This document shows, one piece after another, positions 1 to 37,870 of a stretch of DNA of 37,870 nt. Source of the stretch: a virus; the IMG/VR virus record IMGVR_UViG_3300043427_001029, positions 1 to 37,870 of that record, one strand, 5' to 3'. Positions within the stretch are counted from its first letter, which is position 1, and each line of letters starts with the position of its first letter. Under the pieces are notes generated by a model. That model did no database searches, was not told the origin of the DNA, and saw nothing but the letters and a program-made list of their open reading frames with translations. A program made the position numbers and the translations under genes.

Positions 1-108
1 ACAAAAGAAACTCAGGGAGCAGGAGCAAAACATAGAGAATCTAAACCACCAACAAAGGTGGATACTAAAGATTCTAATGGAAAAATTCCAGACCCCTGGT
101 TCAACTGA
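1..108 (+). CDS. C-terminal end of an upstream protein (partial)
   Basis: The frame is open from base 1 to the TGA at 106-108 and encodes 35 residues of a charged, Gly/Lys/Pro-rich tail ending in PDPWFN. The start lies outside the window, so the protein cannot be named. The low-complexity tail followed by a defined end suggests a structural or accessory protein, but nothing more can be said. A terminator-like hairpin follows 10 bp after the stop. Confidence 0.5.
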   Translation, partial: TKETQGAGAKHRESKPPTKVDTKDSNGKIPDPWFN

Positions 109-111
109 ATA

Positions 112-119
112 GATAAATA
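112..119 (+). promoter_or_regulatory. T4-like late promoter motif GATAAATA
   Basis: GATAAATA matches seven of eight positions of the T4 late consensus TATAAATA. It lies just after the previous stop and abuts the hairpin at 119-135. In T4 this box covers -13 to -6, which would put the start near 125, at the tip of the hairpin. The same arrangement recurs at 8561 and 23829. The motif is short and also occurs by chance inside genes, so this is an inference from position. Confidence 0.5.
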
Positions 120-140
120 CCTCCATCATGGAGGTTTTTT
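119..140 (+). terminator. Hairpin plus T-tract; its 3' arm carries the next Shine-Dalgarno
   Basis: A perfect 7-bp stem (ACCTCCA, loop TCA, TGGAGGT) is followed by six Ts, the form of an intrinsic terminator. The 3' arm contains GGAGG (130-134) nine bases before the ATG at 144, so the same stem would hide the ribosome-binding site of the next gene in read-through mRNA. Confidence 0.75.
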
Positions 141-143
141 ATT

Positions 144-497
144 ATGAATCCAAGTTCAGCGAAAGCGAAAGGTCGCCGTCTGCAACAGTGGGTGAGAGAT
201 AAACTTATTGAGATGCTTGAAGTTCATCCAGAAGATATCGAATCCCGTAGCATGGGAGCGGGTGGTGAGGATCTCATAATGGCTCGTGCTGCTAGGTTAA
301 AGTTCCCTCACAGCATTGAATGTAAAAACGTGGAGAAGCTAAATATATGGGATGCTTATGAGCAAGCATCTGCCAACTCGGGTGACTATGAACCTCTCGT
401 TGTTATTAAAAAGAATGGAAAAAAACCGCTAGCAGTGGTTGACGCAGAGTACTTCATACGTTTATTCGGAGACAAAAATGACGCTAGACCTTCATAA
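144..497 (+). CDS. PD-(D/E)xK-type endonuclease, Holliday-resolvase-like, 117 aa
   Basis: A small basic protein with the core of a PD-(D/E)xK nuclease: GGED with Asp43, followed after a strand by IECKN (Glu59, Lys61), the usual metal-binding and catalytic pair. A helix with RRLQQWVRDKL precedes the core, as in resolvase-like nucleases. It probably cuts or trims branched DNA, or acts as a repair nuclease, in the infected cell. The start is the ATG placed nine bases after GGAGG in the hairpin upstream. Its last 20 bases overlap the start of the next gene. The fold family is fairly safe; the substrate is not known. Confidence 0.65.
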   Translation: MNPSSAKAKGRRLQQWVRDKLIEMLEVHPEDIESRSMGAGGEDLIMARAARLKFPHSIECKNVEKLNIWDAYEQASANSGDYEPLVVIKKNGKKPLAVVDAEYFIRLFGDKNDARPS

Positions 498-1149
498 CTT
501 TTTTAAATTTTATGATGAGAATAATGATAATCATATAGCAGCAGTTCAATGGTTAGAGGATAACCTACCTGCTCAATTTTTAGACGACTCGGAAACAGAA
601 TGGATTGGGATGTTCAGGACCAAACCACCAACTCCTGCAGTTCTTGCTGTTCCATATTTTAATCAAGTAGATAACTATAGAGATGCACATAGAACTTGCA
701 ACTCTTCGTCATGTGCTATGTGTCTTGCATTCCTCAAACCAGGAAGCATCAAAGGTGATGATGAGTATGTCAAAAAAGTATTTGCGATTGGCGACACGAC
801 TGACCATGCGGTACAGACGAAAGTTCTCGCAGGTTATGGCGTTAAGTCTCACTTTAGTTATAATCTTTCTTTTGCTGACATTGATCGTAGCCTTGATGCT
901 GGGAAACCTGTTGTTATTGGTATCCTCCATAGGGGTTCTTTATCTGCTCCTACTGGTGGTCACATGTGTGTAGTCATTGGTAAGACACCAGATGGCAAAG
1001 GATATTATGTTAATGACCCATATGGTTCACTCAACGATAACTATACTGGTCCAGTAACAAATGGTAAGAAGACCATTTATACCAAAGCAGTTCTCAAGCA
1101 TCGCTGGTGCCCAGGTGGCAACGATGGTTGGGGTCGTATTTTTGATTGA
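478..1149 (+). CDS. C39-like papain-fold cysteine peptidase, lysis or virion associated, 223 aa
   Basis: The C-terminal two thirds look like a peptidase of the C39/papain fold. The Cys motif CNSSSCAMCLAFL holds the likely nucleophile (Cys74), GGHMCVVIG the His (162), and VNDPYG the Asp (180). Such domains cut peptide cross-links or leader peptides. The first 32 residues (DLHNFFKFYDE to WLEDNLP) are nearly repeated at the start of the next gene, a lysozyme, which suggests a common docking or targeting segment. I chose the ATG at 478 because it aligns with that paralogous start; the frame is open back to a TTG at 439. Substrate (peptidoglycan or protein) is inferred from context. Confidence 0.6.
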   Translation: MTLDLHNFFKFYDENNDNHIAAVQWLEDNLPAQFLDDSETEWIGMFRTKPPTPAVLAVPYFNQVDNYRDAHRTCNSSSCAMCLAFLKPGSIKGDDEYVKKVFAIGDTTDHAVQTKVLAGYGVKSHFSYNLSFADIDRSLDAGKPVVIGILHRGSLSAPTGGHMCVVIGKTPDGKGYYVNDPYGSLNDNYTGPVTNGKKTIYTKAVLKHRWCPGGNDGWGRIFD

Positions 1150-1167
1150 TACTAACGGAGAACAATA

Positions 1168-1839
1168 ATGGCAAGAATCGATTTACACAACTTCTTCAAA
1201 TTCTATGATGAGAAGAATGCTAACCATGTGAAAGCAGTTCAGTGGTTAGAAGATAACTTACCTGTCAAATATCTAGAAGATAATATTGATTGGGCGGAGA
1301 TCTATAGAGGAAAAAAGGGTAATGCGGCACCAGTATCAGCATCATCTGCTGCCGCTCCTGTAGTTGGTGGCGATGATGTTCCACAAATGGGCATTAAATT
1401 AGTTAAGGAATTTGAGGGATGCAGATTAAATGCATATCCAGATCCACTATCTGGTGGTTTACCAATCACGATTGGATGGGGTTCGACCAGAGATAAGAAT
1501 GGCAAACCATTCCACATGGGAGATAGTATTACTCAAGCAGAAGCAGATGAACTATTAATTGAAGAAGCAAAGCATCACTTTCTTCCAGCACTTCGTAAAA
1601 TTCCTCACTGGAATGAGATGTCTGATGGCAAAAGAGGTGCCCTACTTTCTTTTGCTTATAATCTTGGCGCTGGTTTTTATGGTGGTGATAATTTTAATAC
1701 TATCACTCGTGTTCTAAAAAATAAAGAATGGGATAAGGTGCCCGATGCGCTTTACCTCTACAGAAATCCTGGTTCAAATGTAGAAGCAGGACTAGCACGT
1801 AGGAGAAAAGCAGAAGGTGAAGCTTGGAAAAAAGGTTAA
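1168..1839 (+). CDS. T4-type lysozyme (glycoside hydrolase family 24) with N-terminal docking segment, 223 aa
   Basis: Hydrolyses the glycan of peptidoglycan. Residues 74-223 carry the GH24 signature: KEFEG with catalytic Glu83, AYPDP with Asp92, and ITIGWGS with Thr101, followed by the helical lobe with SFAYNLGAGF. The N-terminal 32 residues repeat the start of the preceding peptidase, and an Ala/Ser/Pro linker (about 51-70) joins the parts. There is no signal peptide, so export would need a holin or delivery on the virion. GGAG lies nine bases before the ATG. The layout suggests a baseplate-associated or endolysin-type enzyme working together with the upstream peptidase. Confidence 0.85.
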   Translation: MARIDLHNFFKFYDEKNANHVKAVQWLEDNLPVKYLEDNIDWAEIYRGKKGNAAPVSASSAAAPVVGGDDVPQMGIKLVKEFEGCRLNAYPDPLSGGLPITIGWGSTRDKNGKPFHMGDSITQAEADELLIEEAKHHFLPALRKIPHWNEMSDGKRGALLSFAYNLGAGFYGGDNFNTITRVLKNKEWDKVPDALYLYRNPGSNVEAGLARRRKAEGEAWKKG

Positions 1840-1855
1840 CCTCGCATAAGGACAA

Positions 1856-2209
1856 ATGGAAAACAACAAAAGAGAAAAATGTATGAGCACAATTATTAGG
1901 ATTAGTGTTTTGAGTTGGAGTGCTGCTCTTCTCACTGCTAGTTATGCTGGTCTTCTTGCTAAGATGGACCCTACATTTATTGCTACAGTATTCACTGCTG
2001 CTGCAGCAACCTTTGGAGTTGATACTTTGAAGAAGGGAGAGGATAAAGAAGATGCCGATAAACCCGCTGGAAGGAATCCAGAACCTGAATTCGTCGTCGA
2101 TACCCCAGCTCCAGTCGAGCCAACTATCGCCGCTACAGCAACCGAAGGTTGCCCAGAATGCGGTGCAGGGGATTCTCCCGACTATAGTAGAGCAACTACC
2201 GCCAGCTAA
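1856..2209 (+). CDS. Small membrane protein, holin-like position, 117 aa
   Basis: After a charged start the protein has a hydrophobic stretch (about residues 13-53) that could form one or two membrane helices, then a long acidic, Pro/Ala/Thr-rich tail. Its place right after the lysozyme would fit a holin, but there is no sequence proof. AAGGA precedes the ATG at 1856; ATG at 1883 is an alternative start. The last 158 bases are also read in another frame by the next gene, and the tail is of low complexity there. Confidence 0.5.
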   Translation: MENNKREKCMSTIIRISVLSWSAALLTASYAGLLAKMDPTFIATVFTAAAATFGVDTLKKGEDKEDADKPAGRNPEPEFVVDTPAPVEPTIAATATEGCPECGAGDSPDYSRATTAS

Positions 2210-2807
2210 AACTCAGGTTCCTGTTACCAATGGTTTGGCGCTTCCTGTATTTGAGGCGCCAAACCCTTCTATTAAATATCCTGTGATTAATGTACCAACA
2301 CAGGAAGAGTTTGATGCGGCTGTACGAGCAGAGAAACAAAAAGAACAGCAAGAGAAGGAAGAGAAAGAAAGAAAACTTCCTGATTCTCCACCACCAGTAA
2401 TGCCAGCAATTAATGCTGTTCAACCACAAGATAAATCAGAGTTAACTACTGACCAACCTACTATAGACAAACCTGTAACAGCGGAGATACAGGTGCCTAT
2501 CTTAGGAGCGGTTCCAATCCCCACAAACAAGGAAGTAGCACTCGCAGGCACCACAGCGATGGCAGCGACCGCAGCGGCGCTCCTAGGCAAGTCTGCCGTG
2601 GAATTTCTGTTGAAGTTCTTCAAACCAATTGCTAATCAAATTTGGATTCGTGGCAAGAAACTTCTATCCAAAGATTTAACTGATTATGAGTTACAACTAT
2701 TCTTTGCTTTTGAAAAAGAAAAAGAAATGAAAGCAGTTGCTAAAAAACTTAAGAAAGAATTTAAAGTTGAGAAGCAACGTCAGTATAAAGAAGCAAAGAA
2801 AAAATAA
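2052..2807 (+). CDS. Hypothetical protein with charged coiled-coil and membrane segment, 251 aa
   Basis: Not recognised by function. The N-terminus is rich in Ser, Gln and Pro. A Glu/Lys/Gln-rich stretch (about 90-108) should be helical. Residues 165-195 form an Ala-rich hydrophobic segment followed by a basic amphipathic region and a Lys-rich C-terminus ending KEAKKK. The layout recalls a phage structural or membrane-associated protein. The start overlaps the preceding gene by 158 bases in a different frame. The stop is directly adjacent to that of the convergent nuclease gene. Confidence 0.6.
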   Translation: MPINPLEGIQNLNSSSIPQLQSSQLSPLQQPKVAQNAVQGILPTIVEQLPPAKTQVPVTNGLALPVFEAPNPSIKYPVINVPTQEEFDAAVRAEKQKEQQEKEEKERKLPDSPPPVMPAINAVQPQDKSELTTDQPTIDKPVTAEIQVPILGAVPIPTNKEVALAGTTAMAATAAALLGKSAVEFLLKFFKPIANQIWIRGKKLLSKDLTDYELQLFFAFEKEKEMKAVAKKLKKEFKVEKQRQYKEAKKK

Positions 2808-3221
2808 TTATTTCTTTCTCTTAGATTCAAGTAAAGCGAAATCTTTTTTCTTAGTGCCACCATCATATTCCCAAGCATATCCGTCAGCAATCATTTGATT
2901 GTTGACGGAAACTTCTTCACCATTGATATACAGATGACCGATGATACGACCATACTTCTCTGTGCTATCTGGAAGTTCGGTCTTGATTAGAATATCTTTA
3001 GCAAACTTCAATCTTTCCTTGAGCCATTCTTTAACCTCAAGACCAAGTTTCTTTTCATACGCATCAGTTGTCCTGCTCTCTGGGGTATCGATACCAGCAA
3101 GACGAATTCGCTTAGTAAGGGAGATATCAAAACCAAGATCAATGTCAGCATCAATAGTGTCGCCATCTACTACCTTGTGTACTGAACGTATTCTATAGAC
3201 GTAAGGATCTTTGTCAGCCAT
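2808..3221 (-). CDS. Staphylococcal-nuclease-like thermonuclease (SNase), 137 aa
   Basis: An SNase/OB-fold nuclease. It has KVVDGDTID (Asp21), RIRLAGIDTPE (Arg40, Asp45, Glu48) and EKYGRIIGHL, which match the calcium-binding and catalytic positions of the family, and it ends in the short helix NNQMIADGYAW. It should cleave single- or double-stranded nucleic acid 5' of phosphates. There is no signal peptide, so an intracellular role such as host DNA breakdown is likely. It is the last gene of the minus-strand run; its start overlaps the preceding stop by one base. Confidence 0.9.
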   Translation of the reverse strand: MADKDPYVYRIRSVHKVVDGDTIDADIDLGFDISLTKRIRLAGIDTPESRTTDAYEKKLGLEVKEWLKERLKFAKDILIKTELPDSTEKYGRIIGHLYINGEEVSVNNQMIADGYAWEYDGGTKKKDFALLESKRKK

Positions 3222-3433
3222 TAGAATGGGAGTTTAAACTTCTCTGTATTTAGTTTGGGAATAGGTAGTTTTTCAAATGCTTTTGTTACTTGCTTCTCTA
3301 CAACAGCACCGACAAATGCTTCTGGATTATCTAGAATCTTTTGTGCTTTTTGATATGTCATGTAAGCACCGACACCAATAGCAGCACTGATTGCTAAACT
3401 TGTAACTGATAATGCTAATGTTAAGTATTTCAT
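3221..3433 (-). CDS. Small membrane-anchored protein, 70 aa
   Basis: Residues 4-26 form one hydrophobic helix (or an uncleaved signal), followed by a charged amphipathic part. No known function. It overlaps the genes on both sides by one to four bases, so translation is likely coupled. Confidence 0.7.
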   Translation of the reverse strand: MKYLTLALSVTSLAISAAIGVGAYMTYQKAQKILDNPEAFVGAVVEKQVTKAFEKLPIPKLNTEKFKLPF

Positions 3434-3624
3434 TCTGATACCTGCATTGCTGTGATAGCGTCTACATACACGCCAGTACGATCTGATTTTGTTACGGCAT
3501 CTTCTGCCGTATCAAATCTCATTGCCTTTGAAATATCTCCAGTCCACTTAGGAGAATCGTTTTCGTTGTCTTGGAAGTATAAACAATCACTACCAAATAC
3601 TTCTCTTGATGCTATGTATTTCAT
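3430..3624 (-). CDS. Hypothetical protein, 64 aa
   Basis: Soluble acidic protein beginning MKYIASREVFG. I place the start at 3624, where ATG overlaps the preceding TGA as ATGA; the frame also has an ATG 12 bases upstream. The part FDTAEDAVTKS reads like a short helix after a beta-rich region. No function known. Confidence 0.65.
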   Translation of the reverse strand: MKYIASREVFGSDCLYFQDNENDSPKWTGDISKAMRFDTAEDAVTKSDRTGVYVDAITAMQVSE

Positions 3625-3821
3625 TCGTTCCACCATCCTTCTTCTTTATGTATCCAAACTTTCAAATCTTTTACATATTTTCTTAATGTTTCTGCTTGTG
3701 ATAAATGCCAGTCATCTCCTGTTTTAATGTGTTGCCTGATGTGTTCATCAACAGCATCAAGGCACTTTTTAATTACAGGATTCCAAGGTTCCCGAATAGG
3801 AGTATTCCATTCTCTTGGCAT
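3621..3821 (-). CDS. Hypothetical protein, 66 aa
   Basis: A Trp- and His-rich small soluble protein; residues 17-55 look helical. The residue pattern is protein-like and the gene is packed between two overlapping neighbours, which supports it. No function known. Confidence 0.65.
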   Translation of the reverse strand: MPREWNTPIREPWNPVIKKCLDAVDEHIRQHIKTGDDWHLSQAETLRKYVKDLKVWIHKEEGWWNE

Positions 3822-3827
3822 AATACC

Positions 3828-3935
3828 TCACTTTTTCTTACCACCATTCTTTGCTTTTTTAGCAGTGGCATTACCTTGATTCTGTTTAGGTTTCTTGGCT
3901 GCTTTATTACTGCCTTTATTTTTTGACTTGGCCAT
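3828..3935 (-). CDS. Lysine-rich micro-protein, 35 aa
   Basis: Encodes MAKSKNKGSNKAAKKP then a Lys/Asn/Gly tail ending GGKKK; about 40 percent of residues are basic. It lies between two genes of the same run, six bases before the next ATG and overlapping the upstream gene by 20 bases. Such a chain should be disordered and could bind nucleic acid or another acidic polymer. A GATAAATA late-type motif on the minus strand (3960-3967) lies 25 bases upstream. Confidence 0.5.
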   Translation of the reverse strand: MAKSKNKGSNKAAKKPKQNQGNATAKKAKNGGKKK

Positions 3936-4509
3936 TATTTTGTGGCGCAGTTAACGTAGTATTTATCTGTGGATACCGCACAACTACATCCGAACATATC
4001 CTAGCGTAAGGAGAATCGTTGTGAAATGTTACACCAGATTTAATTGCTTCACCACATTTAAGTAATCTAACTAATTCAAAATCTAAACGTGCTTTATCTG
4101 CTTCTGCGTTCTGCCTTTTGATTTCTACTCTTGCTCTTTCTTTACATAATTCAGTTAATCCTCCATCTAATGGAAAATTAAATCCCATACTAACTCCACC
4201 ATTACCAGTGTATGATTGAAATGTTTGTGGATCTTTACTGCCATTCAGGTTACCTAATATGAATGGGGCAACACTCATAGTGGGCCCCTGACAACTAACC
4301 CCCGCTCCGTATGTATTAAGAGCATACGGCCCTTGTAAAACTTGGACCGCTTGGTTTGTAACGTTTCCAGTAGCACTAGCACTAGGGCCAGCAATATTAG
4401 TATTACTAGGAGCTGTTTGAGCCAGCACAGGCGATACATACAATCCTACTGCGTAAAGACAGATACCGAGTTTGTGGTAGATTGTTGTTCTGTTGTTCTG
4501 TCTATCCAT
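3916..4509 (-). CDS. Secreted protein with signal peptide and C-terminal helix, 197 aa
   Basis: The N-terminus has a signal peptide (about 12-30, cut near VLAQ). A Gly/Asn/Thr-rich region follows with NTNI, SASATGNVTNQAVQVLQGPY and CQGPTM, then a charged helix (about 115-145) and several Cys residues (78, 122, 152, 171 region) that could form disulfides. Secretion to the periplasm or outer membrane is likely. It is the last of three signal-bearing genes in a row, divergent from a probable outer-membrane barrel. The 64-base overlap with the preceding gene makes the start a little uncertain. Function unknown. Confidence 0.65.
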   Translation of the reverse strand: MDRQNNRTTIYHKLGICLYAVGLYVSPVLAQTAPSNTNIAGPSASATGNVTNQAVQVLQGPYALNTYGAGVSCQGPTMSVAPFILGNLNGSKDPQTFQSYTGNGGVSMGFNFPLDGGLTELCKERARVEIKRQNAEADKARLDFELVRLLKCGEAIKSGVTFHNDSPYARICSDVVVRYPQINTTLTAPQNNGQVKK

Positions 4510-4805
4510 GTTTCTTTTGCCACTCCAGGTCCGAGATAAGTTTCACTGAACTGGAAGGGAGCACCTTGAGTTTGGATAGTGTAATTTGCTCCTTGTTGTG
4601 GAGTGCCAGGAATGTTAATATTAGTTCCAGTCACAGTATATGATGTGCCAGTTGTATATTCAACTTGACGTATAGTTTCTACAATCTTTGTAGTTGTTTC
4701 TGTTGTCGCAGTAATAGTACCCCTAGTAAAATTAGGGACCACTGCTTCCGCTAGGGCAGATTGAGAAAACCCTAGCAGGAACAACCCCGCTAGGATATAT
4801 CTCAT
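4446..4805 (-). CDS. Secreted Thr-rich protein, paralogue of the next gene upstream, 119 aa
   Basis: A signal peptide (MRYILAGLFLLGFSQSALA) is followed by a Thr-rich mature part. Residues in the pattern SY-x-x-x-GTNI ... YTIQTQGAPFQFSETY align with GASYSASGTNI ... YDVNTAGQAFSFSETF of the gene upstream, so the two are paralogues. No catalytic motif is seen; the beta-rich, polar composition suggests a surface or fibre-like protein. ATGA-type overlap with its neighbour supports one operon. Confidence 0.65.
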   Translation of the reverse strand: MRYILAGLFLLGFSQSALAEAVVPNFTRGTITATTETTTKIVETIRQVEYTTGTSYTVTGTNINIPGTPQQGANYTIQTQGAPFQFSETYLGPGVAKETWIDRTTEQQSTTNSVSVFTQ

Positions 4806-5263
4806 TTAAATACGCTCAGTTCAACGCTACGTTGTCCTGTTGCTGTAGTTCCAGCACCACCAGCAGTTACAGTAGGAACACCAGTAGGTGATAATGTACC
4901 AGCGAGAGAACCCTTGTCCCCTGCTAACTGAGTAACACTATCCCCATAAAGGTTGGGAGAAGCAATAACTCCACCACTGACCGACTGAGTGGTGACTGGT
5001 GTATCAGCAGCATTGAAAGTTTCTGAGAAACTGAACGCTTGACCTGCTGTATTAACGTCGTAGCTTCCAGCACCATTTACCCCACCAAATGAGGTTGATT
5101 GAATATTTGTACCCGAAGCAGAATACGACGCCCCAATTCGAGTTGATTGTACCGCAGCACCCTGGACATTTAGTTGAACGGAATCAGTAATTCTAGATGT
5201 AATTTCAGCAGCACTTACAGGAGTAATAAAGAATAACGAAGAGATTAGAAGTAATCTTTTCAT
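4802..5263 (-). CDS. Secreted Gly/Thr/Ser-rich protein, 153 aa
   Basis: I start it at 5263, where MKRLLLISSLFFITPVSA forms a classical signal peptide; the frame is open 48 bases further upstream but that would bury the signal. The mature part is Gly/Ser/Thr-rich and paralogous to the following gene through the block GTNI ... FSFSETF. It ends RSVELSVFK. First gene of a three-gene secreted set. A CTAAATAC late-like motif lies upstream on the minus strand (5289-5296). Confidence 0.65.
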   Translation of the reverse strand: MKRLLLISSLFFITPVSAAEITSRITDSVQLNVQGAAVQSTRIGASYSASGTNIQSTSFGGVNGAGSYDVNTAGQAFSFSETFNAADTPVTTQSVSGGVIASPNLYGDSVTQLAGDKGSLAGTLSPTGVPTVTAGGAGTTATGQRSVELSVFK

Positions 5264-5311
5264 TGTTCTTTGGCTTGAATAACCAAATGTATTTAGTAAA
5301 AAAAATAACAT

Positions 5312-5453
5312 AACCTAAATAGTGGTAACTGCAAATGATATTGCTTCACTGGTCTGAATCTATATCTCCAGTCTCCGTGACTCGGTGAGTATTTTACTTC
5401 TAAAACATACTTCGGTCTGTTTTTGTTAGTCCTCATCTAATCACGGATTTTCT
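5312..5453. other. Divergent intergenic region, 142 bp
   Basis: Separates the minus-strand secreted genes from the barrel gene on the plus strand. It holds CTAAATAC (minus, 5289-5296) and CTAAATAG (plus, 5314-5321), which resemble weakened late boxes. No convincing -35/-10 pair was found. Confidence 0.3.
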
Positions 5454-7784
5454 ATGTCTACTACACAGAAGGCGCTGGCTGCAGCGTCTGTGCTTCTTTT
5501 TGGAGTGCCAACAGCAGCATTGTCTGATACAATAACTGGAACTGATTTCGAGGGGGGATCTCTATCTGGATGGAATACGGGATCTCAACCAGGAAATCTA
5601 ACCAACGGAACAATCACTGGTAATGGAACTGGTGTTACTGCAATCAACGGATCGGTAACATTTAGTGCGCCTTCTCATGGCGCGGTGGGTAGTCCCACAC
5701 TCCCAGATGGATCACCAAATCCATACCATGCCCCAGCAACAACACCAACAACTTGGACATTCTCTCCATATGGAACTGCTGGTGCTGCATTACAACCAAC
5801 AGGTTCAACAACATTCGATGCAGCAACTTCTGCATTAGGTCTTACATCTGCAGAAAATCAAGCAATCAAAACAAAACTTCAGCAAGACCAACAGGCATCA
5901 GGTCTAGGAAATCCCAATCCAACTAATGCCGCATGGTTAACTCAAAGCGTAAATCTTGATGCTGGAAAAGTTTATACGATGTCATGGAACTACATTGGAA
6001 CTGATTATGTTCCATTCAACGATGGTTCTATTACATCTCTTGTTTATCAGGGAACTGGTTCTACTCCAGTTGTAAATGTCAACAACTATGTTCAGAACTA
6101 TGCGTTACTTGGATTCACTAACCCAGGTACGGGAGATTACTCTACAGGAACTTATGGTTCAACTGGATGGCAGAATTCAACATATCAAGTTGATGTAACT
6201 GGTGCTTATCTATTAGGATTTGCAGTATTTAATCTTGGAGATACTGCACTATCACCAGTTCTTTTAGTTGATAGTCAACCAGGAACCACATTAGCAAATG
6301 GACAACCATTTGGTGCTGTTGCTCCCAACAATCCAAATGCTCCTACAATAAATCCAACACCACCAACACCTCCAACTCCAACACCACCACCTGCCCCAAC
6401 AGTAACTGGAACATCTACGACAGATCAGGTATCAACATCTTCGTCAACTTCAAATGTTGTAGTAACAGCTCAGGTTACTTATAATGTAAGCAATCTTGAC
6501 AATAATGGATATGGAGTAGTTCAGAACTATACTGATACTATAGAAACTACAACTCCAGTTACTACAACAACTACAACTACAACTCCAGTTACAACGACCA
6601 CATATTCTGATGGTTCTACAACCACCTCAAACGGAACGCCAGTAGTAACCACAACAACATCAAACGGATCTTCTACATCACAAGTAACTGCAACAGTTCT
6701 TAATTCTACTTCAACCACTACTCCTTCTATAGGATATAGCACAGCACAATCAACTACGTTACCACAAACATATAAAAATGATTATGCGTTTGCTTCATCT
6801 GAGAATGGTGGAAAACAAAAAGTAAATGTTCATGTAGCAACTGAAATCACAACTCCATTAGTTACCACTGTAACCGCAACTCCAGTAACTACGATTGTAT
6901 ATGCTGATGGAACTACAACTACAACTGAAGGAACACCAGTTGTAACTTATGTGTCTTCTGAAAGTGTAGATGTCGTCCATACTTACAAGGATTACTTTGG
7001 TCGTATAGATCAACTAGAAGTTCTTGATAATATCAGCAGTGCTATCAATGGTCTGTTAGATCATGAACCAATCACCAATCATAAGAAGAGATTTAGAGTA
7101 TTCGAAAACAATCGCTTCATGCATTCATATAATGCTGATGGTTATCAAGCAAAATCTACAGTATTTGGTGGTGGATTTGAATATGACATCACCAAAGGAT
7201 GGACTGCTGGAGCACAATACAATGATCTCTATACTGAAATGATAGGTGTGGATAGCATCTCACACCTCAAGAGACAGCATGTTGGTATATTCAATAGCTT
7301 CCATGGCAGAGATGTAGCACTTGTTACAAATGCTGGTGCTTCTAGAGACAAATATGATGTTGCTAGAACCGTTGAATATATGTTTGGTAACTGGGCAAAT
7401 GTAGAAGGAACACAATGGTGGGTTCATAACAGACTATATCTGAATAACTCTGGTTGGATCAAACCATTCTTAGGTTATACTATTTCTAACATTCGAAGAA
7501 ATGCTTATACTGAAACTGGTTCTCCAGAATCAGCAAGAAGTGTCGAAGCGTTCAACCAGACCACACATGTTGGTGAAGCTGGTTTGAAACTAGAAACTCG
7601 CTTTGGTGGTAAGAAGAAAGATGTAATTGGCGTGAGTGTTGAAGGTGCCTATTCTACAGACAACTCATATAGTGCCACTGCTTCTATTGATTACAAACAA
7701 GCACTATATGTAGAGGGAACTCATTCTGTTACTGATGGTTTGACAAGCAATTCCGTTGCCGCCAAAGTTAAGTTCAGATTTTGA
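5454..7784 (+). CDS. Exported protein with Thr-rich repeats and probable C-terminal outer-membrane barrel, 776 aa
   Basis: A signal peptide (about 1-24) leads a polar Gly/Thr/Ser/Asn passenger to residue 298. A Pro/Thr linker at 300-320 follows, then two related Thr-rich units (about 360-420 and 460-505) sharing TPVTT-x-x-Y-x-DG-TTTT-x-GTPVVT. From about 535 to the end, alternating aromatic and polar strands (GGGFEYDITKGWTAGAQYND, PFLGYTISNIRRNAY, AGLKLETRFGG) end in KVKFRF, the C-terminal Phe typical of proteins inserted by the BAM complex. The architecture is that of an autotransporter-like outer-membrane protein. A role in changing the host surface, adsorption or lysis is conjecture; it could also be a virion protein. 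Confidence 0.65.
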   Translation: MSTTQKALAAASVLLFGVPTAALSDTITGTDFEGGSLSGWNTGSQPGNLTNGTITGNGTGVTAINGSVTFSAPSHGAVGSPTLPDGSPNPYHAPATTPTTWTFSPYGTAGAALQPTGSTTFDAATSALGLTSAENQAIKTKLQQDQQASGLGNPNPTNAAWLTQSVNLDAGKVYTMSWNYIGTDYVPFNDGSITSLVYQGTGSTPVVNVNNYVQNYALLGFTNPGTGDYSTGTYGSTGWQNSTYQVDVTGAYLLGFAVFNLGDTALSPVLLVDSQPGTTLANGQPFGAVAPNNPNAPTINPTPPTPPTPTPPPAPTVTGTSTTDQVSTSSSTSNVVVTAQVTYNVSNLDNNGYGVVQNYTDTIETTTPVTTTTTTTTPVTTTTYSDGSTTTSNGTPVVTTTTSNGSSTSQVTATVLNSTSTTTPSIGYSTAQSTTLPQTYKNDYAFASSENGGKQKVNVHVATEITTPLVTTVTATPVTTIVYADGTTTTTEGTPVVTYVSSESVDVVHTYKDYFGRIDQLEVLDNISSAINGLLDHEPITNHKKRFRVFENNRFMHSYNADGYQAKSTVFGGGFEYDITKGWTAGAQYNDLYTEMIGVDSISHLKRQHVGIFNSFHGRDVALVTNAGASRDKYDVARTVEYMFGNWANVEGTQWWVHNRLYLNNSGWIKPFLGYTISNIRRNAYTETGSPESARSVEAFNQTTHVGEAGLKLETRFGGKKKDVIGVSVEGAYSTDNSYSATASIDYKQALYVEGTHSVTDGLTSNSVAAKVKFRF

Positions 7785-7787
7785 TCC

Positions 7788-7816
7788 TTGACAATTTGAT
7801 AAATAAGTGCTATATT
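7788..7816 (+). promoter_or_regulatory. Sigma70-type promoter TTGACA-N17-TATATT with embedded late motif
   Basis: TTGACA (7788-7793) and TATATT (7811-7816) have ideal 17-bp spacing. GATAAATA (7799-7806) lies in the spacer, so an early and a late signal overlap. Expected starts are near 7812 (late) and 7823 (early). Confidence 0.75.
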
Positions 7817-7922
7817 ATGCTGTTCGTTATGAGAACGTGAGTGACATTAGAGCCGTGGAAGGTGCCCACCGAGAGGTGGGTGTACCCCCCTTCTATACGG
7901 ATGTAGAGTTCTATTAAAATTA
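7817..7922 (+). other. Structured leader of the lysozyme gene
   Basis: A roughly 100-base leader without an ORF. It contains a hairpin with CCCACC (7865-7870) and GGTGGG (7875-7880) around a GAGA loop, and a weaker GTTC/GAAC stem before it. No Shine-Dalgarno is seen before the ATG at 7923. Confidence 0.4.
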
Positions 7923-8552
7923 ATGCAACAATTCTTTACTGTAGCCCTGCCCCTTCTGGCATCGGTTACAACCAATGTGGCAACACTGCCGATCTTTCCT
8001 CCCTTGACGACGCCTCCAGCGCCGTTTTCTGTTATTAAGGAGTTTGAAACGACAGCGACCCGAGAGGTTGCTCCCGAAAAGCCAAAAGAGAAAAGGCTAA
8101 TTTGTAAAGGGTGTTCAGAACATGAACAACTTGCTGTGGATTATTTCCAAGAGCAAGGAATTAAAGACAGAAACGCCCTTGCTACTATCCTGGGCAACAT
8201 TAAGCAGGAATCTATGTTCGTGCCTAATATTTGTGAAGGTGGTAGTAGGACTCAGTACCATCACTGCGGTCGTGGTTATGGTCTGATCCAATGGACATCT
8301 GCCGATCGTTATTATGGATTGGGTGATTTCGCTAAGAAGTTTGGTGGTTCACCATCAACACTTCCAACGCAACTTCGTTATCTTACGAATGAAGTTCAAT
8401 GGAAACGAATCGAAGACAGAATGAAAACTCCTGGTAAGTCTATTGATCGTTACATGAACTATGCGTACAGTTGGATTGGTTGGGGTATTCATGGTGCCCG
8501 TACACATTATGCCTATGAATATGCCAACAAACTGATTACGGTAGAAGTTTAA
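7923..8552 (+). CDS. Signal-anchored phage-tail-type lysozyme, 209 aa
   Basis: Residues 1-22 form a hydrophobic signal or anchor, then a Pro-rich and charged linker with a CKGC pair (61-64). From about 66 to 209 the protein matches the phage tail lysozyme (Phage_lysozyme2) type: ILGNIKQESMF with probable catalytic Glu96, and GYGLIQWTSADRY, the strand typical of lytic glycosidases. It should cut peptidoglycan, with the signal suggesting export through the host Sec system rather than a holin. It has its own strong promoter and leader. Together with the two upstream hydrolases it makes a third wall-degrading enzyme in 8.5 kb. Confidence 0.75.
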   Translation: MQQFFTVALPLLASVTTNVATLPIFPPLTTPPAPFSVIKEFETTATREVAPEKPKEKRLICKGCSEHEQLAVDYFQEQGIKDRNALATILGNIKQESMFVPNICEGGSRTQYHHCGRGYGLIQWTSADRYYGLGDFAKKFGGSPSTLPTQLRYLTNEVQWKRIEDRMKTPGKSIDRYMNYAYSWIGWGIHGARTHYAYEYANKLITVEV

Positions 8553-8560
8553 AAAACTGA

Positions 8561-8586
8561 ATAAATAGGGGGGATAATCCCCCCTT
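8561..8586 (+). promoter_or_regulatory. Late motif ATAAATA directly followed by a 7-bp hairpin
   Basis: ATAAATA (8561-8567) is followed at once by GGGGGGA (8568-8574), loop TAA, TCCCCCC (8578-8584) and TT. The predicted late start (about 8573) falls inside the left arm. Read-through RNA would form the stem; a late transcript would not. Confidence 0.55.
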
Positions 8587-8591
8587 ACATT

Positions 8592-9104
8592 ATGAAAATT
8601 TTTAATAATGCAATAAGTGATAATTTACAGCAAGAATGTATACAAGAGATAAAACAAAATTCTCAAAAAAGAGTGTGGACATCTAGTAGTATTGGGTGGC
8701 CAGAAGTTGTTAGAAGTAATATTGTAGGTAGTTGTATATCATGTGATGTTAGTGCTGATTTATCAAAACAAATAGAACATCAGATAAAACAATACCTACC
8801 AGAACATCAGAATTTAATACTTCAATTTTATGTTTGGCAGTATAATTCTGGAATATCATTACATGACGATCATACATATAAATTTGGCGCAACTTTATAT
8901 TTAAATAATTCTTGGCATGTTAACTGGGGAGGCATTTTTTTGTGGTATGAAACTATGCAAGATCTGGAACATGGTAATTGTTTGGGATTGATACCCCAGG
9001 GAAAAACATTAGTAGTTAACGACGAAAGACAATTACATTTGGTTACTCCAGTATCTTCTTCTTCCCCTTCTTTTAGAATTACCATACAGATTTGGGGAGA
9101 ATGA
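8592..9104 (+). CDS. Fe(II)/2-oxoglutarate-dependent oxygenase, 170 aa
   Basis: The double-stranded beta-helix core is visible: ISLHDDHTY gives the HxD pair, GATLYLNN the following strand, then LIPQGKTLVVND and HLVTPVSS with the distal His, and SFRITIQIW with the Arg that binds 2-oxoglutarate. Such enzymes hydroxylate proteins or small molecules. The gene is AT-rich compared with its lysozyme neighbour and overlaps the next gene as ATGA. Substrate unknown. Confidence 0.75.
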   Translation: MKIFNNAISDNLQQECIQEIKQNSQKRVWTSSSIGWPEVVRSNIVGSCISCDVSADLSKQIEHQIKQYLPEHQNLILQFYVWQYNSGISLHDDHTYKFGATLYLNNSWHVNWGGIFLWYETMQDLEHGNCLGLIPQGKTLVVNDERQLHLVTPVSSSSPSFRITIQIWGE

Positions 9105-9508
9105 TTAACTTTAATTTTGGCAAAAAGAAACCAGATATAAAACAATACGCGATAATCGGTATCGTATTATCTTCTATTATTGCAGCACTCTCACAATGTA
9201 CAGGAGTATCTGAAAATGGACTTTGGGATTTACTGGACGAGATTCAAAGAAAATATTTCCCACAAACTATACTTAATGAGTTTATACTTAAAGATCCTGA
9301 GAAACTAAACAGAAGAATAACAAGAGATGTTGACAGAGCAATAGATGATTACTGGAAACAAACAGGATTATCAAAAGCAGAGGTATCAAAACCTCGCTAT
9401 ATAGAAGAGAAGAACGACGAAACATTATGTTATAGTGATGAGTGCAAGGCACTCGCCCCACCCATGAGGTTGTGTGCTCCATGGCTTGACACCTGCCCTA
9501 AAGAGTGA
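9101..9508 (+). CDS. Membrane-anchored hypothetical protein, 135 aa
   Basis: Starts at the ATG overlapping the preceding TGA, with GGGGAGA just before it. One membrane helix (about 13-31, containing a Cys) precedes a charged, mostly helical domain and four Cys near the C-terminus (CYSDEC and MRLCAPWLDTC), which may bind metal or form disulfides outside the membrane. The tail overlaps the promoter of the first tRNA cluster. Function unknown. Confidence 0.65.
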   Translation: MINFNFGKKKPDIKQYAIIGIVLSSIIAALSQCTGVSENGLWDLLDEIQRKYFPQTILNEFILKDPEKLNRRITRDVDRAIDDYWKQTGLSKAEVSKPRYIEEKNDETLCYSDECKALAPPMRLCAPWLDTCPKE

Positions 9509-9514
9509 TATAAT
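9486..9514 (+). promoter_or_regulatory. Sigma70-type promoter for tRNA-Arg/tRNA-Val
   Basis: TTGACA (9486-9491), 17 bp, TATAAT (9509-9514): full consensus at both boxes. It lies in the 3' end of the preceding gene and about 60 bp before tRNA-Arg. Confidence 0.85.
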
Positions 9515-9572
9515 ACTATGGAAGGCACGGGTAACAGGGGTCCAAACTCTGTGTAATTCCTACCCTTCACCT

Positions 9573-9646
9573 GTCTTGGTAGCTCAGATGGATAGAGCCA
9601 CTCACTTCTAATGAGTTGGTCGGGGGTTCGAGTCCCTCCCAAGACG
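9573..9646 (+). tRNA. tRNA-Arg(TCT)
   Basis: Cloverleaf with acceptor GTCTTGG/CCAAGAC, anticodon stem ACTCA/TGAGT around CTTCTAA (anticodon TCT), and T-arm GGTTCGAGTCC. It reads AGA, a codon common in this AT-rich genome. No CCA is encoded. Confidence 0.95.
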
Positions 9647-9649
9647 CTC

Positions 9650-9721
9650 GGGAGATTGGCGCAGTGGTAGCGCAGCTGCTTTACACGCAGACGGTCGTTG
9701 GTTCGAATCCGACATTTCCCA
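9650..9721 (+). tRNA. tRNA-Val(TAC)
   Basis: Acceptor GGGAGAT/ATTTCCC (one G-T), anticodon loop TTTACAC (TAC), T-arm GGTTCGAATCC. It lies four bases after tRNA-Arg, in the same transcript. Confidence 0.92.
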
Positions 9722-9730
9722 TATAAGATT

Positions 9731-9961
9731 ATGAATACATACTATATCTCTTTAATAGTGCTCTGTGCGACGATATATATTATCTGGCAAGATCCAAATG
9801 TGCCAGAATATATCAACCTCAGAATAAAACTTCTTCATATTAACTTTATTCGGTGGAGAATGGCAAAAAATATGAAGAGACAACTTGATAAAGAAGCAAA
9901 GAAAATGCAAAAAGAAATGGCAGAGTGGTTAAAAGAAAAAAATGGCAAAGATCAGATGTAA
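9731..9961 (+). CDS. Small membrane protein with charged tail, 76 aa
   Basis: Starts at the ATG ten bases after tRNA-Val; the frame is open further upstream only through the tRNA. A membrane helix (about 4-20) is followed by a Lys/Glu-rich helix that could form a coiled coil. It overlaps the next gene by 20 bases. Function unknown. Confidence 0.65.
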   Translation: MNTYYISLIVLCATIYIIWQDPNVPEYINLRIKLLHINFIRWRMAKNMKRQLDKEAKKMQKEMAEWLKEKNGKDQM

Positions 9962-10199
9962 CGCTTGTGGAACTGAGTTAGAAGTATACCAAGCAAATAA
10001 AAGTAAAGCATGTGGATGTGATAATCAAACATTCTTGCGTTTGGATAGGAATGGAATGCCAGTAATTACTGGTAATGACCTATCATTAATCGTAGGAATT
10101 GATGGTGTCAGCAAACCTAAAGAAAAAAAGCTTGACAACCCCACACCGATGGAGTATACTAAGCGCATTCCAAGAAAAATGGAGTTTGAAATTCGCTAG
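9942..10199 (+). CDS. Small zinc-ribbon-like protein, 85 aa
   Basis: Begins MAKIRCNACG and has Cys6, Cys9, Cys24 and Cys26 (CGC), a likely four-Cys zinc site, then a beta-rich tail. Similar short zinc-ribbon proteins are common in T4-like phages; no function is known. A tRNA promoter lies inside its 3' half. The last base of its TAG stop is the first base of tRNA-Ser. Confidence 0.7.
   Translation: MAKIRCNACGTELEVYQANKSKACGCDNQTFLRLDRNGMPVITGNDLSLIVGIDGVSKPKEKKLDNPTPMEYTKRIPRKMEFEIR
10132..10160 (+). promoter_or_regulatory. Sigma70-type promoter for tRNA-Ser and porin
   Basis: TTGACA (10132-10137), 17 bp, TATACT (10155-10160), inside the preceding gene. It would drive tRNA-Ser and, without an obvious terminator, the porin and transporter genes. 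Confidence 0.75.
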
Positions 10200-10286
10200 G
10201 AAGATTGGCTGAGAGGTCTAAAGCAGCGGTTTGCTAAACCGCCGAAGGGGTCAACCCTTCCGATGGTTCGAATCCATCATCTTCCG
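10199..10286 (+). tRNA. tRNA-Ser(GCT)
   Basis: Acceptor GGAAGAT/ATCTTCC, anticodon stem CGGT/ACCG around TTGCTAA (anticodon GCT), long variable arm typical of Ser, T-arm GGTTCGAATCC. Confidence 0.94.
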
Positions 10287-10287
10287 T

Positions 10288-10303
10288 TGCCCTTAAGTGG
10301 GCA
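10288..10303 (+). other. Short hairpin between tRNA-Ser and porin gene
   Basis: TGCCC (10288-10292), loop TTAAGT, GGGCA (10299-10303), with no T-tract. It may mark the 3' processing point of the tRNA or protect the 5' end of the porin mRNA. Confidence 0.4.
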
Positions 10304-10333
10304 TGACATTTTGTTAAATCTTAAGAAAACCTT

Positions 10334-11836
10334 ATGAAAACATTTAAGCATTTGATGCTTGCCACTGCTGCTATCAGCGCCACTGCTCCTGCTGTGGCTG
10401 CTGATCTGAATATTGCTGCTGTTAATCAGTATGCAACTTCTGAGCAGGTTACAAGCGTCACTCAATTGTCTGATGTCCGACCTTCGGATTGGGCATACCA
10501 GGCACTTACCAATCTCGTAGATCGTTATGGTTGCGTAGCTGGTTATCCTAACGGCACTTATGGTGGTGGTAAGGCAATGACTCGTTATGAGGCAGCCGCA
10601 CTTCTGAATGCTTGCCTTGATCGTGTAACTGAAGTGACTGACGAACTCCAACGTCTTTCAAAAGAGTTTGCGGATGAACTTCTTGTCATTCGTGGTCGTG
10701 TTGCCAAACTGGAAACTCAAGTTGGTCAACTCCAAGCAACTCAGTTCTCTACCACAACTAAACTCAAGGGCGAAGTTAACTTCATTCTTGGTGGTGTAGA
10801 AGGTGCTCGTCTTGCTAACAATACTAATGTTGGTAATACTGCATTTAACTACGATCTTCGTCTGAACTTTGACACTTCGTTTACTGGTAAAGATCTGCTT
10901 CGTACTCGTCTGCGTACTGGTAACTTCTCCAGTCAACCATTCGGTTCTTCTTCGTCTCTGTTCAAACTGGACAAAGCAGAAACTTATGCAAACGCCGTAC
11001 AACTTGATCGTTTGTACTACAGCTTCCCTGGTCTTACCAAAGGTATGACCCTGACTGCTGGTGCTCTGGTTCGTAACACAGAGATGGCATGGGTTCCTTC
11101 TGCTTATAAGTCTGACATTCTTGACTTCTTCCAAGTTGCTGGTGCTCCTGGCGTTTATAACAAAGCAACTGGTTCTGGTTTCGGTGCTCAATGGGCACAA
11201 CCTACCAAAAAAGGTAAGGGTGGTTTCGTTGCTGGTGTGAACTATGTTGCTCAGAATGGTAGTGATAGTTCCAAGGGTCAGTTCGATGAGACTGGTGCTC
11301 TGAATACTCTGGCACAAATCGGTTATCGTGCTCCTCAGTATGGCGTTGCATTCGGTTATCGTTATGGCACTGAAGGCACTCGTGTTCGTACCTTCAATGC
11401 TATCAATGGTGGTTCTGGTGCTCTTGCTGCTGGTCAAACCTCTAACAGCTATGCTATCAATGCTTACTGGCAACCTAAGAAGTCTGGTATCGTACCTTCG
11501 ATCTCTGGTGCTTATGGTTGGACCGATGTGAGTAAGAATGCTCTAGGTCGTACCACTCCTACTGGTGCTACCAACTCGCAGACATGGTTTGCTGGTCTTC
11601 AGTGGAGCGATGTATTCGCCAAGGGTAACGCTGCTGGTTTCGCTATTGGCGCCCCTGGCAATGCTGCTTCTCTTGCTGATAATCAGAAAGCTATCATGTG
11701 GGAAACCTTCTATCGTTACAAGGTTAGCGACAATATCAGCATCACTCCTTCGATCTTCTATGTTTCCAACAACCAAGGATTCAAGAACGCTTCGGATAAC
11801 TATGGTGGTGTAATCCAAACTAAATTCACTTTCTGA
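10334..11836 (+). CDS. Cyanobacterial-type SLH porin (outer membrane), 500 aa
   Basis: A signal peptide (1-22, AVAA) leads a mature protein with an SLH domain (about 45-95: LSDVRPSDWAYQALTNLVDR, YPNGTYGGGKAMTRYEAAAL), a short coiled coil (96-135) and a barrel (about 140-500) ending KFTF with a terminal Phe. This is the order of the major porins of cyanobacteria (SomA/SomB-type, also called iron-uptake porins), where the SLH part binds peptidoglycan or its attached polysaccharide and the barrel opens the outer membrane. Codon use is richer in GC than in nearby phage genes, fitting capture from a host. It is followed six bases later by an inner-membrane transporter. Family call is strong; the solute is unknown. 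Confidence 0.92.
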   Translation: MKTFKHLMLATAAISATAPAVAADLNIAAVNQYATSEQVTSVTQLSDVRPSDWAYQALTNLVDRYGCVAGYPNGTYGGGKAMTRYEAAALLNACLDRVTEVTDELQRLSKEFADELLVIRGRVAKLETQVGQLQATQFSTTTKLKGEVNFILGGVEGARLANNTNVGNTAFNYDLRLNFDTSFTGKDLLRTRLRTGNFSSQPFGSSSSLFKLDKAETYANAVQLDRLYYSFPGLTKGMTLTAGALVRNTEMAWVPSAYKSDILDFFQVAGAPGVYNKATGSGFGAQWAQPTKKGKGGFVAGVNYVAQNGSDSSKGQFDETGALNTLAQIGYRAPQYGVAFGYRYGTEGTRVRTFNAINGGSGALAAGQTSNSYAINAYWQPKKSGIVPSISGAYGWTDVSKNALGRTTPTGATNSQTWFAGLQWSDVFAKGNAAGFAIGAPGNAASLADNQKAIMWETFYRYKVSDNISITPSIFYVSNNQGFKNASDNYGGVIQTKFTF

Positions 11837-11842
11837 TAACAT

Positions 11843-12883
11843 ATGGATCTACTAATGGGTATTTGGGAGAAAGAACTTTTTCTCCCCTACATCATCGGCA
11901 TCATGATTGTCGGTGGTCTCGTAAAACAATACGGAGTGCTTAACGAAGTATTCGTAGCACTTCGCAAAATCTTCAAGTCAAATAGACTTGTAGTTGCTGC
12001 TACTGCTTTAGCTGGTGGTGTTCTACCCATTGAAGGGCGTGTCGTTATGTCGGCACCCCTTCTGGATTCCATCGCTTCAGACAAAGCACAATCTCGTTCT
12101 AAGTTTGGTATCGTAGATTATCTTTCTACTCACCACTATTACTGGTGGTCACCACTAGAAAAGACTGTTGTGCTTCCTATGGCAGCACTCGGTATGTCAT
12201 ATACAACTTATATGAGTTATACCATTGTTCCTCTTGCAATCGTTTTGGCATTCGCAGGTGTATTCATCTTCAAGTATGTCAAGGAGACTGATGTTGAGAT
12301 TGTGGAGGAAACTCGCACCTTCAGTTGGAATCGTCTGCTGAAAGGTTGGGGGCCTATTGTTGCTACGATGTGGTTCCTGGTATGCTATGGTGATCCAGAC
12401 ATGCCATATCTCTTCTCTGTTTGGTTCACAGGTCTTGCTGCTTACTATTCATTCATCTGCAATGATTGGAAGTGGGGTCGTTATATCAAGTGGAAGTTTG
12501 CTGGTTTTGCTGCTCTGGTGCTTGCTCTTGCTGCCATCATGGGAGAACTGAAAGAACCAGTCATGGAGTATTTGAAACTGACTGCAGCTCAAGGTTCCGC
12601 TGCTCTTGGCATTATCTCTGTGGTTGGTTTCCTTGCTGCGTTTGCTATGGGATCCTCTAGCAAGTATGCTGGTATCGTTGCTCTTCTTGCTAAGGCATTC
12701 GGTCCTGGATACTTGACATGGTTCCTCTGTGTGGAGTATGCTGGGTACATCATCTCTCCAATGCACAAGTGTCTGCTGATTGGTCAGCAATACTTTGGCA
12801 CTCCTATCAAAACTTACTATAAAGTTCTTGGTATGCTGATTGCTGCATTGGTTGGATACGGAGCACTGACTCTAGTGTTCTAG
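11843..12883 (+). CDS. DUF401-type integral membrane transporter, 346 aa
   Basis: A very hydrophobic protein with about ten membrane segments. LAGGVLPIEGRVVMSAPLLDS (58-76) and SPMHKCLLIGQQYF (305-318) match my memory of two signature re-entrant regions of DUF401, a family within the ion-transporter superfamily whose substrates are mostly unknown. It sits six bases behind the porin with ATATGG before its start, so the two are probably co-translated. No terminator is seen between them. The closest alternative is another carboxylate or amino-acid transporter of the same superfamily. Confidence 0.7.
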   Translation: MDLLMGIWEKELFLPYIIGIMIVGGLVKQYGVLNEVFVALRKIFKSNRLVVAATALAGGVLPIEGRVVMSAPLLDSIASDKAQSRSKFGIVDYLSTHHYYWWSPLEKTVVLPMAALGMSYTTYMSYTIVPLAIVLAFAGVFIFKYVKETDVEIVEETRTFSWNRLLKGWGPIVATMWFLVCYGDPDMPYLFSVWFTGLAAYYSFICNDWKWGRYIKWKFAGFAALVLALAAIMGELKEPVMEYLKLTAAQGSAALGIISVVGFLAAFAMGSSSKYAGIVALLAKAFGPGYLTWFLCVEYAGYIISPMHKCLLIGQQYFGTPIKTYYKVLGMLIAALVGYGALTLVF

Positions 12884-12924
12884 GGGTTGACAAATCCCCC
12901 GACCTCCTATATAATATGGAGGTC
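12883..12924 (+). promoter_or_regulatory. tRNA promoter with both boxes inside inverted repeats
   Basis: TTGACA (12887-12892), 17 bp, TATAAT (12910-12915). The -35 lies between GGGG (12883-12886) and CCCC (12896-12899). The -10 lies in the ten-base gap of the perfect repeat GACCTCC (12901-12907)/GGAGGTC (12918-12924). It drives tRNA-Ser(TGA) and what follows. Confidence 0.85.
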
Positions 12925-12931
12925 AACAAAT

Positions 12932-13016
12932 GGAAGTGTGTCCGAGTGGTTGAAGGAACTTGTCTTGAAAACAAGCATGGTGAAAGCCATCGTGGGTTCG
13001 AATCCTACCACTTCCG
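12932..13016 (+). tRNA. tRNA-Ser(TGA)
   Basis: Acceptor GGAAGTG/CACTTCC, anticodon stem CTTGT/ACAAG around CTTGAAA (anticodon TGA), long variable arm, T-arm GGTTCGAATCC. Confidence 0.94.
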
Positions 13017-13200
13017 TTGGTACTCGTTAGGCAGATAGCCTAGAAGGAGACCAACTTCTACTACGGGTATCTTCCGTAGCGTCGTATGGGGATGGTTTGG
13101 CAGGGTCTTAAGGATTTTGCCTTCTGGGTGAAGTCCGACCATCCCCACAAAGATAGAGGGTAAGCCTCTGTTATATCCTTGAGGTATATTACGCTTACTC
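13017..13200 (+). ncRNA. Candidate structured non-coding RNA between tRNA-Ser and tRNA-Pro
   Basis: No ORF of note, but dense complementarity: TTGGT (13017-13021)/ACCAA (13050-13054) enclosing TAGGC/GCCTA; TAGAAG/CTTCTA (13041-13060); CTACGG/CCGTAG (13061-13079); a perfect 10-bp stem TGGGGATGGT (13087-13096)/ACCATCCCCA (13138-13147) enclosing GGCA/TGCC and CTTC/GAAG arms; and AGAGG/CCTCT (13155-13169), which competes with GGGTAAGC (13158-13165)/GCTTACTC (13193-13200). The 10-bp stem with two inner arms looks like a three-way junction but has no T-loop, so it is not a tRNA. It is transcribed from the 12887 promoter. Confidence 0.5.
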
Positions 13201-13205
13201 CATCA

Positions 13206-13279
13206 CGGAATGTAGCTCAGTTTGGTAGAGCACTCGCTTTGGGAGCGAGATGTCGCAGGTTCGAATCCTGTCATTCCGA
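13206..13279 (+). tRNA. tRNA-Pro(TGG)
   Basis: Acceptor CGGAATG/CATTCCG, anticodon stem CTCGC/GCGAG around TTTGGGA (anticodon TGG), T-arm GGTTCGAATCC. Confidence 0.95.
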
Positions 13280-13299
13280 TTCTTCTTTAGGAGATATTA

Positions 13300-13572
13300 A
13301 TGATTTCACAACTTGTTATTTACACCAAAGATCAATGTCAATATTGTCGTAAACTCAAGGTTATTCTTGATAGTTTTGATGTGAAGTACATTCAGTATAA
13401 ACTAGATGTTGACTTTGATCGCAGTCAGTTCTATAATGAGTTTGGTGAAGGTTCTACTTTCCCTCGTGTTACACTTGATGGTCAACTGATGGGTGGATGC
13501 ACCGAAACCATTGAATATCTAACCAGCATTGGTTGTCTACAAGAAGAAAAAGACATGGAGTGTATGGTATGA
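13300..13572 (+). CDS. Glutaredoxin, 90 aa
   Basis: A glutaredoxin with the redox motif CQYC (14-17), the cis-Pro element TFPRV and the GGCTE glutathione-binding turn. In T4-like phages such proteins serve as electron donors to ribonucleotide reductase. It lies 20 bases after tRNA-Pro with AGGAG before the ATG, and overlaps the next start as ATGA. Confidence 0.9.
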   Translation: MISQLVIYTKDQCQYCRKLKVILDSFDVKYIQYKLDVDFDRSQFYNEFGEGSTFPRVTLDGQLMGGCTETIEYLTSIGCLQEEKDMECMV

Positions 13573-13730
13573 AAACTATTACAGAAGAAACTTTTTGCCA
13601 CGACTTTGATGAAATCATGGAAAATGTGATGCTAAACAAAGAAAGTTTTATTATTACTACTTCTGATGGTGGTGATATTCTTCTGATGCCATACGAAAAC
13701 TATGGACGAATACAAGGGGAATTAGCTTAG
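13569..13730 (+). CDS. Phd/YefM-like small protein (orphan antitoxin-like), 53 aa
   Basis: The chain MKTITEETFCHDFDEIMENV, ESFIITTSDGGDILLMPYENY matches the layout of the Phd/YefM DNA-binding fold: short strand, helix, then I-T-x-x-x-G-x-x-x-L-M-x-x-E-x-Y. Family members are antitoxins that repress their own operon, but no toxin gene follows. The start overlaps the glutaredoxin stop (ATGA), and the last 15 bases lie inside tRNA-Ala. Confidence 0.6.
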   Translation: MKTITEETFCHDFDEIMENVMLNKESFIITTSDGGDILLMPYENYGRIQGELA

Positions 13731-13788
13731 TTGGTAGAGCGCCTGCTTTGCACGCAGGAGGTCAGGAGTTCGAGTCTCCTATTCTCCA
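13716..13788 (+). tRNA. tRNA-Ala(TGC)
   Basis: Acceptor GGGGAAT/ATTCTCC, anticodon stem CCTGC/GCAGG around TTTGCAC (anticodon TGC), T-arm AGTTCGAGTCT. The 5' 15 bases also encode GELA and the stop of the preceding gene. Confidence 0.94.
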
Positions 13789-13798
13789 TTTAATACAT

Positions 13799-13871
13799 GC
13801 TGGTTTAGCAATCTGGCGAATGCAATCGACTCATAATCGATGGGAGGCGAGTTCGATCCTCGCAACCAGCA
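13799..13871 (+). tRNA. tRNA with CAT anticodon (Met or Ile2)
   Basis: Acceptor GCTGGTT/AACCAGC, anticodon stem ATCGA/TCGAT around CTCATAA (anticodon CAT), T-arm AGTTCGATCCT. A CAT anticodon can be elongator Met or, after lysidine change, Ile reading AUA; the sequence alone does not decide. The D-arm is short of the usual GG pattern. Confidence 0.85.
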
Positions 13872-13875
13872 CCTA

Positions 13876-13946
13876 GGGGGTATAGCTTAATGGTAGAGCG
13901 GCCTGCTTATAACGGGTTGGTCTGGGTTCAATTCCCAGTATCCCTA
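13876..13946 (+). tRNA. tRNA-Ile(TAT)
   Basis: Acceptor GGGGGTA/TATCCCT (first pair G-T), anticodon stem GCCTG/CGGGT with wobbles around CTTATAA (anticodon TAT), T-arm CTGGGTTCAATTCCCAG. It would read AUA directly. This anticodon is rare in bacteria. Confidence 0.8.
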
Positions 13947-13970
13947 TATAAAATAAACAAAGGAGGTCAA

Positions 13971-14186
13971 ATGTCTTATCAACATCAAACAGATTTTGAG
14001 TATCACTTATTTGACTTTGGTAAAAAGGTGGAATATATTATTGCTGCTGAAATGGCAGGCAAAGAAGATGCTAATGAAGCATACAAAAAAATCAAAGTAT
14101 TATTTGAAGACCTTAAAAAGTTTCGCAAGCAAGAAAAGAAGCAAGACCATCTGTTAGATTATGACCAGATTCCTGAGAGGTATTGA
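13971..14186 (+). CDS. Hypothetical protein, 71 aa
   Basis: A strong AGGAGG lies four bases before the ATG, and no other start suits. The chain is helical and charged (residues 25-60 Lys/Glu-rich), likely a soluble helical bundle. Function unknown. It is the first gene after the tRNA-Ile and precedes another unknown by two bases. Confidence 0.7.
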   Translation: MSYQHQTDFEYHLFDFGKKVEYIIAAEMAGKEDANEAYKKIKVLFEDLKKFRKQEKKQDHLLDYDQIPERY

Positions 14187-14188
14187 TT

Positions 14189-14764
14189 ATGTTGACACAA
14201 GGACTAGTTGAAACTGAATATGAAGATCCTGGATTTGAGATTACTCATCTGTCATTCAGGAGAAAAGAATCTTCACAACTCTATGGTGGTCCTGTACATT
14301 ACTATGTCGGCAACATCGTATTTCGTTTGAATAACGAGGATGCCAAAGGTCGCATGGAATACATTATGAGAGAGAATGAGAGGGTTCGTGTAGCACCAGA
14401 TGAAGAGTTACATGATAAGTATTACGATGGTCTTCACTTTAAGTTTGACAGAGAAAAAGAAGAAGTAAATGAAGACGGTGAAAAGTTTTATAAGCTTGAC
14501 ATCATCAACAAAGAAGGTATCAAAGATGAAGATGTATTCATCTATGGGTATCGTCGCAACATGGATCCCATGCATGATTTCGTAGAATACATTGAGAAGT
14601 TTGATTGTTATCGAATGCACGAATACTTCCAAGACACTCCAGTGGTTCGTGGTATAATTCAGTATCTCCAAGACATGAAAGATGGTAAACCTAATCCGAG
14701 TCGCACGGTCTATCACGAACAGTTTCTCAACACGCTTACAAACCTTTGTTGGTGGTGGGATTGA
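14189..14764 (+). CDS. Hypothetical protein, 191 aa
   Basis: Acidic, Tyr- and Trp-rich soluble protein ending NLCWWWD. GAGAGG lies eight bases before the ATG at 14189. Alternating strands early and helices later suggest a compact domain; no family recognised. Its TGA overlaps the ATG of the sulfotransferase. Confidence 0.65.
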   Translation: MLTQGLVETEYEDPGFEITHLSFRRKESSQLYGGPVHYYVGNIVFRLNNEDAKGRMEYIMRENERVRVAPDEELHDKYYDGLHFKFDREKEEVNEDGEKFYKLDIINKEGIKDEDVFIYGYRRNMDPMHDFVEYIEKFDCYRMHEYFQDTPVVRGIIQYLQDMKDGKPNPSRTVYHEQFLNTLTNLCWWWD

Positions 14765-15552
14765 TGAGTAAACTTTATTTTTTATCTGGGTTACCGAGAA
14801 CAGGAACTACTTTATTGTCGTCACTTCTAAATCAAAATCCCCAAATACATTGTACATCTACTAGTGGATTGTTGGATTTTTTATCTGGAGTAGATTATGT
14901 TTATGGAGAAATATCTCAAAGATATAAAACTATTGATGGTGCTCAATTAAAAAATATTTTCAAATCGGTTGTAGAATCTTATTATAATCATATTGATCGC
15001 CCAATTATTATAGATAAATGGCGAGGATGGATATCAAATATTCCTCAAATCAAAGAAGTTATAAATCCTTCTCCTAAAATTATTTGTACATACAGACCAG
15101 TCGAAGAAATAATAACTTCTTTTTTATACTTGTTGGAAAAAGATAAAAATAATTTTGTTGACCAAGAATTATTCAAAAGAAAAATACCAGTCACGAATGA
15201 AAATAGATCTAAATTTTTATGGAAAGAAGGAGTAGTAGGAGAATCATATGAAATGTTTAAAACATCTATAGATAAAAAAAATATTTTGTATATTTCTTAT
15301 AATAATTTAATTGACCAACCTGAAGAAACGATGACTAAAATATATGATTATCTTTCAGAATCATTCTATACACATGACGTTAATCATATAAAAAGTGATA
15401 CTAATGATAATGATAAATATTGGGAAATAAAAAATTTACATAGCATAAGATCTACATTAAAACGGGATTATAAAAATCCAGAGGATTATTTGACAACCAA
15501 ATCTATAAATTATTATAAACAATTTAACGATATATTTGATTATGTTAACTAA
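14764..15552 (+). CDS. Sulfotransferase-family protein, 262 aa
   Basis: The 5'-phosphosulfate loop is seen at the start (FLSGLPRTGTTLLSSLLNQNP) and the 3'-phosphate site near residue 110 (TYRPVEEIITSF), both marks of PAPS-dependent sulfotransferases. It would move sulfate from PAPS to a hydroxyl or amine of a glycan, lipid or small molecule in the host. GC content is far lower than in the flanking genes, a sign of separate origin. It overlaps the gene before (TGATG) and the oxygenase after. Substrate unknown. Confidence 0.75.
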   Translation: MSKLYFLSGLPRTGTTLLSSLLNQNPQIHCTSTSGLLDFLSGVDYVYGEISQRYKTIDGAQLKNIFKSVVESYYNHIDRPIIIDKWRGWISNIPQIKEVINPSPKIICTYRPVEEIITSFLYLLEKDKNNFVDQELFKRKIPVTNENRSKFLWKEGVVGESYEMFKTSIDKKNILYISYNNLIDQPEETMTKIYDYLSESFYTHDVNHIKSDTNDNDKYWEIKNLHSIRSTLKRDYKNPEDYLTTKSINYYKQFNDIFDYVN

Positions 15553-16183
15553 TATAATTGACATTCTTCCAAACCCAATAGCTTTTTTTGAATGTGATTT
15601 TCATGAAGAAGTGAAACGAATATCTTTTGATGTTACTACTAAACTTAATGAAACAAAAAATATTCATTCCAATAATTTAAAACATTATGGGAATGATATT
15701 GGAGAATCCATTTTATACAGAGAGGAATTTTTACCTTTTATGGAATGGTGTGTCTCGTGTGCAAAAGAATATGTGATTGATATTTTGGGATATAAGATAT
15801 TAGATGATATAATAGTGACTGATAGTTGGATAAATTGTTGTGAAAGTGGAGGGTTTCAATACCCACATTATCATGCAAATTCTTTTATTTCTGGAACTTA
15901 TTATATAAACTTTGAAGAGAATGTACATTCTCCGTTATTGTTTAGAAATCCAAAATCAATTGAGTCTGGTAATCAACCAGTAATTCAACTTGAGAAAAAT
16001 ATTCCAACAAAATATAATAGTGATTCGGTTGTACTTCCAGAATCTGGCAAACTAATTCTTTGGGAATCTCACTTGAGTCATGGTTATAATATTAATCCCG
16101 CAGATAATAGAATGAGTCTTTCTATGAATTTTATTCCAAATTATATTACTAGTGGTAAATATGGATTCAGAATACAAAACTAG
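15542..16183 (+). CDS. Putative 2OG-Fe(II) oxygenase (TIGR02466-like), 213 aa
   Basis: The core HYHANSFISGTYYINF gives an HxH/N-type metal site with the following strand. LILWESHLSHGYNIN supplies the distal His, and NRMSLSMNF the Arg and strand expected for 2-oxoglutarate binding. This matches the phage/cyanobacterial TIGR02466 group as I recall it. It is very AT-rich and overlaps the sulfotransferase by 11 bases. The substrate is unknown. Confidence 0.7.
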   Translation: MLTNIIDILPNPIAFFECDFHEEVKRISFDVTTKLNETKNIHSNNLKHYGNDIGESILYREEFLPFMEWCVSCAKEYVIDILGYKILDDIIVTDSWINCCESGGFQYPHYHANSFISGTYYINFEENVHSPLLFRNPKSIESGNQPVIQLEKNIPTKYNSDSVVLPESGKLILWESHLSHGYNINPADNRMSLSMNFIPNYITSGKYGFRIQN

Positions 16184-16316
16184 AGTATGCTCTAAATGTA
16201 ATACTCAATATCCCCTTGACAAGGACCACTACCAAGTGGTAAAATACTTTCGTACAGGATTCTCTTACTACTGCAATGAGTGTAACAAACCAAAGCCGCG
16301 TGAAGACCATTCTTGA
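16161..16316 (+). CDS. Small zinc-finger protein, 51 aa
   Basis: Encodes CSKCNTQYPLDKDHYQ, then about 20 residues, then CNECNKPKPRED. The two CxxC pairs resemble the zinc knuckle found ahead of HNH nucleases, here standing alone. It overlaps the genes on both sides, and the downstream promoter lies inside it. It is too short for a length filter but the Cys pattern makes it convincing. Confidence 0.65.
   Translation: MDSEYKTRVCSKCNTQYPLDKDHYQVVKYFRTGFSYYCNECNKPKPREDHS
16216..16245 (+). promoter_or_regulatory. Sigma70-type promoter with inverted repeats, inside the zinc-finger gene
   Basis: TTGACA (16216-16221), 18 bp, TAAAAT (16240-16245). The -35 is inside CCTTGACAAGG, and the spacer holds ACCACT/AGTGGT (16225-16240). 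It would drive the gene at 16276 and possibly the halogenase operon. Confidence 0.6.
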
Positions 16317-16539
16317 TCGTTTCCCATATCGTTACGTTCAAGTAGGCACCTTAGAAATCAATGGCAAACCTGATTGCCGTATTCAAAAAGTAGATTCTTA
16401 CACAGGTCGATATCGTGATATGTATCTGTGTGATAATGAGATGCAGTTCATGACTGCTATTGAAGATTTTGAGTATACGAAATGGCTTGATCCAGATACA
16501 GTTCCATGTTACATTAAAGGAGAAGATGACGATGAATGA
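16276..16539 (+). CDS. Hypothetical protein, 87 aa
   Basis: Basic N-terminus, then beta-rich middle (RYVQVGTLEINGKPDCRIQKV) and acidic end. No family recognised. The start overlaps the zinc-finger gene by 41 bases; an ATG start is the only good choice. It is followed by an overlapping small gene. Confidence 0.6.
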   Translation: MSVTNQSRVKTILDRFPYRYVQVGTLEINGKPDCRIQKVDSYTGRYRDMYLCDNEMQFMTAIEDFEYTKWLDPDTVPCYIKGEDDDE

Positions 16540-16819
16540 CTCAGTTAAATATCAATTAGAAAGAGCAGTTGATGCTCTACGCACGGCAGTAAAACTTGGT
16601 GCATCGGTTGAAGATGCTTATCTGCTTCGTAATATCGTAGAAACTATTAATACCATCGAAGGTTGGCAAACCTCTTCTAGGTATAAGTATAACATTTCTA
16701 AAGAAACTATTGATGATTCTATTAAATTTACCATGAGTGGTTACGATCCCGATTATAATATCACAATTAATTCTGGAGCGGATGAAATGCCCTATCGCTA
16801 CTATGGTATTTCTTCGTGA
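16532..16819 (+). CDS. Hypothetical helical protein, 95 aa
   Basis: I start it at the ATG nine bases after AAAGGAG (16532) rather than an upstream frame-open ATG. The first 45 residues are helical, then a polar tail. It overlaps the stop before it and the GTG of the halogenase after it, so expression is likely coupled. Function unknown. Confidence 0.6.
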   Translation: MNDSVKYQLERAVDALRTAVKLGASVEDAYLLRNIVETINTIEGWQTSSRYKYNISKETIDDSIKFTMSGYDPDYNITINSGADEMPYRYYGISS

Positions 16820-18057
16820 AAATCGCTGTAATTGGAGTTGGTACTGCTGGATGTTTATCGTTGTGTCATTTGTTGACATACCTCCCATCATATTGGGAAG
16901 TGATATCCGTACATGATCCATCAACTCCAATTGTTGGTATTGGAGAAAGCACTCTTCCTAGATTTCCATTCATGTTATTTGCTGGCACCAGATTTCATTA
17001 TGCGACCGACAAGCATGAATTGGATGCTACCATAAAACAAGGAGTAAAATTTGTTAACTGGAGAAAGGAAGATATATTTCATACGTTTGCATCAAATACT
17101 TATGGAATACATTTCAATACATTTAACCTAAAGGATTTTGTTCTATCTAGATTGCCTAAATTGTGGAAGGATAGATTCTCTTCTATTACAGGAAATGTGG
17201 AAGACTTAATTAATACCGATAAAGGAGTTGATGTTATTGTAGACAATGTAGTTCATGAATTCGACTACGTAGTTGATTGTCGAGGGTTTCCAGATAATTA
17301 TGAGGATTGTCAAGAAAGCAATGTTGTTCCAGTAAATCATGCTTTAATAAATGTTATAGATAAACCAGGCGATTGGGATTGGACATATCATTATGCCCAT
17401 CCCAATGGTTGGATGTTTGGAATTCCTTTGTCTACTAGACAAGGATGGGGATACTTATATAATGATACGATATCAACAAAAGAAGAAGGTATCGATTGGT
17501 TATCAGAACATTTTAAAACACCGAAAGATCAATTAAATATCAGAGAATATAGTTGGAAACCATTCTTTTCCAATAAGATGATAGATGGACGTATTATCAA
17601 AAATGGTAATCGCATTTCTTTCATGGAACCTTTACAAGCATTATCTTTTGGAATCTATGACGCAGTGAATTTAGCATGTGTTGAATATGTGCAGGGAAGG
17701 GAAACAGAAGAAAGAGCAGAATTATTTTACAGGCAGATTATAGAAACTACCGAGGCAACTATTGCTTTCCATTATCATGGTGGATCAATATTTAATACTG
17801 AATTTTGGAAAATGGCATCGGTAAAATGCTCACGTTATGTCAGTTCTGTTAAAAATATGGAAAATCTTTTTGATAGACTTAGAGAATATAGAACTGCATC
17901 CAACAATAATTTGTTTATGTATCTAATGTCTCCTCAGGAAAGAGAAACTTTGAAGATGGGAGTGTTTGATCCACAATCAATCTATTTTATTGATGAAGCT
18001 TTTGGGTATAACTATACTAAACAAGGCACTCAAGAAAATTACTATTACATAACATGA
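16816..18057 (+). CDS. Flavin-dependent (tryptophan-type) halogenase-like protein, 413 aa
   Basis: A FAD-binding GVGTAG (7-12) leads the chain. IVGIGESTLPRF (about 39-50) and TIKQGVKFVNW (72-82, Lys74 at the place of the catalytic Lys of PrnA/RebH) follow. The usual WxWxIP is changed to GWMFGIPLSTR (about 197-207), with the second Trp replaced by Phe. FMEPLQALSFG matches the EPLES element only in part. The fold is of this family, but the changes may mean a different substrate or another oxidation. GTG start overlapping the preceding stop; it overlaps the next gene as ATGA. Confidence 0.75.
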   Translation: MKIAVIGVGTAGCLSLCHLLTYLPSYWEVISVHDPSTPIVGIGESTLPRFPFMLFAGTRFHYATDKHELDATIKQGVKFVNWRKEDIFHTFASNTYGIHFNTFNLKDFVLSRLPKLWKDRFSSITGNVEDLINTDKGVDVIVDNVVHEFDYVVDCRGFPDNYEDCQESNVVPVNHALINVIDKPGDWDWTYHYAHPNGWMFGIPLSTRQGWGYLYNDTISTKEEGIDWLSEHFKTPKDQLNIREYSWKPFFSNKMIDGRIIKNGNRISFMEPLQALSFGIYDAVNLACVEYVQGRETEERAELFYRQIIETTEATIAFHYHGGSIFNTEFWKMASVKCSRYVSSVKNMENLFDRLREYRTASNNNLFMYLMSPQERETLKMGVFDPQSIYFIDEAFGYNYTKQGTQENYYYIT

Positions 18058-18770
18058 GTTTAATTAAAATATACTATCATCAATATGTTGGAGAGTGGTA
18101 TGATAATCCAAATTGTCCGTTTGATTTGGATGAAATGTGTATGCCACCAGAAAGTGTTATCGGCATAGAAAAACAATCTCATCCACAAGGAATGATTTAT
18201 TATGACTGCCCTGCGTGGTCTCATAAAGCATCCAGACTCTACAATATAAATTGCCCTGTAGATATCAATCTGGAAGTGGTGGATAATAAAATTGCTTCTA
18301 GAACTCTTCCTCAACAATTGCTGCAAGATTATATCTGCCACAATTCAAATACAGATACTATTCAATTCAATATACCGAGATATCTTTTTTGGACTGATCA
18401 CAAAAATGTTTGGATTGAATTTAGACCACATCCATTAACTTCTGTTAAAAATAATTTCGTTTCTTTGGGTGGTTGGTGGAATCTTTCTGCTTGGTCTAGA
18501 CCTGCTAGTTTTGCTATGGATGTTGTTGATAAAACAAAACCTATTGTGATCAAGAGAGGAGATCCTTTGTACCAAATTTGTTTCTATACAAAGAACCTAA
18601 ATGATAGAGTGGTGTTCATTAAGAAAGAACCAACCAGAGAAATGATAAAACAAGTAATGAAAAGAACTTCTATAAAAAATTTCATTCGTAATTTATCAAA
18701 GAAACATATATTTAAATATCAAGAAGAATCTAAATGCCCATTTGCATTTTTATATAAAAACAATGGTTGA
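18054..18770 (+). CDS. Unknown protein co-encoded with the halogenase, 238 aa
   Basis: Not recognised. The sequence is rich in Trp, Tyr and Asn, with strands around IKIYYHQYVGEWY, SHPQGMIYYDCPAW and KNVWIEFRPHPLTSV and a basic C-terminal helix. Its start and end overlap both neighbours, so it probably works with the halogenase and the hydroxylase, perhaps as partner, carrier or reductase-like helper; this is inference. Confidence 0.6.
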   Translation: MSLIKIYYHQYVGEWYDNPNCPFDLDEMCMPPESVIGIEKQSHPQGMIYYDCPAWSHKASRLYNINCPVDINLEVVDNKIASRTLPQQLLQDYICHNSNTDTIQFNIPRYLFWTDHKNVWIEFRPHPLTSVKNNFVSLGGWWNLSAWSRPASFAMDVVDKTKPIVIKRGDPLYQICFYTKNLNDRVVFIKKEPTREMIKQVMKRTSIKNFIRNLSKKHIFKYQEESKCPFAFLYKNNG

Positions 18771-19377
18771 TGTAACAGACTATATTAAAGTGTTTAACGT
18801 AATGACAGATGTTGAATGTGATTACGTTATGCATTGTGCTGAAAACAATTCACATGTTACTGATTTTTATAGATCTTTGGTAGGTGATGTTGATCAGGGA
18901 GATTATAAACCTGCTATAATTGATGGTAGAAATAATACACAATGTTATGTTATACCTCAAACACCATTAGATACTTTTTTATATAACAAAGTTGCTGAAT
19001 CATATCAGTTATGGTTATCAGCAATTGATCCTTATATGAGGCAAGTTTGGAATACTCAATTTAGAAATATTGTGGACTCTGGATATCAAATTAATAAGTA
19101 TGAGACAGACCAGTTCTATGATTTTCATGTTGACCTGACTCAGAACCGAGATATTGACAGAGTGCTATCTATTGTGCTATACTTGAATGATGATTACGAG
19201 GGCGGTGAACTTGAGTTTCCATTCATGATACACAAACCAAAGCAGGGAGATGTCATATTATTTCCTTCAACGTGGTTATACCCTCATAAAGCAGCACCTG
19301 TAAAATCTGGTACTAAATATTCAGTAGTAACGTGGTTTAATAATATAACAGGTTCTACTCCTAGTGTCTCGGGATGA
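18763..19377 (+). CDS. Prolyl-4-hydroxylase-type 2OG-Fe(II) oxygenase, 204 aa
   Basis: FHVDLTQNRDIDRVLSIVLYLND shows the HxD and the strand after it. EGGELEFP follows, and GDVILFPSTWLYPHKAAPV carries the distal His, with GTKYSVVTWF as the 2OG-binding Lys/strand. This is the standard phage prolyl-hydroxylase-like layout. It should hydroxylate a protein or small molecule. The ATG at 18763 overlaps the preceding stop by eight bases; a longer frame from 18742 is possible but less likely. Confidence 0.8.
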   Translation: MVDVTDYIKVFNVMTDVECDYVMHCAENNSHVTDFYRSLVGDVDQGDYKPAIIDGRNNTQCYVIPQTPLDTFLYNKVAESYQLWLSAIDPYMRQVWNTQFRNIVDSGYQINKYETDQFYDFHVDLTQNRDIDRVLSIVLYLNDDYEGGELEFPFMIHKPKQGDVILFPSTWLYPHKAAPVKSGTKYSVVTWFNNITGSTPSVSG

Positions 19378-19564
19378 CATTAAAAGCGCCCTGGTGGAGT
19401 CAAATTTGACCCTATTATGCCCGTGATGGAGACACGTTAACAACCCTGGTCGGGAACCCCCTCGATGAGTTTCCAATTTCTCTAAAAAATTGGTGGTGCG
19501 GATGGGACTCTCTCCCGCCTGGTTTCTTGCCTCCAGTCAAAGGGCAAGTGGCGAGCCGAGCACG
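19378..19564 (+). other. Structured non-coding stretch before tRNA-Met promoter
   Basis: No ORF of note. Hairpins: the palindrome GTCAAATTTGAC (19399-19410); CGTG/CACG (19422-19436); CCAATTT/AAATTGG (19473-19493, seven-base loop); GGGA/TCCC (19504-19516); CTTGCC/GGCAAG (19526-19548). No T-tract terminator is seen. Could be a 3' leader-trailer of the halogenase operon or a separate RNA. Confidence 0.35.
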
Positions 19565-19607
19565 GGGGGATTGACAACCCCCACCCCTCTCATATATAAT
19601 AGAGGGG
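19565..19607 (+). promoter_or_regulatory. tRNA promoter with both boxes inside inverted repeats
   Basis: TTGACA (19571-19576), 18 bp, TATAAT (19595-19600). GGGGG (19565-19569) and CCCCC (19578-19582) flank the -35. CCCCTCT (19584-19590) and AGAGGGG (19601-19607) flank the -10 with a ten-base gap, as at 12883-12924. Confidence 0.8.
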
Positions 19608-19612
19608 TTGAA

Positions 19613-19682
19613 GCGGGGAGGTGTAGTGGTCGCACAGGAGTCTCATAAGCTCCAGGCAGTTGGTTCAATTCCAACCCCCGCT
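19613..19682 (+). tRNA. tRNA with CAT anticodon (Met type)
   Basis: Acceptor GCGGGGA/CCCCCGC with one mismatch, short D-arm, anticodon stem GGAGT/GCTCC around CTCATAA (anticodon CAT), T-arm GGTTCAATTCC. At 70 bases it is short and less regular than the others. Met or Ile2 cannot be told apart. Confidence 0.8.
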
Positions 19683-19687
19683 CCCAC

Positions 19688-19769
19688 GTCGGTATGGCGG
19701 AATTGGTAGACGCGCTGGGTTTAGGTTCCAGTGAAGTAATTCGTGGAGGTTCAAGTCCTCTTACCGACA
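19688..19769 (+). tRNA. tRNA-Leu(TAG)
   Basis: Acceptor GTCGGTA/TACCGAC, anticodon stem CTGGG/TCCAG around TTTAGGT (anticodon TAG), long variable arm, T-arm GGTTCAAGTCC. Confidence 0.94.
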
Positions 19770-20004
19770 TTGAAACTATTGGAAATATCCGATGGTTTCA
19801 ACTATCTGGCCAGATAGTATAAGTTAGCCTAGTCCGAGATTGGCACGGTCGTTATGATATGCTCAAACAGATTGCCTTTCGTAATCAAGCCTCTATCATC
19901 CCGCAATCAAAAGCATGAAAAACTGGAGATTGCATCCCAATATGTTGGGTTTGCTCAAAACTACATAGTATCGTAGCAGATACATAGTGTAGTCGAGAGC
20001 ATTT
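19770..20004 (+). ncRNA. Candidate structured RNA between tRNA-Leu and tRNA-Gly
   Basis: A 13-bp stem with two G-T pairs, TTGAAACTATTGG (19770-19782)/CCGATGGTTTCAA (19789-19801), starts one base after the tRNA discriminator. Directly behind is a perfect 18-base palindrome (19801-19818, ACTATCTGG/CCAGATAGT). Later, CCCAA/TTGGG (about 19936-19949) and a two-step stem CTACA...GTATC/GATAC...TGTAG (19961-19992) follow. No ORF and no terminator T-tract. It is presumably transcribed from 19571. Confidence 0.5.
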
Positions 20005-20076
20005 GCGGGGTTAGTTCAGCGGTAGAACGCTATCCTTCCAAGTTAGATGTCGTCGGTTCGATTCCGATACCCCGCT
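20005..20076 (+). tRNA. tRNA-Gly(TCC)
   Basis: Acceptor GCGGGGT/ACCCCGC, anticodon stem CTATC/GTTAG (one mismatch) around CTTCCAA (anticodon TCC), T-arm GGTTCGATTCC. Confidence 0.93.
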
Positions 20077-20098
20077 CTTATCCTTGAGGATAAATACC

Positions 20099-20311
20099 AT
20101 GTCACTATTATCGCAAAAAGACAGAACCATGACTATAGCTGCTATGGAGCACTATAGAGATTATCTTTCCAGTGAAATTAAATTTATTGAAGATGGAGGA
20201 TTAACAAATGATGAAAACTATCCAGAGTACTCTGAATATCAATCAGAACTCTTTGAACTCAACGCTCTCCTCAACTGGATTCGACTGGAATATTTCAAAC
20301 ATGAAAATTAA
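20099..20311 (+). CDS. Hypothetical helical protein, 70 aa
   Basis: Acidic helical protein (KDRTMTIAAMEHYRDYLSS and later EYQSELFELNALLNWI). GAGG lies nine bases before the ATG at 20099, within the hairpin TTATCC/GGATAA (20078-20093). Function unknown. The next gene overlaps it by 11 bases. Confidence 0.6.
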   Translation: MSLLSQKDRTMTIAAMEHYRDYLSSEIKFIEDGGLTNDENYPEYSEYQSELFELNALLNWIRLEYFKHEN

Positions 20312-20471
20312 TTTGTGGTATTGTGTTGAAATGAAACAATGGCGTTGGTCTCTTACTGATGATCATAGACCTATTGTTAGACAAGAAAGTGGTCAACGAC
20401 CACATCTACGTGATGCTATGAATGACATTGCAAACACAGTAGAATACATGATGGATTCTCAGCAATCCTGA
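20301..20471 (+). CDS. Hypothetical small protein, 56 aa
   Basis: Starts MKINLWYCVEMKQWRWSLTD and ends with an acidic helix. Trp-rich beta strands suggest a small compact domain. Overlaps the upstream stop and lies six bases before tRNA-Asn. No family known. Confidence 0.55.
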   Translation: MKINLWYCVEMKQWRWSLTDDHRPIVRQESGQRPHLRDAMNDIANTVEYMMDSQQS

Positions 20472-20477
20472 TTTCAT

Positions 20478-20549
20478 TCCCCTATAGCTCAACGGCAGAG
20501 CAGAGAGCTGTTAACTCTAAGGTTCCTCGTTCGAATCGAGGTGGGGGAG
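20478..20549 (+). tRNA. tRNA-Asn(GTT)
   Basis: Acceptor TCCCCTA/TGGGGGA (one T-G), anticodon stem AGAG/CTCT around CTGTTAA (anticodon GTT), T-arm CGTTCGAATCG. Confidence 0.93.
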
Positions 20550-20552
20550 TTT

Positions 20553-20634
20553 GGGTAGGTGTCCGAGTGGTTAATGGAAACGGACTGTAAATCCGTCGGC
20601 TCCGCCTTCGGGGGTTCGAATCCCTCCCTACCCA
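20553..20634 (+). tRNA. tRNA-Tyr(GTA)
   Basis: Acceptor GGGTAGG/CCTACCC, anticodon stem CGGA/TCCG around CTGTAAA (anticodon GTA), long variable arm, T-arm GGTTCGAATCC. Confidence 0.94.
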
Positions 20635-20638
20635 TTAA

Positions 20639-20711
20639 GGAAACATAGCTTAGTTGGTAAAGCATTCGACTGATAATCGAAAGACCACTGGTTCAAGTCC
20701 AGTTGTTTCCA
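20639..20711 (+). tRNA. tRNA-Ile(GAT)
   Basis: Acceptor GGAAACA/TGTTTCC, anticodon stem TTCGA/TCGAA around CTGATAA (anticodon GAT), T-arm ACTGG/CCAGT. Last tRNA of the cluster. Confidence 0.94.
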
Positions 20712-20717
20712 TTAAAA

Positions 20718-20741
20718 AAGACCCCGAAGGGTCTTAGTTTT
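20718..20741. terminator. Bidirectional intrinsic terminator
   Basis: AAGACCC (20718-20724), tetraloop CGAA, GGGTCTT (20729-20735), with As before and a T-rich stretch after, so it can work for both strands. It separates the tRNA cluster from the minus-strand micro-genes. Confidence 0.9.
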
Positions 20742-20823
20742 ATTTCATTGCCATCGCAAGTTGTGCTTGTTTCAAGCGTTTTTCTTTTTCGATTCGTCTA
20801 CGAATAACTTCTAACCAACTCAT
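20740..20823 (-). CDS. Micro-protein, 27 aa, basic helix
   Basis: MSWLEVIRRRIEKEKRLKQA and a short end: one amphipathic basic helix. AGGAGGT lies seven bases before the ATG, and the ATG overlaps the preceding stop as ATGA, which supports translation. Function unknown. Confidence 0.55.
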   Translation of the reverse strand: MSWLEVIRRRIEKEKRLKQAQLAMAMK

Positions 20824-20978
20824 TGTGCTACCTCCTCATTCTTACATGGGCGGTAGGCAACACCACGATATGTATTCTGTGGATGTGCTGGTGCATGAGT
20901 TTGTGAATACCACTTACGATATTCTTCTTTAGGGGTGTCAGTGTTATACTGGCAACCACGATAAGTTGCTTGTGACAT
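20820..20978 (-). CDS. DUF4278-like small protein, 52 aa
   Basis: Two copies of an YRG-containing unit (TYRGCQYNT near the start, TYRGVAYRPC near the end) recall DUF4278, a domain of unknown role found mainly in cyanobacteria. AAAGGAGC precedes the ATG. It overlaps the next gene as ATGA. Confidence 0.6.
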   Translation of the reverse strand: MSQATYRGCQYNTDTPKEEYRKWYSQTHAPAHPQNTYRGVAYRPCKNEEVAQ

Positions 20979-21057
20979 TGGATTTGCTCCTTTACTTGTG
21001 TAAAGTGCGTTCCTTCGGTTTCCCTACTTCCGCCTATACAGGTGAACGTTGGATTAT

Positions 21058-21237
21058 TTAGTTTGGTAATTCTGTATCAACAGATACTTTTTTGATAAGG
21101 TAAAGTAGAACTTCTCTTTTGTATTCATCTAGCTCTCGTTCACAACCCTCGTTCTTTGCTTGCATACGAATTTCTGGGTGAACTGTATGTAAGTCTTCCA
21201 GTAACAGATTGATTGCTGCTCTCTGTGCGTTTGTCAT
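21058..21237 (-). CDS. Hypothetical helical protein, 59 aa
   Basis: Starts MTNAQRAAINLLLEDLHTVH and continues as charged helices. It overlaps the tail of the gene upstream by 98 bases in another frame; this one has the more protein-like composition there. Function unknown. Confidence 0.55.
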   Translation of the reverse strand: MTNAQRAAINLLLEDLHTVHPEIRMQAKNEGCERELDEYKREVLLYLIKKVSVDTELPN

Positions 21238-21376
21238 AGAGTTTACATTCCTTTGGAGCTATTTGTTTTATTTCCCACACTAAATCATTCTTATCTTTGG
21301 GAGCAATATTTTCCTGTGCGTATACTCTTCCAGCTAAAAGTTGTGCTTGTAAGCAGGTAAGTATAAGTGATTCCAT
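21140..21376 (-). CDS. Small protein with hydrophobic N-terminus, 78 aa
   Basis: The start MESLILTCLQAQLLAGRVYA could be a short signal or anchor, then DLVWEIKQIAPKECKLYD, a plausible folded segment. The rest (from about residue 47) is Ser/Arg-rich and overlaps the next gene. Its start codon shares one base with the preceding stop. The real end may be conserved only in part. Confidence 0.5.
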   Translation of the reverse strand: MESLILTCLQAQLLAGRVYAQENIAPKDKNDLVWEIKQIAPKECKLYDKRTESSNQSVTGRLTYSSPRNSYASKERGL

Positions 21377-21702
21377 TAGTCGCGTTGCCTCCAGTCGTCG
21401 GGTTTGTCTCTACCTTCGCTGAAGAAATCTACGATGTCATCAACACTTTCGAATCTTCTGATACCTTTGGCATCGTTTCCAATGCCACCGATATCAAGTT
21501 GGTTTAAAAAATCATCCATATCACCTTCCACCATATCAGGGTTGGCGGCAGTGCGTCTTGCTTGACGTAGCATGGTTGCAGCAGAACGATTTGCTTTGGC
21601 AAGCTTCTCTGCCCAAATCATATCGTTCAAATCTACTGACTCCCCACTTATAATTTTGTCACAGATTGATTGTAATCTCAGTCGATATTGCGTGGAAAGC
21701 AT
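21376..21702 (-). CDS. Conserved-looking helical protein, 108 aa
   Basis: N-terminal helices with QYRLRLQSICDKIISGE and an Arg-rich middle (MLRQARRTAANPD), then an acidic C-terminus (MDDFLNQLD, DDIVDFFSEG). The mix of basic and acidic ends is typical of small phage regulatory or assembly proteins. The function is unknown. Upstream on the minus strand, TTGACT with a TATAGT 19 bp away is a weak promoter candidate. Confidence 0.65.
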   Translation of the reverse strand: MLSTQYRLRLQSICDKIISGESVDLNDMIWAEKLAKANRSAATMLRQARRTAANPDMVEGDMDDFLNQLDIGGIGNDAKGIRRFESVDDIVDFFSEGRDKPDDWRQRD

Positions 21703-21794
21703 ATTATGTATAGCAATAATACTATATTTAGTGTGGGTATGCGTTAGTCAATCCCCAATATATGAATAAACTTATCGAACCAAACAAACAAATA

Positions 21795-21923
21795 CTAGTG
21801 AGAACTAGGTGGTTCATCTTTCATTTCCTCGTATGCTAATTTTAAAATGTAATAGATAACGTATGCAGTGCCTGCCAATCCAACTCCAAGAATAATAAAC
21901 ACTCCCCAAGGTAAGTTATTCAT
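21795..21923 (-). CDS. Single-pass membrane micro-protein, 42 aa
   Basis: MNNLPWGVFIILGVGLAGTA begins a membrane helix (about 6-29), followed by a short acidic tail. The start overlaps the preceding stop by eight bases. Function unknown; part of a run with several such peptides. Confidence 0.6.
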   Translation of the reverse strand: MNNLPWGVFIILGVGLAGTAYVIYYILKLAYEEMKDEPPSSH

Positions 21924-22026
21924 CTTCGTCTTCGTATGTGGATGGTTCTTCAAATAACTCATCCATTTTTTGTTGGAAAACTATTTCTTGTAGTTCTTGC
22001 AAATCTTTTTCTGTTAGAGTTATCAT
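21916..22026 (-). CDS. Acidic micro-protein, 36 aa
   Basis: MITLTEKDLQELQEIVFQQK followed by an acidic end (YEDEDE). One helix likely. Overlaps neighbours on both sides (ATGA and ATGAATAA). Confidence 0.5.
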   Translation of the reverse strand: MITLTEKDLQELQEIVFQQKMDELFEEPSTYEDEDE

Positions 22027-22202
22027 TTGTCCTTAAGTATTTCTTCTATTCTTTTACGCATGTTTGTGCTATCCTGTTTCATGTAATCTCTGCATGAATA
22101 ACCACGCTGCCCTCTCATGATACATGTTCCTTGATAGAACATGGTGGCAGCAAATACTAATAGCAATACAATGCCTATTATTTCAGGGTAATGTTGAGCC
22201 AT
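22023..22202 (-). CDS. Single-pass membrane protein, 59 aa
   Basis: A membrane helix (about 7-25) is followed by a basic, Cys-bearing cytoplasmic or periplasmic tail (CIMRGQRGYSC) and a charged helix. It overlaps its neighbours by 4 and 25 bases. Function unknown. Confidence 0.6.
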   Translation of the reverse strand: MAQHYPEIIGIVLLLVFAATMFYQGTCIMRGQRGYSCRDYMKQDSTNMRKRIEEILKDK

Positions 22203-22366
22203 GGTAGTAGTGGTGGGATTACTCCAATGAGTCGAAGCAAACCTTCAGCAAAAAGAGACAAAACAACCCAGCCAACACACATTGAGATAATCGAAGCATT
22301 ACGATTATGTTGTCGTATTGCATCATCAATCATCTCCTGAACTTCTTCTTTGGTTACTTGTGTCAT
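22178..22366 (-). CDS. Small membrane protein with helical N-terminus, 62 aa
   Basis: MTQVTKEEVQEMIDDAIRQH is a charged helix; residues 25-50 form a hydrophobic segment. Overlaps on both sides. The pairing of a coiled-coil start with a membrane anchor is common in cyanophage small proteins. Confidence 0.6.
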   Translation of the reverse strand: MTQVTKEEVQEMIDDAIRQHNRNASIISMCVGWVVLSLFAEGLLRLIGVIPPLLPWLNITLK

Positions 22367-22466
22367 GGATTTTAGCGATTCCTATAATGGGAAACATTAC
22401 TAGGGCAAAGCAAAGGATGCCCAAACTGATGGGATTATTTAAGATTTTAACTATCAGATGAGTCAT
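22326..22466 (-). CDS. Membrane micro-protein, 46 aa
   Basis: MTHLIVKILNNPISLGILCF leads a membrane helix (about 12-33) followed by KIHDTSNQRRSS. It overlaps both neighbours by 20 and 41 bases in other frames, but the membrane segment and position argue for a real gene. Confidence 0.5.
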   Translation of the reverse strand: MTHLIVKILNNPISLGILCFALVMFPIIGIAKIHDTSNQRRSSGDD

Positions 22467-22659
22467 TTTTCTTTACATTGATATAGCATTCAATTGGCTT
22501 CTGAGTTTCAGAATCAAAGTTTTGATCCAAGTAAACGCAAAGTTTTTGAATGATTTTGATATATTCATCATGCATCCAGTCACTACCAGTTTCGTGGTAG
22601 GCATAATGTTTACATGCTGTGATGATGCGATTAACATCTCTGCTTGATAGGTTATACAT
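22447..22659 (-). CDS. Hypothetical protein, 70 aa
   Basis: A small helical protein (MYNLSSRDVNRIITACKHY, then DEYIKIIQKLCVYLDQNF) with a polar tail. The start shares a base with the preceding stop (TAATG). Function unknown. Confidence 0.6.
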   Translation of the reverse strand: MYNLSSRDVNRIITACKHYAYHETGSDWMHDEYIKIIQKLCVYLDQNFDSETQKPIECYINVKKNDSSDS

Positions 22660-22790
22660 TAGAATACCTCGTAATACATGATGATGTCTCCATCTTTTCT
22701 GTGGTAATCTAAATGACGTTTACCCCAAGGAATAATTCGCCATTCAGTTGTCCCATCCCATTTTAGCAGACAAATACTGATTCGCCGCAT
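22659..22790 (-). CDS. Micro-protein, 43 aa
   Basis: MRRISICLLKWDGTTEWRII, then a basic stretch and YYEVF. Beta-rich. First gene of the minus-strand run; no clear Shine-Dalgarno, so the start is uncertain. A second short frame overlaps its 5' part. Confidence 0.45.
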   Translation of the reverse strand: MRRISICLLKWDGTTEWRIIPWGKRHLDYHRKDGDIIMYYEVF

Positions 22791-22862
22791 TTCTTCACGA
22801 TGTCTTTATCGTATTTAGATGCGTCAAAATACTCATTAGGATTTGCTGACAAAAGAGGGGGC

Positions 22863-22891
22863 TTGACATGGGAGATGAGATGCTATATACT
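22863..22891 (+). promoter_or_regulatory. Sigma70-type promoter of the hli/petF operon
   Basis: TTGACA (22863-22868), 17 bp, TATACT (22886-22891). The 13 bases AGGGGGCTTGACA (22856-22868) are identical to the psbA promoter (29437-29449). Confidence 0.85.
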
Positions 22892-22915
22892 ATGTAAAGA
22901 TTCGTTACAAAACAC

Positions 22916-23125
22916 ATGACCGTTACCACCAATGAGTATGGGCAACAAAATATGTTTGCCAAGGAACCTGCGATGTACATCTCCGATGAGGATGCCATCA
23001 AGTATGGCATGATGACTCACAACGAACGTGCAGAGCTTGCCAACGGGCGCTGGGCTATGCTAGGATTCGTTGCTGGCATCGTGTCCTACGTTGCCACTGG
23101 CAAACTCTTTTTCTTCATCTTCTGA
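22916..23125 (+). CDS. hli: High-light-inducible protein, 69 aa
   Basis: Carries the HLIP/CAB signature ERAELANGRWAMLGFVAGI (about 42-60), a single thylakoid-membrane helix that binds chlorophyll and carotenoid and protects photosystems, followed by a hydrophobic C-terminus. Cyanophages carry many such genes to keep the host's photosynthesis working. The 41-residue N-terminal extension is longer than in minimal HLIPs. It leads a five-gene operon. Confidence 0.95.
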   Translation: MTVTTNEYGQQNMFAKEPAMYISDEDAIKYGMMTHNERAELANGRWAMLGFVAGIVSYVATGKLFFFIF

Positions 23126-23138
23126 CAATCGTTTGACA

Positions 23139-23225
23139 ATGGCAGAACTTACATTTACAATTACTAGTGTTGCCTTCTTCGTATTACTGGCAGCATCCGT
23201 AGAAAAACTTTGTGAAACTTACTAA
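23139..23225 (+). CDS. 28-residue single-pass membrane peptide
   Basis: [20 protein letters not shown], then a short polar end with one Cys. The ATG follows the hli stop by 13 bases, and the stop shares a base with the ferredoxin start (TAATG), strong evidence for translation. Size and layout recall the tiny subunits of photosystem II, cytochrome b6f and NDH-1, but I do not recognise it as any of them. Confidence 0.65.
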
Positions 23226-23515
23226 TGGCATATAACATTACCCTTCGTTCCCCTGACGGCACCGAGCAAACTATTCAGTGTGCTGAGGATCAATACATTC
23301 TCGAAGCAGCAGAAGAAGCAGGCGTAGACCTTCCTTCGTCATGTAAAGCTGGTGCCTGCTCTGCTTGCGCTGGTAAACTGATTGAAGGTGAAGTTGATAA
23401 TGAGGAGCAATCGTTCCTCGATGATGATCAGCTAGCAGATGGTTGGGTGCTCACTTGTGTTGCTTATCCCAAATCTGATTGTGTAATTCTTACTGAACAA
23501 GAAGAAAACCTTTGA
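23225..23515 (+). CDS. petF: Plant-type [2Fe-2S] ferredoxin, 96 aa
   Basis: The cluster ligands are Cys40, Cys45 and Cys48 (CKAGACSAC) and Cys78 (VLTCVAYP), in standard spacing. Acidic surface near residues 54-72 is typical of photosynthetic ferredoxins. It takes electrons from photosystem I and passes them to reductases such as bilin reductases, FNR or others. Length is that of the family. The halogenases of this window need reduced flavin, so this ferredoxin could be an indirect electron source, which is speculation. Confidence 0.95.
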
Positions 23516-23529
23516 ATACAGGAATTGAT

Positions 23530-23703
23530 ATGATTTATAATACTGGTGACATGCTTGGGCAATTTGCCCTTGCTCTCACTGAACTGGTTGAAAGTGGTGC
23601 TTGGGATAGAGATGATCAACTTAAAGTCTGTGTTGCAGGCACCCTAAAAAAAGACAAATTTATTGTAATCCAAAACACTACTAAAAGAGGAGAAACAAAA
23701 TGA
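23530..23703 (+). CDS. Hypothetical protein, 57 aa
   Basis: Begins MIYNTGDMLGQFALALTELV and ends in a basic tail. AGGA lies six bases before the ATG at 23530. It overlaps the following hli start as ATGA. Its place inside the photosynthesis operon suggests a link, but no motif shows it. Confidence 0.6.
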   Translation: MIYNTGDMLGQFALALTELVESGAWDRDDQLKVCVAGTLKKDKFIVIQNTTKRGETK

Positions 23704-23819
23704 AATTCGGATGGACCCCTGAGGCTGAGATTCTTAACGCTCGTCTCGCAATGCTTGGTTTCGTAATCGCAGTCGGAACCTATGTCACAACTGGTCAGAT
23801 TGTCCCAGGCGTTTTTTGA
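23700..23819 (+). CDS. hli: Short high-light-inducible protein, 39 aa
   Basis: MKFGWTPEAEILNARLAMLG has the core E-x-x-N-x-R-x-A-M-x-G of HLIPs followed by a membrane helix and a short end (GQIVPGVF). It is the minimal form, below most length cut-offs. GAGGAGA precedes the ATG, which overlaps the upstream stop. Last gene of the operon, closed by a hairpin. Confidence 0.92.
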   Translation: MKFGWTPEAEILNARLAMLGFVIAVGTYVTTGQIVPGVF

Positions 23820-23828
23820 TTGGTATTA

Positions 23829-23861
23829 ATAAATAATCGGAGGGTATACCCCTCCTTTTTT
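23829..23861 (+). terminator. Operon terminator with late motif ATAAATA just ahead
   Basis: GGAGGG (23839-23844), loop TATAC, CCCTCC (23850-23855) and six Ts form a clear terminator for the hli operon. ATAAATA (23829-23835) lies three bases before it; the predicted late start (about 23841) falls in the left arm. The halogenase starts 12 bases after the T-tract with no Shine-Dalgarno. Confidence 0.8.
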
Positions 23862-23872
23862 ATTAATTTGAT

Positions 23873-25309
23873 ATGCATATTTGTATAATAGGATCGGGCG
23901 CTGCTGGGTGGCAGGCATGTAATTTATTTAAAAATAAATCATATGTGAAAAAAATAACCATAGTGGGATCTCCCCATATTCCTTCTATAGGTGTGGGTGA
24001 ATCCACAACTATAGATTTCTGCGAACTCCATGATAAAATAGGTGATGATCTATCAGATTTTATACGAGAGACTGATGCAGCAGTAAAGTATGGAGTCTAC
24101 TATAAGAATTGGTCAGAACGTAATTGGTTACATCATTTAAAATGCACTGATCATTTTAGAAAGTATGATATAAACATTCATGAATATGGTAAACGATTAG
24201 GAAGCAAAGGAAACGTTTACATTCATGATCTCATAGGCAAGTTTTTATTTCAAGCAACAACAAACAATCATATTCTAAACGGAATAGGAACTAAACCATC
24301 TCAGTTTTTAGAGTATCCTAACTCTTGGCACTTTGATGCTGGGAAGTATATAAAGTATTTAAAGAAACTTGCATTAAAAAATGACAACGTAGTGTTTGTT
24401 GAAGACACAATAGTTGATTGTGTATTTGATGGTGATGTTATACAAGAAATTATTTCTGAATCTGGTAGAAGAATCAAAGCAGACTACTACATCAATACTA
24501 GTGGTGCTACCGAGAAAACAAACAGAATTTTTAGACAAGAATATACTGATTTGTCTGATGTTCTATTGACAGATAAAGCACTATTTTATCCTTTGAAATA
24601 TGAAAATAAGAAAAAACAATTTCATCCATATACTATAGCTAAAACAATGAAATATGGGTGGCGTTGGATTACACCAACGTGGTCTCGTGTGGGAACTGGA
24701 TATGCTTTTAGTTCTAGGCATATCAGTATAGACCAAGCAGTAGATGAATTTGTCAAAGATATAGGTGATGAAACTATAGTGCCTAACGTGGTTGACTTCA
24801 AACCCAAATATAATAAAGTTACTTACAGAAAGAATAGTTGTTCTGCTGGTATGGCAAATGGATTCTTGGAACCATTAGATGCTCCTGGACTTGCATTAAC
24901 ATCTTACATATTATTTGGTCTGGAAGATATATTTGAACGAGGTAAATCTATAGTAGATTTGAATGATTATCTATCTGAGAGTTATAAATGGTGGGCATGT
25001 TTTATTCTTGCTCAATATAAAACTTGTTATAGAAATGATACTGACTTCTGGATAGATCATAAAAATGTTCACTATGATTTCTATCAAGGTATTGTTGATA
25101 ACTTAGGAACAGAATTGGATTCAACTGCTGGTGGATTAGCAAAAACTCCATGGATGGATATGATGATGTTTTATCACACCATGTCAGCAAAAAACCTCAA
25201 ATGGAATTCTGAGAAACCATTTGAGGTTTTGAGTCCTGCATCTAGAACAATTGACCACTATATGTGGATATCAAAATTTCATTCTGCTTGTGGTAGCGAT
25301 GCCTGGTAA
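23873..25309 (+). CDS. Flavin-dependent (tryptophan-type) halogenase, 478 aa
   Basis: A FAD site GSGAAG (8-13) is followed by SIGVGEST, AAVKYGVYYKNW (Lys72 at the catalytic Lys position), WRWITP (about 263-268, the WxWxIP signature kept almost intact) and FLEPLDAPG (about 330, matching the EPLES element). This copy keeps more of the diagnostic residues than the one at 16816. It should add halogen (Cl or Br, both plentiful in sea water) to an electron-rich ring, using FADH2. Substrate unknown. Its 3' end overlaps a convergent gene by 31 bases. Confidence 0.8.
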   Translation: MHICIIGSGAAGWQACNLFKNKSYVKKITIVGSPHIPSIGVGESTTIDFCELHDKIGDDLSDFIRETDAAVKYGVYYKNWSERNWLHHLKCTDHFRKYDINIHEYGKRLGSKGNVYIHDLIGKFLFQATTNNHILNGIGTKPSQFLEYPNSWHFDAGKYIKYLKKLALKNDNVVFVEDTIVDCVFDGDVIQEIISESGRRIKADYYINTSGATEKTNRIFRQEYTDLSDVLLTDKALFYPLKYENKKKQFHPYTIAKTMKYGWRWITPTWSRVGTGYAFSSRHISIDQAVDEFVKDIGDETIVPNVVDFKPKYNKVTYRKNSCSAGMANGFLEPLDAPGLALTSYILFGLEDIFERGKSIVDLNDYLSESYKWWACFILAQYKTCYRNDTDFWIDHKNVHYDFYQGIVDNLGTELDSTAGGLAKTPWMDMMMFYHTMSAKNLKWNSEKPFEVLSPASRTIDHYMWISKFHSACGSDAW

Positions 25310-25524
25310 GCAGCAACAACTTCTTCCGTCCATGTAGCAGCAGCGATAGCAGCAACTCTTGGGTCTTCGTTTGAAACATCATCGCCTGGGTTGATTACAT
25401 GGCGATGAAAACTGGCAGCAACTTCTGTGCCATCTTTGAGGATTTGATCTCTTCTTCTTACTTGGATAGATCCGTTGAGTAGAACTTCGATCTTATCTAC
25501 TACTGAAACTTCTTCTAATGCCAT
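25279..25524 (-). CDS. Hypothetical small protein after the tail fibre, 81 aa
   Basis: A beta-rich start (VSVVDKIEVLLNGSIQVRRRD) is followed by a charged stretch, VAAIAAATWTEEVVAAYQAS and a short end. Layout fits a small virion or fibre-associated protein. A minus-strand late motif lies upstream at 25562-25570. No function recognised. Confidence 0.65.
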   Translation of the reverse strand: MALEEVSVVDKIEVLLNGSIQVRRRDQILKDGTEVAASFHRHVINPGDDVSNEDPRVAAIAAATWTEEVVAAYQASLPQAE

Positions 25525-25561
25525 TAGGGTTATTCTCCGAACAAGACAGGTTTAGGCAGAG

Positions 25562-25570
25562 TTATTTATT
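25562..25570 (-). promoter_or_regulatory. Minus-strand late motif AATAAATAA
   Basis: Read on the minus strand, AATAAATAA overlaps the stop of the fibre gene and lies 38 bases before the ATG of the 81-residue gene, a usual position for a late promoter. Confidence 0.5.
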
Positions 25571-28500
25571 AGGTAGTGTAATATGTTGCTGAAAAAGTTA
25601 TTGTGCTGTTGCCAGTTACGCTGCCTCCAGAATAAACGGTTGAACTGTTACCTCCCGCTATACCAAAACCTACATTAGATGTACCAACGTAAATTACGCC
25701 AAAATAGCTTGGTGCAGCAAAAGGAAGATTGCTAGTTATTGTTCCCCCAGCACCGCCTATTGCAATACTAGTAGATCCCGATAACGTAAATGTTATGAAA
25801 ACTTGTCTACCAATTTTTGTGTAAGTCCCAGAAGAGCTAAACGTTCCAGTAACAGTGAGACCTCCACCTTGATTGGGTGTCCAAGTTCCCTCTTCATAAT
25901 CACTCAACAACTCAGAAGTCATGCCAGCATTATTGGCATTAGCAGAGAAGTCGATACCTTTACCAGCAGCAAATCTAAAATTATTTGAGCTGTAAACTTC
26001 AGTTGAAGAAACTAAGAAATGATTTGATCCATCACTATCATCGGCATTAATGAAGAAAGCATCATCTGTTTTGAGACCCATTCTAATTTTACCAGTGCCT
26101 TGTCTGGTAAATCTCATATATGATTGATCTTGTGCTGTTAGTTGCCTATCAATTCTAAAAATACCTTGAACATGTAAAGCATCTTGGGGAGATGTATTTA
26201 AAATACCAACTCTATTGTTTGTAGCATCAACAAATAATGTGTTGGTATCAACTGTGAGGTTTCCACTTACTGTGAGTGATGAGAGAGTTCCAACCTGTGT
26301 CAAACTTGAAGTAGTAACACCAGCACCAATACTCCAAGAACCAGTAGTAGGACCGAGTGTAGTTGTTAATCCGTTTGCAACCTGAACGTTACCAATTCTG
26401 TATTGCTTACCAGTAGCAAGGTCGAAGTGTTCTGTGGATGTAAATGCTGTTGTAGCGTTCACATAAGTGATAGACTTATCAGTGGTTCCCTTAACACGGA
26501 AACCTCCACCATCAGCTGTGGTATCTGTAGCACCAGTTGATACAAACGTAGCAGTGCCAGAAGAACCAGTAACTGTATTTGATAGTGTAGCAGTATTGTT
26601 TGTGATAGAAACAATTGTAGTTCCTGCTGGGACACTTAAACCAGCGGTGGAAATACTAACTACCATACCAGGAATCAATCCTGTAACAGGTGTAATAGCA
26701 GTGATGTTAGCACTATTACTTACGATACTTGCTGTAAATGTTCTGGCAGAAATATCAGCAAGATCAATCAGTTTATCATCAACACTTAAAATGTTAGTAT
26801 TAATACTTGTTGTTGTGCCATTGACAACCAAGTTACCACTGACTGTCAAGTTGCCACCAACGTTTGCGTTTTGTGGTAGAGTAACGTCAAAGTTAGAATC
26901 ACCACGAACCCATGTAGCAGTGCCAGAACCAATAACTAACTGGTTATCACCTGATGGTGTTGGTGGTGTATAAGTTACGTTGGTGCTGTTACCATCTGGA
27001 GCAGGACCAATCAATACGTTGCCGCTACCAGTAGCTCCACCGCCAGCATAGTAACCAATCGCAACGTTGTTATTACCAGTCGTGTTACCTTCTAGAGTAT
27101 TGGAACCAACGCCAACGTTTCTTTCTCCACCTAGAATAGCAGTCAATGCTGATCTACCAATAGCAATGTTATGCTGACCTGTGCTTGCGTTGGTTAGTGC
27201 TTGATAACCGATAGCAACAATCGAAGCACCAGAGTTGATTGTCTTCGCAGCTTCAAAACCAATTGCTGTGTTTTGACTACCAGAAGTGTTTGAGTTTAGG
27301 CAGTTGTACCCCATTCTGGTGTTAGTGGCAATTGCGTTACCACCTCTACCAATAGCGATTGGGTTTGCAGTGCCACCGCGAATAGTGAAGTCAGCGTTAA
27401 CAAAATCTACTGTTCCATTTAAGTTGATTGCATCGCCAACAACGTCACCTAGATTTGTTGTTCCGTTTACACTTAAACTATTTCTTATGGTTGTTGTGCC
27501 AGTTGTTGCACCGATATTGACAGCAGTAGCAGCACCAAAAGCATTAATCGTTGTTGCTGTGGTGTTAAAGACCGCGAACGTAGTACTACCAGTGAGAATA
27601 CTGGTTGTGATTGTTGGAGATGTTCCAAACACTGCAACACCAACACCAGTTTCATCACTCAGAACACCACGAAGTTGTGCTGAAGTTGTTGAAGCAAATA
27701 CTGATAGGTTGTTAGTCGTGTAAACAACAGTTCCACCAGTACCGAAACCAATAGTAGAAGAATCAGTTCCGCTGAATGTTAAGGTGTTGTTACATGTTAG
27801 AGTTTTGCTGTTAGCAATTGTCAAAGTTCCGTTAGAAACTTGAGTAATTGCTAAACCATTGATTGTTGTAGCAGTGGCAGCGCCAAGAGTTGGAGTTGTT
27901 AGTATTGGATTAGATAGTGTTTTATTTGTGAGAGTTTGAGTTTCTGTTTCAGTTACAAATCTGTTGGCAACTGATCCGTCATAACTTCTCCAGTATCCAC
28001 CAGATTCAAACCATTGGAGAATGTTATATGTTTGAACTAATCCAGATGCGTTAGTTGTTCTGTTGATTTTAATACCAGAATCAGTGCCTACTAGATTATT
28101 TCCTTTTCTTAGTTCTATTTCGTTATCAGCAACAACTAAAGTTGTAGTATCTATTGTGGTAACGCTACCTGTTACTGTTAAAGCTCCATTAATAGTGACA
28201 ACACTTCCGTTGTCTGAAATGATGCTATTGACTAATTGTTTATTAGAGTTATCCCATTTTAATAATCTAGAGTCAGTAAGATTGACTACATTTTTTAAAG
28301 AAAATACGGTGGAAGTTTCTGCTAATCCTCCCGTGGAAGAAACTGAGTAAGTGGTGTTTGTATCGGTACTTGTTATTGTAATAGTACCACCAGATTGAGA
28401 AACTACCGATGCACCACCAGCTGCAATTGTGATATCACCAGATGTTAAAGTTCCTGCAGTTGCTGATTGTAGACGAGTAATCGTATTTGTATCTGTACTA

Positions 28501-29399
28501 TTGATTGTTATGGTTGATCCTGATTGCGAAACGCTGGTTGCTCCAGATCCAGCAATCGATATATCACCAGATGTTAGAGTTCCTCCAATTGATGATTGTA
28601 GACGAGTAATTGTATTAACAGAACTAATTGTGTAGTTAGAACCACTCTGCGTTACTGTTGTTGCTCCATCAGATAGAAGAGTCAGATCTCCTGATGTGTA
28701 TGTTCCAGAAGCAGTTCCACGCAGTCTGGTTATAGTATCGACATACGAGGAAGAAATTGTAATTGTGTTTCCTGCTTGTGAAACTGTTGATGAACCGCCC
28801 GCTGCAATTGTGATGTCCCCAGATACTAAAGTTCCACCAGTTGATGATTGCAGACGAGTAATAGTGTTGGTATCAATATAACTTGAGTTGATTGTAATGG
28901 CATCACCAGTTCTTGATAATGTAACGTTGCTTCCTGCTACCAAAGTAACGTCATCATTTATTCCAGCACCAGCGTTTCCGCCAGACGTTAATCTTATAAT
29001 TTTTTCGGTTGATGTGCCGCCATCTTGGGCAGATATAGCATAAGTTGTGTTATTGTCGGGAGTGGTTACAGATCCTCCCAACGGAATATCTACACTATTA
29101 ACTGTTATCTTATTATTGACTAAAGAATTATTTGGTATTGCTGAGAATGTATTAGTGGATCCAGATAACACACAATCATTGAAAGTCTTGTTTGTTATTG
29201 TTTGGGAAGTAGTTAAGTAAACATCACCTGGATTGTCCCATACAACAGTAGATCCATTTGTCTTTAGATATTGACCATTAGTGCCGCTAGTATTATTTGC
29301 AACTATCCCACTATTGGTCAGATCTAAATTATCGGTTGCTGATAATTCTTCAATCTTTTTTGATGTCGGATTAACTATTAAAGGAAAGCGATTTGCCAT
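25569..29399 (-). CDS. Long repetitive tail-fibre protein, 1276 aa
   Basis: Starts MANRFPLIVNPTSKKIEELS, a start type common in cyanophage fibres. Residues about 170-360 hold five tandem units of the type TNTITRLQSS-x-x-GTLTSGDI-x-IA. Residues about 690-800 resemble the head of YadA-like trimeric adhesins (QNTAIGFEAA, HNIAIGRSAL, NNVAIGYYAG, each with an x-AIG turn). DYEEGTWTP (about 1200) is a common lead-in to a fibre tip domain. It probably trimerises and contacts the host surface. An upstream TATAAATA on the minus strand fits late expression. Confidence 0.85.
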   Translation of the reverse strand: MANRFPLIVNPTSKKIEELSATDNLDLTNSGIVANNTSGTNGQYLKTNGSTVVWDNPGDVYLTTSQTITNKTFNDCVLSGSTNTFSAIPNNSLVNNKITVNSVDIPLGGSVTTPDNNTTYAISAQDGGTSTEKIIRLTSGGNAGAGINDDVTLVAGSNVTLSRTGDAITINSSYIDTNTITRLQSSTGGTLVSGDITIAAGGSSTVSQAGNTITISSSYVDTITRLRGTASGTYTSGDLTLLSDGATTVTQSGSNYTISSVNTITRLQSSIGGTLTSGDISIAGSGATSVSQSGSTITINSTDTNTITRLQSATAGTLTSGDITIAAGGASVVSQSGGTITITSTDTNTTYSVSSTGGLAETSTVFSLKNVVNLTDSRLLKWDNSNKQLVNSIISDNGSVVTINGALTVTGSVTTIDTTTLVVADNEIELRKGNNLVGTDSGIKINRTTNASGLVQTYNILQWFESGGYWRSYDGSVANRFVTETETQTLTNKTLSNPILTTPTLGAATATTINGLAITQVSNGTLTIANSKTLTCNNTLTFSGTDSSTIGFGTGGTVVYTTNNLSVFASTTSAQLRGVLSDETGVGVAVFGTSPTITTSILTGSTTFAVFNTTATTINAFGAATAVNIGATTGTTTIRNSLSVNGTTNLGDVVGDAINLNGTVDFVNADFTIRGGTANPIAIGRGGNAIATNTRMGYNCLNSNTSGSQNTAIGFEAAKTINSGASIVAIGYQALTNASTGQHNIAIGRSALTAILGGERNVGVGSNTLEGNTTGNNNVAIGYYAGGGATGSGNVLIGPAPDGNSTNVTYTPPTPSGDNQLVIGSGTATWVRGDSNFDVTLPQNANVGGNLTVSGNLVVNGTTTSINTNILSVDDKLIDLADISARTFTASIVSNSANITAITPVTGLIPGMVVSISTAGLSVPAGTTIVSITNNTATLSNTVTGSSGTATFVSTGATDTTADGGGFRVKGTTDKSITYVNATTAFTSTEHFDLATGKQYRIGNVQVANGLTTTLGPTTGSWSIGAGVTTSSLTQVGTLSSLTVSGNLTVDTNTLFVDATNNRVGILNTSPQDALHVQGIFRIDRQLTAQDQSYMRFTRQGTGKIRMGLKTDDAFFINADDSDGSNHFLVSSTEVYSSNNFRFAAGKGIDFSANANNAGMTSELLSDYEEGTWTPNQGGGLTVTGTFSSSGTYTKIGRQVFITFTLSGSTSIAIGGAGGTITSNLPFAAPSYFGVIYVGTSNVGFGIAGGNSSTVYSGGSVTGNSTITFSATYYTT

Positions 29400-29428
29400 T
29401 ACACAACCTGAGATGCCCTATTTAGATT

Positions 29429-29436
29429 TATTTATA
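29429..29436 (-). promoter_or_regulatory. Minus-strand late promoter TATAAATA for the tail fibre
   Basis: Exact match to the T4 late consensus on the minus strand, 30 bases before the fibre ATG. Only seven bases separate it from the -35 of the divergent psbA promoter. Confidence 0.75.
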
Positions 29437-29443
29437 AGGGGGC

Positions 29444-29477
29444 TTGACAGGTACGGGATCCCGTGCTACTATAAATA
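29444..29477 (+). promoter_or_regulatory. psbA control region: sigma70 promoter overlapping a late promoter
   Basis: TTGACA (29444-29449), 17 bp, TACTAT (29467-29472). TATAAATA (29470-29477), an exact late consensus, overlaps the -10. The spacer holds the perfect 12-base palindrome ACGGGATCCCGT (29453-29464). Confidence 0.8.
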
Positions 29478-29480
29478 AAT

Positions 29481-29506
29481 GTTAAGGAACCGAAACATTC
29501 CTTAAC
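29481..29506 (+). other. 5'-UTR hairpin of psbA
   Basis: A perfect 9-bp stem GTTAAGGAA (29481-29489)/TTCCTTAAC (29498-29506) with an eight-base loop, 32 bases before the ATG. No T-tract. It starts near the predicted late start (about 29483) and could protect or regulate the mRNA. Other cyanophage psbA genes have conserved leader structures (PhotoRC motifs); I cannot tell if this is one. Confidence 0.65.
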
Positions 29507-29538
29507 AATTCATGTAAACTTAACGTTCTTTTAAAACT

Positions 29539-30621
29539 ATGACTGCTACTATCGCTCAACAGCGTAGTGGAAGTAACACTTGGGAACAATTCTGCGAGTG
29601 GGTAACTTCTACCGATAATCGTCTTTACGTCGGTTGGTTTGGAACTCTAATGATTCCTACCCTTCTTGCTGCTACTATTTGTTTCATTGTTGCTTTCATC
29701 GCTGCTCCTCCTGTCGATATCGACGGCATTCGTGAACCCGTTGCTGGTTCACTCATGTACGGAAACAACATCATCTCTGGTGCTGTTGTTCCTAGTTCCA
29801 ACGCCATCGGACTGCACTTCTATCCTATCTGGGAAGCTGCTTCACTCGATGAATGGCTATATAATGGTGGACCATTTCAACTGGTCGTCTTCCACTTTCT
29901 GATTGGTATCTATGCCTACATGGGTCGTGAATGGGAACTCTCTTACCGATTGGGTATGCGTCCTTGGATTTGTGTTGCCTACAGCGCACCCGTTGCTGCT
30001 GCTTCTGCAGTTTTCCTCGTGTATCCCTTTGGACAAGGTTCCTTCTCTGATGCCATGCCGCTCGGCATTAGTGGAACATTTAACTACATGCTTGTTTTTC
30101 AGGCGGAGCATAACATCCTCATGCACCCCTTCCATATGCTTGGGGTGGCTGGTGTATTTGGCGGTTCTCTTTTCTCTGCTATGCATGGATCTCTGGTCAC
30201 AAGTTCACTCGTTCGTGAGACTACTGAAAACGAATCTCAAAACTATGGATACAAGTTCGGACAAGAAGAAGAAACCTACAACATCGTTGCAGCACACGGA
30301 TACTTTGGACGACTCATCTTCCAATACGCTTCCTTTAACAACAGTCGTAGCCTACATTTCTTTTTGGCTGCTTGGCCTGTTGTTGGTATTTGGTTTACTG
30401 CTCTCGGAGTCAGCACAATGGCATTCAACTTGAATGGTTTCAACTTCAACCAGTCGATTCAAGATAGTCAAGGTCATGTGATTCCTACTTGGGCAGACAT
30501 CCTCAATCGTGGTGGTCTAGGCATGGAAGTAATGCATGAGCGTAACGCTCACAACTTCCCTCTTGACCTTGCCGCTGCTGATATGACTCCTGTTGCTCTC
30601 ACTGCACCTGCAATCGGTTGA
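29539..30621 (+). CDS. psbA: Photosystem II D1 protein, 360 aa
   Basis: Full-length D1, with the five membrane helices, [15 protein letters not shown] (His ligand of P680), the Tyr-Z helix and the QB region FIAFNNSR-type stretch ([14 protein letters not shown]). The C-terminal extension after LDLAA resembles the CtpA processing site. Glu131 (Glu130 in the usual numbering, this protein has one extra residue near its start) is the residue linked to the high-light form of D1. It replaces damaged host D1 to keep energy supply during infection. It is more GC-rich than phage genes around it. Confidence 0.99.
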
Positions 30622-30646
30622 CATACTAGGTAAAACCTGATACACT
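30618..30646 (+). promoter_or_regulatory. Sigma70-type promoter overlapping the psbA stop
   Basis: TTGACA (30618-30623) contains the psbA TGA stop; 17 bp on is TACACT (30641-30646). The spacer carries AGGT/ACCT (30628-30638). Predicted start near 30653, within the hairpin that ends psbA. Confidence 0.65.
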
Positions 30647-30647
30647 G

Positions 30648-30670
30648 GGAGGGCAATGCCCTCCTTTTTT
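30648..30670 (+). terminator. psbA terminator
   Basis: Perfect 7-bp stem GGAGGGC/GCCCTCC (30648-30654, 30658-30664), loop AAT, then six Ts. It ends psbA transcription, while a transcript from the promoter at 30618 would begin inside it. Confidence 0.9.
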
Positions 30671-30865
30671 ATGGAAACTTTCGAGCAGACCTGCTATAAA
30701 CCATATGATAGACATGACTATAAACTAATCTTCGCCAACAATACATCAAAAGTCTTTGATAATTATATGGATGTGCAGGCAACATGGTTCCAAACTCCCA
30801 ATCAATTCTTGAGTCACATAGAAGTATTGGATAAAAAGAAAAAAACTAATCCAAAAGGATTCTAA
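30671..30865 (+). CDS. Hypothetical small protein, 64 aa
   Basis: Starts METFEQTCYKPYDRHDYKLI, basic at the C-terminus (KKKKTNPKGF). The ATG follows the terminator T-tract directly; there is no Shine-Dalgarno. A longer frame from 30656 is possible but would start inside the hairpin. Aromatic strands suggest a small folded domain. Function unknown. Confidence 0.6.
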   Translation: METFEQTCYKPYDRHDYKLIFANNTSKVFDNYMDVQATWFQTPNQFLSHIEVLDKKKKTNPKGF

Positions 30866-30893
30866 ATACTGAACGATAACTGGAGATACATTG

Positions 30894-31244
30894 ATGGTAG
30901 ATGAAGTGCTGGGTGTGCATCACATCGCAGAATTATGTGAATGTAACGCTGATCTTTTAAACAATTCTGAACATATTAGCACTTCCCTTAGACAGGCAGT
31001 GGAACATGCAAATGCTACTTTAATCGAAGAAGTTAAATACGAATTTACTCCTCAGGGGATTACTGCGGTGTGTTTATTATCAGAAAGTCACATCAGCATT
31101 CATACATGGCCAGAAAAAGGATATGCTGCGGTAGATATCTTCACTTGTGGAGATCATACCATGCCAGATAAGGCTTGCGAATATATGGTAACTGCATTAG
31201 AATGCAAACAACCAAAAATCATTATGTTGAAACGAGGTATCTAA
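30894..31244 (+). CDS. speD: S-adenosylmethionine decarboxylase proenzyme, 116 aa
   Basis: The processing site LLSESHISIHTWPE has Glu64-Ser65, where self-cleavage makes the pyruvoyl group. His70 and Cys85 (DIFTCGD) are the catalytic partners. The enzyme makes the aminopropyl donor for spermidine. Length is that of the bacterial short form. GGAG precedes the ATG at 30894 by eight bases; the TTG one codon earlier is rejected. Such genes are common in cyanophages. It overlaps glutaredoxin by one base (TAATG). Confidence 0.95.
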   Translation: MVDEVLGVHHIAELCECNADLLNNSEHISTSLRQAVEHANATLIEEVKYEFTPQGITAVCLLSESHISIHTWPEKGYAAVDIFTCGDHTMPDKACEYMVTALECKQPKIIMLKRGI

Positions 31245-31495
31245 TGGAAATTACTGCTTATACATTGCCAGGTTGTTCTCATTGTGGACATCTAAAAGAA
31301 CTTTTTAAAAGGGCAAATGTAGATTACGCTGAAGTATCAGTAACCAATGATATGACAACGGAAGATTTTAACAACAAATATCCAATGATCAAGGTATTTC
31401 CTTTTGTTGTTATTGATGATAAAGCAGTTGGTGGGTTGGTTGAGGTTATAAAACTTTTTCTTTCCGAAGGTTTGATTAGTTCTACGAGGAGTTAG
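31244..31495 (+). CDS. Glutaredoxin, 83 aa
   Basis: Redox motif CSHC (11-14) and the element KVFPFVVID with cis-Pro, followed by GGLVE for the glutathione site. It is a second glutaredoxin, distinct from that at 13300. Translation is coupled to speD through TAATG. It probably supplies ribonucleotide reductase, or another thiol enzyme, with electrons. Confidence 0.85.
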   Translation: MEITAYTLPGCSHCGHLKELFKRANVDYAEVSVTNDMTTEDFNNKYPMIKVFPFVVIDDKAVGGLVEVIKLFLSEGLISSTRS

Positions 31496-31497
31496 TG

Positions 31498-31875
31498 ATG
31501 GCATCTATTGAAGATATGTATTATATTGTCAACGAAGCGATTGATTTTGCTTTTAAGGAGCAGAAATATAATTTAAATTTTTATACATATCTGCAAGGTG
31601 AAAATTTCACAAAACAAGATATAACTATTTTTTTAGAATCTAATGTTTGCACTGCCATTAGAGATCAAGTAGAAGAAATAGATATGTATCTTGGTGGTGG
31701 TCCTGAGGTTGCTGATGTTAGAGAATCCTATAATTGGATGGGTAAACCTCGTGCTAGAAAAGTGAAAGAATATTTAAATTCTATGTTAGAGGATGCGAAA
31801 AAGTATGAGAAATCAAAACGAAGAGGAAGAAAACCAGGCAGTAAAAACAAACCACAACCAGCTGCGAATAAATAG
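31498..31875 (+). CDS. Helical protein with AT-hook-like tail, 125 aa
   Basis: An acidic helical domain (1-100) is followed by KSKRRGRKPGSKNKP, an AT-hook-like GRKP core in a basic setting, so it may bind the minor groove of AT-rich DNA. A TTG/GTG start is possible just upstream, but the ATG at 31498 is preferred. Its stop overlaps a late motif. Function unknown. Confidence 0.6.
   Translation: MASIEDMYYIVNEAIDFAFKEQKYNLNFYTYLQGENFTKQDITIFLESNVCTAIRDQVEEIDMYLGGGPEVADVRESYNWMGKPRARKVKEYLNSMLEDAKKYEKSKRRGRKPGSKNKPQPAANK
31867..31874 (+). promoter_or_regulatory. Late motif AATAAATA
   Basis: Overlaps the stop of the AT-hook gene. The predicted start is near 31880, upstream of the long inverted repeat at 31892-31965. 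Confidence 0.5.
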
Positions 31876-31891
31876 AGGTATAGAATTCATG

Positions 31892-31965
31892 CTGCGTAGG
31901 AGGGTTGATAAAGTCAAACCTAGACATGGATTTAAACTGAATAAAACATTCAACCTCCTACGCAG
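31892..31965. repeat. Long imperfect inverted repeat (16 bp arms)
   Basis: CTGCGTAGGAGGGTTGA (31892-31908) is repeated inverted as TCAACCTCCTACGCAG (31950-31965), with only one extra G in the left arm; the gap is 41 bases. The region has no assured gene; a 44-codon frame (31889-32023) runs through it. It would make one very stable hairpin, or could be an operator or recombination site. Confidence 0.85.
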
Positions 31966-32027
31966 AACATTCCATTTTAATTTGGAGTTCTCCTGGGCGG
32001 TTGACAAACCAACAAGGGAGTAGTAAG

Positions 32028-32270
32028 ATGGAGTCAGCAACACCATACATCCTGTTCTTTTCTGGAATAGGAATCGTAGGATCTTTTATGATCGGTTTAA
32101 TGATTGGATGGTTCGGAAACGATATCGTCTATGCCTTTCTCAATAAAAACAGGATTGTTCCAATGCATCCTGAAATGTTTGATGAGAATGGTCAACTGAT
32201 TCCCGATGAGATTGTGGCGGTTCGCTTTGAAAATTCTGAAGATTTTGAGGAGTATGACGACGAGGATTAA
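32028..32270 (+). CDS. Membrane protein with acidic tail, 80 aa
   Basis: MESATPYILFFSGIGIVGSF begins one long hydrophobic helix (about 6-37), followed by a charged tail ending YDDED. AAGGGAG precedes the ATG by nine bases. It precedes rnh directly. Function unknown; such proteins may anchor replication or host factors to the membrane. Confidence 0.65.
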   Translation: MESATPYILFFSGIGIVGSFMIGLMIGWFGNDIVYAFLNKNRIVPMHPEMFDENGQLIPDEIVAVRFENSEDFEEYDDED

Positions 32271-33173
32271 ATGATTCTAATTGATATGAATCAGATTATG
32301 ATTAGTAATCTGATGATGCAGTTGAAAGGTGATGCTCTTAACGAAAATCTTGTTAGGCATATGGTGCTCACAGCATTGCGAGCATTTGAAAAACAATACT
32401 CTCCTACCTATGGTGAAGTTGTATTGGCATATGATTCCAAACACTATTGGCGTAAGGAAGCATTCCCTTATTACAAACAGAATAGAAAGAAAGACCGAGA
32501 AGCATCCGAGCTTGATTGGAATGCTATCTTCGAAGTCTTGAATAAGATTAGAGACGAGATTAAAAACTTCTTTCCTTACAAAGTAGTTGAAGTGTATGGT
32601 GCTGAGGCAGACGATGTTATCAGCACTCTCACTACTCTTCAAGCATACAAAAATATTAAACTAGAGAAAGAAGGTAAACAACCAGAGAAAGTTTTGATTC
32701 TTTCTGGAGATAAAGATTTCATTCAACTACAAAAGTATCCTTTTGTTAAGCAGTATAATCCTATTCTAAAGAAAGAGATTAAACATGACAACCCAAGGGA
32801 ATATATTCTCGAACATATCATTAAGGGAGATAAGTCAGATGGCATACCTAACTTCCTATCTGATGACGATACATTTGTTGTAGGCAAGAGACAGAAACCT
32901 ATAAGTAAGAAAAACTTAGAAAGATGGGTTAAACTAGATCCATTGGATTTCTGTAATACTGCTGAAGCAAAAGAAAATTACATGCGTAATCGGAAATTAA
33001 TCGATCTTTCCTGTGTTCCTGAACAACTTGCTACGGAAATCGTAAATTATTACAAAGCACTAAATAATTCTGAAAAGAAAGTTCCATTAGAATACTTTCA
33101 ACAGCATCAACTTACTAAGTTGATGGAGGACTTTGTATTTCGTAACACACAACCACATTTTAACGTGAACTGA
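32271..33173 (+). CDS. rnh: T4-like RNase H (5'-3' flap/exonuclease), 300 aa
   Basis: Metal-binding acidic residues of the FEN family are in place: Asp5, Asp55, Glu112-Asp114-Asp115 (AEADDV), Asp147 and Asp149 (SGDKDF), Asp187 and Asp190 (KGDKSDGIPN). The family removes RNA primers and flaps during lagging-strand replication. Length matches T4 RNase H (305). The ATG directly follows the preceding TAA. Confidence 0.93.
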   Translation: MILIDMNQIMISNLMMQLKGDALNENLVRHMVLTALRAFEKQYSPTYGEVVLAYDSKHYWRKEAFPYYKQNRKKDREASELDWNAIFEVLNKIRDEIKNFFPYKVVEVYGAEADDVISTLTTLQAYKNIKLEKEGKQPEKVLILSGDKDFIQLQKYPFVKQYNPILKKEIKHDNPREYILEHIIKGDKSDGIPNFLSDDDTFVVGKRQKPISKKNLERWVKLDPLDFCNTAEAKENYMRNRKLIDLSCVPEQLATEIVNYYKALNNSEKKVPLEYFQQHQLTKLMEDFVFRNTQPHFNVN

Positions 33174-33174
33174 T

Positions 33175-33624
33175 ATGGCAACTGATACTTATAGACCTTT
33201 AATTTCGGAAGTTCTTCGCAAGGTCAACAACGCTAAAACCAAAGCAGAAAAATCTGAACTGCTTCTCAAGTACAATAGTCAGACTCTTCGTAGTTTGTTT
33301 ATTTGGAACTTTGATGAGAGTGTATCTTCTGCTCTTCCTGATGGTGATGTACCTTTTACTAAGAATCCAGCACCAGAAGGCACTGATCATATTCGTTTAG
33401 AGAATGAAGGTAAGAAGTTCTTTTACTTTATTAAAGGTGCTTCTACCATCTCACAATCCAAGCGTGAGCAAATCTTCTTGGGTATGATTGAATCACTGCA
33501 TCCCGATGAAGCAGAAGTTTTGATTCTTGTTAAGGATAAGAATCTTCAAAAGAAGTTTACTCGTATCTCACGAGCTCTTATTGAAGAGACCTTCCCCCAA
33601 ATCAAATGGGGAGGTCGTAGTTAA
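33175..33624 (+). CDS. DUF6433-like conserved protein, 149 aa
   Basis: Begins MATDTYRPLISEVLRKVNNA and has FFYFIKGASTISQSKREQIF, then LHPDEAEVLI, the layout I recall of DUF6433, found near replication genes in T4-like phages. It may be a helper of DNA metabolism. It lies one base after rnh and overlaps the next ATG by one base. Confidence 0.65.
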   Translation: MATDTYRPLISEVLRKVNNAKTKAEKSELLLKYNSQTLRSLFIWNFDESVSSALPDGDVPFTKNPAPEGTDHIRLENEGKKFFYFIKGASTISQSKREQIFLGMIESLHPDEAEVLILVKDKNLQKKFTRISRALIEETFPQIKWGGRS

Positions 33625-33878
33625 TGAAGATTCTCCATCAAAATTGTGATCCTGAATTAGCAAACGATAGAAGTTTGCCTTACACAGCATACCTTGTAAC
33701 ATATGAAATCGATGGAGCAATCGCATATGATATAGTTATTCCAGATAAACAAATGGAGATCTTTGATGTCTACTGGGATAAATACCGCGAAGGTTTAAAG
33801 GGTTGGAAACAATCCGAAGGCAGAGTGAATCCAAAGTTATGGGGAGTTCAACCAAAAGAATCTAAGAAGAAGAGGTAA
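33624..33878 (+). CDS. Hypothetical protein, 84 aa
   Basis: MKILHQNCDPELANDRSLPY leads a beta-rich domain, with a basic tail ending KKR. A GATAAATA inside this gene (33777-33784) is probably chance. Function unknown. Confidence 0.6.
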   Translation: MKILHQNCDPELANDRSLPYTAYLVTYEIDGAIAYDIVIPDKQMEIFDVYWDKYREGLKGWKQSEGRVNPKLWGVQPKESKKKR

Positions 33879-33880
33879 AC

Positions 33881-34273
33881 ATGGCAATGATAATAACAGA
33901 TACGGCAAGACAACAGGCTCTGTCGTATTTGGTTGGTAAAGATACTACAGTAGAAGATCTGACTTTGAAGTTGTATAGTAATAACTATACACCAGAAGTT
34001 TCTTCTGTTGTTGCTCAGTTCACTGAAGTTAGTGGAGGTGGGTATGCAGAGAAAACTTTGACTGGTTCATCGTGGACTATTTCATCTAATACTATTACAT
34101 ATCCACAACAGACCTGGACATTTACTGGTTCTGCTGGTAATGTTTATGGTTATTATGTTGTCCTTGCTAGCACAGGTACTTTAGTATTTGCTGAAAAATT
34201 TGATGGATCACCATATACTATTTCCACTAGCGGAGATATCATTAGAGTAACCCTATCACTCAATGCAATTTAA
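33881..34273 (+). CDS. Beta-rich structural-type protein, 130 aa
   Basis: A polar, Thr/Ser/Gly-rich, beta-strand protein (VEDLTLKLYSNNYTPE, GGGYAEKTLTGSSWTIS, TWTFTGSAGNVYGYYVV) of the kind seen in tail or fibre parts. It lacks catalytic motifs. It lies in a replication block but looks structural, so virion roles should be tested first. Confidence 0.55.
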   Translation: MAMIITDTARQQALSYLVGKDTTVEDLTLKLYSNNYTPEVSSVVAQFTEVSGGGYAEKTLTGSSWTISSNTITYPQQTWTFTGSAGNVYGYYVVLASTGTLVFAEKFDGSPYTISTSGDIIRVTLSLNAI

Positions 34274-34278
34274 TAACT

Positions 34279-34533
34279 ATGGCACTAACTAATCCACCAA
34301 AGAACTGGGTAGTTCGCTACCATCTTTCAGGTAAACCAGCAACACAATATAACTTTGCTGGTTGGAAAGAAAGTGGTAAACCTAGCTACACCGCTAAGTT
34401 TGATAAGATTGAAAAGTTTGAGAAAGCAGACGATGCATTTCGTATAGCAGTTCAACTCAATGAAACTGGGGAGTATGTAGCAGAAGTAAAACGAATCTGT
34501 ATAGCACTAGAAGACGAATACTATTTTATTTAA
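34279..34533 (+). CDS. Hypothetical protein, 84 aa
   Basis: Starts MALTNPPKNWVVRYHLSGKP; mixed beta and helix, Trp/Tyr-rich, acidic end. No family recognised. Part of a tight plus-strand run between rnh and thyX. Confidence 0.6.
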   Translation: MALTNPPKNWVVRYHLSGKPATQYNFAGWKESGKPSYTAKFDKIEKFEKADDAFRIAVQLNETGEYVAEVKRICIALEDEYYFI

Positions 34534-34537
34534 AATT

Positions 34538-34732
34538 ATGACTGAACAAACTATTGACATTGAAGCACAAGAAGTGGTAGAATCTCCTGAGGTAGAACCA
34601 CAAACTCCTTTTATTCAACCAAAGATTAATCAAAAGGAATTCAATAAACTTGTAAAAAAATACAAGCGTTATCGTCGTTCCGCCCTTGCTGAAGTTCGTC
34701 GTCTAGATGGTGCCCCACAATATGACCTGTGA
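34538..34732 (+). CDS. Small acidic-to-basic protein, 64 aa
   Basis: An acidic N-terminal half (MTEQTIDIEAQEVVESPEVE) and a basic helical half (KKYKRYRRSALAEVRR) suggest an intrinsically disordered start with a nucleic-acid-binding helix. It overlaps thyX by 11 bases. Function unknown. Confidence 0.6.
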   Translation: MTEQTIDIEAQEVVESPEVEPQTPFIQPKINQKEFNKLVKKYKRYRRSALAEVRRLDGAPQYDL

Positions 34733-35360
34733 AGTTAAACTAATTTCTGTTACTCCCGATGCTGAGAACACGATGGCATACATTGCCCGTGTTAGCAACC
34801 CAAACAACCAAGAGAATCCAAACTATGCAGGTCTTCTGCGTTATTGTATTCATCACGAACACTGGTCTGTGTTCGAACAATCTCATATGACACTTGAGAT
34901 TGAAACTAATCGCGGTATCGCAGCCCAGATACTTCGTCATAGGAGCTTTACATTTCAGGAATTTTCGCAGAGGTATGCTGACACTAACCTGCTGACCACA
35001 GAGATTCCTGTGCCAGAACTTCGTCGTCAAGATACAAAGAATCGTCAGAATTCTATTGATGACCTTGATCCTGAACTGGTCAAAGCATTTCAAACCAGAT
35101 CTCGCATGTTGTTTTCTGAGGCATCAGAACTCTATACTGACATGGTTGAGGCGGGAGTCGCTAAGGAGTGTGCCCGCTTTGTTCTGCCCTTAGCGGTGCC
35201 TACGCGCCTCTACATGACGGGTTCGTGCCGTTCATGGATCCATTACATCAACCTACGCTCTGCCCATGGCACCCAGAAGGAGCACATGGAGATCGCTGAG
35301 GCATGTAGAGAAATCTTTAAGACTCAGTTCCCGAAGGTTGCGGAAGCACTGGAATGGTGA
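34722..35360 (+). CDS. thyX: Flavin-dependent thymidylate synthase, 212 aa
   Basis: The ThyX motif RHRSFTFQEFSQRY (72-85) matches RHRxxSxxxxSxR except that the usual Ser/Ala at position 5 is a Thr. ECARFVLPLAVPTRLYMTGS follows, then GTQKEHMEIAEA. The enzyme makes dTMP from dUMP using FAD and methylene-tetrahydrofolate, and serves phage DNA synthesis. I start it at 34722 to avoid an unlikely extension. The promoter for the next gene lies in its 3' end. Confidence 0.95.
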   Translation: MTCEVKLISVTPDAENTMAYIARVSNPNNQENPNYAGLLRYCIHHEHWSVFEQSHMTLEIETNRGIAAQILRHRSFTFQEFSQRYADTNLLTTEIPVPELRRQDTKNRQNSIDDLDPELVKAFQTRSRMLFSEASELYTDMVEAGVAKECARFVLPLAVPTRLYMTGSCRSWIHYINLRSAHGTQKEHMEIAEACREIFKTQFPKVAEALEW

Positions 35361-35386
35361 TATAATAGGGTCAACCACACAGACCC
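35338..35386 (+). promoter_or_regulatory. Promoter and start-proximal hairpin after thyX
   Basis: TTGCGG (35338-35343), 17 bp, TATAAT (35361-35366). A 5-bp stem GGGTC (35368-35372)/GACCC (35382-35386) follows directly; the predicted start (about 35373) lies just behind its left arm, so the hairpin forms only in read-through RNA. Confidence 0.5.
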
Positions 35387-35387
35387 A

Positions 35388-35945
35388 ATGAATATCTTCT
35401 ATCTCAGTTTCGATCCTCGAACGTGTGCCGCCGAGCATTGTGATAAGCATGTGGTTAAAATGATTGTTGAGTATGCTCAACTTCTCTCCACTGCTCATCG
35501 TGTGCTCGACGGCATTCCTTATGCAGAAAAGACTGCTAACAATCGTAATATAAAACGCTGGCGCCTTGACAAACCACGCGAAGATATTCTTTATAAAGCA
35601 TCGCATATCAATCATCCGTCTGCTGTCTGGGCGAGGCAATCGTCATCTCATTACAAATGGTTGTTTGATTTATTTCAACATTGTTGTATAGAGTACACTC
35701 GTCGTTATGGCAAGTATCACAAGACAGAAGATCTGGCTGGGTATCTTTGGAGGTATCCCGATAATTTACTCAAATCTGGTTGGGTAGATCCTCCTCCTGC
35801 CATGCCCGATAAATACAAAGTACCTGGAGATTCAATCCAGTCGTATCGCAATTATTACATTGGAGATAAAGTAGAATTTGCTACTTGGAAATCTCCTTCT
35901 ACACCACCACTATGGTTTACTGAATATGCCGACGTACAAGTTTAG
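35388..35945 (+). CDS. Conserved phage protein with His-rich motif, 185 aa
   Basis: MNIFYLSFDPRTCAAEHCDK, then HVVKMIVEYAQLLSTAH, with His and Cys that could bind metal. The middle has HPSAVWARQSSSHYKWLFDL, and a Pro-rich stretch (VDPPPAMPDKYKV). Proteins with this start are common in T4-like cyanophages, but the role is unknown to me. It overlaps the next gene. Confidence 0.65.
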   Translation: MNIFYLSFDPRTCAAEHCDKHVVKMIVEYAQLLSTAHRVLDGIPYAEKTANNRNIKRWRLDKPREDILYKASHINHPSAVWARQSSSHYKWLFDLFQHCCIEYTRRYGKYHKTEDLAGYLWRYPDNLLKSGWVDPPPAMPDKYKVPGDSIQSYRNYYIGDKVEFATWKSPSTPPLWFTEYADVQV

Positions 35946-36156
35946 AAATAACGAAACTGGTGAAGAGTTTGAGAAGTGGATGTATATGGCAGAGAGGGAA
36001 CCTTACCTCGCTGAGAATCCTCATATCACTCAGATGCCTACCATCCTCCATGCTGTTTCCGAAGTAGGAAACTGGCAAAACAAAACTGATAGCGATTGGA
36101 AACATATTATCAATCGTGCTGCTGATACTCCTGGTTCAACTGTGGAAAGACTATAA
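35926..36156 (+). CDS. Small FmdB-like protein without zinc Cys, 76 aa
   Basis: The start MPTYKFRNNETGEEFEKWM resembles the strand pattern of FmdB-type zinc ribbons, but the zinc Cys residues are absent. Overlaps its upstream neighbour. Function unknown. Confidence 0.55.
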   Translation: MPTYKFRNNETGEEFEKWMYMAEREPYLAENPHITQMPTILHAVSEVGNWQNKTDSDWKHIINRAADTPGSTVERL

Positions 36157-36158
36157 CT

Positions 36159-36917
36159 ATGCCTGTAAGAAATCGTAAATCAAAGCAAGTCGTTCCAACG
36201 GGAATGAGTGTAAAACAAATGAAGCGTAAGAAGCCACTAAACTTCGATACGTTCGCCAAAGATATTGAACCTCTTACCGAAGCACAAGGTAAGATGTTCG
36301 AAGCATGGGAAAATGATAAACATCTTTTTGCCTATGGTGCTGCTGGTACAGGTAAAACATTTGTTGCCCTTTACCTAGCACTTAAAGATGTTCTTAACGA
36401 GAACACTCCATACGAAAAGGTTTACATCGTTCGCTCACTCGTAGCAACTCGTGAGATTGGGTTCCTTCCTGGCGACCATGAAGATAAATCAAGTCTTTAC
36501 CAGATTCCATATAAGAATATGGTGAAGTATATGTTTGAACTTCCTACCGAGGAAGAGTTTGAACTTCTCTATGGTAACCTGAAGAATCAAGGCACTATTA
36601 GTTTCTGGTCTACGTCATTCCTTCGTGGAACCACAATGGATAATTGCATCATTGTTGTGGATGAAATGCAGAATCTTAACTTCCACGAACTTGATTCTAT
36701 TATCACTCGTGTCGGTCAGGATTGTAAGATCATCTTCTCTGGTGATGTTCAACAAACTGACTTGATTAAAACCAATGAGCGTAATGGTATCCTTGACTTT
36801 CAAAAAATTATCAATACAATGGATGAGTTCGAATCTATTGAGTTTGGTGTACAAGATATTGTCCGCTCTGGTTTAGTTCGTAGTTACATTATTAGCAAAA
36901 TTAATTTGGGATTCTAA
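36159..36917 (+). CDS. phoH: PhoH-family P-loop ATPase, 252 aa
   Basis: Walker A GAAGTGKT (60-67), Walker B IIVVDEMQ (about 166-173) and the FSGDVQQTD element are typical of PhoH. The gene is a frequent marker of marine phages. Its role in infection is not settled; ATP-dependent RNA handling and phosphate stress have been proposed. It follows the previous gene by two bases and ends directly before the nuclease. Confidence 0.95.
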   Translation: MPVRNRKSKQVVPTGMSVKQMKRKKPLNFDTFAKDIEPLTEAQGKMFEAWENDKHLFAYGAAGTGKTFVALYLALKDVLNENTPYEKVYIVRSLVATREIGFLPGDHEDKSSLYQIPYKNMVKYMFELPTEEEFELLYGNLKNQGTISFWSTSFLRGTTMDNCIIVVDEMQNLNFHELDSIITRVGQDCKIIFSGDVQQTDLIKTNERNGILDFQKIINTMDEFESIEFGVQDIVRSGLVRSYIISKINLGF

Positions 36918-37592
36918 ATGTTTATTCATTCTTCGTCATTCACTCCTATTGAACTTGAAGCTGTAATGGTTGATAATCGTAGGTTATATCCTACACCTTC
37001 TGGTAAAAAGCATCCTTCCATTACAACAGTTCTTGGAATGTGCCCGAAGAAGAAAGCATCCCTTGCTAAGTGGAGAGAGCGCGTTGGGAAAGAGAAAGCC
37101 CAACGAATTTCTACTCGTGCTGCTACTCGTGGCACTGATTACCACGGGATAGTTGAAAATTATCTGAATAACTGCTATAATGAGGAGGAACATAAGAGTT
37201 CTCCCCTCCCCCTCTTAATGTTTAAGAATGCTGTTCCGACACTCAATAGAATTACCAAAGTCTATTTACAAGAAGCAGCACTCTATTCTGATCACCTTGA
37301 AATTGCTGGGCGTGTAGATTGTATCGGTGAATATGATGGTATTCCATCCGTCATTGACTTCAAAACTTCTGCTGAAGAAAAGAAAGAAGACTGGATGGAA
37401 GACTACTACATTCAAGAAACTGGATATGCATGTATGTTTTATGAACTATATAATACACGCATTAAACAACTTGTAACTATCGTTGCCTGTGAAGATGGTA
37501 ACACGCAAGTTGTGATTAAGAAACCCAAGAAAGAATATCTTGACCGATTAATCTATCTACGCTCGCTGTACGAGGAAAAATATGGAGGATAA
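36918..37592 (+). CDS. PD-(D/E)xK-family exonuclease-like protein, 224 aa
   Basis: The core is GRVDCIGEYDG followed by VIDFKTS, which gives the catalytic Asp and the D-x-K pair, with a helix and basic face (KPKKEYLDRLI) behind. YIQETGYACMFYEL fits the Q-x-x-x-Y motif of RecB-like nucleases. It probably trims DNA ends in recombination or replication. It overlaps the next gene by 11 bases. Confidence 0.75.
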   Translation: MFIHSSSFTPIELEAVMVDNRRLYPTPSGKKHPSITTVLGMCPKKKASLAKWRERVGKEKAQRISTRAATRGTDYHGIVENYLNNCYNEEEHKSSPLPLLMFKNAVPTLNRITKVYLQEAALYSDHLEIAGRVDCIGEYDGIPSVIDFKTSAEEKKEDWMEDYYIQETGYACMFYELYNTRIKQLVTIVACEDGNTQVVIKKPKKEYLDRLIYLRSLYEEKYGG

Positions 37593-37830
37593 TATATTTG
37601 AGGATAAATTTATGACCGTTGCGAGATTCTCTGCTGAGGTAGAGACGCTTGTGAATAGTGATTCGATGAGTTACATTGATGCTATTATTCATTATTGCGA
37701 TACTAATGAAATTGAATTAGAAACAGTTCCTAAACTGATTTCTAAACCACTGAAAGAGAAGTTGAAGCATGAAGCTCAGCAACTCAATTACATGAAGAAA
37801 ACATCCCGTGCAAAATTGATGCTAGTATGA
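37582..37830 (+). CDS. 33: gp33-like late-transcription co-activator, 82 aa
   Basis: The segment MSYIDAIIHYCDTNEIELET, then KLISKPLKEKLKHEA, aligns by eye with T4 gp33 (MSYLEATTAFLEENSI and the following helices). In T4, gp33 links RNA polymerase to the sliding clamp so that gp55 can use late promoters. This fits the TATAAATA motifs in the window. GAGG precedes the ATG at 37582; ATG at 37612 is an alternative. The likeness is modest. Confidence 0.6.
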   Translation: MEDNIFEDKFMTVARFSAEVETLVNSDSMSYIDAIIHYCDTNEIELETVPKLISKPLKEKLKHEAQQLNYMKKTSRAKLMLV

Positions 37831-37870
37831 GCGATTTTTTTGATTCTGATATTGTCCGTGAAGAAGCACG
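37827..37870 (+). CDS. Start of a DUF1825-like protein (partial)
   Basis: Encodes MSDFFDSDIVREEA before the window ends. The start resembles DUF1825 proteins of cyanobacteria and cyanophages (M-x-FFDS-x-IV-x-x-EA). It overlaps gp33 as ATGA. Only 14 residues are seen, so the name is tentative. Confidence 0.4.
   Translation, partial: MSDFFDSDIVREEA

Follow-up and report, generated by a model that had tools for sequence, protein, structure and literature searches.

Four gene boundaries of a T4-like cyanophage fragment carry a promoter that runs directly into a hairpin, an observation that is confirmed here, is not due to chance, and is more general than these four sites. The best overall explanation, which we consider likely to be correct, is that cyanomyoviruses punctuate their transcription with overlapping terminators and promoters. 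A -10 element, of either the host sigma70 type or the T4-type late form ATAAATA, would end 0-4 nt 5' of a GC-rich hairpin, so that the transcript would start within the left arm. RNA arriving from upstream would contain both arms and form the hairpin, which would terminate it where a U-tract follows; if the right arm is a Shine-Dalgarno sequence, as at site 1, RNA that reads through would also be poorly translated. RNA from the new promoter would neither terminate nor hide its ribosome site, because the left arm is wholly or partly missing from it. Geometry, enrichment, covariation, and gene context are the observed basis of this reading, and from them we infer start positions, termination, and the translation block.

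The window, i.e., the whole stretch of 37,870 bases that by itself makes up the IMG/VR record analysed, was placed by similarity searches, tRNAs, and gene content (psbA, hli, tryptophan halogenase, 2OG oxygenases) as a fragment of a T4-like cyanophage of Synechococcus-type hosts. The preliminary description had reported late motifs at 112, 8561, and 23829 and a sigma70 promoter at 30618, each with a predicted start in or just past the left arm of the next hairpin. Promoter and hairpin were found at these coordinates in all four cases (Table 1). T4 late transcripts usually start about 6 nt past the motif and sigma70 transcripts about 7 nt past the -10; with this consensus spacing, each predicted start lies within the left arm.

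Table 1. Promoters, hairpins, and adjoining genes at the four sites of the window
Feature	Position	Strand	Basis
Site 1 late promoter core GATAAATA; predicted start about 125	112..119	+	sequence
Site 1 hairpin ACCTCCA-TCA-TGGAGGT	119..135	+	folding, covariation
Site 1 Shine-Dalgarno GGAGG in right arm, 9 nt 5' of ATG	130..134	+	sequence
U-tract 3' of site 1 stem	135..140	+	sequence
RusA-like Holliday junction resolvase gene, ATG 144	144..497	+	PHROG 244, E 2.9e-22
Site 2 late promoter core ATAAATA; predicted start about 8573	8561..8567	+	sequence
Site 2 hairpin GGGGGGA-TAA-TCCCCCC, without + strand U-tract	8568..8584	+	sequence, folding
2OG-Fe(II) oxygenase gene 3' of site 2, ATG 8592	8592..9104	+	Pfam PF13661, E 4e-6
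High-light-inducible (hli) gene 5' of site 3	23700..23819	+	PHROG 178, E 1.4e-17
Site 3 late promoter core ATAAATA; predicted start about 23841	23829..23835	+	sequence
Site 3 predicted terminator hairpin GGAGGG-TATAC-CCCTCC (stem 23839-23855) and U-run	23839..23861	+	sequence, folding
Tryptophan halogenase gene 3' of site 3, ATG 23873	23873..25309	+	Pfam PF04820, E 3e-66
psbA (photosystem II D1) 5' of site 4; stop codon overlaps -35	29539..30621	+	Pfam PF00124, E 1e-88
Site 4 sigma70 promoter TTGACA-17-TACACT; predicted start about 30653	30618..30646	+	sequence
Site 4 predicted terminator hairpin GGGAGGGC-AAT-GCCCTCCT (stem 30647-30665) and U-run	30647..30670	+	sequence, folding
Small DUF7441 gene, ATG 30671 directly 3' of site 4 U-run	30671..30865	+	Pfam PF24225, E 7e-25

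Promoter-hairpin geometry and gene context

Taken singly, the motifs are unremarkable: ATAAATA by itself occurs in the window about as often as expected (13 occurrences vs 12.6) and sigma70-like sites are common there by chance, so that the case rests on the combination of promoter and hairpin. As a control, we scored ATAAATA against the 20 remaining orderings of its seven letters (five A, two T), in each case upstream of ORFs. Three of the seven ORF-proximal ATAAATA motifs in the window abut a hairpin, whereas in related contigs 2% of its A/T permutations do so (p = 3e-4). Across eight large related contigs, a hairpin directly follows 20 of 236 ATAAATA and 53 of 2661 permuted motifs, and a U-tract hairpin 15 of 236 and 25 of 2661, respectively. 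Among 933 distinct cyanophage terminator hairpins (predicted as such by a scan that accepts any T-rich tail), there is a sharp peak in which the -10 ends 0-4 nt 5' of the stem, with 32 strong sigma70 promoters and 44 late elements, while control 5-nt bins further upstream hold about 0-8 elements each.

Since psbA and the resolvase served as queries, the collection is centred on both, and 26 of the 32 sigma70 elements lie behind psbA or psbD. For these reasons the 32 and 44 elements shrink to 7 sigma70 and 9 late independent contexts once elements with a common upstream or downstream gene are joined; control bins contain on average about 1.1 and 1.9 contexts (Poisson p about 2e-4 each). A family count by downstream gene alone (22 + 10) was discarded, as it overstated independence relative to this joining (7 + 9). 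In a first count on a smaller set, ATAAATA was represented by 6 families vs 5 for the next permutation.

The ATAAATA-hairpin scan recovered only genes e and 49 from the T4 genome, both of them published cases (PMC3014915, PMC2988022). T-even phages had 0 sigma70 and 3 late abutting promoters among 284 terminators, distant T4-like phages had none among 80, and Syn9 had no abutting late motif (0/26). Host cyanobacterial DNA contained no genuine abutting promoter in 311 terminators, the single match being on a contig that looks like phage DNA. This contig (L464), filed under 'Euryarchaeota archaeon TMED129', has a cyanophage-like psbA gene along with a promoter-terminator element of phage type and is probably a misbinned phage contig.

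The abutting elements stand close to the genes behind them. The median distance from hairpin to ATG is 7-9 nt vs 36 nt in other terminators, and the ATG follows within 12 nt in 51 of 65 abutting elements as compared to 72 of 380 other terminators. An ORF lies behind 76% of the ATAAATA-abutting terminators, 37% of the rest, and 12% of those with plain A-tracts; because terminators of this last, bidirectional type seldom precede an ORF, the late motif is more than an A-tract. These proportions bear on the proposal that the elements are common terminators of the bidirectional type, in which an A-rich sequence on the upstream side resembles ATAAATA or a -10 box by chance, which would draw on the A/T-richness of the genomes and on the single-motif frequencies given above. 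It is at odds with the contrast in gene context between true A-tract and ATAAATA terminators, with the far rarer abutment of permuted motifs, and with the correctly spaced -35 that the sigma70 peak requires. The asymmetry in strand and context led us to reject the A-tract reading, and we regard a chance resemblance as quite improbable.

Gene order also invites comparison with PeSLs (promoter-early stem-loops), which papers citing the original work describe as a stem-loop terminator with an early promoter at shuffled gene boundaries of T4-type phages (PMC4503421, PMC5931544). As recombination joints of this kind, the elements would persist as homology patches between swapped genes, and gene control would be secondary. 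Several different genes do stand 5' of the site 1 element, elements linked to psbA or psbD are followed by many unrelated genes, and the arrangement of site 3 recurs in other phages as hli followed by a late-promoter terminator and then by a different gene. However, the spacing is preserved across stems of widely different sequence, a pattern that speaks for function more than for a homology patch. This is seen at psbA 3' ends, where 12 sigma70 and 4 late promoters abut among 54 distinct sequences (about 2.2 expected in all from spacer shuffling) and where spacing is constant between phages and promoter class and stem sequence vary. Furthermore, in T4 the terminator and the early promoter are separate, with the terminator first: in the clearest pair of that genome the terminator lies wholly upstream, its stem starting 64 nt before the end of the -10. 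An origin of the elements as recombination joints is thus unlikely in our estimation.

Predicted fate of read-through and new transcripts

Folding predicted free energies of -7.9, -14.2, -11.1, and -14.1 kcal/mol for read-through RNA at sites 1, 2, 3, and 4, vs 0, 0, -3.6, and 0 kcal/mol for the respective new RNA; at site 1, RNA begun anywhere at 124-126 had no predicted fold. The proposal that RNA begun at the new promoter escapes the stem is therefore supported by folding for sites 1, 2, and 4, where the predicted fold is lost, and falters at site 3, where the predicted start leaves a 4-bp hairpin and the new RNA may keep this weak structure. In the wider set, a truncated fold of -1 kcal/mol or lower was predicted for 24 of the 44 late elements and for 16 of the 32 sigma70 elements.

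The preliminary description had also envisaged one short module, common to all four sites, that stops the incoming RNA or hides a ribosome site. This uniformity was not borne out. A hidden ribosome site was found solely at site 1, with GGAGG in the right arm; the right arms of sites 2-4 (TCCCCCC, CCCTCC, and GCCCTCCT) contain no Shine-Dalgarno sequence. A GC-rich stem followed by a U-tract is present at sites 1, 3, and 4. On the + strand of site 2, the stem is followed by TTACATTA and no U-tract, which makes this site doubtful as a terminator; judged by its sequence it is probably not one, and we regard it as a hairpin-only form of unclear strength. An orthologue of site 2 (contig L052) has a different stem, GCGGGGA/TCCCCGC, and a T-rich tail. 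When orthologues of sites 2 and 3 were sought, one distant relative was retrieved for each site, in both cases without the element.

A start inside the hairpin is accordingly a well supported mechanism for site 1, by anatomy and T4 precedent, and a doubtful one for site 2. A start inside the terminator is plausible for sites 3 and 4, which would act as terminators alone and follow two photosynthesis genes, hli at site 3 and psbA at site 4.

Site 1 and the resolvase gene

AlphaFold models of the site 1 resolvase, from the single sequence or with 34 relatives, reached a pLDDT of about 50 and were too poor to use, and no PDB sequence matched the protein. Its assignment therefore rests on PHROG 244 and on database annotation, homologues being annotated likewise in S-PM2 and Sf-FR1. 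The late motif and hairpin are present in 61 of 81 homologous resolvase loci, an SD-like right arm in 43 of the 81, and several different genes are found upstream of the element. S-PM2 and Sf-FR1 contain the module, which in S-PM2 lies immediately 5' of the resolvase start at position 115,200 of NC_006820; Syn1, S-CAM1, and S-H9-2 encode the resolvase without it. In S-H9-2, the homology match sets in 69 bases 5' of the annotated gene start (NC_070960.1 96367-96630; L544:470-733) and in frame with it, so that the resolvase may be annotated too short.

In 24 aligned relatives of site 1, TAAATAC is invariant and the ATG invariant or nearly so. The stem covaries, being 93% paired with 11 two-sided changes vs 4.0 +/- 1.7 after shuffling, and the alignment tolerates U-G pairs. 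Near-perfect palindromes next to a predicted start could also act at the DNA level, as an operator or cruciform that regulates the promoter. Yet different genes have different stems, with compensatory changes and tolerance of U-G pairs, and most elements have a one-sided U-tract. We rejected this DNA-level reading on the strength of the stem covariation and consider it highly improbable.

Primase, nrdA, and nrdB lie 5' of the resolvase in relatives, a gene order that makes read-through of nucleotide-metabolism transcripts into this late-function nuclease plausible. Under the punctuation model, site 1 would combine both functions, termination and ribosome-site masking, and the resolvase would remain silent on the upstream transcripts. 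That the stem would block ribosomes on read-through RNA is argued by analogy, as T4 offers a direct precedent with the same layout.

Other promoter-hairpin arrangements

Cyanophages contain a second fusion of terminator and promoter, in which the sigma70 -35 TTGAC(A/T) lies in or at the terminator loop (GGGGG-TTGACA-CCCCC-TTTTTT...TATAAT). It was seen in 50 distinct terminators from about 12 contexts (L087:15777, L098:11111, L100:9472, and about 47 other loci). In the window, the promoter 5' of tRNA-Met (19560-19612) spans two hairpins: the loop of the first, GGGGG/CCCCC, contains the -35 TTGACA, and that of the second, CCCCTCT...AGAGGGG, the -10 TATAAT. In the psbA promoter region of the window (29444-29507), a sigma70 -10 TACTAT overlaps the late motif TATAAATA, the spacer holds the palindrome ACGGGATCCCGT, and directly 3' comes an AT-rich hairpin of 10 bp; similar hairpins stand upstream of psbA in contigs L082, L084, and L090. 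A third geometry has the late promoter directly 3' of the terminator U-tract (TTTTTTATAAATA; L069:3002, L115:5039, L107:6750, and others). It was found at 77 distinct terminators, 72 of them with an ORF close behind, and is common in T-even phages too.

Relation to known systems

Late promoters within ribosome-site hairpins have been described in T4 for genes e, soc, 49, and I-TevI (PMC3014915, PMC2988022), and synthesis of gene e from the long transcript is about 100-fold lower (PMC3014915). In these genes, as well as in segB and in mobE of Aeh1, the late promoter is in the left-arm region as at site 1; the longer upstream transcript masks the Shine-Dalgarno sequence and the late transcript leaves it free. 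Genes e and 49 share the site 1 layout ATAAATACC...GG...ATG. Gene 49 and the gene behind site 1 both encode Holliday-junction resolvases, endonuclease VII and a RusA-like enzyme, of unrelated families. The ribosome-site gating proposed for site 1 is this known T4 mechanism.

Gating could in principle be the whole explanation, with the hairpin timing translation as in T4 genes e and 49 and the U-tract being incidental. The GGAGG of site 1, the common plan of e and 49 (PMC3014915, PMC2988022), and the SD-like right arms of homologous resolvase loci would all fit. However, sites 2-4 and 32 of 32 sigma70 elements are without an SD-like right arm and nevertheless keep the geometry and mostly the U-tract, and gating alone is improbable in our view. 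Unlike the T4 genes with hidden ribosome sites, sites 3 and 4 have U-tract hairpins that mask no ribosome site, and site 4 has a sigma70 promoter. To the extent that PeSLs are described in the papers available to us, site 4 resembles them in uniting an early (sigma70) promoter and a terminator stem-loop in one intergenic element. Relative to the clearest T4 pair its order is reversed, as the -10 precedes the stem and the predicted start is inside it. An ordinary intrinsic terminator with a late promoter, frequent in T-even phages and cyanophages, also ends one transcript and starts the next, but the two do not overlap and the start comes after the U-tract, unlike at the sites described here. 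The form with the start inside the terminator, be the promoter early or late, appears to be a new variant; we found no description of it in the searchable literature, a body that leaves many subscription papers and the original PeSL papers outside its scope.

Implications

It is intriguing to extend the overlapping terminator-promoter punctuation to group-wide 'self-blinding terminators', with a host-type or phage late promoter fused to the left arm within roughly 30-60 bp, that would end every incoming transcript and remain unseen by their own. The same timing circuit would then act on the unrelated resolvases of T4 gene 49 and the cyanophage RusA-like gene, its control logic kept or re-evolved while the enzyme differs. 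We give this wider proposal about an even chance. If true, it would provide a testable case of one regulatory circuit guarding two different resolvases, as well as a small insulated promoter-terminator part. It would also supply a compact rule for reading the transcription units of viruses that are very abundant in marine and freshwater habitats, a rule that would also locate the boundary between phage psbA, psbD, or hli and the gene that follows.

What the first reader, a model, noticed from the sequence alone, without database searches (positions are those of the whole stretch)
3916..7784. Cluster of secreted proteins divergent from an autotransporter-like outer-membrane protein
Three signal-peptide proteins in one overlapping run lie back to back with a 776-residue exported protein that has Thr-rich repeats and a C-terminal barrel ending in Phe. 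Together they look like a system acting on or through the host outer membrane. I know of no described phage system with this layout.
Basis: partly seen in the sequence, partly recalled or inferred. Interest (0 to 1): 0.75.

Follow-up and report, generated by a model that had tools for sequence, protein, structure and literature searches.

The report
Cyanophage outer-membrane module near lysis genes
A virus of freshwater cyanobacteria carries a widely conserved set of exported proteins next to its cell-bursting genes, plus a surface-anchored protein with interchangeable heads; the set may be how viruses of these ocean and lake bacteria break the host's outer membrane, but this is untested.

Summary
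The four exported proteins are real, but they are two units, not one system. (1) The minus-strand trio (3916-5311) is a conserved cyanophage module (T4-GC 237/236/235; PHROG 564/650/848). The second and third genes overlap in a fixed frame in 176 of 177 loci. The third is found in T4-like, T7-like and siphovirus-like cyanophages. A small membrane protein and a Pro-rich membrane protein lie nearby; in T7-like phages the four genes sit before the terminase, roughly where T7 keeps its holin and spanins. The third gene is homologous to a cyanobacterial secreted protein that also sits beside paired secreted paralogues. (2) The 776-residue protein is autotransporter-like: signal peptide, swappable head (four classes), Thr-rich stalk, conserved C-terminal barrel domain. 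In relatives its gene usually lies between endolysin and holin-like genes; the back-to-back layout occurs only in this phage. Cyanophages are a published group of 'spanin-less' phages. I propose that the trio plus the Pro-rich protein do the outer-membrane step of lysis with a topology unlike Rz/Rz1. That function is inferred (confidence 0.42); no expression, localisation or virion evidence was available. Main rival: a host-derived surface structure.

The parts
4802..5311 (-). GC237 (phrog_564): exported beta-rich protein, signal peptide MKRLLLISSLFFITPVSA; likely true start at 5263; paralogue of GC236
   Evidence: phrog_564 1.7e-30; T4-GC 237 by homology and order in S-SM1, P-SSM2, P-HM1; paralogy to GC236 by hhalign 97.3%, E 1.7e-11
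4446..4805 (-). GC236 (phrog_650, DUF6322): exported beta-rich protein ending SVFTQ
   Evidence: PF19847 5.6e-14, phrog_650 3.2e-30; homologues in T4-like, T7-like and MED4-184 phages
3916..4509 (-). GC235 (phrog_848/1755): exported protein with four invariant Cys, amphipathic strands and a long helix; overlaps GC236 by 64 bp in another frame
   Evidence: phrog_848 1.8e-53; 462 phage records; alignment of 51; model pLDDT 58.6; host homologue hhalign 97.7%, E 2.1e-12
5454..5525 (+). signal peptide of the barrel protein
   Evidence: crude filter, cleavage after ALS; conserved N terminus in relatives whose heads differ
5526..6338 (+). head domain, class I of four interchangeable classes (boundary approximate)
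   Evidence: weak NF038132 match 2.1e-5, below the curated cut-off
6339..6971 (+). Pro- then Thr-rich repeat stalk of variable length (boundary approximate)
   Evidence: sequence; repeats in relatives; modelled as long beta, block pLDDT 68-86 over residues 311-420
6972..7784 (+). C-terminal barrel domain ending in Phe
   Evidence: PF03797 8e-11; 14-sequence alignment, mean column identity 76%
439..1149 (+). C39-peptidase-like endolysin, first gene of the lysis cassette
   Evidence: phrog_10051 endolysin 4e-75; relatives annotated C39 peptidase or endolysin
1168..1839 (+). lysozyme
   Evidence: PF00959 2.3e-22
1856..2209 (+). HOL: small holin-like membrane protein
   Evidence: phrog_21865/721/2714, shared with a T7-like cyanophage; two hydrophobic segments at a lax cut-off; holin function inferred
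2052..2807 (+). PRO: Pro-rich arm, one C-terminal membrane segment, Lys-rich tail (T4-GC 234-like); overlaps HOL by 158 bp
   Evidence: phrog_9426 2.1e-4 and phrog_570 0.086 in the window; session HMM 1e-97, but the window protein was a seed; topology statistics
7923..8552 (+). phage-tail-lysozyme-domain protein with a hydrophobic N terminus, downstream neighbour of the barrel gene
   Evidence: PF18013 7.5e-16, phrog_512 2.6e-67

Best explanation
The trio GC237-GC236-GC235, with the neighbouring Pro-rich membrane protein (PRO) and small holin-like protein (HOL), is a cyanophage envelope-breaching module made for lysis. Proposed mechanism: HOL or another holin opens the inner membrane, the C39/lysozyme endolysins cut peptidoglycan, and then PRO (arm outside, membrane segment, basic tail inside) meets an outer-membrane assembly built from GC235 hairpins with the secreted paralogues GC236/GC237, spanning the periplasm and disrupting the outer membrane. 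It would work like a spanin but with a different build (N-out/C-in inner-membrane arm; outer-membrane protein instead of a lipoprotein). The barrel protein is a separate accessory encoded in the same lysis region in freshwater relatives: an autotransporter-like anchor that shows a swappable head on the infected cell. Shown: export signals, conservation, gene order, overlap frame, paralogy, homology of GC235 to a host protein. Inferred: topology of PRO, membrane insertion and oligomerisation of GC235, timing, and the lysis function.
For: Shared by tail types that share few virion parts: GC235 and GC236 in T4-like, T7-like and siphovirus-like cyanophages. Linkage: GC236 directly upstream on the same strand in 177 of 177 loci with room, overlapping in 176 of 177, one frame offset in all (209 loci hold GC235; 32 lacked room). 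HOL and PRO both in 9 of 9 podovirus, 17 of 17 marine-myovirus and 19 of 32 freshwater-like loci with 2.5 kb on both sides; 0 hits among 16194 reversed ORFs. In T7-like loci the order is PRO-HOL-GC236-GC235, with maturase B downstream in 12 of 13 loci; T7's own order (17.5 holin, 18, 18.5/18.7 spanins, 19) is recalled. PRO: one membrane segment in 62 of 70, Pro fraction before it 0.16 (median), net charge after it +10. GC235: four invariant Cys and two strands with alternating hydrophobicity. Endolysin genes and HOL/PRO stand together in the window and in DSL-LC03. Kongari et al. 2018 list 20 Prochlorococcus/Synechococcus phages among 91 without identifiable spanins and name an N-out/C-in protein and an OMP as possible unseen spanin types (PMC6139136, section 15 read); 11 of the 12 of those 20 that I could check carry at least one trio gene (Syn5 does not).
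Against: No functional, expression or localisation data. Syn5 lacks the module, and no hit was found in the parts examined of S-SZBM1 (149 of 178 kb), S-CREM2 (49 of 175 kb) and S-CREM1 (50 of 178 kb), so it is not needed for all cyanophage lysis. In marine myoviruses the trio faces PRO/HOL (35 of 37 loci) and is not seen beside endolysin genes. PRO has no recognisable signal to export a 100-200-residue N-terminal arm. HOL shows two hydrophobic segments in only 27 of 61. The GC235 model is weak (pLDDT 58.6). GC235 has a cellular homologue in cyanobacteria beside other secreted paralogues, which fits a surface structure at least as well.
Confidence: 0.42

Rival explanations
1. Captured host surface system: GC235 is an outer-membrane export or anchoring part and GC236/GC237 are paralogous extracellular subunits; the phage builds or modifies a surface layer on the infected cell, for example to block superinfection or re-adsorption. 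It would work like curli or other fibre systems without being homologous.
For: A cyanobacterial homologue of GC235 sits with paralogous secreted proteins: hhalign GC235 vs host 97.7%, E 2.1e-12; host A vs host B 96.4%, E 1.3e-9; phage GC236 vs GC237 97.3%, E 1.7e-11; six close host loci have two such genes directly upstream, and larger-genome cyanobacteria have one or two short secreted neighbours. Beta-rich, Thr/Ser/Gly-rich sequences.
Against: Phage GC236/GC237 do not match host A/B by profile (1.3%, 0.1%, 0.4%). Presence in small lytic podovirus genomes next to HOL/PRO suggests a more basic role. No curli or known fibre family matched.
Confidence: 0.33
2. Virion components, for example decorations or host-binding parts, with signal-peptide-like N termini that do not export them.
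For: Not excluded: virion tables of trio-carrying phages (S-SM1, S-SCSM1, S-TIM4) are in supplements that I could not read.
Against: Signal peptides throughout, invariant Cys, sharing across myo-, podo- and siphovirus-like phages, no match to a structural PHROG. The virion lists that I could read (S-CREM2, S-SZBM1) come from phages in which no trio was found, so they do not test it.
Confidence: 0.12
3. For the barrel protein: a superinfection-exclusion or adhesion device rather than a lysis accessory; variable heads bind cell-surface sugars or receptors on the infected cell or its neighbours.
For: One anchor, four unrelated head classes and a repeat stalk of variable length, the pattern of surface-exposed parts under diversifying selection; several other OMP-like genes in these phages.
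Against: Position between endolysin and holin-like genes in most relatives suggests late action; no binding data.
Confidence: 0.45

Closest known systems
Two-component spanins (Rz/Rz1; T7 18.5/18.7)
   Same: Overlapping genes in different frames, similar place before the large terminase in T7-like phages, envelope proteins beside holin-like genes
   Different: No lipoprotein, no N-terminal anchor on the trio; the membrane protein has a C-terminal segment; three secreted parts in myoviruses
T4-GC 234/235/236/237 (numbers as annotated in S-SM1, P-SSM2, P-HM1) and PHROG 570/848/650/564
   Same: These are the same gene families
   Different: Catalogued as hypotheticals; I found no published link between them, across tail types, or to the host family
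Classical (type Va) autotransporters
   Same: Signal peptide, N-terminal passenger, C-terminal PF03797-matching domain ending in Phe
   Different: Phage-encoded in a lysis region; heads swapped between relatives; Thr-rich stalk; barrel fold not confirmed
Trimeric autotransporter adhesins (YadA)
   Same: Head-stalk-anchor plan
   Different: Anchor domain is about 270 residues and matches PF03797; no trimeric-adhesin anchor match
Cyanobacterial GC235-like secreted-protein loci
   Same: GC235-family member next to paired secreted paralogues
   Different: Cellular, function unknown; the paired secreted proteins are not detectably homologous to phage GC236/GC237

Membership tests
Two-component spanin | o-spanin is a lipoprotein with a lipobox | tested here: not met
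   Lipobox-like pattern in 6 of 229 GC235, 0 of 218 GC236, 0 of 129 GC237 and 0 of 70 PRO
Two-component spanin | i-spanin is an N-in/C-out protein with an N-terminal membrane anchor | tested here: not met
   PRO has its hydrophobic segment at 0.63 of its length (median) and a +10 tail; GC235/236/237 have none after residue 40 (0 of 70, 0 of 70, 0 of 61). Computed hydropathy only
Two-component spanin | overlapping or adjacent genes near holin/endolysin | tested here: met
   Overlap in 176 of 177; HOL/PRO nearby; endolysins nearby in freshwater phages
Two-component spanin | disrupts the outer membrane at lysis | not testable with these tools
   needs a mutant
Type Va autotransporter | Sec signal peptide | tested here: met
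   crude filter
Type Va autotransporter | C-terminal PF03797 beta-domain ending in an aromatic residue | tested here: met
   8.1e-11, 42.6 bits against a cut-off of 26; KFRF end
Type Va autotransporter | 12-stranded barrel with a pore helix | tested here: inconclusive
   Model shows a helix 518-535 and about 12 strands after it, but pLDDT is mostly under 50 there
Type Va autotransporter | surface display of the passenger | not testable with these tools
   needs localisation
Trimeric autotransporter adhesin | YadA-type anchor domain | tested here: not met
   No such Pfam match; PF03797 instead
Curli / functional amyloid secretion | curlin repeats or CsgG homologue | tested here: not met
   No Pfam or NCBIfam match
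Virion structural protein | detected in virions | not testable with these tools
   Readable lists come from phages in which no trio was found

The most novel reading that the evidence does not exclude
The trio plus PRO is a new type of outer-membrane disruption system, not homologous to Rz/Rz1, evolved from a cyanobacterial surface-protein locus and shared across unrelated tail types; it would explain how 'spanin-less' marine cyanophages open the outer membrane.
Probability: 0.33. Interest if true: 0.85.

Novelty: new variant of a known kind. Interest (0 to 1): 0.62.

Why it matters
How cyanophages break the outer membrane is an open question: a survey found no spanins in 20 Prochlorococcus/Synechococcus phages and guessed that the membrane might be fragile (PMC6139136). 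A conserved envelope module in hundreds of cyanophage records, with a cellular homologue, gives a concrete target for deletion in T7-like cyanophages. The freshwater barrel protein shows phages putting swappable heads on an outer-membrane anchor from within their lysis region.

Tried and rejected
Whole-system reading (trio plus barrel as one machine): rejected, because the divergent layout is seen only in the window phage. Spanin membership: rejected on lipobox and topology; 'works like a spanin' kept. Syn5 gp55-gp58 looked like the module by size and place, and gp58 is annotated structural; an HMM search of all Syn5 ORFs at E 10 gave no hit, so it is not the trio. Virion test: S-CREM2 and S-SZBM1 have readable virion tables but no trio in the parts examined; S-SCSM1 carries the trio, but its virion list is in a supplement and its GenBank notes mark only some proteins. 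PDB sequence search: no match for GC235 or the barrel. Structure comparison of the GC235 model: best Z 4.1, unrelated entries, no conclusion. The barrel scan of genome contigs found no relative, and six cyanobacterial genomes gave none by protein, though one has a different PF03797 protein; origin of the barrel unresolved. GC236/GC237 against host A/B: no match. Label check: I first took the 'plasmid stability' gene of S-SM1 for HOL; coordinates show that HOL is its neighbour (T4-GC 218).

Limits: hhalign E-values are pairwise, and the aligned stretches include signal peptides and low-complexity sequence. GC236-GC235 overlap was measured to the start of the HMM domain, so lengths are approximate. 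In 10 of 64 podovirus loci the listed order of GC236 and GC235 is reversed because stop-to-stop frames were used. HMM seeds include the window proteins. One search used a wrong frame for one GC235 seed; it was corrected before any count.
Full report
What is there. The window is a 37,870-base IMG/VR virus record from a T4-like cyanophage close to the freshwater phages DSL-LC03 and DSL-LC02; it carries psbA. All four encode proteins with signal-peptide-like N termini; a crude filter passes 12 of 69 non-nested ORFs.

The trio is a known-but-unexplained cyanophage gene set. 4802-5311, 4446-4805 and 3916-4509 match phrog_564, phrog_650 and phrog_848/1755, all of unknown function, and correspond to T4-GC 237, 236 and 235 in S-SM1, P-SSM2 and P-HM1. 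By tblastn at E 1e-5 they are found in 165, 162 and 462 of 50,697 phage records; with a close relative as query and E up to 10, GC235 again gives 462 records, 461 of them named Synechococcus, Prochlorococcus, cyanophage, marine, uncultured or Tiamatvirus and one a marginal hit (E 9). GC235 and GC236 also occur in T7-like phages (KBS-P-1A, P-SSP3, P-SCSP1q, P-SSP7) and in siphovirus-like MED4-184; GC237 is in myoviruses and MED4-184 but in none of 57 podovirus loci with room. GC236 and GC237 are paralogues.

Linkage. Among 209 IMG/VR loci that hold GC235, GC236 lies directly upstream on the same strand in 177 of 177 with room, overlaps GC235's domain start in 176 of 177, and always with the same frame offset; GC237 is on the same strand in 88 of 88 myovirus loci with room. 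A small membrane protein (HOL) and a Pro-rich protein with one C-terminal hydrophobic segment and a basic tail (PRO; T4-GC 234 in S-SM1) lie nearby: both in 9 of 9 podovirus, 17 of 17 marine and 19 of 32 freshwater-like loci with 2.5 kb on each side. No reversed ORF of 16,194 matched the HMMs. In podoviruses the order is PRO-HOL-GC236-GC235, then maturase B in 12 of 13 loci.

What the proteins look like. GC235: four invariant Cys among 51 aligned sequences, two strands with alternating hydrophobic positions, and a long helix in a weak model (pLDDT 58.6). None of the trio has a second hydrophobic segment, and lipobox-like patterns are rare or absent. PRO: one segment in 62 of 70 representatives, median Pro fraction 0.16 before it and net charge +10 after it, consistent with an arm outside and tail inside, though nothing shows how the arm would be exported.

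A cellular relative. A search of 151 genomes of one picocyanobacterial family with phrog_848 rang in 2: Cyanobium usitatum, and a genome (G072) whose contig looks like a T7-like phage (terminase-like gene, PRO, HOL). With the Cyanobium protein as query, 11 of 151 rang (G072 included); with a six-sequence profile, 7 of 244 across the phylum. GC235 and this host family are homologous by profile (97.7%, E 2.1e-12). In the six close loci two secreted proteins lie directly upstream, as in phages, and they are paralogues, but these are not detectably homologous to GC236/GC237. In three larger-genome cyanobacteria other short secreted proteins, tandem paralogues in one, lie beside it.

The barrel protein. 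PF03797 at 8e-11. Sixteen IMG/VR loci and DSL-LC02/LC03 share the C-terminal domain (14 aligned, 76% mean column identity) and the signal peptide, but the heads fall into four unrelated classes: I window, L094, L100; II L096, L097, L098, L101, DSL-LC02, DSL-LC03; III L095, L099, L103, L108; IV L106, L107; three records (L102, L104, L105) are open at the 5' end and one (L109) holds only part of the barrel. Thr-rich repeats of variable length link head and barrel. Gene order: the lysozyme gene is the next detected marker upstream in 11 records (L094-L099, L101, L106, L107, DSL-LC02, DSL-LC03), absent in L103 and L108; HOL is the next detected marker downstream in 13 (L094, L096-L099, L102, L104-L107, L109, DSL-LC02, DSL-LC03). 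In the window the C39-lysozyme-HOL-PRO cassette stands at 439-2807 and the barrel gene lies beyond the trio. Full-length prediction was poor (pLDDT 42.5): the order helix then about a dozen strands fits an autotransporter domain but is not evidence by itself. The head has a sub-threshold match to a secreted family and none to tail proteins.

Mechanism. Being shared by three tail types argues against a virion role and for a host-envelope task; the T7-like position and the HOL/PRO/endolysin neighbours point to lysis. Kongari et al. 2018 (section 15 read in full; other passages) list 20 Prochlorococcus/Synechococcus phages among 91 with no identifiable spanin and note that an N-out/C-in membrane protein and an OMP could serve as unseen spanin types. 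Of those 20 I could check 12: P-HM1, P-SSM2, P-SSM7, Syn1, Syn33, S-RSM4 (printed there, I take it, as SRS-M4), S-ShM2, S-SM1, S-SM2, S-SSM7 and Syn19 carry at least one trio gene; Syn5 does not; 8 were not examined. P-SSP7, listed there under 'Cyanobacteria', carries PRO-HOL-GC236-GC235. Against this: absence in Syn5, opposed orientation in marine myoviruses, no export signal on PRO, and a host homologue that suggests a surface structure. I put the lysis reading at 0.42, the surface-structure reading at 0.33 and the virion reading at 0.12.

Literature. Searches gave no paper on the trio's function; listings were seen for all, passages or sections for PMC3037559, PMC2784084, PMC10575957, PMC4646655, PMC9860041, PMC9146016, PMC10665884, PMC10611076, PMC6224464, PMC9602691, PMC9964418 and PMC6139136. 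The main text of PMC3037559 does not mention T4-GC 235-237 by number.

Noticed in passing
window 10334-11836: SLH + OprB porin (PF04966 9.5e-13, PF00395 2.9e-7), 76% identical to a porin of phage S-SRM01 and up to 67% to cellular picocyanobacterial-type porins: a phage-borne cyanobacterial-type outer-membrane porin next to a DUF401 membrane protein (11843-12883).
   Followed up: partly
window 14746-25309: Two tryptophan-halogenase-like genes (16816-18057, 23873-25309), 2OG-Fe(II) oxygenases and a sulfotransferase-like gene, hinting at phage-directed modification chemistry.
   Followed up: no
L282 10375-11298 (S-SCSM1): GC235 is present (E 1.6e-74) but unannotated in the deposited genome, probably because it overlaps GC236; depositors elsewhere label GC237 'OMP1 protein'.
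   Followed up: partly
L278 5923-6544 (P-SSP7, GU071093): GC235 is split over two frames in this record; a frameshift or sequencing error, not resolved.
   Followed up: no
L002 460-831 and 6172-6687 (DSL-LC02): Two further small exported or barrel-like proteins near the lysis region, suggesting that freshwater cyanophages carry several outer-membrane proteins.
   Followed up: no
L273 (genome G072): A picocyanobacterial genome record holds a T7-like phage contig (terminase-like gene, PRO, HOL, GC235): contamination or a prophage.
   Followed up: no
L266-L271: Uncharacterised picocyanobacterial loci of secreted proteins (paralogues often ending F-x-Q-x-F, Cys-rich small proteins, long Ser/Asn/Ala-rich proteins) around the GC235 homologue; function unknown.
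   Followed up: partly

Follow-up and report, generated by a model that had tools for sequence, protein, structure and literature searches.

Three overlapping genes of a cyanobacterial virus, encoding a short halogenase, a protein of predicted dUTPase fold and a prolyl-4-hydroxylase (P4H)-type oxygenase, might form a three-part modification module (16816–19377), a cyanophage cassette in compact form and at a new site, which probably acts on a virion adhesin, a tentative reading to which we give somewhat less than an even chance. The parts of this putative module, their order, their recurrence and their conserved catalytic residues can be read from the sequences. The window, i.e. the whole stretch of 37,870 nt that was analysed and to which the module and all statements "within the window" refer, is DNA of a virus of cyanobacteria and contains the following genes:

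14764–15552, plus strand: sulfotransferase (PF13469, 69 bits with the cut-off at 27; PAPS-type P-loop GLPRTGTTLL)
15542–16183, plus strand: 2-oxoglutarate (2OG)-Fe(II) oxygenase of the PF13759/TIGR02466 type (PF13759, 60 bits)
16276–16539, plus strand: g87, a small conserved cyanophage gene (phrog_481)
about 16526–16819, plus strand: g119, a small gene and the left-hand neighbour of halogenase 1
16816–18057, plus strand: halogenase 1, GTG start, 413 aa (PF04820, 87.8 bits against 21)
18054–18770, plus strand: u238, 238 aa (phrog_17480), predicted trimeric-dUTPase (beta-clip) fold
18763–19377, plus strand: P4H-type 2OG-Fe(II) oxygenase (PF13640, 69.6 bits against 27)
23873–25309, plus strand: halogenase 2, full-length type, 478 aa, with WRWITP

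The preliminary description had listed five modification-type genes in this block with coordinates and gene calls that hold, but it overlooked g87 and g119, two small genes that separate halogenase 1 from the first oxygenase, and four of the five genes carry such domains while the fifth, u238, belongs to no Pfam or NCBIfam family. Halogenase 1, u238 and the P4H-type oxygenase are located on one strand in an order that matches the plan halogenase (HAL), dUTPase-fold protein (SUP) and 2OG oxygenase (2OG) of the cyanophage operon described below. They overlap at every joint as had been noted, by 4 nt at 18054 and 8 nt at 18763, and a further frame overlap of 4 nt is found at 16816. Overlapping joints make up 6/7 in the block compared with 8/27 for closely spaced gene pairs of one strand elsewhere in the window (Fisher p about 0.01, in a test chosen after the fact); such overlaps are frequent in these phages and therefore count as weak evidence for a shared function. 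Halogenase 2 is near the module without adjoining it, and beside it, on the opposite strand, lies a fibre-like gene (25569–29399). Another gene of the window codes for an SLH/OprB porin.

That all five genes act on one substrate is unsupported, since the sulfotransferase and the first oxygenase deviate in their GC3 (0.15–0.17 compared with 0.24) and are probably a separate AT-rich insert. Phage relatives of the sulfotransferase with 34–38% identity are present in S-SRM01, S-SKS1 and single-cell marine viruses, and in S-SRM01 the gene adjoins glycosyltransferase and sugar-epimerase genes.

Halogenase 1 keeps the FAD site and the catalytic lysine and has Phe in place of the second Trp, exactly as first described: GxGxxG is present as GVGTAG, Lys74 and Glu271 (Lys79 and Glu346 in PrnA) are kept, and WMFGIP is found instead of WxWxIP. 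Both the GxGxxG motif and the two catalytic residues are conserved in 59/59 distinct homologues, the opposite of the loss in most homologues that had been named as a possible refutation, and decay of halogenase 1 was rejected as the catalytic residues of its clade are invariant. The Phe of WxFxIP is fixed across the whole short clade; the pattern used for the clade scan (GWMF) could itself select Phe, but four isolates from a plain tblastn search, which is motif-free, likewise have Phe. Judged by its sequence, halogenase 1 is a member of this short clade (about 390 aa) with W-x-F-x-IP as the clade signature and not as a sign of decay. As it does not show WxWxIP we file it within a halogenase-like clade and not among the canonical tryptophan halogenases, and the members of the clade would presumably be active in halogenation. 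The short "tryptophan halogenases" of the cyanophages S-MS29, S-SSM5 and S-SSM7 resemble halogenase 1 (36–39% identity, WMFGIP, Lys and Glu) but stand alone without an adjoining u238 or P4H, being located next to gp33 in S-MS29 and S-SSM5 and next to other genes in S-SSM7. From the 22 testable short-halogenase loci 14 include a 2OG oxygenase and only two a SUP gene within 2.5 kb. Arrays with a short halogenase adjoin tail-fibre-assembly genes, and one of them includes a carbamoyltransferase.

VirX1 of Syn10 is said to be the first known viral halogenase. Like halogenase 1 it is a viral PF04820 protein with the FAD site and the catalytic Lys and Glu (PDB 6qgm), and as in the window an overlapping dUTPase-fold gene comes next, followed by 2OG oxygenases. 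In contrast to the 413 aa and WMFGIP of halogenase 1, VirX1 has 530 aa and WVWNIP and is located behind tail-fibre genes, and both proteins can be aligned in two pieces only with 22–30% identity.

The putative partner u238 matches phrog_17480 (1e-46) and is predicted to show the trimeric-dUTPase fold. Its model has a pLDDT of 78, the top 50 aligned PDB entries are all dUTPases, and the best of them reaches Z 10.5 with an rmsd of 3.6 Å over 114 residues; an independent model of an operon partner (pLDDT 89) likewise resembles a dUTPase with a best Z of 10.1. In common with trimeric dUTPases, u238 has the fold (Z about 10) and segments resembling motifs 1, 2 and 4, but it differs from them in about 80 extra residues, in its genomic setting and in two motifs. 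Motif 3 (GxxD) reads GWWN with Asn143 in place of the catalytic Asp, a position assigned by motif order and not by superposition, and this Asn is invariant in 53 relatives. The Gly-rich motif 5 is absent, the C terminus being ESKCPFAFLYKNNG with no RGxGGFGSTG-like stretch. In view of motifs 3 and 5 a true dUTPase activity was rejected. From the two roles suggested earlier, carrier or partner, the latter looks right, and the dUTPase-fold protein would indeed act as a partner; the former was rejected, as there is no carrier-protein match and the predicted fold is dUTPase-like.

The operon-type SUP subfamily resembles u238 in predicted fold, motif order and its place between halogenase and oxygenases, and it has retained Asp in motifs 1 and 3. 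Homology of the two is based on the fold, on motifs that stand in register and on an intermediate profile (hhalign E 1.4e-6), the direct profile comparison being weak (probability 4%). Proteins of phrog_17480/phrog_7084 also include S-H38 gp208, Syn9 gp43 and S-CREM1 ORF70, the last of which is annotated as "triphosphate nucleotidohydrolase", an activity for which u238 misses the required residues. u238 has a life outside the module, with 54 of 80 relatives located behind phoH and no enzyme adjoining, and in S-SM2, S-SCSM1, S-RIM4 and haloviruses stand-alone relatives have a gene for thymidylate synthase or ribonucleotide reductase in their vicinity.

The third protein possesses the HxD...H iron triad and the basic 2OG residue (FHVD, PHKAAPV, GTKYSVV). 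It has the PF13640 core and HxD...H...K in common with PKHD and prolyl-4-hydroxylase types (PiuC, YbiX and bacterial P4H) but stays far under the curated cut-offs of these named equivalogs. A collagen-like substrate was rejected, as Gly-X-Y repeats are absent from the fibre-like protein of 1276 aa that the window encodes at 25569–29399.

With regard to the earlier proposal that the trio acts together, a gene-order survey showed that the same kinds of proteins recur in the same order, which strongly supports the proposal as far as kinds of protein are concerned, but no second genome was found to have the exact orthologous trio of halogenase 1, u238 and P4H. For this survey 20 complete genomes were examined together with one IMG/VR scan seeded from SUP proteins adjoining halogenases; single-protein scans of viral contigs with u238 or halogenase 1 gave no matches, and alignments were needed instead. 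The order HAL-SUP-2OG is present in seven cultured cyanophages (Syn9, Syn10, S-CREM1, S-RIM44, P-TIM40, Sf-FR1 and Sf-CH3) and in 67 of the 76 scorable IMG/VR contigs, whose loci include near-duplicates. The HAL and SUP frames overlap in 63/67 of these IMG/VR operons, and in Syn10 it is VirX1 whose gene overlaps SUP. L136/L142/L144 have a short halogenase in a compact trio of the order SUP-HAL-2OG, members of the u238 subfamily with 37–44% identity to that of the window are found inside HAL-SUP-2OG operons (L221, L238, L242, L247, L249 and L256), and the overlap of u238 and P4H appears again in L015, L017, L019, L020 and L025. S-WAM1, S-SZBM1 and P-RSM6 carry halogenase and 2OG genes at the operon site without SUP. 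In S-H38 the run g87-g119-u238-P4H is present with the halogenase missing and g119 directly before u238, and two further loci (L012 and L024) have g87, u238 and P4H without a halogenase. The g87 of the window is 76% identical to that of S-H38 and 84% to that of S-CREM1.

These runs without halogenase would also be expected if the genes were unrelated cargo in a tRNA-rich hot spot, where halogenase 1 landed by chance in g87-g119-u238-P4H and overlap reflects compactness. The deviating base composition of the sulfotransferase and the first oxygenase, the frequent overlaps elsewhere in these genomes and the majority of u238 relatives being away from enzymes point in the same direction. We nevertheless find this rather doubtful, as the kinds follow one another in the same order, likewise with overlapping frames, at another genomic place in the seven cultured phages and most contigs tested, and as SUP-HAL-2OG with a short halogenase is seen again in the three loci named above.

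We stay with a modification module, whose proteins would act jointly. It would follow the cyanophage operon plan with each part coming from more distant relatives and would have moved to the tRNA-rich hot spot; by analogy it may work like the canonical operon, of which it is not a copy. The short flavin-dependent halogenase would form hypohalite at Lys74 from O2 and halide with the help of reduced FAD, which a host flavin reductase presumably supplies, and would then halogenate an aromatic group. The dUTPase-fold protein without a full dUTPase active site could serve as a docking or substrate-presenting partner, and the P4H-type Fe(II)/2-oxoglutarate oxygenase would hydroxylate the same substrate.

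The canonical operon consists of a glycine-rich tail fibre, gp40, the halogenase, the dUTPase-fold protein and several 2OG oxygenases, and the fibre (PF21722, phrog_863) is located 0.5–0.9 kb upstream in 66/66 testable operons against a background of 9/193 windows. Within the 37,870-nt window no Gly-rich ORF or fibre gene was found, and g87 and g119 precede the module in place of the glycine-rich fibre and gp40. The likeliest substrate seems to be an adhesin of the virion and not free tryptophan. It is possible, if doubtful, that the tail adhesins of cyanophages are halogenated and hydroxylated post-translationally by the phages themselves, with a halogenase (VirX1 in Syn10) held by a dUTPase-fold partner that has changed from enzyme to scaffold, and with a battery of 2OG oxygenases; the proposed target would be a His/Tyr/Trp-bearing glycine-rich fibre tip, and the window would hold the compact relocated version.

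The name of the family PF04820 derives from free-tryptophan halogenases, which would suit a halogenase leading to halogenated tryptophan or another small molecule, e.g. an antibiotic similar to pyrrolnitrin that shields the infected host and is tailored by the oxygenases. Free tryptophan or pyrrolnitrin-type chemistry has indeed been suggested for cyanophage PrnA homologues (PMC2984593, PMC9964418). We consider such a product unlikely, as the halogenase is the sole step of the pathway present, as tail-fibre genes accompany the canonical operon, and as the active site of VirX1 is large and open and accepts bulky substrates (PMC8407142).

It is quite improbable that sulfation, hydroxylation and halogenation are directed to a glycan or outer-membrane component of the host surface in order to exclude other phages, even if the sugar genes next to the S-SRM01 sulfotransferase, the carbamoyltransferase in one short-halogenase array, the porin of the window and the hypervariable host-recognition clusters with glycosyltransferases in related phages (PMC7029224) would fit. 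The sulfotransferase looks like a separate insert, and sugar enzymes are absent from most such operons. Moreover, halogenases need electron-rich aromatic groups, which glycans do not have. A pyrimidine nucleotide bound by the dUTPase-fold protein and modified at its base by halogenase and oxygenase would agree with the fold, with the Asp of motifs 1 and 3 kept in operon-type SUP and with the stand-alone relatives near nucleotide-metabolism genes, but is very improbable given Asn143 and the missing motif 5 in u238, oxygenases of protein or amino-acid hydroxylase types and an operon in the tail-fibre region.

If adhesins are indeed the target, this would provide the native substrate class for viral halogenases that has been missing since the description of VirX1, viruses would chemically edit the receptor-binding proteins that they themselves encode, and a new role would be added to those of the dUTPase fold. 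The conserved operon setting makes the question of the viral-halogenase substrate testable, and the window would be a second, independently assembled case built from different subfamilies. A role as RiPP precursor was rejected for Syn9 gp44, the small gene after SUP, as its product is charged and helical with 73 aa and no core-like segment. Where operon genes are labelled "DNA endonuclease V", "ferrochelatase" or "minor coat protein", these names were treated with caution, since several of the genes match the 2OG models applied here.

The 37,870 bases of the window make up the entire IMG/VR record, which is of T4-like cyanophage origin with its closest matches in Kyanoviridae (e.g. S-CREM1 and S-H38) and carries 14 tRNA genes. 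The block at 14764-19377 contains seven genes, listed here in their order and followed by psbA and phoH of the same window:

first in the block, sulfotransferase
second, 2OG-Fe(II) oxygenase (2OG oxygenase, PF13759)
16276-16539, small gene g87
about 16526-16819, small gene g119
16816-18057, halogenase 1
18054-18770, u238, a protein of 238 aa
18763-19377, P4H-type oxygenase (PF13640)
29539-30621, psbA
36159-36917, phoH

What the preliminary description had observed in this block was mostly right, and the stop/start overlaps measure 4 nt at both 16816 and 18054 and 8 nt at 18763. Its interpretation, with the overlapping trio of halogenase 1, u238 and P4H-type oxygenase acting on one substrate, is supported in part, and the five genes it had taken together fall into two pieces. 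GC3 is 0.15-0.17 in the sulfotransferase and the first oxygenase versus 0.24-0.25 in the trio, the latter resembling the other genes of the window, and in S-H38 g87 and g119 are followed by one ORF and then by u238, P4H and tRNA-Leu, with the halogenase being absent at that place. Because of this GC3 split and gene order the block is best read as a mosaic, in which sulfotransferase and first oxygenase form an AT-rich pair and the halogenase is placed between g119 and u238. A separate role for the sulfotransferase is suggested, as its relative in S-SRM01 sits amid sugar-modifying genes.

Short 'tryptophan halogenases' encoded by S-MS29, S-SSM5 and S-SSM7 (36-39%) and relatives from uncultured phages (up to 49%) are closest to halogenase 1. 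The alignment with VirX1, the flavin-dependent halogenase of cyanophage Syn10, is limited to two pieces. GxGxxG, Lys74 and Glu271 are invariant across 59 distinct relatives. The Phe already seen in place of the second Trp of W-x-W-x-IP is fixed in all of them as W-x-F-x-IP, and a plain, motif-free tblastn search found it in four isolates (WEFGLP, WKFSLP, WTFVIP, WVFGVP), so that this residue is a clade signature.

The AlphaFold model of u238 (53 aligned relatives; pLDDT 78, pTM 0.74) groups with trimeric dUTPases, which account for all top 50 entries (Foldseek, VIA-align; best Z 10.5), and its segment GGWWNLSAW...VIKRGDPLYQICF would match dUTPase motifs 3 and 4. Unlike in dUTPases, the catalytic Asp is replaced by Asn143, invariant across the u238 family, and motif 5 is missing from the C terminus. 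Modelling the subfamily from halogenase operons separately (44 sequences; pLDDT 89) gave the same fold (best Z 10.1). Direct comparison of both deep profiles gave a weak match, and an intermediate set joins them (hhalign E 1.4e-6 and 1.8e-8); we name both subfamilies together SUP. Stand-alone relatives of this fold occur in haloarchaeal viruses and some cyanophages, and those of HF2, HSTV-2 and S-RIM4 lie near ribonucleotide reductase or thymidylate synthase without a halogenase.

Among 80 u238 relatives and the other loci examined the exact orthologous trio was not found elsewhere. Directly behind phoH and without a modification enzyme are 54 of the 80, another 13 lie no more than 450 nt from a 2OG oxygenase and 13 are placed otherwise. 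In most of the marine relatives (L027-L091) the gene is immediately flanked by phoH on one side and, on the other, by the exonuclease region that comes next. Five loci (L015, L017, L019, L020, L025) show the window-like u238-P4H overlap, three (L136, L142, L144) an overlapping row of u238-like gene, short halogenase and 2OG gene, and six (L221, L238, L242, L247, L249, L256) a u238-subfamily copy, 37-44% identical to that of the window, inside a halogenase operon, in addition to the operon-type SUP.

By kind, the trio (halogenase, SUP and 2OG oxygenase) is strongly conserved. Syn9, Syn10, S-CREM1, Sf-FR1, S-RIM44, P-TIM40 and Sf-CH3 carry, in this order, tail-fibre genes, one or two halogenases, SUP and several 2OG oxygenases, with SUP adjoining or overlapping the halogenase; the one overlapping SUP in Syn10 is VirX1 itself (PDB 6qgm, 1271 bits). 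A halogenase lies just upstream of operon-type SUP in 67 of 76 scorable IMG/VR loci, with overlapping frames in 63/67 and 2OG genes downstream in 67/67. These loci do not represent independent events, since near-duplicates are among them and the query was built from halogenase-adjoining SUP proteins; a tally of distinct cultured genera is safer. SUP is missing from this place in S-WAM1, S-SZBM1 and P-RSM6, where halogenase and 2OG genes are present.

The operon is also tied to tail fibres. A glycine-rich ORF (PF21722; phrog_863, 'tail fiber assembly') precedes 66/66 operons with sufficient upstream sequence versus 9/193 background windows, ending 0.5-0.9 kb before the first halogenase, and gp40 (phrog_1787), located between them, adjoins a halogenase in all ten phage lineages where it was found. 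Glycine-rich fibres, whose sequences combine a high Gly content with numerous conserved His, Asn and aromatic residues, do not require the operon, as they also occur in S-CAM3, S-SCSM1, S-MS29, S-SSM5 and S-RIM4, where a full-length halogenase is absent. The region is known from related work as a hypervariable host recognition cluster (PMC7029224). Single phage loci (L094, L104, L107, L156) hold arrays of 3-5 halogenases and 4-8 2OG oxygenases, that of L156 including a NodU-type carbamoyltransferase; L094 and L107 adjoin tail-fibre-assembly genes, with no glycine-rich ORF in reach.

Most likely, halogenase and oxygenase would act on a common macromolecule, with the dUTPase-fold protein taking the part of a docking partner; these statements on activity, partnership and target are inferences. 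Phage fibres are usually trimeric, as are dUTPases. VirX1 is trimeric in the crystal and has a site that is large and open (PMC8407142). Published readings assign the cyanophage halogenase to free tryptophan/pyrrolnitrin (PMC2984593, PMC9964418) and the 2OG oxygenases to DNA repair or 2OG signalling (PMC2984593, PMC3037559). Taken singly, all components belong to known kinds. What appears undescribed is that they are combined with a dUTPase-fold partner and tied to tail fibres, and a search of the open-licence literature found no publication naming the operon.

Within 2OG oxygenase runs (L186-L192, L003) genes labelled e.g. 'ferrochelatase', 'DNA endonuclease V' or 'minor coat protein' look like misannotations, because several of them match 2OG models. 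The window further encodes an autotransporter beta-domain (PF03797) in a 776-aa protein (5454-7784), an unusual phage cargo, and a cyanobacterial-type outer-membrane porin (SLH + OprB; 10334-11836), followed by a DUF401 membrane protein (11843-12883; phrog_14035); S-SRM01 has an annotated porin too. Its second, full-length halogenase (halogenase 2, 23873-25309) has as its neighbour, on the opposite strand, a fibre-like repeat protein of 1276 aa (25569-29399).
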